Positions 1 through 64,000 of a DNA stretch of 64,000 bases are shown here, one piece after another (position 1 is the stretch's first letter; each line of letters begins with the position of its first letter). Origin of the DNA: Stenotrophomonas sp. 24(2023) (GTDB taxonomy: Bacteria > Pseudomonadota > Gammaproteobacteria > Xanthomonadales > Xanthomonadaceae). The notes below the pieces were generated by a model, which was not told where the DNA came from, ran no database searches, and worked only from the letters and a program-made list of their open reading frames with translations. Location: assembly GCF_030913365.1 (NCBI RefSeq), contig NZ_CP133160.1, positions 3,138,001-3,202,000 of the forward strand, read 5' to 3'. The position numbers were made by a program, and so were the translations under genes.

Positions 1-596
1 CCCAGCCCGGAGATCCTAGCGCTCAAGAGGGCGGCTTCCGGCAGGCGCTGCCGTCCCGACGCCCCCCCGAGAGGGTGTATCTCCTGACGAGTTCTCCCTC
101 GGCTGGATCCCTCGTAGCCGATCCTCTGGTCTTCGCGTCCGTCAGGACCCTGTCTCGGGAGCTCTGCATGCCCTTGCGGCCTCTGCCATGTATGAAGCCC
201 TGCTTCCGATCCGCGTCATACCGAGCCTGTGTGACGTGATCATTAGCCGGAGATCTGGGTGATGCAGTTGTCGTTCAAGCACTGATAGCGCAAGTCTGTC
301 TCTACCGGCCGGGTGCCGGTGCGGGCAGGGCTGACCGTCACTTTCGCGAGCGCGAGGAATGCTGCCGTTTGCCCCATGCTAAGCGCTACTAAAGCGCATG
401 CTGCCTGAGTTCAGCACGCAGGACGCGGGCAGCGGTGTATGAGTCGGTGCCTGCACTCGCGAGACATGGGGGCCATGTATGAAGCGTACGGTGGTGTTTG
501 GCCTTGTAAGGGCGGTTAAAAATGTGTGCCCTTCAAGTCTCATCCCCTGCGACCGATATGCTCAAGGATGCATAAAACAATCACCGGGACGGCTAC
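1..596. other. Gene-free stretch at left edge
   Basis: I see no convincing gene here. Short open frames exist on both strands, but none has a ribosome binding site or recognisable protein motifs. Gene-poor DNA like this is typical of the margin of an integrated element. The stretch may also hold remnants too decayed to read. Confidence 0.4.
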
Positions 597-935
597 ATGG
601 ATCGTTGGACGTGGATGATGGTAAGGATGTATGTGCCCGCACTTGGGGTCTTGGCGCTAGGGTTGCTACTGATGCTACCGTTGGGAACGCTCCGGGAGAG
701 TCCGGTGCTTGCAGGGGTGTATGCGATGGTGCGATGGGTCCCGGCGTTGGCTATCGCTGTATCGGTCACCCTTGGACTTGTCGCTACTCTAAGGCTTTGG
801 CGCTGGGATCAAGGGCGCAGCGCTTTGGTTTGCGAATGCGGTGGCTTGCTAGGACGGGAGCGTCGTGGGCGTTTTGGTGCATATCGAAAGTGTCTCGCCT
901 GCAACCGCAACGTCAATGATAGGTACTACACGTAG
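597..935 (+). CDS. Small membrane protein with C-terminal zinc-ribbon-like cysteines
   Basis: This 112-residue protein has two hydrophobic segments (about residues 10-32 and 45-65) and a cytosolic-looking C-terminal tail. The tail has a CEC motif and, about 18 residues later, a CLAC motif, which together could hold a structural zinc. I do not recognise the family. A longer overlapping frame (479-919) has no membrane segments or motifs and is less plausible. The ribosome binding site is weak. It stands alone, with gene-free DNA on both sides. Confidence is moderate because the hydrophobic pattern and paired cysteines look like a real protein. Confidence 0.5.
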   Translation: MDRWTWMMVRMYVPALGVLALGLLLMLPLGTLRESPVLAGVYAMVRWVPALAIAVSVTLGLVATLRLWRWDQGRSALVCECGGLLGRERRGRFGAYRKCLACNRNVNDRYYT

Positions 936-1716
936 GTTCGGTTCCGGGTCCGTACACCACAAGCCGCTGTCCGCCTTGAAAAGCAGGCATGAGCCCCATC
1001 TGGCTTTCCCTTGGGGTTTCACGGGCCCGAATTAGCTCAAAGTGACGGCTCCCCGGCTTACAAGGCACTTATCGGCACCTTGGCGGCCAGTTGAGGCTGG
1101 CTAAGTCGTTGTTCCCAAAGGACATCCGGCTATCTCTGGTGCCATGAGTAACTGCATCAGTACTGCAGCGCTCTTCGAACTGGATCGTTCCCCCCCCCCG
1201 TCTTGTGTGCCCAGGCCGTGCCCAAAGGTCACCCTTGGGTGGATTTCGCTGAAAATGTAAGGCTAAAAGATGCCATTTTAGGGGGCGCTTGTTGGACTGG
1301 CCTTGTCGGCTGTATCGTGCTTATTCGGAGGCGGGTTCAAGACACTTGCTGTCTTGAGGCTTGTGTTCTCGCAAGTGCTTGTTTGCGCTCCAGTCCACTA
1401 ATAGACTGGGAAAGGGGTGATTTGCATCAAGGGATCCAAGTCTCAGTGCAGACGAGGAATGTTCGCTCGTCCGTGCCGAAGTGAACGGAGGTGTAGATGC
1501 ACCACGTAAGAGCGATAGTTGAAGTGGCATTGGTTGTCTGACAGGAGACTGCCCAAGCAGCAGAGACCTTAACTTAATTGGCTCCTTGCTGCCCGGGCTA
1601 GCAGTTTTTAGCAAAGATCGCAAGGCGCCTGCAATCCAAGCTGGATCGTTGCCGTCCTGCGGTATCAGTTGCAGCTAGCATTTCTATCTCCCAGGGGGGG
1701 CGTAGTGGTTGTGGAA
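936..1716. other. Gene-free stretch before the five-gene operon
   Basis: About 780 bases with no supportable gene. Frames at 1203-1484 (+) and 1321-1623 and 1598-1939 (-) lack motifs, and the last overlaps the HIT gene in antisense. It contains a run of ten C at 1190-1199. The promoter of the downstream operon should lie here, but I could not pick out a convincing -35/-10 pair. Confidence 0.4.
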
Positions 1717-2355
1717 ATGGACCCAACGAAAATGACCGCGGCAGACGGATGCTTCTTGTGTGCGCCGCCTGAGGACCTTGTGTTTGCGAGAAAAGGGGGG
1801 GCTTATGCCCTGTGTGGCCTTGGCCCGATCGTCCCTTACTATACGATTGTAGCCACGCAAGAGCATGTCCCCTCTTGGGCTGACGATCATTCAGATGGTG
1901 GAAATTCGCTCTTCCCGCTTCTATCGGAAATACGTGCAATGTTTCGACGGATGGGGATGGAGGTTGCCGTTGGAGAGCATGGGAGAGTTCCCCTATGCGT
2001 CGAGACCTTGGTTGCCGACAGGCACTGCTATCACGCGCATCTTCTTGTGTTTCCTGATGTTCCCCAGCAGAGTCCTGAGTTGTTATCTAACTTTGGCGTC
2101 ACTGCAAATTACTCCGAATGGAGTGATTCTCTAGGGGCTGCAGGTCCTGGCGAGTATTTTCTATTATCTCAGGGCGAGCGCTCGTGGGATATTTGCTCGG
2201 AGCCAAGCGGGGCTCCCCGTCAGCTGCTAAGAAGAATGATAGCTAGTTCGATTGACAGAACAGAGCTTGCCTCTTGGAGGGATTATCCAAATCGCGACGA
2301 CGCTCTCCGTTACGCTAAGGAGCTTCGCGAAGAGTGGGAAAAACGCCATGGTTGA
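1717..2355 (+). CDS. HIT-superfamily nucleotide-binding protein (operon gene 1)
   Basis: The 212-residue protein shows features of HIT-family nucleotide hydrolases/transferases: an N-terminal CFLC cysteine pair (residues 12-15), an EHG segment (87-89), and an HCYHAHLLVFP motif. The last puts histidines at 103, 106 and 108 in a HxxHxH arrangement ending in proline. Family members bind a nucleotide phosphate with this triad and often cleave or transfer nucleoside monophosphates; the substrate here is unknown. I chose the ATG directly before DPTKMTAADG. The frame is also open upstream to a TTG at 1669. The last eight bases overlap the next gene, which indicates translational coupling. It is the first gene of the five-gene unit. 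Confidence 0.72.
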   Translation: MDPTKMTAADGCFLCAPPEDLVFARKGGAYALCGLGPIVPYYTIVATQEHVPSWADDHSDGGNSLFPLLSEIRAMFRRMGMEVAVGEHGRVPLCVETLVADRHCYHAHLLVFPDVPQQSPELLSNFGVTANYSEWSDSLGAAGPGEYFLLSQGERSWDICSEPSGAPRQLLRRMIASSIDRTELASWRDYPNRDDALRYAKELREEWEKRHG

Positions 2356-3538
2356 TAACATCGCCGGGCACGCACTGGATTTGCTATCCAACCGATTCTC
2401 TGAGTCGAGCGTCGAGGGAAAAGCGGGGCGAGGATGGGGGCAATTTATTGATGGAGATAGAGGGCATACGCAGATCGGACCCTATGGAACATCTGCCGGC
2501 CTGATCGTTAGTGCCCTCGCAAACGGTCAAGTTGACCTGCCTGCGAACAATGAGGCCGTTAAAGAGCTAGAAAATGAATGGAATTTGTACAGGAAGGGCG
2601 GGAGCGAGCAGCTCAAGCTTTTCTCTCAGAACGTTCGCTTGGCGCTCGTTCTGCTGGCTGTTCGAATGGCAGGTGCGCATTTTTCGAAGTTTGCGGATGA
2701 CATCCGAAGCGAGCTGATCGCCCGGCAGCTTTCCAATGGCTCCTGGGGGGAGTGGTGGGTTAGCAATAGTGAGCACGATGAGCGTAGTAGGACGCTTGCT
2801 TCGTCCATGGTAGTGCTGGGTCTCTCGCTGATGGCGCCTGGAAAGATGGGGGTGTGTGATGTTTCGGTGAAGTGGGCTCGTAATCAGTCGCCGTTGCCAA
2901 TGTCTGGCGCGGGTAAGTCAAAGCTGGATTCGGTGATGCACACGTTGGCTGTTGTGGTGAATCGCCAAGAAAATATGAGTGAGTTCTACCGCATTCTGAG
3001 ATCCTCCGCCTGGCGAGATCTAATGCAGGAGGGAGACTACCTTGCTGTTCACTTCTATGACTACAAATGGCGCGTAAAGAAGCGCCTTCTTCATGGTCGT
3101 GAATATGTTATTGCCCCCGTTAATCTGTTAGTTGGAATTGCGACGCTTCAGTGTAAGCAGAAGACAATGGCCTCATTGGTGGGCCTCGATTTGGCAAGCT
3201 CCGTGGCGCTGTCGATGATGTCGAAGAATGGACTGTATATCGTTGGCGAGGGTGCTAGGGCTTCTTCGCTAAATCAGGCCTGGGCTTCGATTCTCGTTGC
3301 AAGCAGTGCGGTCGATTTCGGGTCGCAAAATTTTCTGCGGATGGTACTTTTTCTCTTCAAGAAGCGGAAGAACAAGTTTTTTGATAAGTGGTTTCCAGCG
3401 ATCTCTGTATGTCTTGGGACCTTCCTGTCTGCGTGTGCGCCAGATGTTCCCGCCGCGAAGGGTTCAGCTGCTGTGCTTCTCGTTATTCTGGGGTGGATAA
3501 CGGCTAGCTCAATCAGTTCGGTCTTGCGAAGGTCATGA
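2348..3538 (+). CDS. Alpha/alpha-toroid-like (prenyltransferase/squalene-cyclase repeat) protein with C-terminal membrane hairpin
   Basis: I do not know the exact family of this 396-residue protein. Two segments resemble repeats of alpha/alpha-barrel terpenoid cyclase or prenyltransferase folds: a GWGQF..GPYGTSAGL stretch near residues 29-52, and QLSNGSWGEWW near 127-138 followed by a helix (RTLASSMVVLGLSL). The last 60 residues contain two hydrophobic segments separated by a short polar loop, so it is probably membrane-anchored at its C-terminus. The ATG at 2348 overlaps the end of the HIT gene, and the 3' end overlaps the next gene as ATGA. Whether it is catalytic or a scaffold or sensor cannot be told from sequence. 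Confidence 0.68.
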   Translation: MVDNIAGHALDLLSNRFSESSVEGKAGRGWGQFIDGDRGHTQIGPYGTSAGLIVSALANGQVDLPANNEAVKELENEWNLYRKGGSEQLKLFSQNVRLALVLLAVRMAGAHFSKFADDIRSELIARQLSNGSWGEWWVSNSEHDERSRTLASSMVVLGLSLMAPGKMGVCDVSVKWARNQSPLPMSGAGKSKLDSVMHTLAVVVNRQENMSEFYRILRSSAWRDLMQEGDYLAVHFYDYKWRVKKRLLHGREYVIAPVNLLVGIATLQCKQKTMASLVGLDLASSVALSMMSKNGLYIVGEGARASSLNQAWASILVASSAVDFGSQNFLRMVLFLFKKRKNKFFDKWFPAISVCLGTFLSACAPDVPAAKGSAAVLLVILGWITASSISSVLRRS

Positions 3539-4791
3539 GGATCTTCGATCCTCTTTATGGTGCATTCGACGTGCCGAAGTATGTCGAGGCCCTCGCGCTC
3601 GCCCCGGAGGTAAGGCGCCTTGGGAGCGTCCGACTTCTCAATACAACTGCGCCAACTACCGCGACGCTAGGTGATCTTCGCCGCTTTTCCCATACGATGG
3701 GCGTATTGCACATCTGCACGACCGCACGGTTGGCAGCTTTTGACGAGGAGGAGCGAAAGGCTCTGATAGCGTGCGTTCTAGTCCATGATGTGGGAACTCC
3801 TCCCTTTGGTCACCTCTTCGAGACGTTGCTCGCTGAGGAGATCGGCTGGAATCACGAGAGAGTCGCGAGTGACGTTCTCCTCGGGCAGAGTGTTTCCTCT
3901 AATGTCGCGCACGCAGTGTTCGCGAATAGAGGTGTCGGATTCTTAAAGATCCTTGGACGAAATGGCATTGATCAACGTCTGGTGCTCGACATCCTCTCTA
4001 AGCGCCATCCGCTGTCTGTTCTTCTATTCGGGACTTTGGATTTCGACAATCTTGATAACGTCGCCAGAATGGGGTGGGCTCTCGGACTAGAGTTTGATAA
4101 GAAATTTCCTTCGCGGCTCGCATCCCAGCTAGATGTTACGAGGGCCGGATGCTTAGTGCTATCAAGCGAATGGTCAGTTGACGTTCTAGAATGGCTTGCA
4201 CTGCGAAAGCGTGTCTACGAGGTGCTATTTTTTGACGCAATGACGGTTGCATCTCAGGCTGTGCTGTCTAGGGCTGTAGGGCAAGTTATGAGCTCGTCTG
4301 AAGTCTCGGTCGACGATTGGTCGCTGACTGATGAGCAGCTGTTGGCAAAAATGGCGGCAAGTCGATTCGTTGACAAACGCTTGCTAGATTCTTTTTTTGG
4401 TCAGCTCCCCTTGCTTGCTTACTGCATCCATTTGCGGTCGGGTACGGCTCTTGATACTTTGAGTAGGCGTGAAATTTATAATCATATTTGCAGTTCCTTG
4501 TCTGCTGATCTTAAGTCTGATGTATTGCCTTTTGTTCAAAGAGATAAAAGAACGTTTGGCAGAAGAATGGTTTTTAACGCGCCCGACTCACTAAGTGGTT
4601 GGTCTGTTGGTGAGGATTCAGGTGGCGTCGTGGTTTATGCATTCCTTTTTTCTGGAAGTCTTCATAAGGCTGCGAGAATTGAGGCGGTAAGACGATTCCT
4701 GTGCGAACTGGAGATCGACGAGGGCCAGGTGTTGCGAGTTTCCATTGAGCGCGAGATTCTTAATGAAATCCAGAGTAGCTTCAGTTTCTAG
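3535..4791 (+). CDS. HD-domain phosphohydrolase, dNTPase/COG1078-like
   Basis: The 418-residue protein has the intact metal-binding set of HD phosphohydrolases: RRFSHTMGVLHI with His53, LVHDVGTPPFGH with His84-Asp85 and His93, and a downstream LDFDNLDNVARM segment with aspartates at 169, 171 and 174. The pattern 'RRL..tRFxHSLGV..HD.G..PFxH' is typical of the dGTPase/SAMHD1-like branch, which hydrolyses dNTPs or other nucleotides. The substrate here is inferred only as a nucleotide. The ATG overlaps the preceding stop (ATGA). The C-terminal third is divergent. In an operon with a HIT protein and a DNA methyltransferase, it plausibly acts on nucleotides or modified nucleotides. Confidence 0.78.
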   Translation: MRIFDPLYGAFDVPKYVEALALAPEVRRLGSVRLLNTTAPTTATLGDLRRFSHTMGVLHICTTARLAAFDEEERKALIACVLVHDVGTPPFGHLFETLLAEEIGWNHERVASDVLLGQSVSSNVAHAVFANRGVGFLKILGRNGIDQRLVLDILSKRHPLSVLLFGTLDFDNLDNVARMGWALGLEFDKKFPSRLASQLDVTRAGCLVLSSEWSVDVLEWLALRKRVYEVLFFDAMTVASQAVLSRAVGQVMSSSEVSVDDWSLTDEQLLAKMAASRFVDKRLLDSFFGQLPLLAYCIHLRSGTALDTLSRREIYNHICSSLSADLKSDVLPFVQRDKRTFGRRMVFNAPDSLSGWSVGEDSGGVVVYAFLFSGSLHKAARIEAVRRFLCELEIDEGQVLRVSIEREILNEIQSSFSF

Positions 4792-4801
4792 GCTGCGGGA
4801 C

Positions 4802-5917
4802 ATGAATTGGGACTTTGAGGGGGCTCGCAGCGAGTCCGAATTTTCGGCGCTGCACTGGCACCCTTGTAGGTTTGTTTCGCAGATCCCGGCGGGGTTGATT
4901 AGTTTGTTATCTGACGAAGGCGATGTCGTGCTCGATCCTTTTCTTGGCTCGGGCACTACATTGGTTGAGGCGCAGCGTCTGAAGCGGCGGGGAATCGGTG
5001 TCGAGATTAATCCGGTTGCTGCGATGATCGCTTCGGGGAAAACTATTCCGAAGCGCCAGGCTGTAATCAAAAGAGCACTTCACGAATTGGCTGAGTTGGC
5101 GCGCGACCAGCTGGAAGGGGACTTGTTGAGGGCGCGCAAGCGGCAGCCGATTCTTCACCCTCCAACAGTGCAGATGGATAAGTGGTACATGCCTGACGTT
5201 GGGCGGCAGCTGAGTGTGCTTTGGGGGCTGTTGAATAGCTTGCGGGGCGATTCAAGCAAGCTTGGACATTTGGCCTTCTCTTCGATTCTTATTAGAGTCT
5301 GTCGAGAGACCAGACATTGGGGTTATATCTGCGACAATACTATGCCGTTGTCGAGCCGGCGGGCTGATGTCCTGATTGAGTTTCTTCGCTCCCTGTTGAT
5401 GATCGAGCGAGCCTACGCTGCGCGAGAGCTTTATCTCGGGCCGGGCGAACGTTTGCGGCGGGCTCAAGTAATAAATGGTGATGCGCTGGTGGAACTGGCG
5501 CGCTTGAAGGGCTCGGTCAATCTTGTTGTGACGTCGCCGCCTTACTTCGGAGTCAGCGACTACGCAAAGTCTCAGAGGCTAACAGCCGAATGGATGGGTG
5601 CCGATGTGGAGCCTGTACGTCTCAAAGAGATTGGGGCTCGAAGTAAGAGGCATCGTAAGGACGCCTACGAAAGTTACATGAGTGAGCTTGTTCGCGTAAT
5701 GGATGCTTGTCGCGAGAAATTGGTGGAGGGTGGCTTCTGCTGTCTGGTGGTCGGTGAGTCAGCTTCTAGGCGTGGGTACATCGCGCAGTTGCATGATGCT
5801 ATGGAAGGCATAGGGTTTCAAACTGTGCATTTGGTTGAGCGCGCGGTTTCCGAGCAGAGAAGGCAGAATCCCAGTATTCTTTCTGAGCAGATTGCTGTGT
5901 ATCGGAGGGTTAGATGA
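4802..5917 (+). CDS. DNA methyltransferase, N4/N6 amino type, motif I before TSPPY
   Basis: This is a SAM-dependent DNA methylase of about 371 residues. The SAM-binding motif I (DPFLGSGTT, residues 45-53, followed by GIGVEINP) comes first, and the catalytic motif IV (TSPPYFGVSDY, from residue 244) comes some 200 residues later. TSPPY is the exocyclic-amino class signature, most often N4-cytosine. The HWHPCRF..QIP stretch just before motif I is usual in a widespread permuted family. I chose the ATG 10 bases after the HD stop; an in-frame ATG at 4763 would overlap that gene. No restriction endonuclease is adjacent. The 3' end overlaps the next gene by ATGA. Confidence 0.82.
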   Translation: MNWDFEGARSESEFSALHWHPCRFVSQIPAGLISLLSDEGDVVLDPFLGSGTTLVEAQRLKRRGIGVEINPVAAMIASGKTIPKRQAVIKRALHELAELARDQLEGDLLRARKRQPILHPPTVQMDKWYMPDVGRQLSVLWGLLNSLRGDSSKLGHLAFSSILIRVCRETRHWGYICDNTMPLSSRRADVLIEFLRSLLMIERAYAARELYLGPGERLRRAQVINGDALVELARLKGSVNLVVTSPPYFGVSDYAKSQRLTAEWMGADVEPVRLKEIGARSKRHRKDAYESYMSELVRVMDACREKLVEGGFCCLVVGESASRRGYIAQLHDAMEGIGFQTVHLVERAVSEQRRQNPSILSEQIAVYRRVR

Positions 5918-6930
5918 GTACGCTTCTGGACATTGGCGAACGAGAGATTATTCGAAGGTTTCTTTCTCCGCTCGTGGATGGGTTGGGCGACGACTGTGCT
6001 CAGGTGCAGGTCGATGCTGGCGTGGCTGTCTTAACGACAGATCCAGTTCCAATTCCTGCTGCTTACGTGATTGGTGGTGACGACGATAAGTATTGGGTCG
6101 GGTGGCTACTGGTTGTTATAAATGCGTCTGATCTTGCGGCATCTGGTTGTGATCCAATTGGTCTCCTCGCTGCTATAGAGTGCCCCTCTGACTGGAGTGT
6201 TCGTGTATTTGAGCGATTGGTAGAAGGCATTAGGGATGCGTGTTTGGCTCATAAGATCCGATACTTGGGTGGTAACCTCAAGGAGGCGGGGATTTTCTCT
6301 GCGACAGGCACGGGTATTGGCTTGTGTGTCGATAGACAGCCGCTAAGTCGTAGTGGAGCAACTAGTGGTGACTTAATCGTGCTAGTGGGGAAGCCTCCAG
6401 CGTTCTGGAGGGATGCTCTGGCGGTTCGCTCAGGACGGCAGGCGGATCGCACCGGCCCTTTGTTTCGACCCATTGCACAGAACGAGGTCATGGCTGCCCT
6501 CAGTCGGCAAGGCTTGGTTAAGGCGTCTATCGATAACTCCGATGGTTTATTGCCGAGTCTGCAGCAACTCGCAGTCGCAAGCTCGGTATCTATAACGCTT
6601 GATTTGGTGCAGATGCGTGGTGGGGGGGCTGCAGCACTAGGTGACTCGGATCCCGTGAGACTTATGCTCGGATGGGGCGATTGGAACATGGTTTGTGCGA
6701 TTGACCCGGTGAATTTTGAGCGCGTAAAGCTGGTTGCGAAAAGCAATGATAGCGACTGTATTGTTATTGGTGTTGCGGATTTTGGAAGTCAGGTGTATTG
6801 GGGGAGTGGTGATCATAAGACTGTTGTGCCAAGGCTTGAGTCCGAGCGTTTTGCGAAAGACTCTTGGTTTTCAGAGGGCATCGACGGCTATGTCTCGAGA
6901 CTAATGGCAATACCGATTCCGGAAGCATAA
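5914..6930 (+). CDS. ThiL/PurM-superfamily ATP-dependent enzyme (operon gene 5)
   Basis: The 338-residue protein follows the plan of thiamine-monophosphate kinase (ThiL) and AIR-synthase-related enzymes: GLGDDCAQV at 23-31, TTDPVP at 41-46, GWLLVVINASDLAASGCDP at 63-81, GGN..EAGIFSATGTGIG near 119-136, RSGATSGDLIVLVG near 147-159, and SIDNSDGLLPSLQQL near 205-219. These are the nucleotide and Mg-binding loops of the PurM fold, so ATP-dependent phosphorylation of a small molecule is likely. It is not obviously a housekeeping ThiL: thiamine genes are absent, the substrate loop after TTDPVP is divergent, and it is coupled (ATGA) to the methylase. The real substrate is unknown. Confidence 0.75.
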   Translation: MSTLLDIGEREIIRRFLSPLVDGLGDDCAQVQVDAGVAVLTTDPVPIPAAYVIGGDDDKYWVGWLLVVINASDLAASGCDPIGLLAAIECPSDWSVRVFERLVEGIRDACLAHKIRYLGGNLKEAGIFSATGTGIGLCVDRQPLSRSGATSGDLIVLVGKPPAFWRDALAVRSGRQADRTGPLFRPIAQNEVMAALSRQGLVKASIDNSDGLLPSLQQLAVASSVSITLDLVQMRGGGAAALGDSDPVRLMLGWGDWNMVCAIDPVNFERVKLVAKSNDSDCIVIGVADFGSQVYWGSGDHKTVVPRLESERFAKDSWFSEGIDGYVSRLMAIPIPEA

Positions 6931-7340
6931 GAAGTAAATTGTCTAGAGTCACTTAGAGGCCTCGCAACTATAAGCCATTGCTCAGGCCAGGTTTGTCGCT
7001 TTGCCGTAGGGGCGAGTCGCCAATGTTCCGGAGGTTATTTGGCGTTGCTCTTGCTTACGACGCTCCTCTGTACGTGCCTAGCTCTAGATTGCTCTTGTAG
7101 ATGAGGAAGGTCCTCATTTTCGCCCGCGTCGCGGATGGTCTGGGGTTATGCGCAACCCAAGGCTTAGGTGGCGCTTACCATCAGTTGGGGCAGTTCCGGC
7201 CGATCTTCGGAACGGCGTCGCCAAGCGAGCTCGGTAAGGCGTGCAGGAGGCAACGCTCCATGCCGGCCCGCTTGGCCAGAGTAGGGCCTATCCGGTCAGT
7301 TGCTAGTCTCCTGGGCCGATAGTAGGGGCACTAGGCTGGG
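6931..7340. other. Intergenic stretch between the operon and the tRNA remnant
   Basis: About 400 bases without a supportable gene. A 73-codon frame at 7101-7322 has no motif or ribosome binding site and is probably chance. The 5' half of the tRNA whose 3' half begins at 7341 is not found here, so that tRNA is genuinely truncated. Confidence 0.4.
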
Positions 7341-7385
7341 TTCGTAATGCGTAGGTCGCAGGTTCGACTCCTGTTTCCGGCACCA
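7341..7385 (+). repeat. 3' half of tRNA-Thr(CGU), probable attachment-site scar
   Basis: The stretch reads as an anticodon loop TTCGTAA (anticodon CGT, Thr), anticodon-stem 3' strand, variable loop, T arm with GGTTCGACTCC, acceptor 3' strand and CCA end. The upstream bases do not pair as a D arm, anticodon stem or acceptor 5' strand, so it is not a functional tRNA. Integrative elements commonly recreate exactly this 3' part of a tRNA when they insert. A second copy with five differences lies at 13618-13662. The five-gene operon therefore ends right at a probable element boundary. Confidence 0.65.
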
Positions 7386-7394
7386 TGTTTGATG

Positions 7395-7423
7395 AAAAGC
7401 CCCGGCCTTGGTCGGGGCTTTTT
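7395..7423 (+). terminator. Rho-independent terminator behind the tRNA remnant
   Basis: AAAAGCCCCGGCC and its complement flank a short TTGG loop, followed by a T run. This is a strong bidirectional-looking hairpin ten bases after the CCA end, as expected for the original tRNA terminator. A degraded version follows the second tRNA copy near 13670-13700. Confidence 0.8.
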
Positions 7424-7478
7424 GTTTGTGGTGGGATGTTGCCGGACCATGACCGGCGGAATGGGCAGCTGCTGGTCC

Positions 7479-7504
7479 GGTAGTGCCAGCCCATGGCTGG
7501 CAGC
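7479..7504 (+). repeat. Single GTAG-type REP palindrome
   Basis: GGTAGTGCCAGCC is followed by its near-complement (GGCTGGCAGC). The GTAG head and imperfect hairpin match the REP-like elements scattered through Stenotrophomonas genomes. The same type recurs at 29582 and 37556 in this window. Confidence 0.6.
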
Positions 7505-7675
7505 TCAGGAATTACAAACCTCGCGGCCAGCCCGGCTTCCCAGGCGCTTAGCTCTTCGCACTGTTCCTGACCTGCAAAGCACTGCTGGCCACTCCCGTGC
7601 TATGAATACTCAGCCTTGCTTTGAGGCACTTTCAGGGATTGGAAGGATGCGCAGGTTCGGGGGAACTGCAGGCGT

Positions 7676-8482
7676 GTGTCGACCCGCTTCAGAGGATTTG
7701 AAGATCGAGTTCGCAAGTTGGGGGCATTTGGCACCTGGCTTTGCTGCGTGCTGCTGATTGGCCTCGGCGTGTCGCCAGCCGCAGTCGCCCAGACGACGGT
7801 TACATACATCCATACGGACGCCTTGGGCTCAGTTGTGGCTGAGAGCGATGCCAACGGAAACGTGATCAAGGGCTATGACTACGAGCCTTACGGCGCCGTG
7901 GTGGGCGGGGAAGTCACTGACGGACCAGGGTATACCGGGCATGTGAGTGACTCGGCGACCGGACTGAGTTACATGCAGCAGCGGTACATGGATCCGCAGT
8001 TGGGTGTGTTCCTGTCGGTGGATCCGGTGACGTCGTATGAACAGCCGGTGGGGCAGTTCAATCGGTACCGGTATGCGAACGGAAATCCGTATGGGTTCAT
8101 TGACCCGGATGGGCGTCAAGTCTCAGATCCGCGATCATGCCATGACTCCGGAACTTGCATCACAGTCGAGCAAGCTCAGCAACAAGTTGGTATGGATGGC
8201 CGCCTGCTTCTGAAAATTCTTGGTGGTGCAGCCGGCGCAGGCGCCACGGGGGGCGCAATCGCTGAGGGCGGCGCTATCTTGTCACCGTTGATCGGAGCGA
8301 TGCGCGCCACGTATCTGGCAGGAAGGGATTTCGGTCATGCCAGAACGTACATTGAATCCATTGCCCGAGAACTTGGCCCGACGGGTGATCGCTCTGGCCG
8401 CAGGACAAGCGAGTTTGAAGGTCAGGGGGGAGGCGCAGGAGCCACACAAATGTTTGATCGCTTGACCCGGGGGGGCTTCTGA
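7676..8482 (+). CDS. Secreted mini-RHS protein with polymorphic toxin C-terminus (frameshifted)
   Basis: The 268-residue frame starts with a signal-peptide-like segment (LCCVLLIGLGVSPAAVAQ). A complete short RHS-associated core follows (YIHTDALGSVVAE, YDYEPYGAVV, GYTGH, LSYMQQRYMDPQLGVFLSVDP, NRYRYANGNPYGFIDPDGR, about 45-145), then a variable C-terminus. RHS cores end at the PxxxxDPdG motif, after which the toxin tip begins. Here the tip has a Gly/Ala-rich linker and a short region ending in FDRLTRGGF. The frame stops just after a run of seven G (8469-8475); removing one G would extend it to 8654. The GTG start is weakly supported. The long RHS barrel is missing, so this is a compact, exported carrier. 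Confidence 0.72.
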   Translation: MSTRFRGFEDRVRKLGAFGTWLCCVLLIGLGVSPAAVAQTTVTYIHTDALGSVVAESDANGNVIKGYDYEPYGAVVGGEVTDGPGYTGHVSDSATGLSYMQQRYMDPQLGVFLSVDPVTSYEQPVGQFNRYRYANGNPYGFIDPDGRQVSDPRSCHDSGTCITVEQAQQQVGMDGRLLLKILGGAAGAGATGGAIAEGGAILSPLIGAMRATYLAGRDFGHARTYIESIARELGPTGDRSGRRTSEFEGQGGGAGATQMFDRLTRGGF

Positions 8483-8654
8483 GGCTCGGGATGGCGGACG
8501 ACTTGGCAAGTTGGGTGATGGCTCTATCGTACAGATGAGCGCGCGGACTACAAGGGATGGGGGCCGGGAGACGTCTGTTCGTTTGAGTACCGAGAGGACG
8601 GGCACTCGGATCCGAGAAGTGATCAAAGTTCGTTTCAGAGACAAACAGGAGTGA
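8483..8654 (+). pseudogene. Out-of-frame tail of the RHS toxin
   Basis: Read one base out of phase with the preceding gene, this stretch is open for 57 codons (EARDGGRLGKLGDGSIVQM..., ending IKVRFRDKQE). Its 'l.dGs.vqmR..t...g..t..i' style resembles the end of many toxin tips that precede an immunity gene. The restored stop (TGA at 8652) overlaps the immunity gene GTG as GTGA, the spacing expected of an intact toxin-immunity pair. It is either a real frameshift, phase variation at the G7 tract, or a sequencing error. Confidence 0.6.
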
Positions 8655-9139
8655 GGTCAATGCACGGTGATAGGTCAACGCTCTTTCGGCGCTACGTAGA
8701 AGGTCGGCAGAAAGCCATATTCCCATGGTCTCTCTCGATCGTAGATTGCTTCTTCATTAGCAATGCATTCATGACGTTAAGTGGCTCAGGCTCTGCGAAT
8801 TTGTTGAGAATATCCGATGAAGGAAAACAAATTGAGAGGGTGGAGATCGGTGACCCATACGATATGTACGATGTTGATACCGGAGCTGGTGGCGCTGAAG
8901 TCGTCCTTCTACACGAAGCCTCAGGATCCGCTTGCTATTGGGATGTTCACGAACGATTCGTTGCAGTCACCGGGAATGAGAGATTTTTGGAATTGGTTCG
9001 CCCTTATCCGGTTGACATAGAGCGGCATCGCTATGTGGAGGCGATGCTTGATATTGGGCGCGTTCGTGATGGTGAATCGCCGGAGGGGATATACGAGGCA
9101 CTTTCGTCCGACGTTCACTCAGGGTCACGCGGCAGCTGA
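8651..9139 (+). CDS. Putative immunity protein for the first RHS tip
   Basis: A 162-residue soluble protein of a family I do not recognise. It follows the frameshifted toxin tail immediately and is probably coupled to it through a GTGA overlap; an in-frame ATG lies at 8660. It has no signal peptide or membrane segments, as expected for a cytoplasmic antidote. Acidic patches (VEIGDPYDMYDVDTGAGGAE) fit many immunity proteins. The role is inferred from position only. Confidence 0.55.
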   Translation: MRSMHGDRSTLFRRYVEGRQKAIFPWSLSIVDCFFISNAFMTLSGSGSANLLRISDEGKQIERVEIGDPYDMYDVDTGAGGAEVVLLHEASGSACYWDVHERFVAVTGNERFLELVRPYPVDIERHRYVEAMLDIGRVRDGESPEGIYEALSSDVHSGSRGS

Positions 9140-9190
9140 GCTCGTGATTAATGGGCGGGCACTGATCCCATTGGTCTTTGATAGGTATCC

Positions 9191-9409
9191 ATGACCTGGA
9201 TTATCCAAAGGGCAGTTGTCCGCATTGAAGGGTCACCCGATGGCCGATTTGTTCAGGCAAAAGGGCCCGACGGTCAGCCCACTGGGGTTCGAATAGATGG
9301 CGGGCACAAGCCATCGACTCATCCTGATCCCCGCACCCAGCAACCGCATGGTCATGTTCCCGGTGTAACCAATGCCGACGGAACTCCCTGGCTTCCGATC
9401 AAACAATGA
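9191..9409 (+). pseudogene. Displaced C-terminal fragment of an RHS toxin (tip 2)
   Basis: This 72-codon frame has no core. It looks like the last part of a toxin domain: FVQAKGPDGQPTGVRIDGG, then KPSTHPDPRTQQPHGHVPG, ending in DGTPWLPIKQ. Conserved histidines in an HPDP..QPHGHVPG context are typical of the ends of nuclease-type polymorphic toxins in Pfam-style families, though I cannot name one. There is no ribosome binding site, and the upstream part is absent. It is therefore best read as an orphan tip that could be restored to an RHS core by recombination. A candidate immunity gene follows 18 bases downstream. Confidence 0.6.
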
Positions 9410-9427
9410 GTTGGAGTAACGTAAGTC

Positions 9428-9790
9428 ATGGAAACTGAAGCTGCGATCATTGAGATGACGAAGCTTGTGAGAGAGTTTGCGTTGGGTTCCGTTGATGCCC
9501 AAGCTTTCATTGAGAAGTACTCGAATTTCTACTACTACGAAGCGCTGGACGGACATGAAGCTTCAAGTGCGCTGCACCCCGAGAGAAAAATGAAGCTCGG
9601 GCCCGCTGTCGAGCTGCATCGCCGTGTTCAGGAGGACGTGGTGAACAAGATCTCGTTCGATGCGGGACTGTCAGCTGAAGCGATGAGGATGGCTGAGCGA
9701 CTCTCTCCGGCGGAGGCGCGGGAGCGGGCGCTGAGGATATGTGCAGATGTTGGGATTGAAGTCGTTCTGTCGGCGATCAATGCCACATGA
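9428..9790 (+). CDS. Putative immunity protein for tip 2
   Basis: A 120-residue, mainly helical, acidic cytosolic protein (METEAAIIEMTKLVREF..., with ALHPERKMKLGPAVE in the middle). I do not recognise the family. It lies just behind the displaced toxin tail ending at 9409, and the preceding bases (GGAGTAACGTAAGTC) supply a plausible ribosome binding site. Its stop overlaps the start of the next frame. The antidote role is inferred from position. Confidence 0.55.
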   Translation: METEAAIIEMTKLVREFALGSVDAQAFIEKYSNFYYYEALDGHEASSALHPERKMKLGPAVELHRRVQEDVVNKISFDAGLSAEAMRMAERLSPAEARERALRICADVGIEVVLSAINAT

Positions 9791-10569
9791 AGCCGTCCGG
9801 CGACAGGTTGTCACCACACGGCGAAGAAGCGGCAGTGGCGGAATTTGCTAGTCGCAGCGGAGTCGAATGGCTTGCCTTGCTTAACGAGCGGGGGATGATC
9901 TCCAGAGTGACCTGCTTGCGGAGTTGCGGATGTTTCTTGTCGGTCGATCCGGTGGCCGCTTATGACAGCGGCGATTGGCGACATCTCAACCGCTACGGAT
10001 ACGCCTACAACAACCCCTATAAGTTCAACGATCCGGATGGTCGATTCGGTGTTGTCGGCGCTCTAATTGGTGCCGGTATTGAAGCAGGTTTACAAATTGC
10101 TACGGAAGGGAAGGTCACCAGTTGGACTTCCGTGGCAGTTGCGGGTGCTGTCGGTACTGTCACTGGTGGATTGGGTGGAGTGATTGGCAAAGCTGCAGTG
10201 AGCGGCACAGTCACGGCAGGACGTGCAGTTGTTGCAGTAGCGGCAGTTGGTGGCGCCGCTGGCGCCACTGGAAAAGTAGCCGAAGGCGCATTGACTGGGG
10301 AAGGAGTGAGTGCCAAAGAAGTCGTTGTTGCTGCGGTCGCTGGAGCAGTTGGCGGTGGAGTTGGTGGAAAGGTTGGGCTCAGTACGGTCGCAAAGGTTGA
10401 AAGCATGGCGGCGAGTAATGGCTTGGCCGGTCATGTCGGCAAGACGACCCAGGCTGCCATGCAGCAAGGTGGCAAGATAGTTGAACCAAGCACCTCGGCT
10501 GGGCAGAAGGTGGGTCAGACTGCGGCTGATGCCGCTTCGTCTTACACGGAAAAGAGAGTCAACAAGTAG
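9787..10569 (+). CDS. Orphan RHS core fragment fused to a Gly/Ala/Val-rich, probably membrane-active tip (tip 3)
   Basis: Residues 1-45 are unrelated leader sequence. Residues about 48-85 are the end of an RHS core (FLSVDPVAAYDSGDWRHLN, YAYNNPYKFNDPDGR). The remaining 175 residues are dominated by G, A and V in long hydrophobic stretches (VAVAGAVGTVTGGLGGVIG, AVVAVAAVGGAAGATG, VVVAAVAGAVGGGVGG). Such repeats resemble pore-forming or membrane-targeting linkers. There is no signal peptide and no N-terminal RHS repeats, so it is probably a silent tip cassette. The following multi-membrane-span gene is consistent with immunity to a membrane-acting toxin. Confidence 0.6.
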   Translation: MKPSGDRLSPHGEEAAVAEFASRSGVEWLALLNERGMISRVTCLRSCGCFLSVDPVAAYDSGDWRHLNRYGYAYNNPYKFNDPDGRFGVVGALIGAGIEAGLQIATEGKVTSWTSVAVAGAVGTVTGGLGGVIGKAAVSGTVTAGRAVVAVAAVGGAAGATGKVAEGALTGEGVSAKEVVVAAVAGAVGGGVGGKVGLSTVAKVESMAASNGLAGHVGKTTQAAMQQGGKIVEPSTSAGQKVGQTAADAASSYTEKRVNK

Positions 10570-10580
10570 CAGGCGATGGA

Positions 10581-11021
10581 ATGGAATTTGAATCAATCAG
10601 GCCGGTATTCAGTGGTCTTGCTGGTGGTTTCTTGGCCATCCTTTTTTGCCATGCCCTTTCGCGCTGGGTTCCCCGGGTTTGCAATGGAAAGCGCGTCGCG
10701 ACACTTGTCAGGGAGAATCGCGCAGCAATCTGGCTGGCCAATGGGTTTTTCCTAGGCGGTCTATTGGCTGGTATCGCTATTTATCAATTTGGCTTTCTTC
10801 CTGATGACGACTGGCGAGGGATTGCGCTGGGGGCAGGCGGCGGTAGTATTGCCGCCCTTGGAGAGCTCGCAGTGCTCGCCTTGGTAGCCGGCCGCAGTCC
10901 AAAAGAGGCGTATGTGGCATACGCTGTTTCCCAGAAGACTCCGGTCGTACTGATTTACGGGATACTCATACTGTGCACCGCATCATTTGCAGCGGCTGTT
11001 GCGAGCTTGTTGGCTGGTTAA
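10581..11021 (+). CDS. Four-span membrane protein, putative immunity protein for tip 3
   Basis: The 146 residues contain about four hydrophobic spans (near 10-28, 50-70, 82-105 and 120-145), separated by short basic or acidic loops. I do not recognise the family. It starts 12 bases after tip 3 and is on the same strand. An inner-membrane antidote would match a toxin that attacks the inner membrane, but this is inference from position and topology. Confidence 0.58.
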   Translation: MEFESIRPVFSGLAGGFLAILFCHALSRWVPRVCNGKRVATLVRENRAAIWLANGFFLGGLLAGIAIYQFGFLPDDDWRGIALGAGGGSIAALGELAVLALVAGRSPKEAYVAYAVSQKTPVVLIYGILILCTASFAAAVASLLAG

Positions 11022-11212
11022 TGCATTCGTATGCTCACCCTGACAACGCCGGAGCAATGAGCGCGCCAATGGCCTGCCATGCCAGTTCTTGCCCAAGGGC
11101 GCGGACCTGCCCGTGGCGAGTCAGGAGCATCTCAACCATGTGGCATGTTTGATGAATACCGTCCGCGTCCGGCGCTCCCAGAAGAGCTGCCAAAGCGGAG
11201 CTGAGATTATTT

Positions 11213-11548
11213 ATGGACACTGCGATTGCGCTTTTGCAAAGATGGTACTCGAATCACTGTGACGAAGATTGGGAGCATTCCTATGGTATCAAGATAGACA
11301 CTTTGGATAACCCAGGGTGGATTCTTACTGTCGACCTGGTGAACACGGAGTTGAGTGAATATTCGCTGCCCAGGACGCGCATTGATCGTTCGGAAGTAGA
11401 TTGGATTCAGTCCGAGATTTCGGATGGGCGCTATATCGCTTGCGGTGGAGCGCTCAATCTGGAGGAGATCGTGCTTCAGTTTTTGAACTTCGCCGAGGGT
11501 CCCCGCGTCGACAGTCAGGATGCGCGAACCGACGGCGTAGGGCAGTAG
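11213..11548 (+). CDS. Imm53-type immunity protein
   Basis: The 111-residue protein matches the Imm53 pattern as I know it: an aromatic W near the start, WEHSYGIKIDTLDNPGW near residues 20-36, a 'dL..TeL' strand, and a WI motif followed by a Gly-rich turn before a helical end (LNLEEIVLQFLNF). Imm53 proteins protect against RHS/CDI-type toxin tips in the cytoplasm. A GGAG lies about 12 bases upstream. The cognate toxin is not intact: only a short open tail ending at 11204 could be its remnant. Confidence 0.75.
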   Translation: MDTAIALLQRWYSNHCDEDWEHSYGIKIDTLDNPGWILTVDLVNTELSEYSLPRTRIDRSEVDWIQSEISDGRYIACGGALNLEEIVLQFLNFAEGPRVDSQDARTDGVGQ

Positions 11549-11739
11549 GTTTTTCCGTTCAGCGTTCGGAGCAAGTTTGTGCTCTGTCGTCGCAGACATT
11601 AGGCATCGTTAGCGGACGATCCGCATCCAAACACCGCCCTGCATCCTGTCTTAAGTTGGCTCTATCGCCACTTACGGACCCCGTCCAATGTCATCCGCTC
11701 TCACCAGGCGCATTGTTCTCACCGCTGATTGCTGAAAAT

Positions 11740-11931
11740 ATGTCGGCGGCAAGTCCGACGTCGCCACAAGGAATCGGAAACCACATAATCAACACAACTC
11801 AAGCCGTTGGTGGGGCTGGCGGCGCTGCTGCAGTTCAGGGTGCGGCATCCGCTGCTGGTCGTGCCGCTGACATTGCAAAAGGGAGCGGGGTCTCTGCTGT
11901 ACAAAAGAAAGTCGAAGGTCGGATCAAATAA
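11740..11931 (+). pseudogene. Displaced RHS toxin tail (tip 5)
   Basis: A 63-codon Ala/Gly-rich fragment (NTTQAVGGAGG, AASAAGRAADIAKGSG) ends in a basic tail (KKVEGRIK). Its composition and end resemble tip 3 (EKRVNK end). No core precedes it, so it is probably a leftover tip. A small membrane protein gene follows nine bases later, repeating the toxin-then-immunity order. Confidence 0.45.
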
Positions 11932-11940
11932 GGTGGTCGG

Positions 11941-12117
11941 ATGAAAAAGCTAAAGTTGCTTCTGTTCGCAGAGCTTCCGGCGTTGGTCGTCGCACTGGGT
12001 ATTGGGTTGATCTTCGGATACGGAGGCGGATTGTATAAGGGAGCGTTGCTGACTGTTGTAGTCTTCCTAATCCTGCAGCCCTTCATGCTACTGCCATTTT
12101 TTCGGAAGAATCGATAG
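11941..12117 (+). CDS. 58-residue two-span membrane protein, putative immunity protein for tip 5
   Basis: ATG AAA AAG opens a frame encoding a 58-residue protein with two hydrophobic spans (LLLFAELPALVVALGIGLIF and ALLTVVVFLILQPFMLLPFF) and basic ends (MKKLK, RKNR). The upstream AGGTGGTCGG gives a good ribosome binding site. The small size and the position directly behind a Gly/Ala-rich tail argue for a membrane immunity protein. No family is recognised. Confidence 0.6.
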   Translation: MKKLKLLLFAELPALVVALGIGLIFGYGGGLYKGALLTVVVFLILQPFMLLPFFRKNR

Positions 12118-12198
12118 CTGGATGTATGTGGGAACCAGATAGGCCTACCAATATTGGGCTTGCTGATAGTTGCAGCGTCGGTACGGAGACGGATAGTC

Positions 12199-12561
12199 AT
12201 GATGATGAAGGCGTGGGGCTTCCCAATCACGGGGGACAGGGTGGTTGAGGCATTAAGAGAGAACTTCAGTACGAATGATATTTGGCTGCTGTTGGATTTG
12301 GATGTCCCGTCGGGAGCGAATTCACAAGCGATCTTGAATCACCTTCGAGAGCGCATGGTGAACAGCCCGTTAGAGGTGTCTACGGATGATCTGTGCGAAG
12401 CGCTTGCTGACGCGCCGCAAGTTTGGGTGCTGGACATTCGGTTGTCATCCGACCATGAAGTTCAGCTTTACATTGAAGATGGTGAGGTGTTCGAAGAGAA
12501 TCTTGACAGTATGGTCAGATCCGGAAATCGTGCTGGATCGAGAGATCCACAGTTGAAGTGA
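12199..12561 (+). CDS. Hypothetical cytosolic protein in the RHS-tip array
   Basis: I chose the first ATG of an ATGATGATG run, preceded by GGAGA, which gives 120 residues; the frame is open upstream to 12154. It contains a helical N-terminal part (VVEALRENFSTNDIWLLLDLD), an acidic middle, and a strand-like end (VWVLDIRLSSDHEVQLYIEDGEVF). No family is recognised. Its size, acidity and place among tip/immunity pairs suggest an orphan immunity gene whose toxin was lost. Confidence 0.5.
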   Translation: MMMKAWGFPITGDRVVEALRENFSTNDIWLLLDLDVPSGANSQAILNHLRERMVNSPLEVSTDDLCEALADAPQVWVLDIRLSSDHEVQLYIEDGEVFEENLDSMVRSGNRAGSRDPQLK

Positions 12562-12690
12562 AATGAAGATGTCGGTCTCATTCCATTTGCTTCTGCCGTT
12601 GGTTGAAATCGCAGCGAAGCGTAACTTTCAGCTTTCTCAAGAATTCTACGATCGATTGCTATCCCCTTTGCCAGGGCTGCGGTATCGGAG

Positions 12691-13037
12691 GTGCAAGGTC
12701 GCACCGTTGCCGGGGTGAAGGTTGGAGATAGCCCTGCTGACACCAGGGCGGCGCTGGAGGATGCTGGGTACATGGGAACGTGGATATCGAACGACGCTGG
12801 CACGGAATCGGGAATGCTTCACAATGTTCCGTCTATGAGGATGGAGGTTAGAGTCATGGACGGAGGGAAAAGCATCCACCCACAGTGTCGGTGACGCGAG
12901 AAGGTAACCCGCGTCAGACCGTAAATCCTGAGGATGGTAAGAGTTTGGCAATATTCCCAGGGATCAGCAGCGCACGGGAAGTCATGTTTCCTATCGAGAG
13001 AAACCGTGATGACGCGAATCGAGAAGATGGAAGTTGA
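12691..13037 (+). pseudogene. Frameshifted RHS toxin tail (tip 7)
   Basis: The first part, in one frame, reads VQGRTVAGVKVGDSPADTR, then an EDAGYMGTW and SGMLHNVPSMRMEVRVMDGG stretch. About residue 62 the sense continues in another frame as VTREGNPRQTVNPEDGK, ending at TGA 13035. The two halves together make a coherent toxin-domain end with a Gly/His-rich strand and the common 'REGNPRQTVNPEDG' tail. One base appears lost (or two gained) around 12865-12885. The open stretch reaches back to 12625, but no RHS core is present. The restored stop overlaps the start of the next gene. Confidence 0.5.
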
Positions 13038-13518
13038 TGTGGTAGCTGCGCGCTCAAGCTTGGAGGGCATGCTGCTTGGTTCATATCTTGATTCATTCAA
13101 TGTAAGTAGCCTTCAGGTGGCGTTGAGGTTCATCAATGCATCGGCGTGCCCTGATAAATCGCTGTACGTGGATCTGAGCTTCTCATGTGCGGCCACTGTC
13201 CGTAATGGCCTCGTATCTTCCGGTAATGTCGGCAATGTTGATTTCTTTGTGGGTAGGGCGGCATTTCTCCCCGAGGTCTATGGAAAGATTGGCCTTGAAA
13301 TCTCTGGGGTTGAGCTCGATTCCGAGGGGGGGCTTGTTCTTTCTATGGGGGACTCAGTTATTGAATTGGTTGCTAGGGACGAGGGTGTGGGGATTGAGAA
13401 TTCTGTCTGGAAAGTCGTGATTGAGCGTCCGGCCGGCTCTGGACCATCTTTAGGTGGCTCTATTTCCTGTGTTTCAATGGGAAATTCTGTTATGTTCATG
13501 CTCGGCGTTGAGCGGTAG
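13009..13518 (+). CDS. Putative immunity protein for tip 7
   Basis: 169 residues starting MTRIEKMEVDV; the frame is open upstream to 12934, but the ATG at 13009 overlaps the restored toxin end and is the likely start. The protein is beta-rich, with a repeated strand pattern and Gly/Ser turns (GGLVLSMGDSVIELV, GGSISCVSMGNSVMFML). No signal peptide, no membrane span, no family recognised. The antidote function is inferred from the neighbourhood. Confidence 0.5.
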   Translation: MTRIEKMEVDVVAARSSLEGMLLGSYLDSFNVSSLQVALRFINASACPDKSLYVDLSFSCAATVRNGLVSSGNVGNVDFFVGRAAFLPEVYGKIGLEISGVELDSEGGLVLSMGDSVIELVARDEGVGIENSVWKVVIERPAGSGPSLGGSISCVSMGNSVMFMLGVER

Positions 13519-13617
13519 TTGTGATTCTCTAATGGCTTGGCATGGGGGAGGTCCATGCTGAACTCTCTCCCCGGACGCGGGTTGCCTAGATCAGTTGCTG
13601 GGGTTCAGATGGCTTGG

Positions 13618-13662
13618 TTCGTAATGCGAAGGCCGCAGGCTCGACTCCTGTTTCCGGCGTCA
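13618..13662 (+). repeat. Second, diverged copy of the tRNA-Thr(CGU) 3' half
   Basis: This matches the 45-base remnant at 7341-7385 in 40 of 45 positions, including the TTCGTAATGCG anticodon part and ACTCCTGTTTCCGGC. The CCA end is changed to TCA. Homology also continues into the following ATGAAAAGCCCGG, a worn copy of the terminator. The two copies are direct repeats flanking the whole RHS-tip array, as if the array had been carried in as, or captured into, an element using this tRNA. Confidence 0.6.
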
Positions 13663-13718
13663 GTTGCATGAAAAGCCCGGTAATCCCCCCCCGCTTTTAG
13701 CGTTCGCCAAAAGTGGAG

Positions 13719-13850
13719 CTATGCAGCCGATGCCAACTTCTGCATTGGTGTGATGCCGCCGAGTGCCATGTTGGGACGCTCGTAGTTGTACGTCCATAGC
13801 CAACGAGTGGCCTTTTCCTGCACCTGCTCGATGGTGTCGAACGGGGGCGT
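13719..13850 (-). pseudogene. IS3-family transposase OrfB C-terminal remnant
   Basis: On the minus strand about 43 codons read F-D-T-I-E-Q-V-Q followed by WLWTYNYERPNMALGGITP and MQKLASAA-stop. This is the typical C-terminus of IS3-family (IS407/IS1404-like) OrfB integrases, with the conserved YN..RPN.ALGG.TP motif. Homology ends abruptly near 13850, so only the last part survives. It marks the right end of the tip array. Confidence 0.75.
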
Positions 13851-13975
13851 GGCCAGGCGAACATCACGCTGGCGGGATCGCAGTACGGGGGCGATTGCAT
13901 GGCATCAAGGTGCCTTGCAGACGTGGGTGCTGCTTTGAGTGTGGACATGCGTGATGAGCTGGAGCCCGGAGCCCT

Positions 13976-14461
13976 ATGGACAGCAGGATACAGACGGATG
14001 ATCGCAGGTGGTTGCTTCCCTCGAATCGAGGAATGGAACTCCTTGAGTGTGAGCTGATGCTCGATTCCGGACCTGAGATGGTGTTCCGCATCAGGATCTC
14101 CGGAGATTACTGGGCACGGGCTGAGACGCAATCCTACGAGGGGACCGCTCCGGACTTCGGTGTCGTGCTTCAGCAGGTCATTTTCAGGCGTGAGTGGCTG
14201 GTTGATCTCATCAGGGATTTTGAGCGTTGGCTGGACACCGGACAGCCATTCTCATGTCGGTTCGAAGGGTATGGTGGTGGGCAGATCATCTGCATGTCCC
14301 TGGGCGATGATCCGCGTTTTGTCAGGTCCACGCACAAGGCGGTCTTTGCATTGACCTACACCTCAGGGTTGGTGATGAACTCCGGTTGCAGCTTCGTGAT
14401 TGATCAGACCTGTGTTCGAATGGCCGTGGAAGGGATTTCCACTTGCCTGGCCGTCCGGTAG
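13976..14461 (+). CDS. Hypothetical protein, immunity-like
   Basis: 161 residues, or 142 if translation starts at the ATG at 14033 (MELLECELMLDS), which fits better with the strand-rich start. It has a mixed alpha/beta pattern with a central W-rich helix (EWLVDLIRDFERWLDTG) and a glycine turn (EGYGGGQIICMSLGDD). No family recognised. Upstream bases from about 13850 are unassigned. It may be a solitary immunity gene left by tip turnover. Confidence 0.5.
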   Translation: MDSRIQTDDRRWLLPSNRGMELLECELMLDSGPEMVFRIRISGDYWARAETQSYEGTAPDFGVVLQQVIFRREWLVDLIRDFERWLDTGQPFSCRFEGYGGGQIICMSLGDDPRFVRSTHKAVFALTYTSGLVMNSGCSFVIDQTCVRMAVEGISTCLAVR

Positions 14462-14470
14462 TGTCGGTTT

Positions 14471-14968
14471 GTGAATGGTGCAGGCACCATTGCCATGGCA
14501 ACGTCGGCAAAAGGGGGCTCGGTGGACAGTCGTAGTTATTCGCTGCTTGCTGGCATGACCGGAGCCGGGCTTCTCGGGTCGTCCCGCATGTTGGATCCCG
14601 GGGTGGTGGCAGGCTACTGGTCTGGTGACGTTGAGGTTCCTGCTGCCATCGATGCTGATGTTGCTTCCTGCTTGTCGCGTTCCGACCTGGATGCATGCAT
14701 TCGTGCAGCTGTCTGGATGGCACGCAATCATGTGCTTTCCGGATATGAGCAGAAGCATCACCTGAGCCTGGTTCGATGGCTGTTCGAACACCACTGCATC
14801 GAACGGCATGAGCTGTTGAGCCTGCTGGCACTCCTTTCGCCTGGGCAGCAGGATGCAGCAGGAGTGGAGATCGCCCTGATTGCAACGGAGATGTTGGAAG
14901 AGGGGCGGTTGGAGGAAGGCCTGGATCTGGTTGAGCCGATGCTCTTGGCGTATACGCCTTCCTTGTAG
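14471..14968 (+). CDS. Hypothetical helical protein
   Basis: 165 residues starting at an ATG nine bases after the previous gene; an in-frame ATG at 14504 is an alternative. The second half is a run of amphipathic helices (LSLVRWLFEHHCIERHELLSLLALL...EIALIATEMLEEGRLEEGLDLVEPML), which looks like a short helical-repeat protein. No catalytic motif, no signal peptide. Function unknown; the gene sits in the accessory margin. Confidence 0.5.
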   Translation: MNGAGTIAMATSAKGGSVDSRSYSLLAGMTGAGLLGSSRMLDPGVVAGYWSGDVEVPAAIDADVASCLSRSDLDACIRAAVWMARNHVLSGYEQKHHLSLVRWLFEHHCIERHELLSLLALLSPGQQDAAGVEIALIATEMLEEGRLEEGLDLVEPMLLAYTPSL

Positions 14969-15163
14969 GTGATGCGTGAGCGCCACGTGCCGCTTCCGTT
15001 GCCCATTGCACTCATCCCACTGCGGCCAAGGTCATGGCTTGAGGAAGGCGATGCACTCGGTCGATGATCGATGGATTGAACGTGTGCTTGCAGAAAAAGG
15101 ACATGCAGATCGGCATATGCAGCAATCAGGCACGGCGACCGCTCGTCAATCGAGGTTTACTCT

Positions 15164-15535
15164 GTGAATGGGATGGCTGTTCCAAAGAACGGGGAAGATG
15201 AGGGGCCAGTCCCGCAGGTCTGGCGGCCTACGCTGGCCGCTATCGTGGATGCTCTGGCCAAGGAACAGGCACCATTGCTGCCGCAGGTCCCCCTTCGAGC
15301 TGCGGATGTCTGGACGAGCGCGCAGGAGTATATTCGTGCATACGGCGCACACCTTAAGGCATTGCCGGAAGAGTCCTGGAATTCCTCCCTTTGCATCTGG
15401 TACGGGGAATTCTGGAATGTTCTGGTTGATCTTTATACGGAAGAAGAGGGAAGGAGTGATCTCGTCCTCCAGGTGCACATCCACGAAGCCCCGAACGGCT
15501 ATCGGTACGATGTCATCCAGGTGTACGTCCCCTAA
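15164..15535 (+). CDS. Small hypothetical protein, possibly DUF7668-like
   Basis: 123 residues. The C-terminal half reads WNSSLCIWYGEFWNVLVDL, then YTEEEGRSDLVLQVHIHE, ending in strand residues YDVIQVYVP. The 'vDLyTEEEGRSDLvL' motif reminds me of DUF7668 proteins, which are often found near toxin tips, but I cannot verify it. It is cytosolic. The 195 bases before it hold no gene. Confidence 0.5.
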   Translation: MNGMAVPKNGEDEGPVPQVWRPTLAAIVDALAKEQAPLLPQVPLRAADVWTSAQEYIRAYGAHLKALPEESWNSSLCIWYGEFWNVLVDLYTEEEGRSDLVLQVHIHEAPNGYRYDVIQVYVP

Positions 15536-15676
15536 CCCTGCAGCCCACTGCAGCGGTGATGCGGGGCAGCCCGCGATGCGATAGCGGAAAAGTGAAACGG
15601 CCGGTGGTGCGGGTATTCCATGGCCTGGAAGCCGACGGACAGGCACTCTGTCCATTATCAAGCCGAGGATTCAAGG

Positions 15677-16198
15677 ATGAAGGTAGATCGTCGAAAGACA
15701 GTGTGGTTGCTGTTGGCATCACTGGCGGCGGCAGCGGTGCTGTTCGTACTCCTTTTTGATCGGTATTCCTACGATGACTATCACGAGCGGTCATGTGGCG
15801 CGGATACGGTCGCGTTGGATGTCCGGCTGAGTGGAAGCTTCACGCCCGCGCGGCCGCAGGTACGTTCGTCGCCTTATCGCCTGTGGATCGGGGGTTTGGA
15901 TGAAGCGGGCGAGCCTGTTGTTCTCCAGGATCTCAGGTTGGTCTCACAGGCATCCGGAGCAACACTGGAGCTGGGGGGCATCCGGCGGTTCGAAGGGGAG
16001 GCCGCGGGGCATGCCGCGCCCGCAGCCGTGTATCTGGCCGAGCCGTTGCGGCTGGCGTACGACGATTACCTGTTGCAAGGGACGATCGTTGCAGACCGGG
16101 ACGGTCGAAGCCACTCGACCGCTTTTACCTGTGCGCTGGACAGGCACCCCTGGAGTGAATGGCGCAATCCCCGGTGGGATGCGCTGATGGGAATCTAG
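15677..16198 (+). CDS. Membrane-anchored hypothetical protein
   Basis: 173 residues starting at MKVDRRKTVWLL: a positively charged start, one hydrophobic segment (WLLLASLAAAAVLFVLLF), then an exported domain of about 145 residues. The exported part is strand-rich with few motifs, and cysteines at SCGAD and AFTCAL might form a disulfide. It is probably tethered to the inner membrane facing the periplasm. An AGGATG start context supports the ATG. Function unknown. Confidence 0.55.
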   Translation: MKVDRRKTVWLLLASLAAAAVLFVLLFDRYSYDDYHERSCGADTVALDVRLSGSFTPARPQVRSSPYRLWIGGLDEAGEPVVLQDLRLVSQASGATLELGGIRRFEGEAAGHAAPAAVYLAEPLRLAYDDYLLQGTIVADRDGRSHSTAFTCALDRHPWSEWRNPRWDALMGI

Positions 16199-16237
16199 GC
16201 GGCGCCCAGGCTTGTACGCTCCTGGGCGCGGGGGGAG

Positions 16238-16477
16238 TTACGCGCGGAAGAACACCATCCCGCCATGATGCAGTTCGTCGTGACTGACGAACTCACCATC
16301 GGCGGTGAATCCGGTGTCGTCCCAGTAGTCGATATGAGTACCGTCGATGACGTAGCGTCCCTGGTAGGCGCTGCGGCGCGTACCGCGTGCTTCGTCATAG
16401 CGGCCATCGGCGCGCAGCTCCTGGCGGATGCGGCCATCGGCGGTGACCCACATGCCAAGGTAGGGGTGTGGTTTCAT
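16238..16477 (-). CDS. Atu4866-like small protein
   Basis: 79 residues: MKPHPYLGMWVTADGRIRQELRADGRYDEARG..., ending GMVFFRA. The HPYLGMWVTADG.IRQEL..NGRYDEARG..SAYQGRY motif is that of the small Atu4866 domain family (calycin-like barrel), often found next to oxidoreductases. The ATG is convincing, and the preceding bases (GAAGGAAACCACAGG on this strand) give a good ribosome binding site. It lies downstream of the aldo/keto reductase gene on the same strand, 53 bases apart, probably co-transcribed. Confidence 0.75.
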   Translation of the reverse strand: MKPHPYLGMWVTADGRIRQELRADGRYDEARGTRRSAYQGRYVIDGTHIDYWDDTGFTADGEFVSHDELHHGGMVFFRA

Positions 16478-16530
16478 CCTGTGGTTTCCTTCATGGCGGG
16501 TGTGATTGCGATGGTGGGCGCCTGCCGGCG

Positions 16531-17592
16531 TCAGGCGACAGGGACGGTCGCGGCTTCCCACAGATCCGTTTCGCCAAGGCGGTCCGCACTCTGCGTCTGC
16601 ACCATCCAGCCGGGATACTCCGGCGGCAGCGCGCTGACCTCGTCGAGGCGGCGGATTTCCGCTGCGCTCAGGGTCAGGTCCACGGCCGCGATGTTGTCGG
16701 CCAACTGGTCCAGCCGTTTGGCGCCGATCAGGACCGAGCTCACCACCGGCTTGGCGAGCAGCCACGCCAGGGCCACCCGGGCGGGGCTGCAGCCGTGGGC
16801 ATCGGCGATCGGGCGCAGCACGTCGATGACGTTCCATGCGCGCTCCTTGTCGACGATCGGGAAGTCGAACCCGGAGCGGCGTGCGCCGGCCGGTGACGGA
16901 TTTTCCCGGCTGTACTTGCCTGACAGCAGGCCACCGGCCAGCGGGCTCCAGATGAGCAGGCCCATTTTTTCGGCTTCCAGCAGTGGTACGAGTTCGCGCT
17001 CCAGGTCGCGACCGGCCACGGAGTAGTACGCCTGCACGCTCTCTATGCGGGCCAGCCCCTGCCGGGCCGCGATCCCCTGCGCGGTGGCCAGCCGCCAGGC
17101 ATGCCAGTTGGAGACGCCGATATAGCGAACCTTGCCGTGGCGCACCAGGTCGTCCAGCGCGCGCAGGGTTTCTTCCAGCGGGGTAAGCGCGTCGGTGGCG
17201 TGGACCTGGTAGAGGTCGATATGGTCGGTGCCCAGCCGTTTCAGGCTGGCCTCCACCGCATCCATGATGTGCCCGCGGGAGGCGCCGACCTGGTTCTTGC
17301 CCGGCCCCATGCGCCCGGCCACCTTGGTGGCCAGGACATACTCGCGGCGTGCAATGCCCAGGTTGCGGAACGATCGTCCCAGCGTCTGTTCGCTTTCCCC
17401 GCCTGAATAGATGTCGGCGGTGTCGAAGAAGTTGATGCCGGCCTCGATGCTGGCCTTGACCTGGGCATCAGCCCCCTGCTGGTCGACCGCGCCGATGTGG
17501 GCATAGACGCCGGTGCCGCTGCTGAAGGTCATGGTGCCCAGGCACAGCTGCGATACGATCAGGCCGGTATTGCCAAGTTGCGTGTATTTCAT
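16531..17592 (-). CDS. Aldo/keto reductase
   Basis: A 353-residue NADP-dependent oxidoreductase. It begins MKYTQLGNTGLIVSQLCLGTM and has FFDTADIYSGGESEQTLGRSF (catalytic Asp and Tyr), VLATKV with the catalytic Lys, and DHIDLYQVHATD with the His. SPLAGGLLSGKY and the SVLIGAKRLDQLADNI cofactor-binding end follow. It belongs to the YajO/Tas-like branch acting on small carbonyl compounds; the exact substrate is unknown. It is divergent from the AraC-type regulator at 17853, with a 260-base gap that should hold both promoters. Confidence 0.88.
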   Translation of the reverse strand: MKYTQLGNTGLIVSQLCLGTMTFSSGTGVYAHIGAVDQQGADAQVKASIEAGINFFDTADIYSGGESEQTLGRSFRNLGIARREYVLATKVAGRMGPGKNQVGASRGHIMDAVEASLKRLGTDHIDLYQVHATDALTPLEETLRALDDLVRHGKVRYIGVSNWHAWRLATAQGIAARQGLARIESVQAYYSVAGRDLERELVPLLEAEKMGLLIWSPLAGGLLSGKYSRENPSPAGARRSGFDFPIVDKERAWNVIDVLRPIADAHGCSPARVALAWLLAKPVVSSVLIGAKRLDQLADNIAAVDLTLSAAEIRRLDEVSALPPEYPGWMVQTQSADRLGETDLWEAATVPVA

Positions 17593-17852
17593 CGGGTGCT
17601 CCCGGGATGGTGTGGGCAGGGGAGCGGGGCGTGGGGTGTCGTCCACGCGTTGCCCTCTCCCCGGAAGGGGCGGCGGCCCGAGGGTCATCCACTGCTGGAT
17701 CGTGCTGGACCGCGCGGTGGCCATGCTCTCCCCGGGCGGGCGGTGGCCGGTAGAACGCTCGTCCCGGATGCTTGCACGATCGTCCGGCGATACGGACGAA
17801 CGGCTTCCCTGCCATGGGGGTTCATGCGAAAAATGCCGTAGCCCGGGAAGCG

Positions 17853-18782
17853 ATGACGCCGATGACGCCACTGACGGAGTTCGTGAATCTCCTTTCACGC
17901 CAGATACCCACCGATGGCACTTTCCCGACGGCGGTGGCCGGGGTGACGCTGATCCGCTGGTCGGCGCCGAGCGAGCCGATGCCGGTGGTGTTCGATCCCA
18001 CGGTCTGCCTGGTGGTGCAGGGCCGCAAACGGGTGAGTGCCGGAACTGCGCTTTACGACTATGACCGGGCGCGTTACCTGATCGCGTCGGTGGCACAGCC
18101 GGTGATGGGCGCGGTGATCGAGGCCAGCGATGCCGAGCCCTATCTGTGCGTGCAGATCGACCTGGACATGCGCGAGATCGCGGATCTGGCCATGCGCCAC
18201 CCGGCCCGCCTGGATGCAGCCGTTCCCGCGTCCGCGCTTTCGGTCAATGAAACCTCGCCGGAACTGCTGGATGCCGCTGCCCGGTTGGTGGCGCTTCTGG
18301 CCCGTGCCGAGGATCTGCCGGCCCTGGCGCCGCTGGTGCTGCGCGAAATCCACTATCGGCTGTTGACCGGGCCGGCCGGTGGCACGCTGCGCCATATGGC
18401 ACAGGCCGACAGCCGCCTGAACCAGATCGGGCGGGCGGTGCTGTGGATACGCACGCATTTCCGCCAGGCCTGCCGCATCGAGCAGGCAGCGGAGGTGGCC
18501 GGCATGAGCCGTTCGAGCTTCCACCTGCATTTCCGCGCGGTGACCTCGCTCACCCCCATCGAATTCCGCACGCAGCTGCGCCTGCAGGAGGCACGCAGCC
18601 GGATGGTGGCCGACGGCATGGATGCCGCCAGTGCCGGGTTCGAGGTGGGTTACAGCAGCCCTTCGCAGTTCAGTCGTGACTATTGCCGGCTGTTCGGCAT
18701 GTCGCCCGCACGGGATGTGGGGCGCCTGCGGGCAGCGTCCCGGCCAGCGGGGGCACCGGGGCCGGGGCAGGGCGCAAGCTGA
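17853..18782 (+). CDS. AraC-family transcriptional regulator
   Basis: 309 residues with an AraC_N (type I) sensor part: VTLIRWSAPSEPMPVVFDPTVCLVVQGRKRV, then a YLIASV..P stretch. The C-terminal double helix-turn-helix follows (IEQAAEVAGMSRSSFHLHFRAVTSLTPIEFRTQLRLQEAR, then AGFEVGYSSPSQFSRDYCRLFGMSP). I chose ATG 17853 with GGGAAG upstream; a longer open frame begins at 17772. AraC_N proteins divergent from aldo/keto reductases usually control that reductase in response to electrophiles or other carbonyl compounds, which is inferred here. Confidence 0.85.
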   Translation: MTPMTPLTEFVNLLSRQIPTDGTFPTAVAGVTLIRWSAPSEPMPVVFDPTVCLVVQGRKRVSAGTALYDYDRARYLIASVAQPVMGAVIEASDAEPYLCVQIDLDMREIADLAMRHPARLDAAVPASALSVNETSPELLDAAARLVALLARAEDLPALAPLVLREIHYRLLTGPAGGTLRHMAQADSRLNQIGRAVLWIRTHFRQACRIEQAAEVAGMSRSSFHLHFRAVTSLTPIEFRTQLRLQEARSRMVADGMDAASAGFEVGYSSPSQFSRDYCRLFGMSPARDVGRLRAASRPAGAPGPGQGAS

Positions 18783-18825
18783 ACCTCCGGCGGCGGTCGC
18801 TGGCCCCGGGCAGCGCCCGTCTGCC

Positions 18826-18831
18826 TATAAT
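18826..18831 (+). promoter_or_regulatory. -10 box TATAAT upstream of the TerY-type operon
   Basis: A perfect TATAAT lies 36 bases before the vWA start, followed by a purine-rich ribosome binding site (GCAGGGAGGCG). No clear -35 box is seen at the right spacing. It stands out in otherwise GC-rich DNA. Confidence 0.45.
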
Positions 18832-18867
18832 CGGGATGACGAACCATGAGCAGGGAGGCGCATTCGT

Positions 18868-19548
18868 ATGTCCGTCGCAGGTATTCCCGATGTATCGCTG
18901 GTCGATAACAGTGAACAGCGCACGCCGCTGATCCTGGTGCTGGATTGTTCCGGCAGCATGGGCGGTGGCCCGATTGAACAGCTCAACGCCGGCCTGAAGC
19001 TGCTGGAGCAGGAACTGAAGGCCGATGTCATCGCGGCCAAGCGCGTACGCGTGCTGGTGGTGGAATATGGCGGCATGGACCGGGCCGCGGTGCGCGGTGA
19101 CTGGTGCGATGCCATGGATTTCACCGCGCCGGTGCTGTCGGCCAATGGCACCACGCCCACCGGTGCGGCGGTCGATCTGGCGCTGCAGGAAATCGAGGAT
19201 GAAAAGGCGCGCTTCCGCCAGGCCGGCGTGGCGTATACGCGCCCGTGGCTGTTCCTGATGTCCGACGGGCATCCCACCGATGCCTGGGAGACGGTGGCCG
19301 GGCAGTGCCGCGACAGCGAACAGCAGAACAAGGTGGCCGTGTTCCCGATTGCCGTGGGCGAGGCCGACATGGGCATGCTGGGCCAGTTCAGCCGTAATGG
19401 CGAACGTGGGGTCAAGCGCCTGCACGGCCTGCAGTTCAAGGAACTGTTCCTGTGGCTCAGTGCCAGCATGCGGGTGGTGTCCAACTCCACGCCGGGCGGC
19501 CAGGTGCAGTTGCCGGCCACCGACAGCTGGTCACAGGTACCGGTCTGA
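18868..19548 (+). CDS. TerY-type von Willebrand factor A protein
   Basis: 226 residues. The MIDAS metal-binding site is intact: DCSGSMGGG, a GTTPTG loop (T of the second motif) and a MSDGHPTD strand end. This is the layout of TerY-like vWA proteins, cytosolic metal-dependent adhesion modules often partnered with a PP2C phosphatase and a protein kinase. Both follow directly here, at 2 and 4 bases. TerY triads are linked by comparative genomics to envelope and chemical stress; the trigger is not evident from this sequence. Confidence 0.85.
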   Translation: MSVAGIPDVSLVDNSEQRTPLILVLDCSGSMGGGPIEQLNAGLKLLEQELKADVIAAKRVRVLVVEYGGMDRAAVRGDWCDAMDFTAPVLSANGTTPTGAAVDLALQEIEDEKARFRQAGVAYTRPWLFLMSDGHPTDAWETVAGQCRDSEQQNKVAVFPIAVGEADMGMLGQFSRNGERGVKRLHGLQFKELFLWLSASMRVVSNSTPGGQVQLPATDSWSQVPV

Positions 19549-19550
19549 CG

Positions 19551-20306
19551 ATGGCCTGGCGGGTGATGGCCGCATCGGCCACCGGGCGCTCGCACCTGGA
19601 CCGGGGACAGCCGTGCCAGGATGCGTTTGCCTCGGCCTGCACGGGGTCGGTGCTGGTCGCGGTGGTCTGCGATGGCGCGGGCTCGGCCTCGCACAGCGAG
19701 GTCGGCGCACGCGCGGTGTCGGCACAGGTGGTGGCGGCCATGGCCCAGGTGCTCGCATCGCCGTCGGCGGCGTTGCACGGGCCGGTCGAGGTGCTGCGGG
19801 GCCATGTCGTGGCCGCCATCAGCACGGCGCGCGATGCCTTGGCCGAGGACGCATCCGGGCAGGGAACATCACTGGCCGACCACGCCTGCACGCTGGTCGG
19901 CGTGGTGGCCGATGCACGGGGCGGCTGGTTCTTCCATATCGGTGATGGCGTGGCCGCCTGCATGTTCGCGGATGGGCAGCCCGAGGCCGTGTCGTTGCCG
20001 GCCAATGGGGAATATGCCAACGAAACCTGGTTCGTTACCGGTGAGGGCTGGCGCGAGCAGCTGCGCCTGACGCGTTTCGACGGGGCCGTGCAGGCGGTCG
20101 TGCTGATGTCCGATGGCGTCCAGCCGTTTGCGATGGCGCGCAGCGGAACCGCGCTGTATCCGCCCTTCATCACCCCGGTGCTGCGTTACCTGGACGGCGT
20201 GGAGGTCGCCCACGGCAGCCAGGCGCTGCAGGCGACGCTGGCGGACCCGCGCACCGATGCAATCACCGGCGACGACAAGACGTTGCTGGTGGCATTGCCG
20301 GGCTGA
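19551..20306 (+). CDS. PP2C-family serine/threonine phosphatase (TerY triad)
   Basis: 251 residues. The metal-binding aspartates of the PP2C fold are visible in VVCDGAGSASHSEVGA, in GWFFHIGDG and in VVLMSDGVQPF, with DDKTLLVAL at the end. A SHLDRGQPCQDAF start (CQDA motif) is the usual N-terminus of phosphatases in TerY-P triads. It presumably dephosphorylates targets of the kinase encoded next. The ATG lies two bases after the vWA stop, indicating a single operon. Confidence 0.87.
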   Translation: MAWRVMAASATGRSHLDRGQPCQDAFASACTGSVLVAVVCDGAGSASHSEVGARAVSAQVVAAMAQVLASPSAALHGPVEVLRGHVVAAISTARDALAEDASGQGTSLADHACTLVGVVADARGGWFFHIGDGVAACMFADGQPEAVSLPANGEYANETWFVTGEGWREQLRLTRFDGAVQAVVLMSDGVQPFAMARSGTALYPPFITPVLRYLDGVEVAHGSQALQATLADPRTDAITGDDKTLLVALPG

Positions 20307-20310
20307 GCGC

Positions 20311-21735
20311 ATGCCGTCGCGCAGCGGCGAAATCCTCTACGACCTGCGGCGTTCGCCGCTGACGCTTGGCCGCCTGCTCAAGAGCGGTGGTGCCGGCAGC
20401 GTGTTCACGTTGCACGAGCGCCCACGCGATGTGGCCAAGCTTTACCATTCCAGCAAGGACGGGCACGCGTACGAGCGCAAAGTGCGCGCCATGCTGGAAC
20501 TGCAGCCGGACCTGCCGCCGGTGCTGGACAACGGCAGCGCGCAGGTACAGATCGCCTGGCCCAACGGCATGCTGCGCGATGGGCAGGGCCGCTTCGTGGG
20601 CTTCACCATGCCGATCCTGGATGTGGCCGCCACCAGCGATCTGGAGCATGTGCTGCAGGAACGGCAGGCACGGGCGGAAGGGTTGCCCACCGCGCTGGGG
20701 CCGAAGATGACCCTGGCCGCCAACCTGGCGGTCATGCTGGCGGCGCTGCACCGGCGCGGCCATTACGTGGTGGACCTGAAGCCGCTGAACGTGCGCTTCT
20801 ACCGGCAATCGCTGTTCGTGGCGATGCTGGATTGCGATGGTTTCAGCATCCAGGGCAAGGGCGAGCGCTTTCCGGCCGGGCAGGTCACCGCCGATTACCT
20901 GGCCGCCGAGTTCCAGGGCCGGGGCGTGAAACCGGGCGAGGAGGAGGCACAGGATCGCTTCGCATTGGCGGTGATGCTGTTCCAGCTGCTCAACACCGGC
21001 CTGCACCCCTATGCCGGCAGGCCACAGGGCAGCGACCTGCCCAGCGACCTGCCCGGGCGCATCGCCGCCCATCTCTATGCATACGGCCGCAAGGCCGATG
21101 CGCGCATCCTGCCGGCCCTGGCCAGTGGCCACCAGGCGTTTCCCGATGAGATCCGGGACCTGTTCGACCGGGCCTTTTCACGCCAGCCACGGCGCCGCCC
21201 CTCGGCCGAGGAATGGGGCCGGCTGCTGTCGCGCTATGCGCGGCGCACGGCGGGCAAGCTGGTGGCCTGCGGCAAGGATGCAACGCACCAGCATTTCGAC
21301 GGGCTGCCGTGCGCGGCCTGCGCGCGCACCGCACTGCTTGCCAGCGCCGCACCTGCCGCCCGGCCCGGGCGCGGGCGCGGCAACCGCGCCGACCGCCGGC
21401 GACAGCAGGGGCAGGTGGCACGGCGGCAGCGGCAGGCGGCGGTGGCCCCGCAGGCCACGCAGGCAAGGGGCAGGAGGCCTGCTGTGGCCACGCCTGCCCA
21501 GCAGCTGGCCGGGCCTGTCGGGCTGGGAACGCGCGTGGCCATGTCGGTCATCGGTACGCTGCTGCTGGGATGGGTGATGGGGTGGGGCATGCCGGCCTAT
21601 CGCGATTACCTGGCCCATGAACAGCCCCGCTGGGGCGATGCCTTTGCGCTGGGGCTGCAGGGCGGATTGCTGGTCCTGGGCCTGTTGCTGTTCATCCTGT
21701 TCGTGCCGCTGATCATCCTGGGCAAGCGGCCATGA
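20311..21735 (+). CDS. Protein kinase with zinc ribbon and C-terminal membrane spans (TerY triad)
   Basis: 474 residues. The kinase domain has LKSGGAGSVF as glycine-rich loop, DVAKLYH with Lys43, HYVVDLKPLNVRF with Asp155, Lys157 and Asn160, and MLDCDGFSI as DFG-equivalent (Asp174/176). A C..H..C..C zinc ribbon (CGKDATHQHFDGLPCAAC, about 320-340) is followed by an Arg/Ala-rich linker and two membrane spans (about 405-430 and 445-470). This makes a membrane-anchored Ser/Thr-type kinase of the TerY-P class. It follows the phosphatase by four bases and overlaps the next gene by four. Confidence 0.85.
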   Translation: MPSRSGEILYDLRRSPLTLGRLLKSGGAGSVFTLHERPRDVAKLYHSSKDGHAYERKVRAMLELQPDLPPVLDNGSAQVQIAWPNGMLRDGQGRFVGFTMPILDVAATSDLEHVLQERQARAEGLPTALGPKMTLAANLAVMLAALHRRGHYVVDLKPLNVRFYRQSLFVAMLDCDGFSIQGKGERFPAGQVTADYLAAEFQGRGVKPGEEEAQDRFALAVMLFQLLNTGLHPYAGRPQGSDLPSDLPGRIAAHLYAYGRKADARILPALASGHQAFPDEIRDLFDRAFSRQPRRRPSAEEWGRLLSRYARRTAGKLVACGKDATHQHFDGLPCAACARTALLASAAPAARPGRGRGNRADRRRQQGQVARRQRQAAVAPQATQARGRRPAVATPAQQLAGPVGLGTRVAMSVIGTLLLGWVMGWGMPAYRDYLAHEQPRWGDAFALGLQGGLLVLGLLLFILFVPLIILGKRP

Positions 21736-23591
21736 AGATCCTGCTGGGCGTGCTGGCCGCGCTGCTGGTGTTCCTGCTGCTGGTGCCCCTGTGGGGCTGG
21801 ATGGGCGTGCTCGCCTATGGCGGCATCGAGTGGCTTGGCCAGCGCTGGAGCACCGGCCTGCTCGGTGATGGCCGCCTGGGTTTCCGTGCCGGGGTGATGC
21901 TCGGGGGCAGCGCTGCGGTCCTGAGCTTCCTGTGGGTGGCGTGGAAAGACCGTTCGATCAGCTACCTGTTGGCCGGCGCATTCGTGGGGCTGGGGTTTGC
22001 CGTGTTGCTGGTGGTGACCGGCGTGGCTCCCACGCAGCGGGTGCCACAGCGCATGGGGCCCACGCAGGTGCGGGTGGAATCGCCGGAACGCCGGCGCCCG
22101 CTGGTGCAGCGGGAATGGCAGAGCCGCCGCGCCTATGAACACGATGTGGCACAGCAGGTGGAGGCGATCGCCCGGGCGGCGGCGCGGGGGGAGATGGCGC
22201 AGGCCGACGAACTGCTCGATACGCTCGAATCCTGGCCGATGCAGCGACCACGTGCGGAGGAACAATCCGGGCAGGCACGGCAGGCGTGGAAGGCCTACAT
22301 CGATTTCTTCACCGCGCCAGGCCAGCCCGCTGTACCTGCCGCCGACGGCGGCAATGGGGCTGGCGGGCGCGCGGCGCGCGAACGCGCGGTGCTGCAGGCG
22401 CTGTGGTCGATCGATCCGATGGCGACCGGGGCGGCCACGCAGCTGCTGCTGGGGGATGTGGAGCACCTGCGGATGGACATGGACACGGCGCGCCGGACGC
22501 CGGGGCTCCAGGCCGGAGCGCAGGCCATGCGTGGCCTGCTGGGCATCCGGACCGGCCTGGAGGCCCTGTTCGCGTACATGCCGGGCTCCGCCCCGTTGTG
22601 GGACAGCTATGCATCGCTGCAGGCCGATACCGATGAGGAACTGGCGGTGGGGGCCTGGGTGGTGGCGGCACGGCTGGGCCGGGGCCGACCGACGCGCACG
22701 GACAGCTTCGGCAGCGACATGGCGGCGACGCAGCGCCCGATGGCCGAGGTGGACCTGCGGCTGCTGGCGGGCCGCCTGCCCGTGGCCGACAACGGCCGAC
22801 GGGCGATCCTGCGCGCGCGCGCCGCGATGGTGCGCGCGCAGCATGAGCCGCTGCCCTTCGAGGAAGCGCCGCAGGGCGGGCCCGATGGCCAGATGCGCAT
22901 CAGCGCACGTGCACTGCCGCCAGCAGGCCTGGTGGTGCGGGGCGAGGGGCTTGGCCTGCCGTCTGCCGCGCCGTCCGCGCCCGACATGGAGCGGGCGCTG
23001 GGGGAGGTGCAGGTCGACCTGGGCGCGGCAGGTTTCGTGCCGGGCGACACGCACATCCCGCTGCAGGCACCGGTGCGGCGCTGGGCGCAGCTGCTGCTGG
23101 CGGTTGACGTATGGGAGCAGGGCCAGGTGACCTCGGTGCTGGTGGAACGCAGCAGTGGCGACCCCGCGCTGGACGAGGCCGCGCGCCGCGGTGCGGCGTA
23201 CTGGCGTGCCGCAGGGGAGGTCGCCGGGGCCGGCGAGCGTCGCCGTGTGGCGGTGATCTTCCAGCCCCCGGCACCGGACAGCACGCCCGCCGCGCCGCCG
23301 CCGCCGATGGTGCCCATGCTGCCGGACGAGCGGGTGTATTTCGAACTGCTCGGCCAGGCCCGCCGTTCGCTGTCCATGCCCGAGGGCATTCCCGGGGGAA
23401 CCGTCGTGCTGACGGTGGCGGTGGGGGCTGACGGGCGGGTCCGGTCCGTGTCGGTCGCGCGCAGCAGTGGCCAGCCCCGGCTTGACGAAGCGGCACGCAG
23501 GGCCGCACGGGACTGGGAGGTGTCGCCCACCGCGATTGCCCGCAGTGGTCCGGTCACGGTGCAGGTCCCGATCCGTTTCGAGGCGATGTGA
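21732..23591 (+). CDS. Membrane protein with two TonB-C-like domains
   Basis: 619 residues. Three hydrophobic spans near the N-terminus (about 1-25, 45-65 and 75-95) are followed by a long helical region, probably periplasmic. Two C-terminal modules resemble TonB energy-transducer ends: about 430-515 (VRRWAQLLLAVDVWEQGQVTSVLVERSSGDPALDEAARRGA) and about 540-619 (GGTVVLTVAVGADGRVRSVSVARSSGQPRLDEAARRAARDW). The ATG overlaps the kinase stop, so it belongs to the triad operon. It may link the signalling unit to the outer membrane, but there is no TonB proline-rich spacer. Confidence 0.7.
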   Translation: MKILLGVLAALLVFLLLVPLWGWMGVLAYGGIEWLGQRWSTGLLGDGRLGFRAGVMLGGSAAVLSFLWVAWKDRSISYLLAGAFVGLGFAVLLVVTGVAPTQRVPQRMGPTQVRVESPERRRPLVQREWQSRRAYEHDVAQQVEAIARAAARGEMAQADELLDTLESWPMQRPRAEEQSGQARQAWKAYIDFFTAPGQPAVPAADGGNGAGGRAARERAVLQALWSIDPMATGAATQLLLGDVEHLRMDMDTARRTPGLQAGAQAMRGLLGIRTGLEALFAYMPGSAPLWDSYASLQADTDEELAVGAWVVAARLGRGRPTRTDSFGSDMAATQRPMAEVDLRLLAGRLPVADNGRRAILRARAAMVRAQHEPLPFEEAPQGGPDGQMRISARALPPAGLVVRGEGLGLPSAAPSAPDMERALGEVQVDLGAAGFVPGDTHIPLQAPVRRWAQLLLAVDVWEQGQVTSVLVERSSGDPALDEAARRGAAYWRAAGEVAGAGERRRVAVIFQPPAPDSTPAAPPPPMVPMLPDERVYFELLGQARRSLSMPEGIPGGTVVLTVAVGADGRVRSVSVARSSGQPRLDEAARRAARDWEVSPTAIARSGPVTVQVPIRFEAM

Positions 23592-23752
23592 GCGCTGGCG
23601 CGGCCCCTGGCTGAACGGGGGCCTGACGGAAACGCCCCAAGGACAGGGCCAGGGGCCTTCCGTGGCCCCGTTTGTGGAGTCTGGCGGCCGACTTTGCCTA
23701 TAGTGGCCGGGGCCGATCGGGCCCGGGTGCCGTGGATGGGGCGTTTTCTGGA

Positions 23753-24691
23753 ATGAACGGGCGGGGTCTGCTTGTCATGGCGGTGCTGTTGGCCGCGTCT
23801 GCCGCCGGCGCGCATGCGCTGTTCGCGGGCGGCGCTGCCATGGCCGCGCATGACCCGGTTCCGGACGAAGATGTCCGTGGCGCGCAGATACGCCCGGGCA
23901 CGCGCATCAGCCCGGCCGACGCCGGTGCCCTGGCCGGTGCGGCGCTGCCGATGCCGCGCGCCGGGGTGCAACCCTTGGGGGCCAAGGCCTACCAGCGGGT
24001 CGGCCTCTACCCGTCGCGGCCCCCGGGGGATGCCCTGACCTATGTGAACCAGCTCAGGTTGCGCTCCGATGCCGGTGACGCCAATGCCACCTACGCGATC
24101 TACCTGACCCTGTGGGATTGCCGCAATGCGCTGTCCGAGGCGGCCGACGGGCAGGTGGAGGCTGCGCGCCGTGTCGGGGCGGAGGCCCAGTTCCTGGCCA
24201 CGTCCGAGCGCTTGCTGCACGAATGCCAGACCCTGATGCTTGACCGTGCGGTCTACCAGGCGCCCTGGCTGGCGATCGCCGCCGCTCAGGGGTCGGAAGA
24301 CGCCATGTATGCCTACGCCCGGGCACCGGAAGAGATCATTGGGCCACTATCTGACGTGATCGGCGAGACTGCAGCCACCGAGGAGTGGAAAAGCACGGCC
24401 GCCGACTACCTGCAGACGCTGGTCAGCAACGGCAACATCAATGGGGTGGCCGGCCTGGCCAGTGCCTACCGGTATGGCGGGGCGGTGGATGTCGATGCCC
24501 TGCTGGCCTATGCCTATGAGCTGACCCTGCAGCGGATCGACCCGGCCTTCACCAGCGAAGATGAGCTGAGTGAGCGGCGGGCCGCGCTGAGCCTCAGCGA
24601 ACAGGCGATGGCCCGGGAACTTTCGAGCAGGATTTACGAACAATGTTGTGTCCCTATGGCAGGGGGAACGCTGGGAGATGGGAATGGGTAA
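23753..24691 (+). CDS. Exported hypothetical protein downstream of the TerY triad
   Basis: 312 residues. The ATG at 23753 gives a clean signal peptide (MNGRGLLVMAVLLAASAAGAHA). The mature part is mostly helical with Ala-rich segments reminiscent of Sel1/TPR-type repeats (DAGDANATYAIYLTLWDC, GSEDAMYAYARAPEE, GNINGVAGLASAYRYGG). The function is unknown, but the arrangement after the triad suggests a periplasmic partner. Its end overlaps the next start by 14 bases. Confidence 0.65.
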   Translation: MNGRGLLVMAVLLAASAAGAHALFAGGAAMAAHDPVPDEDVRGAQIRPGTRISPADAGALAGAALPMPRAGVQPLGAKAYQRVGLYPSRPPGDALTYVNQLRLRSDAGDANATYAIYLTLWDCRNALSEAADGQVEAARRVGAEAQFLATSERLLHECQTLMLDRAVYQAPWLAIAAAQGSEDAMYAYARAPEEIIGPLSDVIGETAATEEWKSTAADYLQTLVSNGNINGVAGLASAYRYGGAVDVDALLAYAYELTLQRIDPAFTSEDELSERRAALSLSEQAMARELSSRIYEQCCVPMAGGTLGDGNG

Positions 24692-25082
24692 GGGAATCAC
24701 GGTGGCGGCGGCCTCGCTGCTGGTCGCCTTCTCGGCAGGGGCGCAGGCCGGTTCGGCAGGCCTGTACACCTGCAATGCCTGCAGTGCGTCGGTTCCGTTC
24801 CCGGAGCCGGCCACGACGGTGTTCCTGAAAAACATCGAGCGCAAGCTCAATGCGCCCATTCCGCGGATCTCCGGCCGGCGCGGGCTGCGCGTGGGCGACA
24901 CCATCGAGGTCTGCAACGGCATCACCTGCGTGGAATACACCTGGCTGGGCCGCGATGACTTCCGGGGCCGGGTGACCTCCACCGTGCTGCCGCCCAACGC
25001 CCGCAGCTCCACCGATGGGCGGCGGGTGATCCGCATCGGGGCCGGCAACGCGCCGGCGCCCGGCCCGACCGGCGGGCGCTGA
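24678..25082 (+). CDS. Small secreted cysteine-containing protein
   Basis: 134 residues with a signal peptide (MGMGKGITVAAASLLVAFSAGAQA). Four cysteines follow: YTCNACSAS and EVCNGITCVEYTW, enough for two disulfides. The rest is strand-rich (VGDTIEVC, RGRVTSTVLPP). An in-frame ATG at 24684 is an alternative start. It overlaps the preceding gene end and so is part of the same transcript. No family recognised. Confidence 0.6.
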   Translation: MGMGKGITVAAASLLVAFSAGAQAGSAGLYTCNACSASVPFPEPATTVFLKNIERKLNAPIPRISGRRGLRVGDTIEVCNGITCVEYTWLGRDDFRGRVTSTVLPPNARSSTDGRRVIRIGAGNAPAPGPTGGR

Positions 25083-25142
25083 GGGGCCGGGGCGGTGACA
25101 GGCCCATGACAGGGCGCTCCGCCCGGCCCGCGCGCACCCCGC

Positions 25143-25159
25143 TGCGACAACGTGTCGCA
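25143..25159. promoter_or_regulatory. Palindrome TGCGACA-N3-TGTCGCA before cyoA
   Basis: A perfect 7-base inverted repeat around a three-base centre, about 180 bases upstream of the cyo operon start in a 259-base non-coding gap. It could be a binding site for a dimeric regulator of the terminal oxidase. AT-rich bases (CTTAAATGC, TAAAATTG) closer to the gene may form the promoter. Confidence 0.35.
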
Positions 25160-25341
25160 GGCCGAATCGGGTCATTCATGCGCCCGATCATTGTCAATGC
25201 CTTTCTTAAATGCTCGGTGACGGCCTAAAATTGAAAGGCTGACTCACCCCACCTTCCTGCCGGGCCCTTGGACCGGTGGGACCGGCTTTGGCCGGATCAG
25301 GCAGGGCGGGGAACGGCATTCCCTCGCAATTGGATCGACCG

Positions 25342-26451
25342 ATGATTCCGTTGAAAACCCTTGGGCGCTGGTTGCGCCCGGGCCTGTTGTTCGCGTTGCT
25401 GGTGATGCTCACCGGTTGCGACGCCGTGGCCATCCTCAATCCGAAGGGCCAGATCGGCCAGGATGAGAAGACCCTGCTGATCACGGCCACCGTGCTGATG
25501 CTGCTGGTCGTCATCCCGGTCATCATCATGACCCTGGTCTTCGCGTGGAAATACCGCGCTTCCAACACCAAGGCCCGTTACGAGCCCAACTGGTCGCATT
25601 CCACCGCGATCGAAGTGGTGGTCTGGTCGATCCCCTGCATGATCGTGCTGGTGCTGGCCGTGCTGACCTGGCGCTCCTCGCATGCGCTGGACCCGTACCG
25701 CCCGCTGGATTCGGACGTCAAGCCGGTCACCATCGAGGCGATCTCGCTGGACTGGAAGTGGCTGTTCATCTATCCGGAAGAGAAGGTGGCGGTCGTCAAC
25801 GAGATCAAGTTCCCGGTCAACACCCCGCTGAACTTCAAGATCACCTCCGACACGGTGATGAATGCGTTCTTCATCCCGCACCTGGGCAGCATGATCTATT
25901 CGATGGCGGCGATGGAGACCAAGCTCCACCTGATCGCCAACGAGACCGGTGAATTCCCGGGCATGTCCTCGCACTACAGCGGCGCGGGCTTCGCCAAGAT
26001 GCACTTCACCGCCTACTCGGTCACCGATGCCGAATACCAGCAGTGGCTGGCCCAGGTGCGTGCCGGCAAGGACACCCTGGACCAGGGCACCTTCAAGGCG
26101 CTGGGTGAAGCGAAGAATTCCGAGTGGTACCCGGTGACCTACTACGGCAAGGTTGAAGAAGGCCTGTTCGGCTGGGTTCTTGCCAAGCACATGGGCAACA
26201 ACCGCCACTACGGCATGAAGCATGACCACGCCGCGATGTCCCACGACGCCGCCGGCCACGAAGGTCACGATGCCGCCGCCGCCGGCCATGAAGGCCATGC
26301 CGCGATGGATGGCATGCAGGGCATGGAAGGCATGGACCACCATGAAGGCCACGCTGCCGCCGAAGCCGTCGGCGATGCGCAGCCGGCCGAACACAACGCA
26401 GACGAGCACGCGGCAGCCGGCCATGCCGGTCACGCGGGCTCGGGAGAATGA
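25342..26451 (+). CDS. cyoA: Cytochrome bo3 ubiquinol oxidase subunit II
   Basis: 369 residues. It has a lipoprotein signal with lipobox LTGC (Cys26), two membrane spans (about 45-65 and 85-105), then a periplasmic cupredoxin domain ([35 protein letters not shown]). The two-copper (CuA) ligands are missing, as expected for a quinol oxidase. Unusually, about 70 residues at the C-terminus form a His/Met-rich tail with repeated GHEGH and DHH motifs, which could bind Cu or other metal. It is the first gene of cyoABCD, overlapping cyoB by four bases. Confidence 0.93.
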
Positions 26452-28451
26452 ACATGCTGGGAAAACTCTCTATTGAGTCGATCCCCCACGATCCGATCGT
26501 CCTGACGACGTTGATCGGTGCGATTCTTGGTGGCCTGGGCGTTGTCGCCCTGATCACCAAGTTCAAGCTGTGGGGTTACCTGTGGAAGGAGTGGTTCACC
26601 TCGGTGGACCACAAGAAGATCGGCGTGATGTACCTCATCGTCGCCTTCGTCATGCTGCTGCGCGGCTTCTCCGACGCGATCATGATGCGTACCCAGCAGG
26701 CCATCGCCGTCGGCGGGTCCGAGGGTTACCTGCCGCCGCACCACTACGACCAGATCTTCACCGCCCACGGCGTGATCATGATCTTCTTCGTGGCGATGCC
26801 GCTGATCACCGGCCTGATGAACCTGGCCGTGCCGCTGCAGATCGGTGCGCGCGACGTCGCGTTCCCGTTCGTGAACTCGCTCAGCTTCTGGCTGTTCGTG
26901 TCCGGTGCGGTGCTGATCATGCTGTCGCTGTGGATCGGTGAATTCGCCGCGACCGGCTGGCTGGCGTTCCCGCCATTGTCGGGCATCGAATACAGTCCAA
27001 GCGTCGGCATGGACTACTACATCTGGGGACTACAGGTTGCAGGCCTGGGCACCACGCTGAGCGGTATCAACTTCTTCATCACCATCCTGAAGATGCGTAC
27101 CCCCAGCATGAAGCTGATGCAGATGCCGGTGTTCACCTGGACCGCCCTGGTGACCAACGTGCTGATCGTCGCCGCCTTCCCGGTGCTGACCATCACCCTG
27201 GTGCTGCTGACCCTGGACCGTTACCTGGGCACGCACTTCTTCACCAATGACGGTGGCGGCAACGCCATGCTGTACATCAACCTGATCTGGATCTGGGGCC
27301 ACCCGGAGGTGTACATCCTGGTCCTGCCGGCGTTCGGTGTGTTCTCCGAAGTCATCGCGACCTTCTCGCGCAAGGCGCTGTTCGGCTACAAGGGCATGGT
27401 CTACGCCACCGCCTGCATCGGCGTGCTGTCGTTCATCGTGTGGCTGCACCACTTCTTCACCATGGGCTCGGGTGCCAACGTCAATGCCTTCTTCGGCATC
27501 ACGACGATGATCATCTCGATCCCCACCGGCGTGAAGATCTTCAACTGGCTGTTCACCATGTTCCGCGGCCGCGTGCACTTCACCACTCCGGTGCTGTGGA
27601 CCATCGGCTTCATGATCACCTTCGTCATCGGCGGCATGACCGGCGTGATGCTGGCGATTCCGGCCATCGACTTCGTGCTGCACAACAGCCTGTTCCTGAT
27701 CGCCCACTTCCACAACGTCATCATCGGCGGCGTGGTGTTCGGCATGTTCGCCGGCATCACCTACTGGTGGCCCAAGATGTTCGGCTTCCGCCTGAACGAA
27801 ACCTGGGGCAAGCGTGCGTTCTGGTGCTGGTTCATCGGCTTCTACGTGACCTTCATGCCGATGTACGCGCTGGGCTTCATGGGCATGACCCGCCGCATGC
27901 AGAGCACGGTCAACCCGGCCTACGAACCGCTGCTGCTGATCGCCGCGGCCGGTGCGTTCATCGTCGGCGCCGGCATCCTGTGCCAGATCATCCAGGTCTA
28001 CGTGTCCATCCGCGACCGCAAGAAGACCGCCGACCTGACCGGCGACCCGTGGGATGCCCGTACGCTGGAATGGGAAACCTCTTCGCCGCCGGCCTTCTAC
28101 AACTTCGGCGCGCTGCCGGAAGTCACCGATCTGGACGATTTCTGGCACCGCAAGCAGCGTGGTGAAGCCTGGCCGAAGCCGGCCAAGTACACCGACATCC
28201 ACATGCCGCGCAACACCGGCACGGGCGTGGTCATCGGTGCCTTCAGCCTGGTGTTCGGCTTTGCGATGATCTGGCACATCTGGTGGCTGGCCATCATCGG
28301 CTTCGTCGGCATGATCGCCACGTTCATCTACCGCACCTTCGACCAGGACGTGGACTACTGGGTCCCGGCCGCCGAGGTGGAACGCATCGAGAACGAACAC
28401 CGCAAGCACCTGGAAGCCCAGGGCCTGGTGAAGTCGGAGCTGAAGGCATGA
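26448..28451 (+). CDS. cyoB: Cytochrome bo3 ubiquinol oxidase subunit I
   Basis: 667 residues, the size of E. coli CyoB, with about 15 membrane spans. The heme-copper site is intact: WGHPEVYI (His and cross-linked Tyr), LHHFFTMG (two CuB His), and [17 protein letters not shown] (heme ligands). It oxidises ubiquinol, reduces O2 to water and pumps protons. The ATG overlaps the cyoA stop. Confidence 0.96.
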
Positions 28452-29086
28452 GCACCAATACCTCGACCCTGAGCCACGGGCACGCCGCGCATGCGGCGGC
28501 CCATGGCCATGACGACCACGAGCACCACGACACCGGCGGCAACACCGTCTTCGGTTTCTGGGTGTACCTGATGAGCGACTGCCTCATCTTCGCCTCGCTG
28601 TTTGCCACCTACGTGGTGCTGATGGGCGGCACCGACGGCGGCCCGGGTCCGAAGGACCTGTTCGAACTGCCGTTCGTGGCGTGGGAAACCGCACTGCTGC
28701 TGACGTCCTCGCTGACCTTCGGCCTGGGCATGATCGCCCTGCACCGCAAGCAGGTCGGCCAGATGTACCTGTGGCTGGCGATCACCTGGCTGCTGGGCTT
28801 CGGCTTCATGTGCATGGAAGTCTATGAATTCCATCACCTGATCCATCAGGGCTACGGTCCGGACCGCAGTGCCTTCCTGTCGGCGTTCTTCGCCCTGGTC
28901 GGCACCCACGGCCTGCACGTCAGCGCCGGCCTGCTGTGGCTGCTGGTGATGTTCGTGCAGCTGAAGAAGTACGGCCTGACGCCCACCAACAAGACCCGCA
29001 TGGCGTGCCTGAGCCTGTTCTGGCACTTCCTGGACCTGATCTGGATCGGCGTGTTCTCCGTCGTCTACCTCAATGGAGCGCTGTAA
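28448..29086 (+). CDS. cyoC: Cytochrome bo3 ubiquinol oxidase subunit III
   Basis: 212 residues with about five membrane spans ([22 protein letters not shown] is the typical first). The N-terminus has a His-rich stretch ([19 protein letters not shown]) not seen in the E. coli protein, echoing the cyoA tail. The [14 protein letters not shown] motif is characteristic of subunit III. It starts with ATGA overlap with cyoB. Confidence 0.95.
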
Positions 29087-29427
29087 TGGCACATGACAAC
29101 CATGCACACGACCATGGCGCCGGCGGCGAAAGCCACGGCAGCGTGAAGTCGTACCTGATCGGCTTCGTGCTGGCGGTGGTGCTGACCGTCATCCCGTTCT
29201 GGATGGTGATGTCGGGCAACTTCTCCGCAGGCGTCAACGGCGTGGTCATCGCGATCACCGCCGTGCTGCAGATGCTGGTGCACCTGGTGTTCTTCCTGCA
29301 CCTGGACCGCTCCTCGGAGAGCCGCTGGAACGTCAACGCGGCGGCCTTCACCGTCGTGGTGATCGGCATCATCGTGGCCGGCACCCTGTGGGTCATGCAC
29401 AACATGAACGTGCACATGATGCACTGA
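29086..29427 (+). CDS. cyoD: Cytochrome bo3 ubiquinol oxidase subunit IV
   Basis: 113 residues with three membrane spans (SYLIGFVLAVVLTVIPFWMVM, GVVIAITAVLQMLVHLVFFLH, NAAAFTVVVIGIIVAGTLWVMHN). Another His-rich start ([14 protein letters not shown]) is present. Subunit IV helps assemble the CuB site. The ATG overlaps the cyoC stop by one base. No cyoE follows; the operon ends at the terminator. Confidence 0.93.
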   Translation: MAHDNHAHDHGAGGESHGSVKSYLIGFVLAVVLTVIPFWMVMSGNFSAGVNGVVIAITAVLQMLVHLVFFLHLDRSSESRWNVNAAAFTVVVIGIIVAGTLWVMHNMNVHMMH

Positions 29428-29448
29428 CGTCCTTGCGACGTTGCCACG

Positions 29449-29478
29449 CAGAAAGGCCGCCTCCGGGCGGCCTTTCTG
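29449..29478 (+). terminator. Rho-independent terminator of cyoABCD
   Basis: CAGAAAGGCCGCC and its complement GGCGGCCTTTCTG enclose a four-base loop, followed by TTT. It lies 22 bases after the cyoD stop. Confidence 0.88.
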
Positions 29479-29513
29479 TTTGTGGGACGTTTCCTGTTGG
29501 CGTTGGGGCGAGA

Positions 29514-29607
29514 GCATCCACGCATGGCGTGGATCTACCAGTGCGTGCGCCCGGCCGCGGTCGTTCCGGGCCATGGCGCCCGGTAGTGCCAGGCCATGCC
29601 TGGCAGG
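29514..29607. repeat. Two GTAG-type REP palindromes
   Basis: GCATCCACGCATGGCGTGGATCTAC (29514-29538) is one imperfect hairpin with GTAG reading on the minus strand. GGTAGTGCCAGGCCATGCCTGGCAGG (29582-29607) is a second of a different subtype. They sit in the gap between convergent cyoD and the GGDEF-EAL gene. Confidence 0.65.
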
Positions 29608-29608
29608 C

Positions 29609-31666
29609 TTACCCCATCGTGCGCAGAAAATCGTCCGCGGCCATCGGCCGGCCCAGGTGGTAGCCCTGCAGCTGGTCGCAGCCCAGCGCGCTCAGGTAAT
29701 CACGCTGTGCCTGGGTCTCCACGCCCTCGGCCACGACCTGCAACTGCAGCGTGCGGCCCAGCGCGATGATCGAGGACACGATGGCGGCATCCTCCTCGTT
29801 GCGTTCCAGGTCGTGCACGAAGGCGCGGTCGATCTTCAGTTCGGTCGCCGGCATGCGCTTGAGGTACAGCAGGCTCGAATAGCCCGTGCCGAAATCATCG
29901 ATGGCGATGTGCACGCCCATCGCCGACAGGGCATTGAGGATCGCCAGGCTGGCCTCCACATCGCGCATCGCCGTGGTTTCGGTGATTTCCAGCGTCAGCT
30001 TCTGCGGGGCGATGCCATGCCGCTGCAGCGTGGCCTGCACGCTGTCCAGCAGCGAAGGGGACGTGAACTGCAGCGGTGACAGGTTCACCGCCATCGTCCA
30101 TTCCGGGTGGCCTGCATCATGCCAGCAGCGCAGCTGGGCACAGGCACGGTCCAGTACCCAGTCGCCGATCGGCAGGATCAGGCCGCTGCGTTCGGCGATG
30201 GGAATGAACACATCCGGTGTCAGCAGCCCCAGTTCCGGGTGCTGCCAGCGCAGCAGGGCCTCGGCCCCGGTGGTGGGCAGGCCGGCCGCCGGGAACTTAG
30301 GCTGGTAGTGCAGCAGCAGTTCCCTGCGGGCGATCGCGCGGCGCAGGTCCTGCAGCAGGCGCAGCTGGCGGTTGGCGCTGACCTGCATCGAGGGGGTGAA
30401 GAAGGTGTAGCCGTTCCGGCCGCCCTGCTTGGTGTGGTACATCGCCGCATCGGCATGGGCCATGAGCTCGCGTTCCCCGGCCGCATCGTCCGGGTACAGG
30501 GCGATGCCCAGGCTGGCACTGACCTGCAGTTCGGCCGCATCGACCACGAACGGCTCGGCCACGGCGGCGATGAGGCGTTCGGCCACCACCACCGCATCGT
30601 CCGGGGCCTCGATGGCCAGCACGATCACGAACTCGTCACCGCCGAGCCGGGCGAAGGTGTCCTGCGGCCGCAGCAGCGCGCCCACGCGGCGCGCCACCGC
30701 CACCAGCAGGCGGTCGCCGATCTGGTGCCCGTAGGCATCGTTGACCGCCTTGAAACCGTCCAGGTCGCAGAACATCACCGCCACGGCATGCTGCTGGCGC
30801 CGCGCTTCCTCGATGGCCTGCTCGATGCGGTCCTGCAGCAGCATGCGGTTGGGCAGCTGGGTCAGGGGGTCGTGCAGTGCCGCCTGCAGCAGCTTGTGGT
30901 TCGCACTGGCCAGCGAATCGGCCAGCACGCCGGTACGCATGCGCATCTGCCGGTCGAACAGCGAGGCCACCAGTGCGATGCCCAGCGTGGCGACCGTGGT
31001 GACGATCACCAGCACGGCCAGCCACTGCGCATCCAGGCCGCCATCGCCGACCGCGCCGCAGATGCTGCCCGCCGGGAAGCGGGCGGCGGCCATGCCGGTG
31101 TAGTGCATGCCGACGATGGCCAGGCCCATCACCAGCGATGCCAGTGCGCGCAGGCGCACGGTGTTGCGTGCTTCCACGCGCAGCCGGAACGCGATCCACA
31201 GCGCGGCGCCAGCGGCCAGCATGGCCACCACGATCGAGGCGATGAACCAGCCCGGGTGGTAGTCGATGCCTGGCTGCATGCGCATGGCGGCCATGCCCAG
31301 GTAGTGCATGCAGGCGATGCCCAGCCCGATCAGCACCGCACCGGCCGCCAACCGGCGCCGGGGCAGGACCGGGCGTGAGACCAGCCATAGCGCGAAGGCC
31401 GACGCGCCGATCGAGACCAGCAGCGAATAGCCGGTGATGGCCAGGTCGTAACCCACCGGAATGGGCAGGTCGAAGGCCAGCATGCCGATGAAGTGCATCG
31501 ACCAGATGCCCAGGCCCATCGCGGCGGCACCGCCGGCCAGCCACCAGCGGGCGACCCTGCCGGTGCTGGTGGCCAGGCGGCCGGCCATGTCCAGGGCGGT
31601 GTAGGAAGCCAGGATCGCCACCAGCAGGGAAAAAGCGACCAGGCTCTGGCTGTAGCTGCCAGTCAT
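29609..31666 (-). CDS. MHYT-GGDEF-EAL cyclic di-GMP protein
   Basis: 685 residues. The N-terminus has about seven membrane spans with three MHYT-type motifs (MHFIGM, MHYLGM, MHYTGM), thought to sense oxygen, CO or NO through copper. A GGDEF domain with intact LGGDEFVIVL (and CDLDGFKAVND) follows, then an EAL domain with AEALLRW, VNLSPLQF, LEITETTAM, DDFGTGYSSLLYLKRMP and LKIDRAFV. All catalytic residues of both domains appear present, so it could make and break c-di-GMP. It is transcribed convergently with cyo and divergently from radA. Confidence 0.92.
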   Translation of the reverse strand: MTGSYSQSLVAFSLLVAILASYTALDMAGRLATSTGRVARWWLAGGAAAMGLGIWSMHFIGMLAFDLPIPVGYDLAITGYSLLVSIGASAFALWLVSRPVLPRRRLAAGAVLIGLGIACMHYLGMAAMRMQPGIDYHPGWFIASIVVAMLAAGAALWIAFRLRVEARNTVRLRALASLVMGLAIVGMHYTGMAAARFPAGSICGAVGDGGLDAQWLAVLVIVTTVATLGIALVASLFDRQMRMRTGVLADSLASANHKLLQAALHDPLTQLPNRMLLQDRIEQAIEEARRQQHAVAVMFCDLDGFKAVNDAYGHQIGDRLLVAVARRVGALLRPQDTFARLGGDEFVIVLAIEAPDDAVVVAERLIAAVAEPFVVDAAELQVSASLGIALYPDDAAGERELMAHADAAMYHTKQGGRNGYTFFTPSMQVSANRQLRLLQDLRRAIARRELLLHYQPKFPAAGLPTTGAEALLRWQHPELGLLTPDVFIPIAERSGLILPIGDWVLDRACAQLRCWHDAGHPEWTMAVNLSPLQFTSPSLLDSVQATLQRHGIAPQKLTLEITETTAMRDVEASLAILNALSAMGVHIAIDDFGTGYSSLLYLKRMPATELKIDRAFVHDLERNEEDAAIVSSIIALGRTLQLQVVAEGVETQAQRDYLSALGCDQLQGYHLGRPMAADDFLRTMG

Positions 31667-31812
31667 CAGGGTTCCAGGTTCGGGAAAAAGGGGCGCCGGG
31701 GCGCTTGTCCGCCCCCGCTATCGGCGGAAAGGGCGGGGCCTTGAGGGTCGCAGCGGTTGCGACCGGGCTCGGCTATCCTGCCACGCACCCCCCAGCAGCA
31801 GGAAACTCCCCG

Positions 31813-33189
31813 ATGGCCAAAGCCCGCACCGCGTATGTCTGCAATGAATGCGGCGCCGAGTACAGCAAGTGGCAGGGGCAGTGCACCGAATGCAATGCCT
31901 GGAACGCGCTGTCGGAAATCGTGCTGGAGCCGGCGGCCGCGGCCAAGGCACCGGCGGCACGGCGCAGCGGCTGGGCGGGCAAGGTGGACCCGCCGAAGAT
32001 CACGGCGCTCAAGGACGTGGAACAGACCGAACACCGCCGGGTCAGCACCGGCATCGGTGAATTCGACCGCGTGCTGGGGGGCGGCCTGGTGGAGGGCGCG
32101 GTGGTGCTGGTCGGTGGCGACCCGGGCATCGGCAAGTCCACGCTGCTGCTGCAGGCGGTGGCGAAGATGGCCGCCGAACTGCCGGTGCTGTACGTCACCG
32201 GCGAGGAATCGCTGGCGCAGGTGGCTGGCCGCGCGCACCGGCTGGAACTGCCGCTGGACGGCGTCAACGCGCTGGCCGAGACCGGTATCGAATCCATCCT
32301 GCAGCATGCGTCCAAGGCGGGGCCGCGCCTGATCGTGGCCGATTCGGTGCAGACCCTGTGGACCGAATCGCTGACCGCCGCACCCGGCTCGGTCAGCCAG
32401 GTGCGCGAGAGTGCGGCCCGGCTGGTCCGTTTCGCCAAGGAGACCGGCACGGCCGTGTTCCTGGTCGGCCATGTCACCAAGGAGGGCGGCATCGCGGGGC
32501 CTCGCGTGCTGGAGCACATGGTCGATGCGGTGCTGTATTTCGAGGGCGAAAGCGGCAGCCGTTTCCGCCTGCTGCGCGCGTTCAAGAACCGTTTCGGTGC
32601 GGTCAACGAGCTGGGCGTGTTCGCCATGGGGGACAAGGGCCTGAAGGAAGTCTCCAACCCGTCGGCCATCTTCCTGTCCGGCGGCAGTACCCACCAGCCG
32701 GGCAGCTGCGTGATGGTCACCCGCGAAGGCACGCGCCCGCTGCTGGTGGAAGTCCAGGCGCTGGTCGATGCCTCGCCGCTGTCCAATCCGCGCCGCGTGG
32801 CCGTGGGCCTGGAACAGAACCGGCTGGCCATGCTGCTGGCGGTGCTGCACCGCCATGGTGGCGTGCTGGTCGGCGACCAGGATGTGTTCGTCAACGTGGT
32901 CGGCGGCATCCGCGTGCAGGAGACCGCTGCCGATCTGCCGGTGCTGCTGGCGGTGCTGTCCTCGTTGCAGGACCGTCCGCTGGCGGAGAAGACCATTGCC
33001 TTCGGTGAGATCGGCCTGTCCGGCGAGATCCGGCCGGTGCCCAATGGCGAGGACCGCCTGCGCGAAGCTGCCACCCATGGCTTCAAGCGCGCCATCGTGC
33101 CCAAGGCCAATGCCCCCAAGGGCGGAAGCGTGAAGGGCATGGAAGTGATTGCGGTCGAGCGCCTGTCCGAGGCCATCGACGCGGCCTGA
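31813..33189 (+). CDS. radA: DNA repair protein RadA
   Basis: 458 residues with the expected order: a four-cysteine zinc finger (CNECGAEYSKWQGQCTECNAW), Walker A GGDPGIGKSTLL, the KNRFG motif (FKNRFGAVNELG) and a C-terminal Lon-like domain (SAIFLSGG, ISLGEIGLSGEIRPV type). It processes branched recombination intermediates. The ATG is preceded by AGGAAACTCCCCG. Confidence 0.95.
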   Translation: MAKARTAYVCNECGAEYSKWQGQCTECNAWNALSEIVLEPAAAAKAPAARRSGWAGKVDPPKITALKDVEQTEHRRVSTGIGEFDRVLGGGLVEGAVVLVGGDPGIGKSTLLLQAVAKMAAELPVLYVTGEESLAQVAGRAHRLELPLDGVNALAETGIESILQHASKAGPRLIVADSVQTLWTESLTAAPGSVSQVRESAARLVRFAKETGTAVFLVGHVTKEGGIAGPRVLEHMVDAVLYFEGESGSRFRLLRAFKNRFGAVNELGVFAMGDKGLKEVSNPSAIFLSGGSTHQPGSCVMVTREGTRPLLVEVQALVDASPLSNPRRVAVGLEQNRLAMLLAVLHRHGGVLVGDQDVFVNVVGGIRVQETAADLPVLLAVLSSLQDRPLAEKTIAFGEIGLSGEIRPVPNGEDRLREAATHGFKRAIVPKANAPKGGSVKGMEVIAVERLSEAIDAA

Positions 33190-33298
33190 CCGGGGGAATG
33201 CGGTTGCCGGCACGACACCGCTCAGCTGGCCTGTGCTAGTTTTCCCGGCTCGATGAAGGCGGTTGTGGCGCCTTCCGTGGCAAGGAGTAACCGATCGC

Positions 33299-35155
33299 AT
33301 GCAGGACACGCCGCTCAGCTTTCCCGCCGCCGAAATCCGTCGTGCCGGGGTCGATCTCAATGGCCTGATGACGGTGCTGGGCAAGCACCTGTATTCCACC
33401 CCGGTGGTGGCCCTGCGCGAGCTGGTGCAGAACGCGCACGACTCGATCATCCGCCGTCGCCTGGAACAGCCGGGTACCGAACCGCCTTCGCGCATTTCGG
33501 TGCAGGTGGACAGCGTGGCCGGCGTGCTGCGCATCATCGATACCGGTGCCGGCCTGACCCGCCAGGAAATCCACGATTACCTGGCCACCGTCGGCGTCGG
33601 CTATACGCGTGGCCTGCGCCAGGGCGGTGATGATGAAGATGGCCTGATCGGCATGTTCGGCCTGGGGTTCCTGTCGGCGTTCGTGCTGGCACGCAAGGTG
33701 AGCGTGCGCACCACCTCCTACCAGACGCCGGAGCTGGGCCACCTGTACGTGTCCAGCAATGCCGAGCAGTACACCGTCAGCGAAGTGCCAGCGCGGGCGA
33801 TCGGCACCGAGGTGGAACTGGAACTGCATCCGGACTTCCTGTCGCTGGCCCATGAGGCGCGCCTGCACGAGGTGCTGGGCCGCTACTGCGCGCTGCTGTC
33901 CGAGCCGATCTTCATCGGCGCGGCCGCCGAACCGATCAACCCCGAGCCACCACCGTGGCGGGCGGCCGGCGATGTCGCGTTGCATCCGGTGCAGGCACGC
34001 CGCCAGGCACTGCAGTTCGCCGCCCGTTTCGAGCATGACTTCGAGCCCATCGCCACCCTGCCGCTGCAGGCCGATGGCCTCAGCGATGCCACCGGCCTGC
34101 TGTGGGTGCAGGACGGGGCGACCTATGGCACCAGCGACAACCGCAACCTGTCCGTGTTCGTGCGCGGCATGCTGCTCGATGACGATGCGCGCGACCTGTT
34201 GCCCTCGTGGGCCGGGTTCGTCGGCGGGGTGATCGAGTCCTCGCGGCTGACCCCGACCGCCAGCCGCGAGGACCTGCAGCGCGATGACCAGTACCGGGCG
34301 GTGCAGCATGCGCTGCTCGAGGCGCTGATCGACGGCCTGGTGGAGGTCGCGCGGCAGCAGCCGGAAGCCTGGCGGCGCGTGCTGGCCCGCCACAACGAGG
34401 CGCTGCTGGGCGCGGCATTGTGCGACGAGCGTCTGTTCGACCTGCTGCTGGAGCACGTGCGCGTGCCTACCTCGCAGGGCGACCTGCCGGCCAGCGCGCT
34501 GCCGGCGCGTGGTGCGGTCCACGTGATCCTGGACAGTGGCGGCGGCTTCGAGGAAATGCTGTTCCGTGCGATGGGCGTGCCGGTCGCCCATGGCCATCGC
34601 TACGCGGTGGTGCCGTTCCTGCGCCGCTGGGCCCAGGCCAAGGGCCTGCGCCTGGTCGAACTGGGCACCGAGCAGGGCAACCGTGCGCTGTTCCGTGCCG
34701 ATGACAGTCTGGACGATGGCCAGCTGGCCTGGCTGCGCGAGCATCTGGGCGACGGCGAGCAGCTGCTGCCGGCGCGCTTCAGCCCCGAAGCATTGCCGGT
34801 GGTGGTGGTGCCCGACCGCGAGGCGGAGCTGAAGCAGCGCCTGGAAGACGACGAGAACGACAAGCGCGTGTCGATGGCCGCGCTGCGGCTGGCGCGCCAG
34901 TTCACCGCGCGCATCCAGGCACGGGCGCCCTCGCGGCTGTACCTCAACCTGGACAACCCGGCCGTGCAGGCGCTGCTGCAGGCCCAGCGCGAAGGCCACC
35001 CGCAGGCCATGGCAGCGGCGCGGCTGCTGCGCTCGCTGAAGGTCATCGTGTCCGCGCAGGGGCGCCCGCTGGCGCGTGATGCGGCTGCGGCCGGGCCGGA
35101 CCTCAATGCGGCCTTCACCGATATCGCCGCCGCCCTGCAGCAGATGCTGCGCTGA
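33299..35155 (+). CDS. HSP90/HtpG-like ATPase
   Basis: 618 residues. The GHKL ATP site is intact near the N-terminus: LRELVQNAHDSI (N box), IIDTGAGLTRQEIHDYL (G1) and IGMFGLGFLSAF (G2). A middle domain with a conserved 'v.GmllddDardLLPsWa.Fv.GvieSsrLtptaSRE' segment follows, as in bona fide HtpG. The C-terminal third differs from E. coli HtpG. AAGGAG lies before the ATG. A TPR-like gene follows 43 bases downstream, suggesting a chaperone-cochaperone pair. Confidence 0.82.
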   Translation: MQDTPLSFPAAEIRRAGVDLNGLMTVLGKHLYSTPVVALRELVQNAHDSIIRRRLEQPGTEPPSRISVQVDSVAGVLRIIDTGAGLTRQEIHDYLATVGVGYTRGLRQGGDDEDGLIGMFGLGFLSAFVLARKVSVRTTSYQTPELGHLYVSSNAEQYTVSEVPARAIGTEVELELHPDFLSLAHEARLHEVLGRYCALLSEPIFIGAAAEPINPEPPPWRAAGDVALHPVQARRQALQFAARFEHDFEPIATLPLQADGLSDATGLLWVQDGATYGTSDNRNLSVFVRGMLLDDDARDLLPSWAGFVGGVIESSRLTPTASREDLQRDDQYRAVQHALLEALIDGLVEVARQQPEAWRRVLARHNEALLGAALCDERLFDLLLEHVRVPTSQGDLPASALPARGAVHVILDSGGGFEEMLFRAMGVPVAHGHRYAVVPFLRRWAQAKGLRLVELGTEQGNRALFRADDSLDDGQLAWLREHLGDGEQLLPARFSPEALPVVVVPDREAELKQRLEDDENDKRVSMAALRLARQFTARIQARAPSRLYLNLDNPAVQALLQAQREGHPQAMAAARLLRSLKVIVSAQGRPLARDAAAAGPDLNAAFTDIAAALQQMLR

Positions 35156-35198
35156 ATTTCCCTCTCATCCAGCCTTCGCTAGACAGGAGTATTTCCCC

Positions 35199-37511
35199 AT
35201 GGATATCTGGAACTGGGTCGAAAAGCTGCAGGACGACCTGCGTCAGGCCGGCCAGGCACAGAACGCACAGCTGCTGACCCGGCTGGCCGACGAGGTCAGC
35301 GAACTGCAGGTGGACCGCGTCGATGCGCTGCTGCCCGAAGCGCGCGCATTGGGCAAGGCGCTGGACAACCCCTGGGTCGATGTCTATGTCGGCCACTGGG
35401 CGTTGCGCAACCGCGTGGGCAACCGCGTGGAAGGCGAGAGCGCCCTGGGCGATGCGGTGGCGCTGTTCGAGCGCGCGCACCGCGAAGACACCCTGGAATG
35501 CCCGCAGTCGATCTGCGTGACCCAGGATCTGGCCGCCTGCTACGGCAACATCGATGGCCCGGGCTGGGTGCCCGAGCGCATCGAGGTCTGCGACGAAACG
35601 CTGGGGCGCATCGATCCCAGCTGGGCCTGCTTCCAGTGCCTGAGCTGCGAGAAGGCCGATGCCCTGCTCGATGATGGCCGTGGCGGGGAGGCGCTGGCGT
35701 ACCTGCAGCAGCAGGCCGATGCCGTGGAGGCCTGCGGCAAGGACGTGTTCGACAGCTTCCCGGAAATGAAGATCAAGATCCTGCTCGCCACCGGGCAGGC
35801 CGCGCAGGCGCTGGTGCTGATCGAGCAGCGTGAGGCCGAAGTGGCTGCGGCGGGCGAGTACGAGCCGGCCAACTGCACCGTGCCGCGCCGCCTGTCCAAA
35901 GCCTGGGCACTGGCGCAGCTGGAACGTGATGAAGAAGCATTGCAGGAACTGGTGCCCTGGGCCGAATTGACCCCGAATTACTGGCGCCTGTGGGCGCAGG
36001 CGGCGGCAGCGCTGTGCCAGCGTGATCCGGCGCGCAACACCTGGGATCTGGGCACGCGCTTCAACACGATCCTGGAACACTTCGCGCAGGTCGGCGCGCA
36101 CCGGCTGGTGATCGAGATCGCATCGCTCAGCCTGGCGCTTGCGCTGCAACGCGGCGCGCGCTGGGTGGCGCAGCGCCAGCTTGGCCTGGCCCGCACCCAC
36201 CTGGCCCTGCTGCGGCAGGACCGCGGCGCTGCGGCGCAGATCGCGGCGCTGGCTGCCCGCATCGATGCATTGCCGGAGATCACGCCGCTGCCGGTGGCGG
36301 CGGCCGAACTGCTGCCCTGGCTGGAAGCGCAGGGCGCCCAGGCACAGGCGCGTGATCCCGAGCGGGAGGCGCAGTGGCTGCTGCAGGCGCATGCGCAGTG
36401 CCCCGATGATGCCGGCCTGGCCGATGTCGCCGCGTCCGCGCTCAATGCCTGTGGCGCGCGGGACGACGCGCAGGCGCTGCTGTGGGCATTCGTGCGGGGC
36501 CATGCGCAGGACGATGGTGCCCCGGCCTACAGCCTGATGCGCCTGCTGGCCGAGCAGGGCAACGACGATGGCCTGCGCCGACTCGCCGATGTCTTCCGTG
36601 GCACGGTGCCGGTGTTCGCGCACTGGTGCGACGTGCAGCGTGCACGGCACGTCGCGGACTGGCCCGCGCTGGAACAGGCCGCGCAGGCGCTGCTGGCGCT
36701 GTCGCCCGGTTCCCACGGCGCGCGCGGCACGCTGGCGCGGATGTACATGGATACTGGCCGCTTCGCCGAGGCACAGGCCTGCTACGCGCAGCTGGTGGGT
36801 CTGCTGGAAGAGCCCAACGCCGCCCATTGGGACCACATGAGTGCCGCCAGCGCCGCCGGTGACTGGGAGGCGGTACGCCAGTCGGCCGCAGCCATCGGCA
36901 TGGAGCTATCCAGCCAGGACGGCGTGGTCGAAGAACCGTGGGGCTGGGTGATCATCCGCAGCCACGAACAGGGCGAGCCGGTGGACTACTACGCCCGCCG
37001 CAGTGGCCCGGTGACCGCGCGCATCGTCGAGAACGCACCGGCCCACCGTGCGCAGCAGGTAGGTGACTGGGTGGTGTTCGACGCCGCGCTGGTGCATCCG
37101 GCGCCGGAGGACGAAGAGGCGCGCCGGCAGTTCATTCCCACCTATACGCGGGTGCATGTGCTGGAGCGCGGTGGCTACGCGCGCAGCTGGCTGGTGGATG
37201 GTGCACACCCCGGCGAAGAGGCCTGGAACACCTTCGTCGAAGCGGCCGAGGCGCAGGGCTGGCAGGCCTGGGCGCACAGCCAGGCTGATTACACCGTCAC
37301 CGATCCTGCAGGGAATGAGGAGCAGGACACGCTGCCGGGCCTGCTGTTCACCGTTGCCCAGCCGCAGGACCACGCACCGCTGGCCCTGCACCGGTTCCTG
37401 CAGCAGGCCACCGCCGGCTGGGCGCACCCGCTGTGCTGGCTGCGCCTGGCCGAAGCCTGTGACCAGGATCGCCAGCCGCATCTGGATGTGATCGAGCAGT
37501 ACGGCCTGTAA
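35199..37511 (+). CDS. TPR-like repeat protein paired with the HSP90-like ATPase
   Basis: 770 residues, helical throughout. Several segments have tetratricopeptide spacing, for example GEALAYLQQQADAVEACGKD, AQALVLIEQREAEVAAAGEYEPANC and a later LARMYMDTGRFAEAQACYAQL. A WEAVRQSAAAIG-type end leads into a beta-rich tail (WGWVIIRSHEQGEPVDYYARR). CFQCLSCEKADAL may be a metal or disulfide feature. No signal peptide. ACAGGAG precedes the ATG. Confidence 0.7.
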   Translation: MDIWNWVEKLQDDLRQAGQAQNAQLLTRLADEVSELQVDRVDALLPEARALGKALDNPWVDVYVGHWALRNRVGNRVEGESALGDAVALFERAHREDTLECPQSICVTQDLAACYGNIDGPGWVPERIEVCDETLGRIDPSWACFQCLSCEKADALLDDGRGGEALAYLQQQADAVEACGKDVFDSFPEMKIKILLATGQAAQALVLIEQREAEVAAAGEYEPANCTVPRRLSKAWALAQLERDEEALQELVPWAELTPNYWRLWAQAAAALCQRDPARNTWDLGTRFNTILEHFAQVGAHRLVIEIASLSLALALQRGARWVAQRQLGLARTHLALLRQDRGAAAQIAALAARIDALPEITPLPVAAAELLPWLEAQGAQAQARDPEREAQWLLQAHAQCPDDAGLADVAASALNACGARDDAQALLWAFVRGHAQDDGAPAYSLMRLLAEQGNDDGLRRLADVFRGTVPVFAHWCDVQRARHVADWPALEQAAQALLALSPGSHGARGTLARMYMDTGRFAEAQACYAQLVGLLEEPNAAHWDHMSAASAAGDWEAVRQSAAAIGMELSSQDGVVEEPWGWVIIRSHEQGEPVDYYARRSGPVTARIVENAPAHRAQQVGDWVVFDAALVHPAPEDEEARRQFIPTYTRVHVLERGGYARSWLVDGAHPGEEAWNTFVEAAEAQGWQAWAHSQADYTVTDPAGNEEQDTLPGLLFTVAQPQDHAPLALHRFLQQATAGWAHPLCWLRLAEACDQDRQPHLDVIEQYGL

Positions 37512-37555
37512 CGGCGGAAGAAGGGGGCGGACCCCGGTCCGCTACCCGGCTTCGG

Positions 37556-37614
37556 GTAGATCCACGCCCTGCGTGGATGAGCGGCTTCTCGTAGATCCAC
37601 GCCATGCGTGGATG
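37556..37614. repeat. Pair of GTAG-type REP elements
   Basis: Two tandem copies: GTAGATCCACGCCCTGCGTGGATG (37556-37579) and GTAGATCCACGCCATGCGTGGATG (37591-37614), 35 bases apart. They form imperfect hairpins of the SMAG class, between the convergent ends of two genes. Confidence 0.75.
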
Positions 37615-37633
37615 CAGTTGCCGGCTCCGCGCG

Positions 37634-38428
37634 TCAGCGCGTATGCCCGAACACCAGCTCGATCACGAACTGGCTGCCGAAGAACGCCAGCAGCAACAGC
37701 ACCATCGCCGTCAGCGTCCAGTGCACCGCCTTCACCCCGCGCCAGCCGTAGCGGCGGCGGCCGATCAGCAGCACGCCGAACACGATCCACGACAGCACGC
37801 TGAGCACCGTCTTGTGCACCAGCTTCTGCGCCAGCAGGTCATCGACAAACAGCACGCCGGTGACCAGGGTGAGGGTCAGCAGTGCGAACCCCACGGTGAT
37901 GACGCGGAACAGCAGGGATTCCAGGTCGGCCAGCGGGGGCAGGGCGCGCAGCCAGGGGCGGAAGTCGCGACGGCGCAGGGCACGTTCCTGCAGCCACAGC
38001 ATGATGGCCAGCAGCGCGGCGATGCTCAGCGTGGCATAGGCCAGCAGGGCCAGCCAGGCATGGCTGGCCAGGCGCCAGCCCAGCACCTTGCTGGGTTCGT
38101 GGCCATAGCCGTGGTAGGCGGCCAGCAGCAGGGCCGCCAGCGGGAACACCACCACGCCCAGGGTCGCCATGCGCCCACGCGCGCCCACCAGCGAAGTCAG
38201 CCAGGCCATGCCCAGGCCGACCAGTGACAGCGCCGCGAAGAAATGCATGTCCGGCCCGCCGCTGGTGCGCACGGCCACCAGCACATGGTAGATGCCATGC
38301 AGCAGCATCGCCGGCAGGGCCGGCCACAGCCAGGCCGGGGAAGCGCCGGCCTCGTCGCGGCTGAGCGCGCGTACCAGCAGGCCGGCGGCGGCCAGGTAGA
38401 GCAGGGCGGCGATGAGAACGATTGTCAT
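37634..38428 (-). CDS. CcsA/YpjD-like inner-membrane protein
   Basis: 264 residues with eight membrane spans. The WLTSLVG, HAWLALLAYATLSIAALLAIMLWLQER and HKTVLSVLSWIVFGVLLIGRRRYGWRG segments are typical of the cytochrome-c-assembly (CcsA-like) family, which handles heme and is often next to ffh. It lacks the tryptophan-rich WWD signature of CcsA proper, so its exact role is uncertain. Divergent from ffh, with 121 bases between. Confidence 0.75.
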   Translation of the reverse strand: MTIVLIAALLYLAAAGLLVRALSRDEAGASPAWLWPALPAMLLHGIYHVLVAVRTSGGPDMHFFAALSLVGLGMAWLTSLVGARGRMATLGVVVFPLAALLLAAYHGYGHEPSKVLGWRLASHAWLALLAYATLSIAALLAIMLWLQERALRRRDFRPWLRALPPLADLESLLFRVITVGFALLTLTLVTGVLFVDDLLAQKLVHKTVLSVLSWIVFGVLLIGRRRYGWRGVKAVHWTLTAMVLLLLAFFGSQFVIELVFGHTR

Positions 38429-38549
38429 CGTGGCAGTTTCGCATACCCCTGCATGGCTGGCGACGCCCGCCGCAGCGCATCCCGGGGCCGGGGGACGAAC
38501 CGGTATACTGTCTGCCTTATTGTCCCCGTTCCAGACAGGTTGCACCGCA

Positions 38550-39929
38550 ATGTTCGAGTCCCTGACCCAGCGTCTTTCCGGCACCATCGAGCGCCTGCGT
38601 GGCCGCGGCCGCCTGACCGAGGAAAACATCCGCGAAGCCACCCGCGAAGTGCGCATCGCCCTGCTGGAGGCCGATGTCGCGCTGCCGGTGGTGCAGGCGC
38701 TGATCGAGCGCATCAAGGTGCGTGCGGTCGGCCAGGAAGTGCTCAAGTCGCTGACCCCGGGCCAGGCGCTGATCAAGGTCGTGCGCGACGAGCTGACCGC
38801 CGTCATGGGCGCCGCCGCCAGCGACCTGAACCTCAACGTGCCGGCGCCGGCCATCATCCTGATGGCGGGCCTGCAGGGCGCCGGCAAGACGACCACGGTC
38901 GGCAAGCTGGCCAAGCACCTGAAGGAAAAGCGCAAGAAGAAGGTGATGGTGGTGTCGGCCGACGTCTACCGTCCGGCCGCGATCGAGCAGCTCAAGACCC
39001 TGGCCGAGCAGGTGGGCGTGCTGTTCTTCCCGTCCAGCGCCGACCAGAAGCCGGAAGCCATCGTGCGCGCGGCCATCGACGATGCGCGCCGGTCGTTCGT
39101 GGACGTGCTGCTGGTCGATACCGCCGGCCGCCTGGCCATCGACGAAGCGATGATGGCCGAGATCAAGGCCCTGCACGCGGCGGTCAACCCGGCCGAAACG
39201 CTGTTCGTCGTCGATGCCATGACCGGCCAGGACGCGGCCAACACCGCCAAGGCCTTCGGCGATGCGCTGCCGCTGACCGGCGTGGTGCTGACCAAGACCG
39301 ACGGTGATGCCCGTGGCGGTGCCGCGCTGAGCGTGCGCTACATCACCGGCAAGCCGATCAAGTTCGTCGGTGTCAGCGAGAAGCCCGACGGCCTGGATGT
39401 GTTCCACCCCGACCGTATCGCCAGCCGCATCCTGGACATGGGCGACGTGCTGTCGCTGGTGGAACAGGTCGAGCAGCAGGTCGACAAGGACAAGGCGCAG
39501 AAGCTGGCCGAGAAGGTCGCCAAGGGCAAGAAGTTCGACCTCAATGACATGCGTGACCAGCTGGAGCAGATGCAGAACATGGGCGGCATCGGCGGCCTGA
39601 TGGACAAGCTGCCGGGCCTGGGCAACATCCCGGACCACCTCAAGCAGCAGGTCAGCCAGGGCAAGGAAGTGCCGCGCATGATCGCCATCATCGGCTCGAT
39701 GACCAAGAAGGAACGCCGCAACCCGAACCTGCTCAACGGCTCGCGCCGCGCGCGCATCGCCAAGGGCTCGGGCGTGACCCCGGCCGACGTCAACAAGCTC
39801 ATGAAGCAGTACATGCAGATGGAAAAGATGATGAGCAAGATGGCCGGCGGCGGCATGAAGGGCATGCTGCGCAGCATGAAGGGCATGATGGGCGCGATGG
39901 GGGGCCGTGGCGGCCTGCCGTTCCGTTGA
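38550..39929 (+). CDS. ffh: Signal recognition particle protein Ffh
   Basis: 459 residues with the N domain, the G domain (GLQGAGKTTT, DVYRPAAI, DTAGRL, TKTDGDARGG) and the Met-rich M domain (MQMEKMMSKMAGGGMKGML). It binds 4.5S RNA and signal peptides. A -10-like TATACT lies at 38504-38509. The ATG follows GACAGGTTGCACCGCA. Confidence 0.97.
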   Translation: MFESLTQRLSGTIERLRGRGRLTEENIREATREVRIALLEADVALPVVQALIERIKVRAVGQEVLKSLTPGQALIKVVRDELTAVMGAAASDLNLNVPAPAIILMAGLQGAGKTTTVGKLAKHLKEKRKKKVMVVSADVYRPAAIEQLKTLAEQVGVLFFPSSADQKPEAIVRAAIDDARRSFVDVLLVDTAGRLAIDEAMMAEIKALHAAVNPAETLFVVDAMTGQDAANTAKAFGDALPLTGVVLTKTDGDARGGAALSVRYITGKPIKFVGVSEKPDGLDVFHPDRIASRILDMGDVLSLVEQVEQQVDKDKAQKLAEKVAKGKKFDLNDMRDQLEQMQNMGGIGGLMDKLPGLGNIPDHLKQQVSQGKEVPRMIAIIGSMTKKERRNPNLLNGSRRARIAKGSGVTPADVNKLMKQYMQMEKMMSKMAGGGMKGMLRSMKGMMGAMGGRGGLPFR

Positions 39930-40023
39930 TCGACGTGAGGGCGGACGCAGGTGCCTGGATCGGCACTTGCGTGTCCCGGTCCGTATTGCTTGACTACCCG
40001 CCGTATCTGACAAGGGAATGTTC

Positions 40024-40458
40024 ATGAACAGAGTGATCGTGGTGATGGTCCTGGCCCTGGGCCTGACTGCATGCAAGGACGACACCTCGGTGTCGCAGAA
40101 GGCCGGCAGTGCCATCAGTGGCACGGCGGCTGATTTCGTTGCGGGCCTGGGCGAGGGCGTGGACAAGCGCATGAACGTGACGCTGCAGGCTGATCCGGGT
40201 CTGGCCGCACATGGCCTGACCGTGACCCTGGGCAAGAGCCGTGGCATGGGTTCCAAGGAGGCGGCGGTGTATGTGGTGGCCGACAAGGCCTTCAAGGGCA
40301 AGCTGGTGGCGCGCGCGCTGGACGCAGACGGCACCGAGATCGGCCGTGCAACGGCCGAGGTGGAGTTCGCCGCAGACGACGCGCGCTATGTGACCTTCCA
40401 GTTCAACGAGGAAATGGATAGCCAGCTGGTGCGCACCTACGCGGTGGTGGCGCGCTGA
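40024..40458 (+). CDS. Putative lipoprotein
   Basis: 144 residues. The lipoprotein signal ends LGLTAC with Cys about 16. The mature part is a single strand-rich domain (MNVTLQADPGLAAHGLTVTLG, DADGTEIGRATAEVEF). No known catalytic motif. It is unrelated in function to ffh upstream. A TTC ATG start gives two in-frame options (40018/40024). Confidence 0.65.
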   Translation: MNRVIVVMVLALGLTACKDDTSVSQKAGSAISGTAADFVAGLGEGVDKRMNVTLQADPGLAAHGLTVTLGKSRGMGSKEAAVYVVADKAFKGKLVARALDADGTEIGRATAEVEFAADDARYVTFQFNEEMDSQLVRTYAVVAR

Positions 40459-40538
40459 TCCTTGCGCGACCGGGTCTGCGGATCCGGTCGCGGCCACTGG
40501 CGTATGCTGGGCGGTGACTTCTCCCACAGGTATGTCGC

Positions 40539-40724
40539 GTGAACGCATCGCCGATTCTTGAGCGCGCCGACACCTTCTGTCGGCGTTTTTCATTGCAGCT
40601 TCCGATCCTGCTGGCACCGATGGCCGGCGCCTGCCCGGTGCCGTCGGCGTGGATGGCCCCGGCACAGCCAGCGGCCGGCGTGCTGCGCGGGATGTGGAAA
40701 CAGGCGCAGGCGCTGCTGCGATGA
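40539..40724 (+). pseudogene. Nitronate monooxygenase remnant with internal deletion
   Basis: The first 35 residues match the start of nitronate monooxygenases (FCRRFSLQLPILLAPMAGACPVP), but the FMN-binding barrel is absent. The frame instead jumps to about 20 residues resembling the C-terminus (QPAAGVLRGMWKQAQALLR). This looks like an in-frame deletion of about 270 codons that kept both ends. Its stop overlaps the aminotransferase ATG as ATGA, so it may still serve as a translational leader. Confidence 0.65.
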
Positions 40725-41503
40725 CGGTGACCTGCAACGGCAGGCCCGCGCAGGTCGGGGATCTGCTGCCGGCACTGGTCAACTACGGCCACTTCACCTC
40801 GTTGCAGGTGCGCGGGTACGCGGTGCAGGGGCTGGACCTGCATCTGGCGCGACTGTCGCAGGCCACGCGCGAACTGTTCGGCAGCACGCTGGATGCGGCG
40901 CAGGTACAGGTCTGGATGGCGCAGGCGCTACAGCAGGCGGGGCAGGGCGATGCCTCGCTGCGGGTGACGGTGTACTCGCGCCACTTCGATTTCCGTGATC
41001 CGCTGGCGCCGGTGCCGGTCGACGTGCTGGTGGCGGTGTCCGCGCCGGTGACGCTGGTGGCCCCGAAACGGGTGCGCAGCGTGATCTGGCAGCGCGAACT
41101 GCCGCAGATCAAGCATGTCGGCACCTTCGGCCTGTTCGCCCAGCGCCGCGCCGCGCTGGCCGAGGGCTTCGACGATGCGCTGTTCGTGAATGCTGCTGGC
41201 GAGATCAGCGAGGGCACCACCTGGAACCTGGCCCTGCATGATGGGCAGCAGCTGATCTGGCCGCAGGCCCCGGCCCTGCGCGGGACCGCCGAGGCGCTGC
41301 TGCAGGCGCACTGGCCCGGTCCACAGGTGGTGCGGCCGGTCGCGCTTGCGGAGCTTGGGGGAATGCATGCGGCGCTGGCCTGCAACGCCAGTGGCATCTG
41401 GGCGCTGGAAGCCATCGACGCCCACCCGCTGGCGGGGTCGGCTGAGCTGGCCGTCCAGGGCCGGGCGGTGCTGGCCGGGGTGCCGTGGCAGGCACTTTCC
41501 TGA
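40721..41503 (+). CDS. Class IV (branched-chain/ADC lyase type) aminotransferase
   Basis: 260 residues. The PLP lysine is in LPQIKHVGTFG (Lys131), and NAAGEISEGTTWNLAL is the conserved E-x-x-x-x-N segment of the fold. Its length fits 4-amino-4-deoxychorismate lyase or a D-amino-acid transaminase; the exact role is not decided by sequence. The ATG overlaps the remnant upstream by four bases. Confidence 0.78.
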   Translation: MTVTCNGRPAQVGDLLPALVNYGHFTSLQVRGYAVQGLDLHLARLSQATRELFGSTLDAAQVQVWMAQALQQAGQGDASLRVTVYSRHFDFRDPLAPVPVDVLVAVSAPVTLVAPKRVRSVIWQRELPQIKHVGTFGLFAQRRAALAEGFDDALFVNAAGEISEGTTWNLALHDGQQLIWPQAPALRGTAEALLQAHWPGPQVVRPVALAELGGMHAALACNASGIWALEAIDAHPLAGSAELAVQGRAVLAGVPWQALS

Positions 41504-41558
41504 ACGAAGGATCGGGCAGATGCCCGGCGAGCGTACTGGAGCGCCTGAACAGGCGGGG

Positions 41559-41587
41559 TTGGCGCAGCTGGCCGCTGCCGCTATAAT
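41559..41587 (+). promoter_or_regulatory. Sigma70 promoter of the rpsP operon
   Basis: TTGGCG at 41559-41564 and TATAAT at 41582-41587 are separated by 17 bases, an optimal spacing. The start of rpsP lies 52 bases downstream, and the leader contains AATAGGAAAAACC near the start, giving a good ribosome binding site. Confidence 0.75.
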
Positions 41588-41638
41588 CGCCCGCTTACCG
41601 CGCCATCCTGGCGACTGGGCAACATAGGAAAAACCACC

Positions 41639-41899
41639 ATGGTCAAGATTCGACTGACCCGCGGCGGCGCCAAGAAGCGTCCGTTCTACCACATCATCGT
41701 GACCGACGTGCGCAGCGCGCGCGACGGCCGCAACATCGAGCGCGTTGGCTTCTACAACCCGGTCGCCCAGGGCGCCGAGAAGCGCATCGAGCTGGACCTG
41801 GCCCGCGTTGACCATTGGGTCAAGAACGGCGCCCAGCCGACCGACAAGGTCCGCAACCTGATCAAGGAAGCGACCAAGTCCCAGGCCGCTGCGGCCTGA
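41639..41899 (+). CDS. rpsP: 30S ribosomal protein S16
   Basis: 86 residues, full length: [21 protein letters not shown], then [11 protein letters not shown] and a Lys/Ala-rich end. It is a small-subunit assembly protein and the first gene of the classic rpsP-rimM-trmD-rplS operon. Confidence 0.97.
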
Positions 41900-41943
41900 T
41901 CCTGACGGGCCACGCTTCGGCGTGGCCCTCTTGGTTGAAGCAG

Positions 41944-42456
41944 ATGAAAGATATCGAGCGCCGCATCCTGCTGGGCAGGGTTGTCGGCGCTTTTGGTGTG
42001 CGCGGCGAACTGAAGCTCGAGTCCTGGACCGAGCCGCGTTCCGCCATTTTCCGTTACCAGCCGTGGATCCTGCGCAGCCCTGCCGGGCAGGAATCGACGC
42101 TTGAAGGCGCCCGTGGCCGCGACAGCGGCAAGCACCTGGTGGCCCGTTTCCCGGGCATCGAGGATCGCGACACGGTCGAAGCCCTGCACGGCACCGAGAT
42201 CTTCGTGGCCCGCAGCGCGCTGCCGCCGCCGAAGCCGGACGAGTACTACTGGGTCGATCTGGAAGGCCTGGACGTGAAGACCGTCGAGGGCGTTGCCCTG
42301 GGCCAGGTCTCGCACCTGTTCAGCACCGGCGCCAATGATGTGGTGGTCGTGCGCGGTGATCGTGAGCGCATGATTCCGTTCATCCAGCCGGACGTTGTCG
42401 TTTCGGTGGATTTCGACGCCAACCTGGTCGTGGTCGACTGGGACCCGGATTTCTGA
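41944..42456 (+). CDS. rimM: 16S rRNA processing protein RimM
   Basis: 170 residues. The N-terminal part, [16 protein letters not shown], and the PRC-barrel end ([36 protein letters not shown]) are typical. It assists maturation of the 30S head and interacts with S19. There are 44 bases from rpsP and 8 to trmD. Confidence 0.95.
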
Positions 42457-42464
42457 GTCGCGCG

Positions 42465-43223
42465 ATGCGTTTTGACGTCATCACCCTGTTCCCGGAATTC
42501 ATCGCCCAGTCCGCAGGCCTGGGCGTGGTCGGCCGTGCGCAGGAAAAGGGGCTGTTCAGCCTGCACGGCTGGAACCCCCGCGATCATGCCGAGGGCAACT
42601 ACCGCCGGGTGGACGACCGCCCGTTCGGCGGCGGCCCGGGCATGGTGATGCTGATCGAGCCGCTGCAGGCCTGCCTGCAGGCCATCCGTGACGCGGATCC
42701 GACCCCGGCCCGGGTGATCTACCTCAGCCCGCAGGGGGCGCCGCTGACCCAGGCCAAGGTGCGCGAGCTGGCGGTATTGCCCCGCGTGGTGCTGCTGTGC
42801 GGCCGTTACGAGGGCATCGATGAACGCTTCCTGGAAGCCCATGTCGACGAGGAGATTTCCCTCGGCGACTACGTGCTGTCCGGCGGCGAACTGGGCGCGG
42901 CGGTCATCATCGATGCCGTGGCCCGGCTGCAGGACGGGGCGCTGAACGATGCTGAATCGGCGGCCCAGGACAGCTTCGAGGGTGATCTGGGCCTGCTCGA
43001 CTGCCCGCATTACAGCCAGCCGGCCCAGCACCCGCTGGGTGACGTGCCGGAGGTGCTGCGTTCGGGCAACCATGCCGCCATCGCCGCCTGGCGCCGGCAG
43101 CAGTCTTTGATCCGCACCGCGGAACGCCGCCCGGACCTGCTGGACGAGGCCAGCCTGGGCAAGGCCGACCGCAAGCTGCTGGAGCAGGCCCGCCAGGCCC
43201 GTTCCCGCACGGACGCCCCCTAG
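42465..43223 (+). CDS. trmD: tRNA (guanine37-N1)-methyltransferase
   Basis: 252 residues. It has the SPOUT trefoil-knot signatures: [31 protein letters not shown] and [24 protein letters not shown]. It methylates G37 of tRNAs to prevent frameshifting. Third gene of the operon. Confidence 0.97.
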
Positions 43224-43379
43224 CGCAGGGGGCGCCTGATCGGCTATCATGGCCAATTCCCGCCAGCCCTCGGCCGGCGCGCGCAGTACCCACAACAAAC
43301 GTGCAGCACAGTCCAGTGACTGCATCAGCCTACGTTGTCGAAACGACACGCCCACCCGAACAAGAATCGGTGTAACCCA

Positions 43380-43787
43380 ATGAGCAAGCTGAACAAGTCC
43401 ATCGTCGCGGAATTCGAATCCGCCCAGATCACCCGCGAACTGCCGAAGTTCAGCCAGGGCGACACCGTTGTCGTCAACGTGAAGGTGAAGGAAGGCAACC
43501 GTGAGCGCGTGCAGGCTTACGAAGGCGTCGTGATCGGCACCAAGAATGCCGGCCTGAACTCCTCGTTCACCGTCCGCAAGATCTCGCACGGCTACGGCGT
43601 CGAGCGCGTCTTCCAGACCCACAGCGCCATCATCGACTCGGTCGAAGTGAAGCGTCGTGGTAAGGTCCGCGCCGGCAAGCTGTACTACCTGCGTGGCCTG
43701 GAAGGCAAGGCTGCCCGCATCAAGGAAGACCTGGCTGCCGCTGCGCAGGCCAAGGCTGCCCGCCTGGCCGCCGAAAAGGGCGAGTAA
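43380..43787 (+). CDS. rplS: 50S ribosomal protein L19
   Basis: 135 residues. The conserved core is [41 protein letters not shown] and [14 protein letters not shown], with an Ala/Lys-rich tail. The 156-base gap from trmD holds a TATCAT -10-like box (43243) and may be an extra promoter or leader. The gene ends just before a terminator. Confidence 0.96.
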
Positions 43788-43818
43788 GGTCCCCGACAGC
43801 ACCTCACGGTGTTGCCGC

Positions 43819-43842
43819 AACGGCCGCCTTCGGGCGGCCGTT
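43819..43842 (+). terminator. Rho-independent terminator of the rpsP operon
   Basis: AACGGCCGCC-TTCG-GGCGGCCGTT, a perfect ten-pair stem on a stable TTCG loop followed by TT, ends 55 bases after the rplS stop. Confidence 0.88.
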
Positions 43843-43866
43843 TGCGTTTGCGCGGTTGGCGGCGGT

Positions 43867-44259
43867 ATGTTCAACCGCATGAATACCCCTGAGCAGAAGT
43901 ATCCGGCCAAGGTGCAGTTGGCCCTGCGCCACCTTGATGCCGCTGGCGTCCCGCGGCGGCAGTCGGCACCGTTGCTGCACCGCGTGCTGTGGCGCAGCGG
44001 CGTTACCGTTGCCCCGCCGATGCTGGCCAGCATGACGGCCAATACCCTGTTGATGGGCGTCTGGTTCGCCTTCGCCTGGGGCCTGCTGATGTGGCTGCTG
44101 CTGTGGCGTGGCAGCACGCTGTCGTCGGCCATGGCGGTGTTTGCCGCGCTGGTGGCCGGTGCGGGGTTCGGGCTGCTGATGGCGGCGCTCATGCGTGGCC
44201 TGCGCCTGCGTCACCGCCTGCCGTTGTGGCGTGACCTGCCGGATACGCCGCCGGCCTGA
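43867..44259 (+). CDS. DUF6404-like membrane protein
   Basis: 130 residues; a second in-frame ATG at 43879 is also plausible. APLLHRVLWRSGVTVAPPM is followed by two membrane spans (GVWFAFAWGLLMWLLLW and AMAVFAALVAGAGFGLLMAAL), a pattern I associate with DUF6404. Ends are basic and cytosolic. Function unknown. It starts just after the rplS terminator. Confidence 0.6.
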   Translation: MFNRMNTPEQKYPAKVQLALRHLDAAGVPRRQSAPLLHRVLWRSGVTVAPPMLASMTANTLLMGVWFAFAWGLLMWLLLWRGSTLSSAMAVFAALVAGAGFGLLMAALMRGLRLRHRLPLWRDLPDTPPA

Positions 44260-44339
44260 GTGCGGCCATGGCGCACCGCGCCGTGACCGCGAGCCGGTCC
44301 GGCGCTAGGCTTCGGCAACTCCTGCCCGGTGCCACGACC

Positions 44340-44735
44340 ATGCCCCGCACGCCTGCTGCTGCCGCTGATCCTGCTGCCCTGATCGATGCCCGCATCGCCG
44401 AACTTGGCGACTGGCGTGGCGACACCCTGGCCTGGGTGCGTGGCCTGGTCCACGCGGCGGTGCCGGGCGTGGAGGAAACCTGGAAATGGCGCGGCGTGCC
44501 GGTCTGGGAGCACCACGGCATCCTGTGTACCGGCGAAACCTACACGCAGGTGGTCAAGCTGACCTTTGCCCATGGCGCGGCCCTGCCGGACCCGAAAGGC
44601 CTGTTCAACGCCAGCCTGGAGGGCAACACCCGGCGCGCGATCGACATCCGCGAGAATGCGCTGCCCAATGCCGCGGCGCTCAAGGCGTTGCTGCGCGCAG
44701 CGGCCAAGCACAACGCGGAAAGAAAGAAGCGGTAG
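44340..44735 (+). CDS. DUF1801-like (YdhG-type) protein
   Basis: 131 residues. Motifs WRGDTLAWVRGLVHAAVPGVEETWKWRGVPVWEHHG and YTQVVKLTFAHGAALPDP match DUF1801, a small alpha/beta fold of unknown role. The chosen ATG gives a length near the family norm; an upstream in-frame ATG at 44268 adds a doubtful leader. Confidence 0.7.
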   Translation: MPRTPAAAADPAALIDARIAELGDWRGDTLAWVRGLVHAAVPGVEETWKWRGVPVWEHHGILCTGETYTQVVKLTFAHGAALPDPKGLFNASLEGNTRRAIDIRENALPNAAALKALLRAAAKHNAERKKR

Positions 44736-44801
44736 CGCCCGGTCACCAAGCGCCCGGCAGCGCCGGGCCAGGCCCGGCGAGTACCGCGGCGCGAAGACGG
44801 G

Positions 44802-46274
44802 TCAGCGTGGCGGCGCCGATTCCAACGCTGCATCCGGGTCGGCCACCGGTGACGGCGGGCACGCCGGAATCTCCGATGGCGTCGCCAGTTCCTCGGCATG
44901 CACCGGCGTGGCCATCATCTTCGCCTTGCGCCAGCCGCCCCAGCGGTAATACGCCAGCGACAGCAGCATCGACACCAGCGAGCCGGCCGGGAAGCTCCAC
45001 CAGATGGCGTCGGCGCCCCAGTACGGCTGCAGGAACTCAGCGAAGGGCACGCGCACGCCCCACAGCGATACCGCCAGGATCAGCAGCGGCGGAATGACCG
45101 CGCCGGTCGAGCGCACCACGCCGGAAATCACGAAGCTCACGCCGAAGAACAGGAAGGAGCCGATCACCACGTGGTTCAGGTGCCGGGCGATCTGCAGCGA
45201 CTCGCTGCCCTGCGGCAGGAACAGCGCCAGCGAGTACTGGTCCAGCAGCACCAGCGGCAGGATCAGCGCGCCGGTCAGCAGGAAGTTGAACAGGATGCCC
45301 TGGCGTGCGGTGCCGCGCACGCGGTCCCAGCGCTGGGCACCCACGTTCTGCGCGGCCATCGACGAACAGGCCGCGCCGATCGCCATCGCCGGCATCTGCA
45401 CGTAGTTCCACAGTTGCAGCGATGCACCATACGCGGCCGCCGTGTCGGTGCCGTACTGGTTGACCATGGTCATCAGCATGATCACCGACAGCGAGATCAG
45501 CACCATCTGCAGGCCCATCGGCACGCCCTTGACCACCAGCGCGCGCAGGATCGTCATGTCCAGCTTGAACAGGTGCATCTCGGCGCGGCCCAGCCACAGC
45601 ACATGGCGCTTGCGCCGCATGTACAGCAGCAGGCCGGCCAGCGACAGCGTCTGCGCCACCAGCGTGGCCCACGCCGAACCGGCAATGCCCAGCGCGGGGA
45701 ACGGGCCGAGGCCGAAGATCAGCACCGGGTTCAGTGCGATGTCCAGCGCCACCGACACCAGCAGGAAGCGGAAGGGCGTGCGCGAATCACCGGCACCGCG
45801 CAGGGCCGCAGTCAGGAAGGCGAAGGCATACAGCGTGGGCATCGCCAGGAAGATGATGCGCAGGTAGGCCTCGGCCAGCGGCAGCGAGGCGGCCGGGGTG
45901 CCCATCGCTGCCAGCAGCGGATGGGCCAGGAACCAGCCGGCGATGGCGATGATCACCGAGATGCCGATGAAGAAGGTGGCGCTGGTACCGACCACCCGGC
46001 GCGCCTGTGCCACGTCGCGTGCGCCCATGGCCTGGCCGATCAGGATGGTGGAGGCCATGCCGAAGCCGAACACCGAGCCGATCAGGAAGAACATGATGTT
46101 GTTGGCGTTGGCCGTGGCGGTCAGCGCCGCTTCGCCGAGGAAACGACCAACCCAGACCGCGTTCACCGAGCCGTTCAATGACTGGGCGATGTTGCCGGCC
46201 AGGATGGGCAGGGAGAACAGCAGCAGGTTGCGGCCGATGGGTCCGGAGGTCAGGTCGAGCGGCGCTTTGGCCAT
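44802..46274 (-). CDS. MATE-family multidrug/cation efflux transporter
   Basis: 490 residues with 12 membrane spans arranged as two related halves (SLPILAGNIAQSLNGSVNAVWVGRFLG, then GVPMGLQMVLISLSVIMLMTMVNQYG). The MATE signature segments 'ngAvdaawVGr.lG.eALaA' and 'GT.rQGi' are visible. It exports cationic or amphipathic compounds in exchange for Na+ or H+. The C-terminus carries a nonconserved Pro/Ala-rich tail. Confidence 0.9.
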   Translation of the reverse strand: MAKAPLDLTSGPIGRNLLLFSLPILAGNIAQSLNGSVNAVWVGRFLGEAALTATANANNIMFFLIGSVFGFGMASTILIGQAMGARDVAQARRVVGTSATFFIGISVIIAIAGWFLAHPLLAAMGTPAASLPLAEAYLRIIFLAMPTLYAFAFLTAALRGAGDSRTPFRFLLVSVALDIALNPVLIFGLGPFPALGIAGSAWATLVAQTLSLAGLLLYMRRKRHVLWLGRAEMHLFKLDMTILRALVVKGVPMGLQMVLISLSVIMLMTMVNQYGTDTAAAYGASLQLWNYVQMPAMAIGAACSSMAAQNVGAQRWDRVRGTARQGILFNFLLTGALILPLVLLDQYSLALFLPQGSESLQIARHLNHVVIGSFLFFGVSFVISGVVRSTGAVIPPLLILAVSLWGVRVPFAEFLQPYWGADAIWWSFPAGSLVSMLLSLAYYRWGGWRKAKMMATPVHAEELATPSEIPACPPSPVADPDAALESAPPR

Positions 46275-46336
46275 GGGGTGGAGATCAGGCAGCGGGAGGC
46301 GCACACTACCACCAAGCCGGTCAGAGGGATGTGGCA

Positions 46337-46570
46337 ATGCGGCAATGGATTCGGGCGGAAGGAATCGGGGTGGTCGTGATGGCGGTCGGTCTGGCCGCAT
46401 GTTCAGCCAATGACCGTTGGGCCGACACGCAGGTGCGGCCGACCGACCGTGCTGAATGCCTGGTGGGCAGCCAGCGCAAGGACATGCGCGATGTCCAGCC
46501 ACTGATTGGCGGTACCGGCTGCCGCGCCGATCCGGCAAATCCCAAGAACCTCTACAAACCCCCGGAGTAA
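46337..46570 (+). CDS. Small putative lipoprotein
   Basis: 77 residues with a hydrophobic start and a lipobox-like LAAC. The mature part contains two cysteines (ECLVG, TGCRADP). No family recognised. A purine-rich GAGGGA precedes the ATG. It is divergent from the MATE gene and leads into hslR, nine bases away. Confidence 0.6.
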   Translation: MRQWIRAEGIGVVVMAVGLAACSANDRWADTQVRPTDRAECLVGSQRKDMRDVQPLIGGTGCRADPANPKNLYKPPE

Positions 46571-46579
46571 CGCCCGACG

Positions 46580-46987
46580 ATGTCCGAGCTTTCCCCTGTG
46601 CAGCCCAGTGTCCGCCTGGATGTCTGGCTGTGGGCCGCACGTTTCTTCAAGACCCGCAGCCTGGCCAAGCAGGCGATCGAAACCGGCAAGGTCAGCGTGG
46701 CCGGGCAACGCCCGAAATCCTCGCGTGCGGTACGCGTGGGCGAGCAGCTGCAGGTGGACCGCGGGGAGGAGCACTTCGAGATCCGGGTGACCGGGCTCAG
46801 TGATCAGCGCGGGCCGGCACCGGTGGCGCAGCAGCTGTATGTCGAAAGCGAGGCCTCGCGCCTGCGCCGTGCCGAGCAGCGCGCGTTGCGTATCGCCGCG
46901 CGTGATGGCTTCCAGCCGCCGGAGCATCGCCCGGACAAGCGGGCGCGGCGGTTGATCCGTGCATTGGGTGACCTGGACGCGCTTTGA
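46580..46987 (+). CDS. hslR: S4-domain heat-shock protein Hsp15
   Basis: 135 residues. The N-terminal S4 RNA-binding domain (RLDVWLWAARFFKTRSLAKQAIETGKVSVAG) and the basic C-terminal helix (RRAEQRALRIAARDGFQPPEHRPDKRARRLIRAL) match Hsp15, which rescues stalled 50S-tRNA complexes after heat shock. Confidence 0.9.
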   Translation: MSELSPVQPSVRLDVWLWAARFFKTRSLAKQAIETGKVSVAGQRPKSSRAVRVGEQLQVDRGEEHFEIRVTGLSDQRGPAPVAQQLYVESEASRLRRAEQRALRIAARDGFQPPEHRPDKRARRLIRALGDLDAL

Positions 46988-47096
46988 CGTTTTCGCCGGG
47001 TATGGCCCGGCACCCACGGATGCCGTAACCGGTACGCTCATCCGCCGTTCGGCTGGCGTCCCTCACGTTGGGCCTTCCTTTTCATGGAAGATCGCC

Positions 47097-48290
47097 ATGC
47101 TCCTTCACCGCAGCCTGCTGTGCGTGGCCCTTGCTGCCGCTGCCCCCGTGTCCGCCGCCGACATCACCTTCTGGGATACACCACAGCGCGGGGGCAACAG
47201 CTTCAATGAGACGCCCCCTGACCGCGCCTATTTCCAGGCCCTGCGCAGCACCGGGGCGACCTGGGTCCGGTTGACGCCGGACAAGTGGCGCAGCGCCGGT
47301 GGCCGCGATTTCCTGATGGGCAACGCCGACGACTACCAGGGGCTGGTGGCGGCCGATGTGGTCACCCTGCGCCGGGTGCTGGACGATGCCGGGGCGGCGG
47401 GTCTGAAGGTGGTGCTGGTGCCGCTGTCGCTCCCGTTGCTGCGCTGGAAGCAGAAGAACGGCGGCGTGGTCGATACGCGGCTGTGGCAGTCGCTGGACAA
47501 CCATGAACCGGCCCAGCGTTTCTGGCACGACCTGGCCACGGCCTTGAAGGGGCATCCGGCGCTGGCTGCCTACAACCTGATCAACGAGCCGGCACCGGAG
47601 TACGGCACCACGCTGGCCGAGCACGCGCCGGCTGCGGCCATGCAGCACTGGTATGCGGGCGTGCAGGGTGGCCCGCGGGATCTGCGGGTGCTCTACCGCG
47701 GGCTGATCGCCCGTGTGCGCGACGTGGATGCGGACATGCCGCTGATGCTCGATGCCGGCTGGTATGCCGCGGCCGATGCGTTCGATTACTGGCCTGCGCC
47801 GCTGGATGACGCGAACCTGCTGTACAGCGTGCACATGTATGAACCATACGCGGCCACCAGCGCCCCCAACCAGACGCGGGCCACCCCCTACCGCTACCCC
47901 GCCACGGTGCCGTTCGGTGGCGAGCAGGTGCACTGGGATGCGGCGCGCGTGCGCGGCTACCTGCAGCAGCCGATGGACTGGGCCAGGAGCCATGGCATCG
48001 GCGCCAACCGCATGGTGATCGGGGAGTTCGGCTGCATGCGCCGCTGGCCCGATTGCGGGGCCTACCTGCGCGACGTACTGGCGGTGGCCGAGCAGCAGCG
48101 CGTGCATTGGGCGTTCTATGCGTTCCGCGAGGATGGTTGGGACGGCATGGATTACGAGCTGGGCAACAAGGCGTTGCCGTGGTCGTACTGGCAGGCGGTA
48201 AAGAAGGGCAAGGCGGTGCAGCCGCCACGTTCGATGCAGGCGCCGCTGTTCACGCCGATCCTGGAACGGTTGAAGGCGGGGGCGCGTTGA
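47097..48290 (+). CDS. Secreted GH5-like glycoside hydrolase
   Basis: 397 residues with a signal peptide (LLCVALAAAAPVSA, cleaved near 20). The catalytic acid/base is in YNLINEPAPE (Glu164) and the nucleophile in MVIGEFGC (Glu310), as in clan GH-A. VHMYEPY and HWAFYAFREDGWDGM supply other active-site residues. The substrate cannot be fixed (cellulose, mannan or related beta-glucan). It is followed by a REP array. Confidence 0.85.
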   Translation: MLLHRSLLCVALAAAAPVSAADITFWDTPQRGGNSFNETPPDRAYFQALRSTGATWVRLTPDKWRSAGGRDFLMGNADDYQGLVAADVVTLRRVLDDAGAAGLKVVLVPLSLPLLRWKQKNGGVVDTRLWQSLDNHEPAQRFWHDLATALKGHPALAAYNLINEPAPEYGTTLAEHAPAAAMQHWYAGVQGGPRDLRVLYRGLIARVRDVDADMPLMLDAGWYAAADAFDYWPAPLDDANLLYSVHMYEPYAATSAPNQTRATPYRYPATVPFGGEQVHWDAARVRGYLQQPMDWARSHGIGANRMVIGEFGCMRRWPDCGAYLRDVLAVAEQQRVHWAFYAFREDGWDGMDYELGNKALPWSYWQAVKKGKAVQPPRSMQAPLFTPILERLKAGAR

Positions 48291-48319
48291 ACCCACCGCC
48301 GTTGTGTCGCGGTAGCTCG

Positions 48320-48775
48320 GGTAGCCGCCCACCTTGGTGGGCGTGGTCCGTGTGCCAACCGAGGTTGGCAGCTACCAGGTCATGACGCGGCTGCTTTGGT
48401 AGCCGCCCACCTTGGTGGGCGTTGTGTCGCGTGCCAACCGAGGTTGGCAGCGACGGGTGCATGACGTGGCTGCTCTGGTAGCCGCCCACCTTGGTGGGCG
48501 TGGTCCGTGTGCCAACCAAGGTTGGCAGCTACCAGGTCATGACGCGGCTGCTTTGGTAGCCGCCCACCTTGGTGGGCGTTGTGTCGTGTGCCAACCAAGG
48601 TTGGCGGCTACCGGGTCATGACGCGGCTGCTTTGGTAGCCGCCCACCTTGGTGGGCGCTGTGTCGCGTGCCAACCGAGGTTGGCAGCTACCGGGTCATGA
48701 CGTGGCTGCTTTGGTAGTCGCCCACCTTGGTGGGCGTTGTGTCGTGTGCCAACCAAGGTTGGCAGCTACCGGGTC
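48320..48775. repeat. Six tandem units of about 79 bases, each a double hairpin
   Basis: Units start with GGTAGCCGCCCACC at about 48320, 48399, 48478, 48556, 48635 and 48714, so the period is 78-79 bases. Each contains GCCCACCTTGGTGGGC and GCCAACC-N2-GGTTGGC hairpins and ends GGCAGCTACC, which pairs with the GGTAGC head. The whole unit can therefore fold as one cruciform-like structure. Units differ by only a few bases. The array lies between convergent genes and may act as a bidirectional terminator. Confidence 0.85.
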
Positions 48776-48778
48776 ACC

Positions 48779-51022
<2,244 letters not shown>

Positions 51023-51117
51023 CTACCTGTGGACTGGCGAAAGGTGGAATCGGGGGAGGCCCAACCACCATAGGCGGCGCCTACCGATGGGTAAATTTGA
51101 TTGATTCAACCGATGCG

Positions 51118-51132
51118 ATAGTGCTGGCCTAT
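51118..51132. promoter_or_regulatory. OxyR-like half-site ATAG-N7-CTAT upstream of katG
   Basis: ATAG and CTAT are spaced by seven bases, the arrangement of one OxyR half-site, about 100 bases upstream of katG. The inner T and A of the consensus are missing, and a clear second half-site at the right distance is not seen. Known katG control by OxyR in relatives makes it plausible. Confidence 0.3.
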
Positions 51133-51159
51133 TGGAGGGGCGGGGAGTGCATTGCGCGA

Positions 51160-51771
51160 TCAGCGCTTGAGCAGGCCCGCACCGAGCTTGAGCAGATCAC
51201 TGGCCCCGAACTGGCCATCGCCGTCCTGGTCGAGCACGCCACCGAGCAGGCTGCCGATGCCGCCGTTGCCGGCATGCTGGGCTTCCTGCCCGAGGGCGGT
51301 GCTGAGTTCGCTGGCATTGCCCTGCTGGGCGAAGCGCTGGGCCAGGAAGGACATGACGATGGGGGCGAGGATGGCCAGCAGCTTGCCCGAGGTGCCGCTG
51401 TCCAGGCCGGTCTTCTGGCCGAGCAGCTCGGCCGCCTGGGGCTGCTGGCCGCCGAAGACGTGGCCGAGGATGCCGGCCCCATCGGTCGCACCGCTGCCGC
51501 TGCCGCCGAGCACGGCGCCGAGAAGACCGCCGAGGTCGAAACCGCCACCGCCACCGCCCAGATGGTCGCGCTGCAGCGCGTTCAGCAGTGACTGCGCGCC
51601 CTGCGGTTCACTGGCGTTCTGGCCCATCGCGCCGAGCAGCAGCGGCAACGCGCTGCCCACCGCCTGGGTGGTCTGGCTGCTGTCCAGGCCGAGCTGCTGG
51701 GACACCTGCTGCAGGCCCTGACCCTGCTGCAGCTGCTGGAAGAGCGATGCGGCAAGTGATTGCGTATTCAC
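51160..51771 (-). CDS. DUF937-family protein with EF-hand-like loop
   Basis: 203 residues starting at a GTG (MNTQSLAASLFQQLQQGQG). SALPLLLGAMGQNAS, SGKLLAILAPIVMSFLAQRF and long Gly/Leu-rich repeats are typical of DUF937. The end, GVLDQDGDGQFGASDLL, is a DxDGDG EF-hand-like calcium loop. No signal peptide. Function unknown; next to mutS by position only. Confidence 0.75.
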   Translation of the reverse strand: MNTQSLAASLFQQLQQGQGLQQVSQQLGLDSSQTTQAVGSALPLLLGAMGQNASEPQGAQSLLNALQRDHLGGGGGGFDLGGLLGAVLGGSGSGATDGAGILGHVFGGQQPQAAELLGQKTGLDSGTSGKLLAILAPIVMSFLAQRFAQQGNASELSTALGQEAQHAGNGGIGSLLGGVLDQDGDGQFGASDLLKLGAGLLKR

Positions 51772-51909
51772 GGCGGACTCCGGGTCGGTGAAGGGAACAC
51801 CGCCCGAGCATAGCGCCGCCGTCACGACGGAAATGCGAAGGCTTCACGACGCCGGGAGGACCCCGGCGACAGGGAAGCTGGTCGCGCCGGGCCGTGCCCG
51901 GCGGCTGGA

Positions 51910-54546
51910 TTACAGCAGCGCCTTCAGCCGGTACAGGGCTTCCAGCGCCTGCTTGGGCGTCAGCTCATCCGGGTCGATGGCCGACAGGGCTTCCTGCGCC
52001 TTGCTGGAAGGAGCGGTGAACAGCCCGAACTGCTGCGGGGCATCCAGCGCCTGCGGTGCCAGTCCGGCGGCATGGCTTTCGCCGCCGCGCTGTTCCAGTT
52101 CCGCCAGGCGCCGGCGCGCCTGCGCCACCGTTGCCCGCGGCAGGCCGGCCAGCGCGGCCACCTGCAGGCCGAAGCTGCGGTTGGCCGGGCCGTCCTTCAC
52201 CGCGTGCATGAATACCAGCGCTTCGCCTCCGTGCTTGTCGGTGTGTTCGACCGCATCCAGGTGCACGTTGGCGATGCCGCTGCGGCCGCCTTCATGCTGC
52301 TCATCGGCCAGCGCGGTCAGCTCGAAGTAGTGGGTGGCAAAAAGCGTGTAGCAGCGGTTCTGGAAGGCCAGGTGGCGGGCCACCGCATCGGCCAGCGCCA
52401 GGCCATCGTAGGTGGAGGTACCGCGGCCGATCTCATCCATCAGCACCAGCGAATGCGCGGTGGCATGGTGCAGGATGTAGCTGGTCTCGGCCATTTCGAC
52501 CATGAAGGTGGACTGCCCGCGCGCCAGGTCATCGCCGGCACCGATGCGGGTCAGGATGCGGTCGATCGGACCGATCACCGCGCGGCTGGCCGGCACGAAG
52601 CTGCCGATATGGGCCAGCAGCACGATCAGCGCGTTCTGCCGCATGTAGGTCGACTTGCCGCCCATGTTCGGGCCGGTGATGACCAGCATGCGACGGTCCG
52701 GGTGCAGGTCCAGATCGTTGGGTTCGAACGGCTGCTCGCGCACCGCCTCCACCACCGGGTGGCGGCCGCGTTCGATCTTCAGGCAGGGCGCGTCCTGCAG
52801 GTCGGGGCGTGCCCAGTCCAGCGCCTGCGCGCGTTCGGCGAAGGCGGCCAGCACATCCAGCTCGCTCAGCGCGGCGGCGCACTGCTTGAGCGGTTCCAGC
52901 TGCTCGGCCAGCGTGTCCAGCAGCTGCTCGTACAGGAACTTCTCGCGCGACAGCGAGCGGTCGCGCGCGGACAGCACCTTGTCCTCGAAGGCTTTCAGTT
53001 CTTCGGTGATGTAACGCTCGGCGTTGGTCAGCGTCTGCCGGCGGGTGTAGTGCACCGGCGCGCGGTCGGACTGGCCCTTGCTGATCTCGATGTAGTAGCC
53101 GTGCACGCGGTTGTAGCCCACCTTCAGGGTGGGAATGCCGCTGCTTTCGCGTTCGCGCTGTTCCAGGTCGATCAGGAACTGGTCGGCATGGGTGGACAGG
53201 CGGCGCAGCTCATCCAGCTCGGCGTCATAGCCATCGGCCAGCACGCCGCCGTCGCTGAGCTTGAGCGGCGGCATCTCGGCAATCGCGCTGGCCAGCAGGT
53301 GCGCGCTTTCGTCGTGTTCGCCGAGCAGCTGGTGCAGCTGCTGCAGGCGCGGTGAATCCAGCGGTGCCAGCACCTGGCGCACGTCCGGCAGCAGGCCCAG
53401 GCCATCGCGCAGGGTGGAGAAATCGCGCGGGCGCGCCGAGCGCAGTGCCACGCGGGTGAGGATGCGTTCGATGTCGCCCAGGCGGCGGAACTGTTCGCGG
53501 ATGTCGGCATCGCTGCCGCGGTCGATCAGCGTTTCCACTGCATGGTGTCGCTGCGCCAGCACCTCGCGCAGGCGCAGCGGACGGTGCAGCCAGCGGCGCA
53601 GCAGGCGGCCGCCCATCGGCGTCACCGTGCTGTCGAGCACGCCGAGCAGGGTGTTGCGGGTATCGCCATCCACGCGCGTGTCCAGTTCCAGATGGCGGCG
53701 GGTAGCGGCGTTCATCGCGATCGCCTCGCTGGCCGTTTCCATCGCGATCGAGGTCAGGTGCGGCAGGCGCTGCTTCTGGGTTTCTTCCACGTAGCCCAGC
53801 AGCGCGCCGGCGGCGGCCGTGGCACGCGGCTTGTCGTCGATGCCGAAGCCGCTCAGGTCATGCAGCTTGAAGAATGCCAGCAGCTGGCGGCGGCCACTGT
53901 CCGGATCGAACAGCCACGGCGCGCGGCGGCGCACACCGGTGCGCTGGCGCAGGAAATCGGGCCAGTTTTCTTCGTCCGGCACCAGCAGTTCGGCCGGCTC
54001 CAGGCGCGCCAGCTCGGCTTCCAGCGCGTCGTCGTTGTCCACTTCGTTGACCAGGAAGCGGCCGCCGGCAAGGTCGGCCCAGGCCAGGCCGTAGCCCTGC
54101 TTGCTGCGCGACAGCGCCATCAGCAGGGTGTCGCGGCGCTCGTCCAGCAGCGCCTCGTCGGTGACGGTGCCCGGGGTGACGATGCGTACCACCTTGCGCT
54201 CGACCAGGCCCTTGGCCAGGGCCGGGTCGCCGATCTGCTCGCAGATCGCCACCGATTCGCCCAGCGCCACCAGGCGCGCCAGGTAGCCCTCGTAGGCGTG
54301 CACCGGCACGCCGGCCATCGGGATCGGCGCGCCGCCGGAGCTGCCGCGCTGGGTCAGGGTGATGTCCAGCAGGCGTGCCGCCTTGCGCGCATCGTCGTAG
54401 AACAGCTCGTAGAAATCGCCCATGCGGAAGAACAGCAGCAGGTCCGGGTAGTCGGCCTTGGCGGCGAAGAACTGCTTCATCAGCGGGGTGTGTTCTGCAC
54501 TGGCCTTGGCCGACGGGGATTTCATTTTGGAATCAGCGGTTTGCAA
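51910..54546 (-). CDS. mutS: DNA mismatch repair protein MutS
   Basis: 878 residues. The mismatch-binding FxE-type loop is in [17 protein letters not shown], the ATPase Walker A is [14 protein letters not shown], and the Walker B/DE and [11 protein letters not shown] motifs follow. The start could be the first ATG or the in-frame ATG at 54525. It recognises mismatches and recruits MutL. Confidence 0.97.
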
Positions 54547-54924
54547 GAGAGCTTCCTACGGGTTGTCGCGTTCGGTCCGGGGCGCAGGCCGGATCGATCA
54601 GGGAGACGGTTGCAGCGATGCGGGCAGATGCCCCGCTTCGCACAGACACCCAGTTTAAGCCGAGCCGTCGGCAAATCCGCCAACCTGGCGTGGCCGATGG
54701 GCAGGGGGAGGGGGGGGCTGATCTCATTTCCAGGCTCGTGGTTGTCGGCCTGAGACCCTTCGTAGACAAGCGGGTCAGCCTTCAAGTACACCGATAGCTA
54801 CGCGACGTGCCGGCTTGTCAGCCGCAAGCCGCGTGACTAATCTCCAGCGAGACCCATCAAAAACTCACGCCTCTCGTGACATGCGGAGGTTGTAGGAGCC
54901 CTTTCCTGGGCACGTTTACAGGCT
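54547..54924. other. Gap between mutS and a small membrane protein
   Basis: About 380 bases with no supportable gene. It should hold the mutS promoter on the minus strand. Short overlapping frames on both strands have no motifs. Confidence 0.4.
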
Positions 54925-55260
54925 GTGACTGACATTATGAACAGCGCTGATCACATCACGCTTGAGGATCTTTTCGAGGCCCGCAAGGCCGTGGCGGTCA
55001 TGCGTTCACGTTCGGTGCTTGCTGCAGCTGCTGGCGGATTTGTGTTTAGCGCACTTCTGGCCGGAATATGGCTTTGGTTGCACCCCGGCAAGGTTTCCGC
55101 GGCTGTGTTTATCGGTATGGCCAGTTATCTTCTCGTTGGTCTTCCCTTGCTGATGCAATGGATTTTCCACTGGCGGAAAATCTATCGACGTCTGGCGGAG
55201 TTGGAAGGGCGGGTTAAGGCGGGTGAGGTGGTGGAAGGCGCGCAGGTATCGTTTCGCTGA
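54925..55260 (+). CDS. Small two-span membrane protein
   Basis: 111 residues; a start at the ATG 54937 is also possible. Two hydrophobic spans (AAAGGFVFSALLAGIWLWL and IGMASYLLVGLPLLMQWIF) are followed by a basic amphipathic helix (WRKIYRRLAELEGRVKAGE). No family recognised. The next 177 bases before the SDR gene end have no gene. Confidence 0.55.
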   Translation: MTDIMNSADHITLEDLFEARKAVAVMRSRSVLAAAAGGFVFSALLAGIWLWLHPGKVSAAVFIGMASYLLVGLPLLMQWIFHWRKIYRRLAELEGRVKAGEVVEGAQVSFR

Positions 55261-55437
55261 TGTAGGCCGCCGTCCAGCCGCAGCGAGCGGCATTGGCCAG
55301 GCCATGGGGGGCGGTGTCCCGACGGGCGCATGCGTATACCTGGCCAGGCAGGCCAGCCGGCCGGTGGCGTCAGGAACGTGCCCCGCCGATGTCCGCAGCG
55401 CAGGCCGGCGCTGCGGACATTCCCTGCAGCAGGTCGG

Positions 55438-56184
55438 TCAGACCTGCGCCAGGCCACCATCGGCGAACAGTTCCACGCCGTTGACGAAGGAGCTGTCGTC
55501 GGAAGCGAGGAACACGGCGACCTTGCCGATCTCATCAGCATCACCAGCGCGGCCAAGCGGAATCTGCTCGGCGAAGGCGGCCACGAGGGCATCGGCCTGC
55601 CCCGCGGGCGCCACGCCCAGCAGGCCCGGCGTCACCACTGGGCCGGGGCTGAGGACATTGACGCGGATCTTCCGCTCCTTCAGGTCAAGCACCCAGCTGC
55701 GGGCGAAGTTGCGCACAGCCGCCTTGGTGGCGCTGTAGACACTGAAGGCAGGTGTGCCCATGACCGAGGTGGTGGAACCGGTGATGATGATCGATGCGCC
55801 ATCCTTCAGCAGCGGCAACGCCTTCTGCACCGAGAACAGGGTTCCCTTCACGTTGGTGTTGAAGATCTGGTCGAAGTGCGCTTCGGTGATGCCGCCCAAC
55901 GGCGCGAATGAGCCGCCTCCGGCGTTGGCGAACAGCACGTCGATGTGGCCGGCCTTTTCGCGCACGGTGTCGTAGAGGCGGTCCAGATCGGCCAGCATGC
56001 CGATGTCACCCTGCACGGTAATGACGTTGCCGCCGATGTCCTGCGCGGCCCGTGCCAGATCCGCCTCACGGCGACCGGTGATGAAGACCGTGGCGCCCTC
56101 GGCAACGAAACGCTTGGCCGCCGCCAAGCCGATGCCGCTGTTGCCGCCGGTGACCACAGCTACTTTTCCTGCAAGCTTGCTCAT
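55438..56184 (-). CDS. Short-chain dehydrogenase/reductase
   Basis: 248 residues of the classical SDR type: TGGNSGIGLAAA cofactor loop, NAGGGS, catalytic Ser in ITGSTTS, YSATK with Tyr and Lys, and SPGPVVTP. It reduces or oxidises a small alcohol/ketone with NAD(P). Divergent from an HxlR-type regulator that probably controls it. Confidence 0.9.
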   Translation of the reverse strand: MSKLAGKVAVVTGGNSGIGLAAAKRFVAEGATVFITGRREADLARAAQDIGGNVITVQGDIGMLADLDRLYDTVREKAGHIDVLFANAGGGSFAPLGGITEAHFDQIFNTNVKGTLFSVQKALPLLKDGASIIITGSTTSVMGTPAFSVYSATKAAVRNFARSWVLDLKERKIRVNVLSPGPVVTPGLLGVAPAGQADALVAAFAEQIPLGRAGDADEIGKVAVFLASDDSSFVNGVELFADGGLAQV

Positions 56185-56242
56185 GGGGAGACCCCGTTGG
56201 TGATGGAGTCTTCATGCTCTGGGCCTGCTATCCTTCTAACAA

Positions 56243-56266
56243 GTATGCACCTTTTGGTAAGTGCAC
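56243..56266. promoter_or_regulatory. Putative HxlR operator
   Basis: GTA-N3-ACC-TTTT-GGT-N3-TGC is a dyad, in the 100-base gap between the divergent SDR and HxlR genes. ACC-N4-GGT cores are frequent in HxlR-family operators. It overlaps the expected promoter area of both genes. Confidence 0.45.
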
Positions 56267-56284
56267 CTCTGCGGAGAACGGGTC

Positions 56285-56683
56285 ATGTCCTCACGTCGTT
56301 TCGTCTGTGGCCTGGACGTTGTCCTGGCGGTACTTGGCGGGAAATGGAAGCTGCTGGCGCTCTATCATCTTGCGCATGGAACGCATCGTTATGCACAGCT
56401 GCGCCGCGCGATTGGCGGCGTGAGCGACAAGGTGCTGATCCAGCAGCTCAAGGAAATGCAGGCCGATGGTCTGGTTGATCGCACCGACCACCATGAAGTG
56501 CCTCCCCGCGTGGACTACGCGCTGACGCCGTTCGGGCGCTCGTTGGCTGAATCGTTCGGGCCGCTGTGCGAATGGGGCACCCGCCATGAAGCCGAGGTCG
56601 AGCGTGTCGTTGCACGCCGGCAGGTGGCGACGGCAGGCCTGCCTGATGCCATCACCGCCCCAGGTACACGCGCAGCGCGCTGA
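56285..56683 (+). CDS. HxlR-family transcriptional regulator
   Basis: 132 residues. The winged helix-turn-helix includes LAVLGGKWKLLALYHLAHGTHRYAQLRRAIGGVSDKVLIQQLKEMQADGLVDR, then DYALTPFGRSL. Typical HxlR proteins sense thiol or electrophile stress. The ATG after GGTC is preceded by GCGGAGAACGG. Confidence 0.88.
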   Translation: MSSRRFVCGLDVVLAVLGGKWKLLALYHLAHGTHRYAQLRRAIGGVSDKVLIQQLKEMQADGLVDRTDHHEVPPRVDYALTPFGRSLAESFGPLCEWGTRHEAEVERVVARRQVATAGLPDAITAPGTRAAR

Positions 56684-56792
56684 GCGGGCGGCGCGTGCCG
56701 GTGGCGGTTATCTGGTTATGGCCAAGCACAATTGGCGCGGGTGAATACGCCGGTCGAGCATGCACGTTCCGCCCGAACGTGCCGTAGCGCCC

Positions 56793-57527
56793 ATGCCTTC
56801 CATCCCCCCTGAGCCTGATTCCCTGCCCGCTGCCGACGTTGCCCTCAGCGACCAGGGCTGGGCTGACCTGCTTTCGCCGACGCGCCGCCGTCTGCTGGTC
56901 ACCACCGGCCTGGCCGGGGCCGCTGCGTCGGCCACGCTGGCCGCACCGGGCGCATCAGCGGCCACCACCGGGCCGGCCAACGGACTGTTCAACCGCGGCG
57001 GTGTGCTGGCACCGATCAAGGCGCCGCAGCCCGGGCAGAGCCCATGGGGGTATGCCACCGCCTCGCAGGCGACCGGGCAGCCGCCGGGCGTGCGCCCTGG
57101 TGAGCGCACGTTGCCGCAGGCACCGCGCGCCTACACCGCCATCCAGAGCTACCACGCCCACATCTACTTCGACGAAGACAGCTACCCCAAGGCCGCGCTG
57201 CTGCGCCGCTGGGTGGCCGAGCGCTTCCCGGTCGAACTGGGGGACTGGAACCTGGAGCCGCGCGGGCCGCATGTCACGCCTTCGTTCTACTTCGGCTTCA
57301 CCAACGAACTGCTGCCCATCGTGCTGCCCTGGCTGCAGCTCAACAGCCTGGGTCTGACCATCCTGCTGCACCCCAATACCGGCGATGGCCGTGCCGACCA
57401 CCTGTACTACGCGCTGTGGGTGAACCGCTCGCAGCCGGTCAATGCGTACAACTGGAACACGTCGGCGGACGAAGCCATCGAACGCATCTACCCGAACATC
57501 GTGCCGAGCGTGCCGCTGGAGGTGTGA
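56793..57527 (+). CDS. DOPA 4,5-dioxygenase-like protein with Tat-type signal
   Basis: 244 residues. SYHAHIYFDEDSYPKAA, RGPHVTPSFYFGF and LTILLHPNTGDGRADHLYYALWVN are the DOPA-dioxygenase family motifs, with metal-ligand histidines. The N-terminus is unusual: TRRRLLVTTGLAGAAASATLAAPGASA looks like a twin-arginine (Tat) signal with AxA site, while family members are mostly cytosolic. I chose the ATG MPSIPPEP; an in-frame ATG at 56760 is upstream. Confidence 0.8.
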   Translation: MPSIPPEPDSLPAADVALSDQGWADLLSPTRRRLLVTTGLAGAAASATLAAPGASAATTGPANGLFNRGGVLAPIKAPQPGQSPWGYATASQATGQPPGVRPGERTLPQAPRAYTAIQSYHAHIYFDEDSYPKAALLRRWVAERFPVELGDWNLEPRGPHVTPSFYFGFTNELLPIVLPWLQLNSLGLTILLHPNTGDGRADHLYYALWVNRSQPVNAYNWNTSADEAIERIYPNIVPSVPLEV

Positions 57528-57545
57528 ACCGCAGCGTGGCCGCCG

Positions 57546-58208
57546 TTATCCGGCGCTGCCGTCCGGCCATGACAACCGATACCGCCCGGCGTCGGCATGC
57601 AGCTGCACGCCGGTGTAGCCCGTGATATGGAGTCCCTGGTGTGGCGCACCCGTGGCGTGGGTGGCCATGACCACGATGACGGTGGCACCGGCCGCTTCGC
57701 CGGCCTGCATGCCCGCCGGTGCGTCCTCGAACACCAGGCAGTCGCACGCTTCGACGCCCAGCTGTGCCGCCGCGCTGAGATAGCCCTCGGGCGAAGGCTT
57801 GCCGACGCGGACATCCTCAGCGGTCACCATCACCGCAGGCAGGGGAAGCCCGGCCGCCTGCATCCGCCGTTCGGCCAGCAGGCGAGGGGCGGAGGTCACC
57901 ACGGCCCAGGCATCGGCCGGCAGTGACCGCAGGAACGCCGCAGCACCTTCAATGGCGTGCACGCCGTGCATGTCATCCAGTTCGGCATCGGTGATGGCGC
58001 GCGCTTCGCGTGCGATGTCGATGCCGGGCAGCTGCTGCCGGGCGATGGTTTCTTCCACGCGCACGCCGTGGATGGTCGGCAGCAGCACGGCAGGATCGAT
58101 GCCGTGCCGTCGTGCCCATGCGCCCCATACCCGTTCGGCGGCTTCGATGGAGGTCAGCAGGGTGCCGTCCATGTCGAACAGGAAGGCGCGGAACGAGGAG
58201 GGGCGCAT
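57546..58208 (-). CDS. HAD-family phosphatase
   Basis: 220 residues. The HAD motifs are FLFDMDGTLL (nucleophile Asp), VVTSAP, KPSPEGYL (Lys) and VFEDAPAGMQAGEAAG. This is the cap type of HAD-IA hydrolases acting on small phosphosugars or 2-phosphoglycolate-like substrates. The frame extends nine codons upstream. Convergent with the dioxygenase gene. Confidence 0.88.
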   Translation of the reverse strand: MRPSSFRAFLFDMDGTLLTSIEAAERVWGAWARRHGIDPAVLLPTIHGVRVEETIARQQLPGIDIAREARAITDAELDDMHGVHAIEGAAAFLRSLPADAWAVVTSAPRLLAERRMQAAGLPLPAVMVTAEDVRVGKPSPEGYLSAAAQLGVEACDCLVFEDAPAGMQAGEAAGATVIVVMATHATGAPHQGLHITGYTGVQLHADAGRYRLSWPDGSAG

Positions 58209-58330
58209 GGCGGGTTGAGTGGGGGCGGGTGACACGCCATGGTGCCACTGCGGGCGGCAGGTCTAACAATCGCTTTACGCAAAGCCTGCAACGGCTGGGT
58301 AGAGTTCGCCATCATTCACGCGGGGGCAGC

Positions 58331-59392
58331 ATGCACGGACGCATCAGCAGCAGATGGACGGCGCCGGCCGGCGCATGGGCGGTGGCGCTGCAGTTGGCCT
58401 TGGCCGGCGCGGTGGCGGCGGCGCCTCCCACACCGGCACCACCGGCGGTGCCGCCTGCCGTTGTGCCACCGGTGGTCGATCTGGCGACCCTGCAGGTGAC
58501 CGGTGAACAACCGGGCCCGGGGCTGTGGAAGGTCACCACGCCACAGGGCCATGTGCTGTCGATCCTGGGCACGGTGACGCCCATTCCGGCAGGCGTGCAG
58601 TGGCGTTCGGACGAGGTGCGCCAGGCCATCGCCGGGGCCGACCATGTGCTGGGTTCACCGGGCTGGACGCTGGATATGGACGTGGGCTTCTTCAAGGGGC
58701 TGACGTTGCTGCCGTTGGCGCGCAGCGCCATGCGTGACCCGGAGGGCCGGACGCTTCAGCAGCAGTTGCCTGCGGCCACCTACGCGCGCTGGGAGGGCTT
58801 GAAGCAGTCCTACCTGGGCCGCGATCGCGGGGTGGAGAAGGAGCGCCCGATGATCGCCTCCGGACGCCTGTACACGGCCTTCCTGAAGGGCAACGGGTTG
58901 CGCAACGGCAGCGAGGTCAGTGATGCGCTGAAGGCGGCCTACAAGGCGCGGGGGCTGAAATCCGAGGACACCCGCCTGAAGCTCAAGGTCGATGATGCAC
59001 GGGCGGCGCTGAAGGAAATGCAGGCGACCGACCTGGACGATGCCGCGTGCTTCGAGCGCACGCTGGACGTGGTGGAGTTCCAGGCGCCGGTGCTGCGCGA
59101 GCGCGCCAACGCGTGGGCGCTGGGCGATGTGGCGGCGCTGCGCCGGCTGTCCATGGCCGAGACCGTGCGTACCTGCGTGGAATCGATCGAAGATTCCAGC
59201 ATCGCCCGCCGCCGTGGCTGGACCAACCTGGAAGCGCGTGGCAAGGCGCAGTGGCTGGCGAAGGTGGATGCCGCTCTGGCCACGCACGCGCAGACGTTTG
59301 CGACCGTGCCGGTCAGCCTGCTGGTGGGGCCGTCCAACTACATCGACGCGCTGGTCGCCCGTGGCTACCAGCTGGAAGCGCCGCCGGAGTAA
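58331..59392 (+). CDS. TraB/GumN-family protein, exported
   Basis: 353 residues with an N-terminal signal (AGAWAVALQLALAGAVAA) and a Pro-rich linker. PGLWKVTTPQGHVLSILGTVTPIPAGVQWRSDEVRQAIAGAD is the GxH-like TraB start, but with GTVTP where GTxH is usual, so the metal ligand may be missing. CFERTLD and C-terminal Arg motifs remain. The function is uncertain; the family has proposed protease-like roles. Confidence 0.7.
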   Translation: MHGRISSRWTAPAGAWAVALQLALAGAVAAAPPTPAPPAVPPAVVPPVVDLATLQVTGEQPGPGLWKVTTPQGHVLSILGTVTPIPAGVQWRSDEVRQAIAGADHVLGSPGWTLDMDVGFFKGLTLLPLARSAMRDPEGRTLQQQLPAATYARWEGLKQSYLGRDRGVEKERPMIASGRLYTAFLKGNGLRNGSEVSDALKAAYKARGLKSEDTRLKLKVDDARAALKEMQATDLDDAACFERTLDVVEFQAPVLRERANAWALGDVAALRRLSMAETVRTCVESIEDSSIARRRGWTNLEARGKAQWLAKVDAALATHAQTFATVPVSLLVGPSNYIDALVARGYQLEAPPE

Positions 59393-59434
59393 GTCTTCCA
59401 TCGGCATGCGCGCGCTGCCGGCGCGTGCGTGCGA

Positions 59435-60067
59435 TCAATGGCGCGCGGCCAATGGGCTGCCCGCCAGCGCGGCGGTGACGCCGGCAAAGCCGCGCTCCAT
59501 CACCGCAGCGAAGGCCGGCACGGGCGGTTCGCGGCGGCGGTCGGCCGCCATGGCCTGGCCATAGCCGATCACCAGCGTGGACATCACCATGGCGGCAGCC
59601 AGCCGTGCCAATGCCGGGTCCACCGGCTCGGCGGCGGCCTCCAGCAGCAGCTCGGCCAGATCATCGCCGAGGGTGATCTGCAGTTGCCGCGCATGGGCGG
59701 ACAGGGCAGGGCTGGCCGCCACCGCCTTCCAGAACCGGCGCGCGCGCACGCTGACCCGCAACAGCGGATGGCCGTCCTCCAGCAATCGCCGCAGCAGGGC
59801 CAGCAGGGTCGGCAGCGGTGCATCCGGCGAGGCCAGCAGTGCCTGCCGCAGCAGGGTGCGGCTTTCTTCTTCGCGGTCGAACATCAGCTCTTCCTTGCAC
59901 AGGAAGTAGTTGAACACCGTCTTGCGCGACACCCCGGCGGCGTCGGCGATGTCGGCCACCGACACATTCTCGAAGCCGTGCCGGATGAACAGCAGCGTGG
60001 CCACGTTGGACAGGTGCTGGCGGGTGTCGGCCTTCTTCTGCTCCCGTCGTCCCAGGGGTTTTGACAT
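59435..60067 (-). CDS. TetR-family regulator
   Basis: 210 residues. The N-terminal HTH (ADTRQHLSNVATLLFIRHGFENVSVADIADAAGVSRKTVFNYF) is clear, and the C-terminal ligand pocket is divergent. It is divergent from the FAD monooxygenase gene, probably represses it and itself, and has a TTGCAC..GTGTAA dyad in the gap. Confidence 0.9.
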   Translation of the reverse strand: MSKPLGRREQKKADTRQHLSNVATLLFIRHGFENVSVADIADAAGVSRKTVFNYFLCKEELMFDREEESRTLLRQALLASPDAPLPTLLALLRRLLEDGHPLLRVSVRARRFWKAVAASPALSAHARQLQITLGDDLAELLLEAAAEPVDPALARLAAAMVMSTLVIGYGQAMAADRRREPPVPAFAAVMERGFAGVTAALAGSPLAARH

Positions 60068-60089
60068 CGGCGGTGTCCTGATCCAATAA

Positions 60090-60104
60090 TTGCACCCAGT
60101 GTAA
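60090..60104. promoter_or_regulatory. Putative TetR operator TTGCAC-N3-GTGTAA
   Basis: An inverted repeat with one mismatch, 23 bases upstream of the TetR gene start and 5 bases before the earliest ATG of the monooxygenase. Flanks are AT-rich, fitting an operator-promoter overlap. Confidence 0.5.
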
Positions 60105-60141
60105 CATTATGGCCGCATCCCGTGGCCATGGAGCGTGGGTC

Positions 60142-61704
60142 GTGGCACAAGACGAAGTGAAGTACGACGTGGTGGTGGCAGGGGCCGGCCCGGTAGGGCT
60201 GCTGCTGGCCTGCGAGCTGCGGCTGGGCGGGTGTTCGGTGCTGGTGCTGGAGCAGGCCGAGGATCCGGAATCGCCATTGAAGCGGCTGCCGTTCGGGTTG
60301 CGCGGGCTGAACGCACCGACCCTGGATGCGCTGGACCGGCGCGGGCTGCTGGCACCGCTGCAGGCCCTGCAGCCATTGGCGCCGAAGAAGCCCGATGCGC
60401 CGGTGGCCGCGCATTGGCTGCTGCAGAAACGGGCATCCGCCGGCCACTTTGCCGGCCTGCAGTTCTACCTGGACAACGTGGATGCCACCCGCTGGCCCTG
60501 GCGGCAGGCCGGGCCCGGCGGCAACCAGATGCCGACCGACATGGCTTCCATCGAGCAGGTGCTGGCGGCGCGCGCGGCCGAACTCGGCGTGCAGGTGCGG
60601 CGCGGGTACGCGGTGCACGCCGTCGATGCCACCGCCGACGGCGTGCGGGTGCAGGCTGGCGGGCAGGTGTTCAACGGCCGTTGGCTGGTGGGCTGCGATG
60701 GCGCGCGCAGCGTGGTGCGCAAGGCGTGTGGTTTTGCCGTGGAAGGCACCGCACCGGAATTCACCGGTTACTCGATCGAGGCGGCGCTGGACGATGCGGC
60801 ACTGCTGCAGCCGGGACGCCACTTCACCGAGACGGGCATGTACACGTTCACGCCGCCGTCGATGATCGCGCTGGTTGATTTCGATGGGGGACGGTTCCAC
60901 CGCAACGAACCCACGGTCGAACACGTGCAGGCGGTGCTGCGCCGCGTGTCGGGCACGGCGGTGGGCATCGGCGTGCTGCGCCAGGTGACGACGTGGACCG
61001 ATCGCGCGCTGCAGGCGACGTGCTACCGGCAGGGACGCGTGCTGCTGGCCGGTGATGCGGCGCACATGCACTCGCCGCTCGGTGGGCAGGGCCTGAACCT
61101 GGGCCTGGGCGATGCGATGAACCTGGGCTGGAAGCTGGCGGCGGTGGTGCGCGGCGACCATGCCGACACCCTGCTGGACAGCTATGCCGAAGAGCGTCAC
61201 CCGCTCGGTGCGGCGGTACTGGAATGGTCGCGCGCGCAGGTGGCGCTGATGCGCCCGGACCCCGGCATCCAGGCGCTGCGCACGGTGGTGGCGGCACTGG
61301 CCGACAGCCCCGATGGCGCCAGCTACTTCGCCGAGCGCGTGTGGGGCGTGGGCCAGCAGTATGCATGGGGCGCGGGGCATGCCTGGTGCGGTCGCAGCGC
61401 ACCGGACATCGCCTTCGCCGACGGCAGCCGCCTCGGCGAGCATCTGCGCACGGGGCAGGGGCTGTTGATCACCTTCGGCCCGCAGTCCTCGCTGCTGGCA
61501 CGCCTGCAGCCATGGGCAGATCGCGTGGCGGCCTGTGACTGCCAGGCCGTCGAGCGTTTCGGCCTGCAGGCGATGCTGGTGCGCCCGGATGGCATCGTGG
61601 CGTGGGCGGCCGAGGAGGGCGCGCTGGAGGAGGCAGCGTTGCATGACGCGCTGGTGCACTGGTTCGGCGTGCCATCTGCAGCGGTGCACCCGGCTGCCGG
61701 CTGA
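60142..61704 (+). CDS. FAD-dependent aromatic monooxygenase
   Basis: 520 residues. The dinucleotide-binding VVVAGAGPVGLLLA near the start, DG motif in GCDGARSVVRKACG and the GD motif in LLAGDAAHMHSPLGGQGLNLGLGDAMNLGWKLA are typical of the p-hydroxybenzoate hydroxylase family (MhpA/PgaE-like). It would hydroxylate an aromatic compound using NAD(P)H and O2. I prefer this GTG, with GGAG upstream; the ATG at 60109 abuts the dyad. Confidence 0.85.
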   Translation: MAQDEVKYDVVVAGAGPVGLLLACELRLGGCSVLVLEQAEDPESPLKRLPFGLRGLNAPTLDALDRRGLLAPLQALQPLAPKKPDAPVAAHWLLQKRASAGHFAGLQFYLDNVDATRWPWRQAGPGGNQMPTDMASIEQVLAARAAELGVQVRRGYAVHAVDATADGVRVQAGGQVFNGRWLVGCDGARSVVRKACGFAVEGTAPEFTGYSIEAALDDAALLQPGRHFTETGMYTFTPPSMIALVDFDGGRFHRNEPTVEHVQAVLRRVSGTAVGIGVLRQVTTWTDRALQATCYRQGRVLLAGDAAHMHSPLGGQGLNLGLGDAMNLGWKLAAVVRGDHADTLLDSYAEERHPLGAAVLEWSRAQVALMRPDPGIQALRTVVAALADSPDGASYFAERVWGVGQQYAWGAGHAWCGRSAPDIAFADGSRLGEHLRTGQGLLITFGPQSSLLARLQPWADRVAACDCQAVERFGLQAMLVRPDGIVAWAAEEGALEEAALHDALVHWFGVPSAAVHPAAG

Positions 61705-61801
61705 ACGTGCGTGCGGGTTTCATGCGCCCTGCACGGATTTTCACCTGTGGTTGCCGCGCACCGGCGGAGACTCGTCACCGTCATACCGCGAGGACACGAT
61801 C

Positions 61802-62164
61802 ATGAAGATGCGCATCCACATGCTGTGCCTGGGTTCCCTGCTGGCGGTATCCGCCGTTGCATCGGCGCAGACCTACGGGCCGCGCGATGAAGGGCGCAAG
61901 TTCAATGATGGCAGCCGCGTGGTCTGCAAGAACGTTGAAGTCCAGCGCAATTCCCGCGATCCCAATCGTATTGCCGGTACCGCCACCGGTGCGGTCGTGG
62001 GCGGCCTGCTCGGCAACCAGGTCGGCGGCGGCAACGGCAAGAAGCTGGCCACGGTGGCTGGTGCTGTCGCCGGTGGTGCGGTGGGCCGCAACGTGCAGGG
62101 CCGTTCGCAGGAACGCAATGGCGACCGTGTGGTCGAGCGCCGCTGCGAACGCGTCTACCGCTGA
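61802..62164 (+). CDS. Exported glycine-zipper protein
   Basis: 120 residues with signal peptide (HMLCLGSLLAVSAVASA). The mature part has a glycine zipper (GTATGAVVGGLLGNQVGGGNGKKLATVAGAVAGGAVGRNVQG) that can insert in a membrane, flanked by two cysteines (VVCKNVEVQ, ERRCERVY). Rickettsia 17-kDa-antigen-like (SlyB-type) proteins look alike, but a lipobox is absent. Confidence 0.8.
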   Translation: MKMRIHMLCLGSLLAVSAVASAQTYGPRDEGRKFNDGSRVVCKNVEVQRNSRDPNRIAGTATGAVVGGLLGNQVGGGNGKKLATVAGAVAGGAVGRNVQGRSQERNGDRVVERRCERVYR

Positions 62165-62202
62165 AGACACTGCTCCCCTTCCACATCCGTTGATGCAGTC
62201 AT

Positions 62203-62230
62203 CGAACGCCGGCCCCTGGGCCGGCGTTCG
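62203..62230 (+). terminator. Terminator after the glycine-zipper gene
   Basis: CGAACGCCGGCCC and GGCCGGCGTTCG form a long stem with a three-base loop, followed by TTGTT. It is 38 bases after the stop. Confidence 0.78.
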
Positions 62231-62302
62231 TTGTTGACGGCGGGCATTCCGGGGCGGTGATGGCGTGCGTATACTGCGCCGACCTCCAGGGATGAACACG
62301 AA

Positions 62303-63694
62303 GTGAACGAATCAGCTGCCCCGTCGAATGCCCTTGTCCCGCCACCCGGTGACGGGGATGCCCAGAGCGAACAGCAGGCAGGGGCAGCCCGTTTCGAGCG
62401 CGTGCGTGACCGCACCGACGAACTGGAGTTGTTCCTGTCGGGCCTGCTGGCGTTCGCGCTGCTTGCCGTACCGGACCGCCTGTTCGACCTGTGGGCCAGC
62501 AGCAGCGCGCATACCGCAGGGTTGCACTTCCATGCGCTGACCTTCGCGTTTTCCACGGCCGTGGGCATGTGCTACGTGCTGGCCCTGGCCCTGATCGCGC
62601 ATCTGGCGGTGCGGGCGTACTGGATCGGCCTGATCGGCCTGAAATCGCACTTTCCCAAGGGCGTTGACTGGGACCGGCTGAAATCGGTCGGGCCGGTGAC
62701 CCGCGCGTTCTACCAGCGGCAGGGCAGTGGGCTTGACGGTGCGATCGGGCGGGCGGACCGGCTGTCATCGCTGCTGTTTTCCGGAACGCTGATCTGTGTG
62801 CTGACCCTGGCCGGCAGTCTGGTGCTGGGCATCGTGTCACTGGCCATGGTGGGCCTGCTGGGTGCGGCGTTTGGCAACGTTGACCGCATCGCGATGGGCC
62901 TGGTGGCGGTGATCTTCATCGGCGCTGCCCTGTTCGTGATGCTGCCGATACTGCTGGAAAAGCGCATTGCGCGAAGCGCAGCGCTTGGCCGGGACACCAC
63001 CGCGCAGCGCCAGCGGCTGGAATGGATGCTGGCCGCGCAACAGCGCATGCCCATGCTGCGCCTGCTGCAGTCGATGCAGCTGACGCTGCAGAGCAATCTG
63101 AAGGGTCACACGTTCTCCATCGTCTACCTGCTCGGCATCACCTTCGCGATGTCGCTGGGCGCGCTGCAGATCGTCGGATCGATGAAGTTCTCGCTGTTCA
63201 ACCGCTACACGGTGGTGACCGAGGACGCCGTGGACAACGGCATGCTCAGCGCGCATTACGAATCGCTGCGGTCCCCGCATGACCAGCTGCTGCGTCTTCC
63301 GATGATCCCGGCTGACACGATCAGCAGCAGCCAGCTGCGGCTGTTCATTCCGCACCGGCCGCAGCGCGACAATGCCCTGGCCAGCGAGCGCTGCACGGCC
63401 TTGCCCGGCGGTGACAACCGCGCGCACGGACCGGCAGCGGCCACGTTGGCCACGCAGTGCCTGGCCCTGTTGTGGACGGTGACGCTGGATGGTGTCCCGG
63501 TTGACCTGGCGGGTTTCATGCCGATGGAGCGGCGTGACCTGGACATGCGCGGGTTGGTGGGCTACCTGCCGATGGCGGGGCTGGCACCGGGGCGGCACGA
63601 TCTGGCGCTGACCTGGAACGCTGCCGGCGGTGCCAAGGGGGTCGACCGTGCACGCGATTACCGCATTCCGTTCTGGTACGCACCGGGGCCGTAA
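62303..63694 (+). CDS. Large membrane protein of unknown function
   Basis: 463 residues from a GTG start. Up to five membrane spans occur between residues 48 and 310 (LSGLLAFALLAVPDRLF, LTFAFSTAVGMCYVLALALIAHLAV, LICVLTLAGSLVLGIVSLAMVGLLGA, IAMGLVAVIFIGAALFVMLPILL, FSIVYLLGITFAMSLGAL). The C-terminal 150 residues are a soluble strand-rich domain with RDYRIPFWYAPGP. No catalytic motif recognised. It is followed by a tandem repeat. Confidence 0.65.
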   Translation: MNESAAPSNALVPPPGDGDAQSEQQAGAARFERVRDRTDELELFLSGLLAFALLAVPDRLFDLWASSSAHTAGLHFHALTFAFSTAVGMCYVLALALIAHLAVRAYWIGLIGLKSHFPKGVDWDRLKSVGPVTRAFYQRQGSGLDGAIGRADRLSSLLFSGTLICVLTLAGSLVLGIVSLAMVGLLGAAFGNVDRIAMGLVAVIFIGAALFVMLPILLEKRIARSAALGRDTTAQRQRLEWMLAAQQRMPMLRLLQSMQLTLQSNLKGHTFSIVYLLGITFAMSLGALQIVGSMKFSLFNRYTVVTEDAVDNGMLSAHYESLRSPHDQLLRLPMIPADTISSSQLRLFIPHRPQRDNALASERCTALPGGDNRAHGPAAATLATQCLALLWTVTLDGVPVDLAGFMPMERRDLDMRGLVGYLPMAGLAPGRHDLALTWNAAGGAKGVDRARDYRIPFWYAPGP

Positions 63695-63728
63695 TCCGGT
63701 AACGCCCCGTCGTGCACGGCGGCGTGTG

Positions 63729-64000
63729 ATGAACCTGTAGCGCCACGCCATGCGTGGCGATGATGCGCGCGGGCGGTATGAGGCCAGGGGGCGCATCCAC
63801 GCGTGGCGTGGATCTACCGGTGCCGCGGCATGAACCTGTAGCGCCACGCCATGCGTGGCGATGATGAGCGCGGGCGGTACGAGGCCAGGGGGCGCATCCA
63901 CGCATGGCGTGGATCTACCGGTGCCGCGGCATGAACCTGTAGCGCCACGCCATACGTGGCGATGATGCGCGCGGGCGGTATGAAGCCAAGGGGCGCGTCC
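63729..64000. repeat. 101-base tandem repeat with two palindromes per unit
   Basis: Units begin ATGAACCTGTAGCGCCACG at 63729, 63830 and 63931, exactly 101 bases apart; the third is cut by the window end. Each has GTAGCGCCACGCC..GGCGTGGCG-type and GCATCCACGC..GCGTGGATC REP hairpins. It is the same GTAG REP class as elsewhere, arranged in tandem. Confidence 0.85.

Follow-up and report, generated by a model that had tools for sequence, protein, structure and literature searches.

The Clover system consists of the dGTPase CloA and the nucleotidyltransferase CloB (PMC12265719). The HD metal site and HE dyad of CloA are spaced as in the third gene product of the five-gene cassette analysed here, a likeness of motifs only, and Clover has partner enzymes able to make a nucleotide, as the cassette perhaps does too (PMC12265719). 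Unlike Clover, the cassette has no recognisable nucleotidyltransferase of the CloB type among its five proteins (Pfam, NCBIfam and PADLOC); its five genes include those for a DNA methylase, a HIT-like protein and a ThiL-like protein, and two of its HD motifs are altered. The cassette also differs from CBASS: no CD-NTase was recognised among the five genes with the same three libraries, and a CapV-like gene lies beside the cassette at one locus only, where it scores below cut-off.

At the level of single proteins, gene 3 is comparable to the HD phosphohydrolases of the SAMHD1/COG1078 type. These proteins (PDB 2q14, 9mr6, 2hek, 2o6i and 6tx0) share with gene 3 the fold over nearly the whole length and the metal ligands, but the His of HDxGH and the DY..RD motif are kept in all five of them when aligned, whereas gene 3 has Thr and DN..RM, respectively. 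The thiamine-phosphate kinase ThiL belongs, like gene 5, to the AIRS fold family and has the GDD and SDG motifs, but its GGD is GGN in gene 5, which falls beneath the equivalog cut-off.

The five genes and their predicted products

The window, i.e., the whole stretch of 64,000 nucleotides that was analysed, covers positions 3138001-3202000 of the one contig (4.52 Mb) of the host genome. The earlier note had described a five-gene operon at 1717-6930 of the window, and the five same-strand genes were re-found there with the same starts (1717, 2348, 3535, 4802 and 5914), overlaps (8, 4 and 4 bases) and single 10-base gap. The features of the locus are:

1238..1716, + strand: upstream leader, common to Stenotrophomonas and X. 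bonasiae; a single blastn match to the X. bonasiae locus (L005) runs from window position 1238 through the cassette
1717..2355, + strand: gene 1, HIT-like protein with CxxC, H50, E87-H88-G89 and H106xH108; Leu replaces the third triad His
2348..3538, + strand: gene 2, helical protein whose C-terminal segment is hydrophobic; tentatively an alpha/alpha toroid
3535..4791, + strand: gene 3, SAMHD1-fold HD phosphohydrolase with two altered family motifs
4802..5917, + strand: gene 4, predicted N4/N6-type DNA methylase in which motif I precedes motif IV (TSPPY)
5914..6930, + strand: gene 5, AIRS-superfamily, kinase-like ThiL paralogue
7341..7428, + strand: right attachment repeat of the island, identical to the 3' end of tRNA-Thr and the 43 bp that follow it

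The leader is probably a control region; no Rfam family reached the gathering score in window 1-16000, which includes it. A promoter scan gave 3 sites vs. 3.9 in shuffles, i.e., no excess, while terminator-like sites numbered 13 vs. 7.6 in shuffles.

Gene 1 had been proposed to encode a HIT protein with an intact HxxHxH motif. It is HIT-like; CxxC, H50, EHG and H106xH108 are common to all five aligned cassettes, and CxxC, H50 and HxH are shared with HIT and CwfJ/DcpS-like proteins. The third triad His is, however, missing in 5/5 aligned copies, where Leu or Ala replaces it, in contrast to the HIT and CwfJ/DcpS-like proteins and to four wider HIT relatives (16-22% identical) in which the canonical third His is present. 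The gene 1 profile matched HIT-related PDB chains weakly (E 0.006-0.3; best 0.0057), with 8 of its 10 PDB matches at E <= 1 being HIT or HIT-related, and the gene 1 protein alone had no match in Pfam. GalT-type transferases are not known to have the third triad His either, which would favour transfer over hydrolysis; by this analogy, gene 1 may transfer rather than hydrolyse.

Gene 2 had been read as a toroid membrane protein. The hydrophobic C-terminal segment was found, although it is missing in Bradyrhizobium, while the toroid call depends on a weak model: an alpha/alpha (terpenoid-cyclase-like) toroid is weakly supported by structure prediction. Searches of Pfam, PADLOC, PHROGs and the PDB sequences gave no family match, the sole NCBIfam match was at 12 bits (E 0.14), and Foldseek returned no PDB match at E <= 0.001. 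By eye, gene 2 also seemed to be linked through a toroid to a Parabacteroides AAA protein, but this was rejected as too weak at an hhalign probability of 0.1%.

The SAMHD1 fold of gene 3 extends over nearly its whole length with the metal site and HE dyad intact, and residues H53, H84-D85, D171, H93 and E96 are invariant in the aligned cassettes. The H..HD..D motif of the HD phosphohydrolase proposed earlier is thus intact. Two further family motifs are altered in 5/5 aligned cassettes, with Thr in place of the His of HDxGH and DN..RM in place of DY..RD. The PADLOC dGTPase model, at 20.2 bits, is the only non-methylase PADLOC match of the cassette.

Gene 4 has motif I, TSPPY and a family score (PF01555, E 1e-24, 88.2 bits, cut-off 26.7) that agree with its earlier designation as a DNA methylase, and its sequence predicts that it is an N4/N6 DNA methylase. 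It also matched PADLOC MTase_II (E 3e-31), and 24 of the 25 PADLOC matches listed (74 in all) were generic type II methylases. No restriction-enzyme or nuclease family was recognised among the five genes (Pfam, NCBIfam and PADLOC); gene 2 could conceivably hold a novel nuclease.

Gene 5, suggested earlier to be a ThiL-like enzyme, is by profile an AIRS-superfamily ThiL paralogue (PF00586, E 8e-19) that scored 130.5 bits against TIGR01379 (ThiL), under the cut-off of 184.15. Its ThiL-type motifs are intact as far as GDD and SDG are concerned, but GGD is changed to GGN in all five aligned copies. The true ThiL of the host genome (350.6 bits) is encoded elsewhere, at C1:2553958, next to lumazine synthase (143.5 bits against a cut-off of 84.6). 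We therefore rejected gene 5 as an ordinary thiamine gene, as it is below the ThiL cut-off and a separate true ThiL is present. The genes belong mostly to nucleotide- or DNA-handling families, in line with the earlier view that three of the five act on nucleotides by family and one modifies DNA. Genes 3, 4 and 5 all retain their core catalytic residues.

Distribution, co-inheritance and genomic setting

The gene 3 scan of 84,980 species genomes found at least five loci from other genomes, a lower bound as the scan relied on exact peptide patterns from one protein. All five genes were present in identical order and strand in 5/5 of these loci. The five genes thus occur together with their order kept beyond the Xanthomonadaceae, so that the refuting case set out in the earlier note, homologues never found together elsewhere, does not apply, and chance neighbours are ruled out by the gene order kept in six cassettes. 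The cassette of S. geniculata is 97-99% and that of Xanthomonas bonasiae 83-89% identical to the window, while those of a Rhodospirillales MAG, Bradyrhizobium huanghuaihaiense and an unclassified bacterial MAG are 19-49% identical over the five genes. Junctions are tight across the cassettes (-38 to +16 bases with the chosen starts). Among the five aligned cassettes, with the near-identical window/X. bonasiae pair set aside, the Rhodospirillales and Bradyrhizobium copies are mutually closest in all five genes, as expected of a unit inherited together. Between the window and X. bonasiae, codons with synonymous-only vs. amino-acid-changing differences numbered 50/32, 105/68, 120/48, 105/41 and 97/52 for genes 1-5, and these ratios point to purifying selection acting on all five genes.

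The cassette is rare, and the DNA methylase is found in 6/6 cassettes. Scans of IMG/VR with the alignments of genes 1, 2, 3 and 5 found no relative, and that with gene 4 found one partial locus. In plasmid records, gene 5 was absent at E <= 1e-10 and gene 2 at E <= 0.01, while gene 3 was found in 7 (one covering 80% or more), gene 4 in 17 and gene 1 in one; in phage records, gene 4 was found in 3, gene 3 in 4 and gene 5 in 6, all <30% identical. In 385 genomes whose class was taken as Alphaproteobacteria on account of a GcrA match, the gene 5 profile had one match (153 bits), located in a 13.3-kb stretch in which matches to genes 2, 3 and 4 were absent, and the gene 3 profile had three (54-57 bits). 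The HIT profile matched 17 of 398 genomes at E <= 1e-9; two of the 17 are cassette genomes, and the neighbourhoods of the best 2 of the other 15 were viewed.

An integrase island of 16.2 kb, bounded by perfect tRNA-Thr repeats of 88 bp, carries the cassette as cargo. The exact repeat is found at L003:5214-5301 and at window 7341-7428; its left copy starts inside tRNA-Thr(CGT) (L003:5183-5258) and continues beyond the tRNA. The island includes a tyrosine integrase (L003:8459-9763, PF00589, E 4.8e-31) and, on the strand opposite to it, an ORC-CDC6-like ATPase gene (L003:6536-8041, PF24389, E 4.6e-11). The operon and its accessory location, both claimed earlier, are supported, and the island is mobile. 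The X. bonasiae cassette sits after the same tRNA species (L005:7216-7291), and no second attachment repeat was found at that locus; its flanks resemble housekeeping genes by eye.

Directly right of the window's island, at window 7676-10569, are ORFs whose core sequence by eye resembles RHS repeats; they are possible remnants of a polymorphic-toxin locus. Further along, window 11612-11713 holds a fragment that shares 86% identity with the first part of the island's integrase gene, and window 13618-13658 holds a third, incomplete copy of the attachment repeat (41 bp, 93%); the two may mark another island in tandem that has decayed.

Among the three distant loci, anti-phage families adjoin 2/2 cassettes with long flanks, the Rhodospirillales contig being too short. 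In Bradyrhizobium (L007), McrB (PRK11331, E 1.3e-54) and McrC (PRK09736, E 8.9e-28) are upstream of the cassette, each scoring below its equivalog cut-off; this McrC matched PF10117 (E 1.8e-40) and, despite its Pfam and NCBIfam matches, had none in PADLOC. A patatin 10 bases downstream of the same cassette scored 189.8 bits against the CBASS lipase (CapV-like) model (cut-off 200) and matched PADLOC effector phospholipases (E 3e-68). The gene directly downstream of the cassette in the unclassified MAG (L008) matches PD-T7-3 (E 1.3e-35), and a reverse transcriptase is upstream (RVT_1, E 8e-11). The defence island supposed in the earlier note is partly supported by the anti-phage genes adjoining both long-flanked distant cassettes, but not by the window's own island, in which six proteins had no PADLOC match and no defence gene was recognised among the proteins tested.

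Possible functions of the cassette

Given that the cassette is mobile, rare and co-inherited, combines a DNA methylase with nucleotide-enzyme families and has anti-phage neighbours in both judgeable distant hosts, it is best read as defence, and a defence role of some kind is somewhat probable. The most likely single explanation, which we put forward tentatively and with rather less confidence than defence as such, is that this horizontally carried, co-inherited five-gene cassette is a nucleotide-acting anti-phage system working as follows. With host DNA marked by the gene 4 methylase, what is sensed would be either incoming DNA that lacks the mark or the imbalance of nucleotides that infection brings. 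The SAMHD1-fold hydrolase of gene 3 would act on a phosphorylated nucleotide that differs from the standard dNTPs. The same nucleotide would be made or reset by the ThiL-like kinase and HIT-like protein, and would be bound by the gene 2 protein, which in most cassettes is anchored in the membrane, unless that protein instead executes the final growth-stopping step. Against the defence reading, neither a nuclease nor a known killer domain was recognised among the five proteins (Pfam, NCBIfam, PADLOC and PHROGs), the one PADLOC match besides the methylase is dGTPase at 20.2 bits, only two distant flanks are informative, the X. bonasiae flanks and the window's own island give the picture described above, gene 2 of Bradyrhizobium has no hydrophobic segment, and distant HIT-gene relatives sit in the biosynthetic-looking operons of Parabacteroides (L028) and Rhizobium leguminosarum (L029).

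The occurrence of HIT-gene relatives in multi-enzyme operons (L029, L028 and L026) would also suit a nucleotide-metabolite or DNA hypermodification pathway, in which a modified nucleotide or base is built or put in place by the kinase-like, HIT, HD and methylase proteins, with no more than an indirect part in defence. We consider this somewhat unlikely, as the HITs of those operons share only 16-22% identity and have retained the third His, L026 is in a defence context with SspD ~5 kb off, and gene 4 is nearest to DNA methylases. It is still less probable that the HD enzyme destroys dNTPs upon infection under regulation by the other genes, as in defence by dNTP depletion (dGTPase/Clover type); the SAMHD1 fold, metal site and HE dyad of gene 3 are intact, but its HDxGH and DY..RD motifs are altered in 5/5 aligned cassettes, the PADLOC dGTPase model scores only 20.2 bits, and a recognisable nucleotidyltransferase partner is absent (Pfam, NCBIfam and PADLOC).

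House-keeping of the island or stress metabolism unrelated to phage, such as clean-up of damaged nucleotides, would be consistent with enzyme families that suit nucleotide sanitation, but is improbable for a rare cassette that is on an island here, has a DNA methylase in 6/6 copies and is flanked by anti-phage genes at both distant loci with long flanks. A stripped restriction-modification locus, i.e., a methylase with passengers, is very improbable: gene 4 matches type II methylases, and distant plasmid homologues (27-29% identical) in three records are followed by another methylase gene and a phospholipase-D-like one, but no restriction-enzyme family was recognised in the cassette (Pfam, NCBIfam and PADLOC) and the five genes are co-conserved across large distances.

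The cassette belongs among nucleotide-centred conflict systems. Nicastro et al. are said to have covered nucleotide-targeting effectors in NAR in 2023. No description of the five-gene set was found in the literature searched (including PMC12265719, PMC12042053, PMC12839542, PMC10853773 and PMC7159879), though an earlier mention in Nicastro et al. (NAR 2023) is possible. The earlier statement that no described system with this gene set is known thus agrees with the libraries and literature searched. If the cassette is defence, it adds a nucleotide-based system that combines its parts in a new way (SAMHD1-fold enzyme, ThiL-like kinase, HIT-like protein and DNA methylase) and possibly a new nucleotide; if not, it points to a novel nucleotide or DNA modification pathway. 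Either way, the operon is compact, is inherited as a unit and consists mostly of enzymes that can be recognised; no described function was found for it, and it is directly testable. A bolder proposal, which we regard as unlikely, is a new immune class with a self-marking methylase and a private nucleotide cycle, in which the ThiL-like kinase and a transfer-type HIT would make a non-standard phosphorylated nucleotide that the SAMHD1-fold enzyme removes and to which the mostly membrane-anchored protein responds; a broader group of operons, pairing this HIT branch with changing nucleotide enzymes, would then have the HIT gene as one of its outlets.

Related loci outside the cassette

On R. etli plasmid pA (L009), a methylase 29% identical to gene 4 directly follows an HD gene (174 bits), both related to cassette genes 4 and 3, respectively, and thus the HD-methylase pair travels with other partners too. 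Unlike the cassette, this 17-kb locus had no match to the gene 1, 2 or 5 profiles. By eye, the gene preceding the pair seems to encode a FAD-binding protein, with a weak match to MnmC, and a gene of the phosphorylase superfamily lies close by. On a Sinorhizobium plasmid (L020:4874-11085), ThyX, a related DNA methylase and three more genes are found in a row.

In the Rhizobium leguminosarum plasmid cluster (L029:2197-10353), the HIT gene overlaps a cysteine-desulfurase-like gene, and the other enzymes are PRPP-synthase-like, thymidylate-kinase-like, of the Glycos_transf_3 family and a methyltransferase; the cluster looks like a pathway for a nucleotide-derived metabolite. A Parabacteroides plasmid (L028:3355-8641) has ThyX, an AAA protein, HIT, a PRA-PH/MazG-like protein and dihydrofolate reductase in a row. 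An alphaproteobacterium (L026:7249-12116) has HIT-like, dCTP-deaminase-like, unassigned, kinase-like (APH/TCAD9), ThiL-like and Nudix-like genes, with an SspD gene (E 8e-132) ~5 kb away from the operon, i.e., in a defence context; its HIT matches 3 plasmid records and its ThiL-like protein 4 Acinetobacter plasmid records, of which the one examined is annotated thiL. In L048, a HIT pair follows an SMC-like gene set that is Wadjet-like by eye, with JetC at only 19.6 bits and no NCBIfam match. In view of the wider HIT-bearing operons (L015, L026, L028, L029, L048 and L049), the cassette may have a metabolite-making role. In two genomes (L048:8286-9426 and L049:7860-9139), the HIT gene overlaps a small gene whose product looks membrane-bound by eye, and on Lactococcus plasmid pUC06C (L015:5787-7627) a class V aminotransferase gene overlaps the HIT gene, as in L029.
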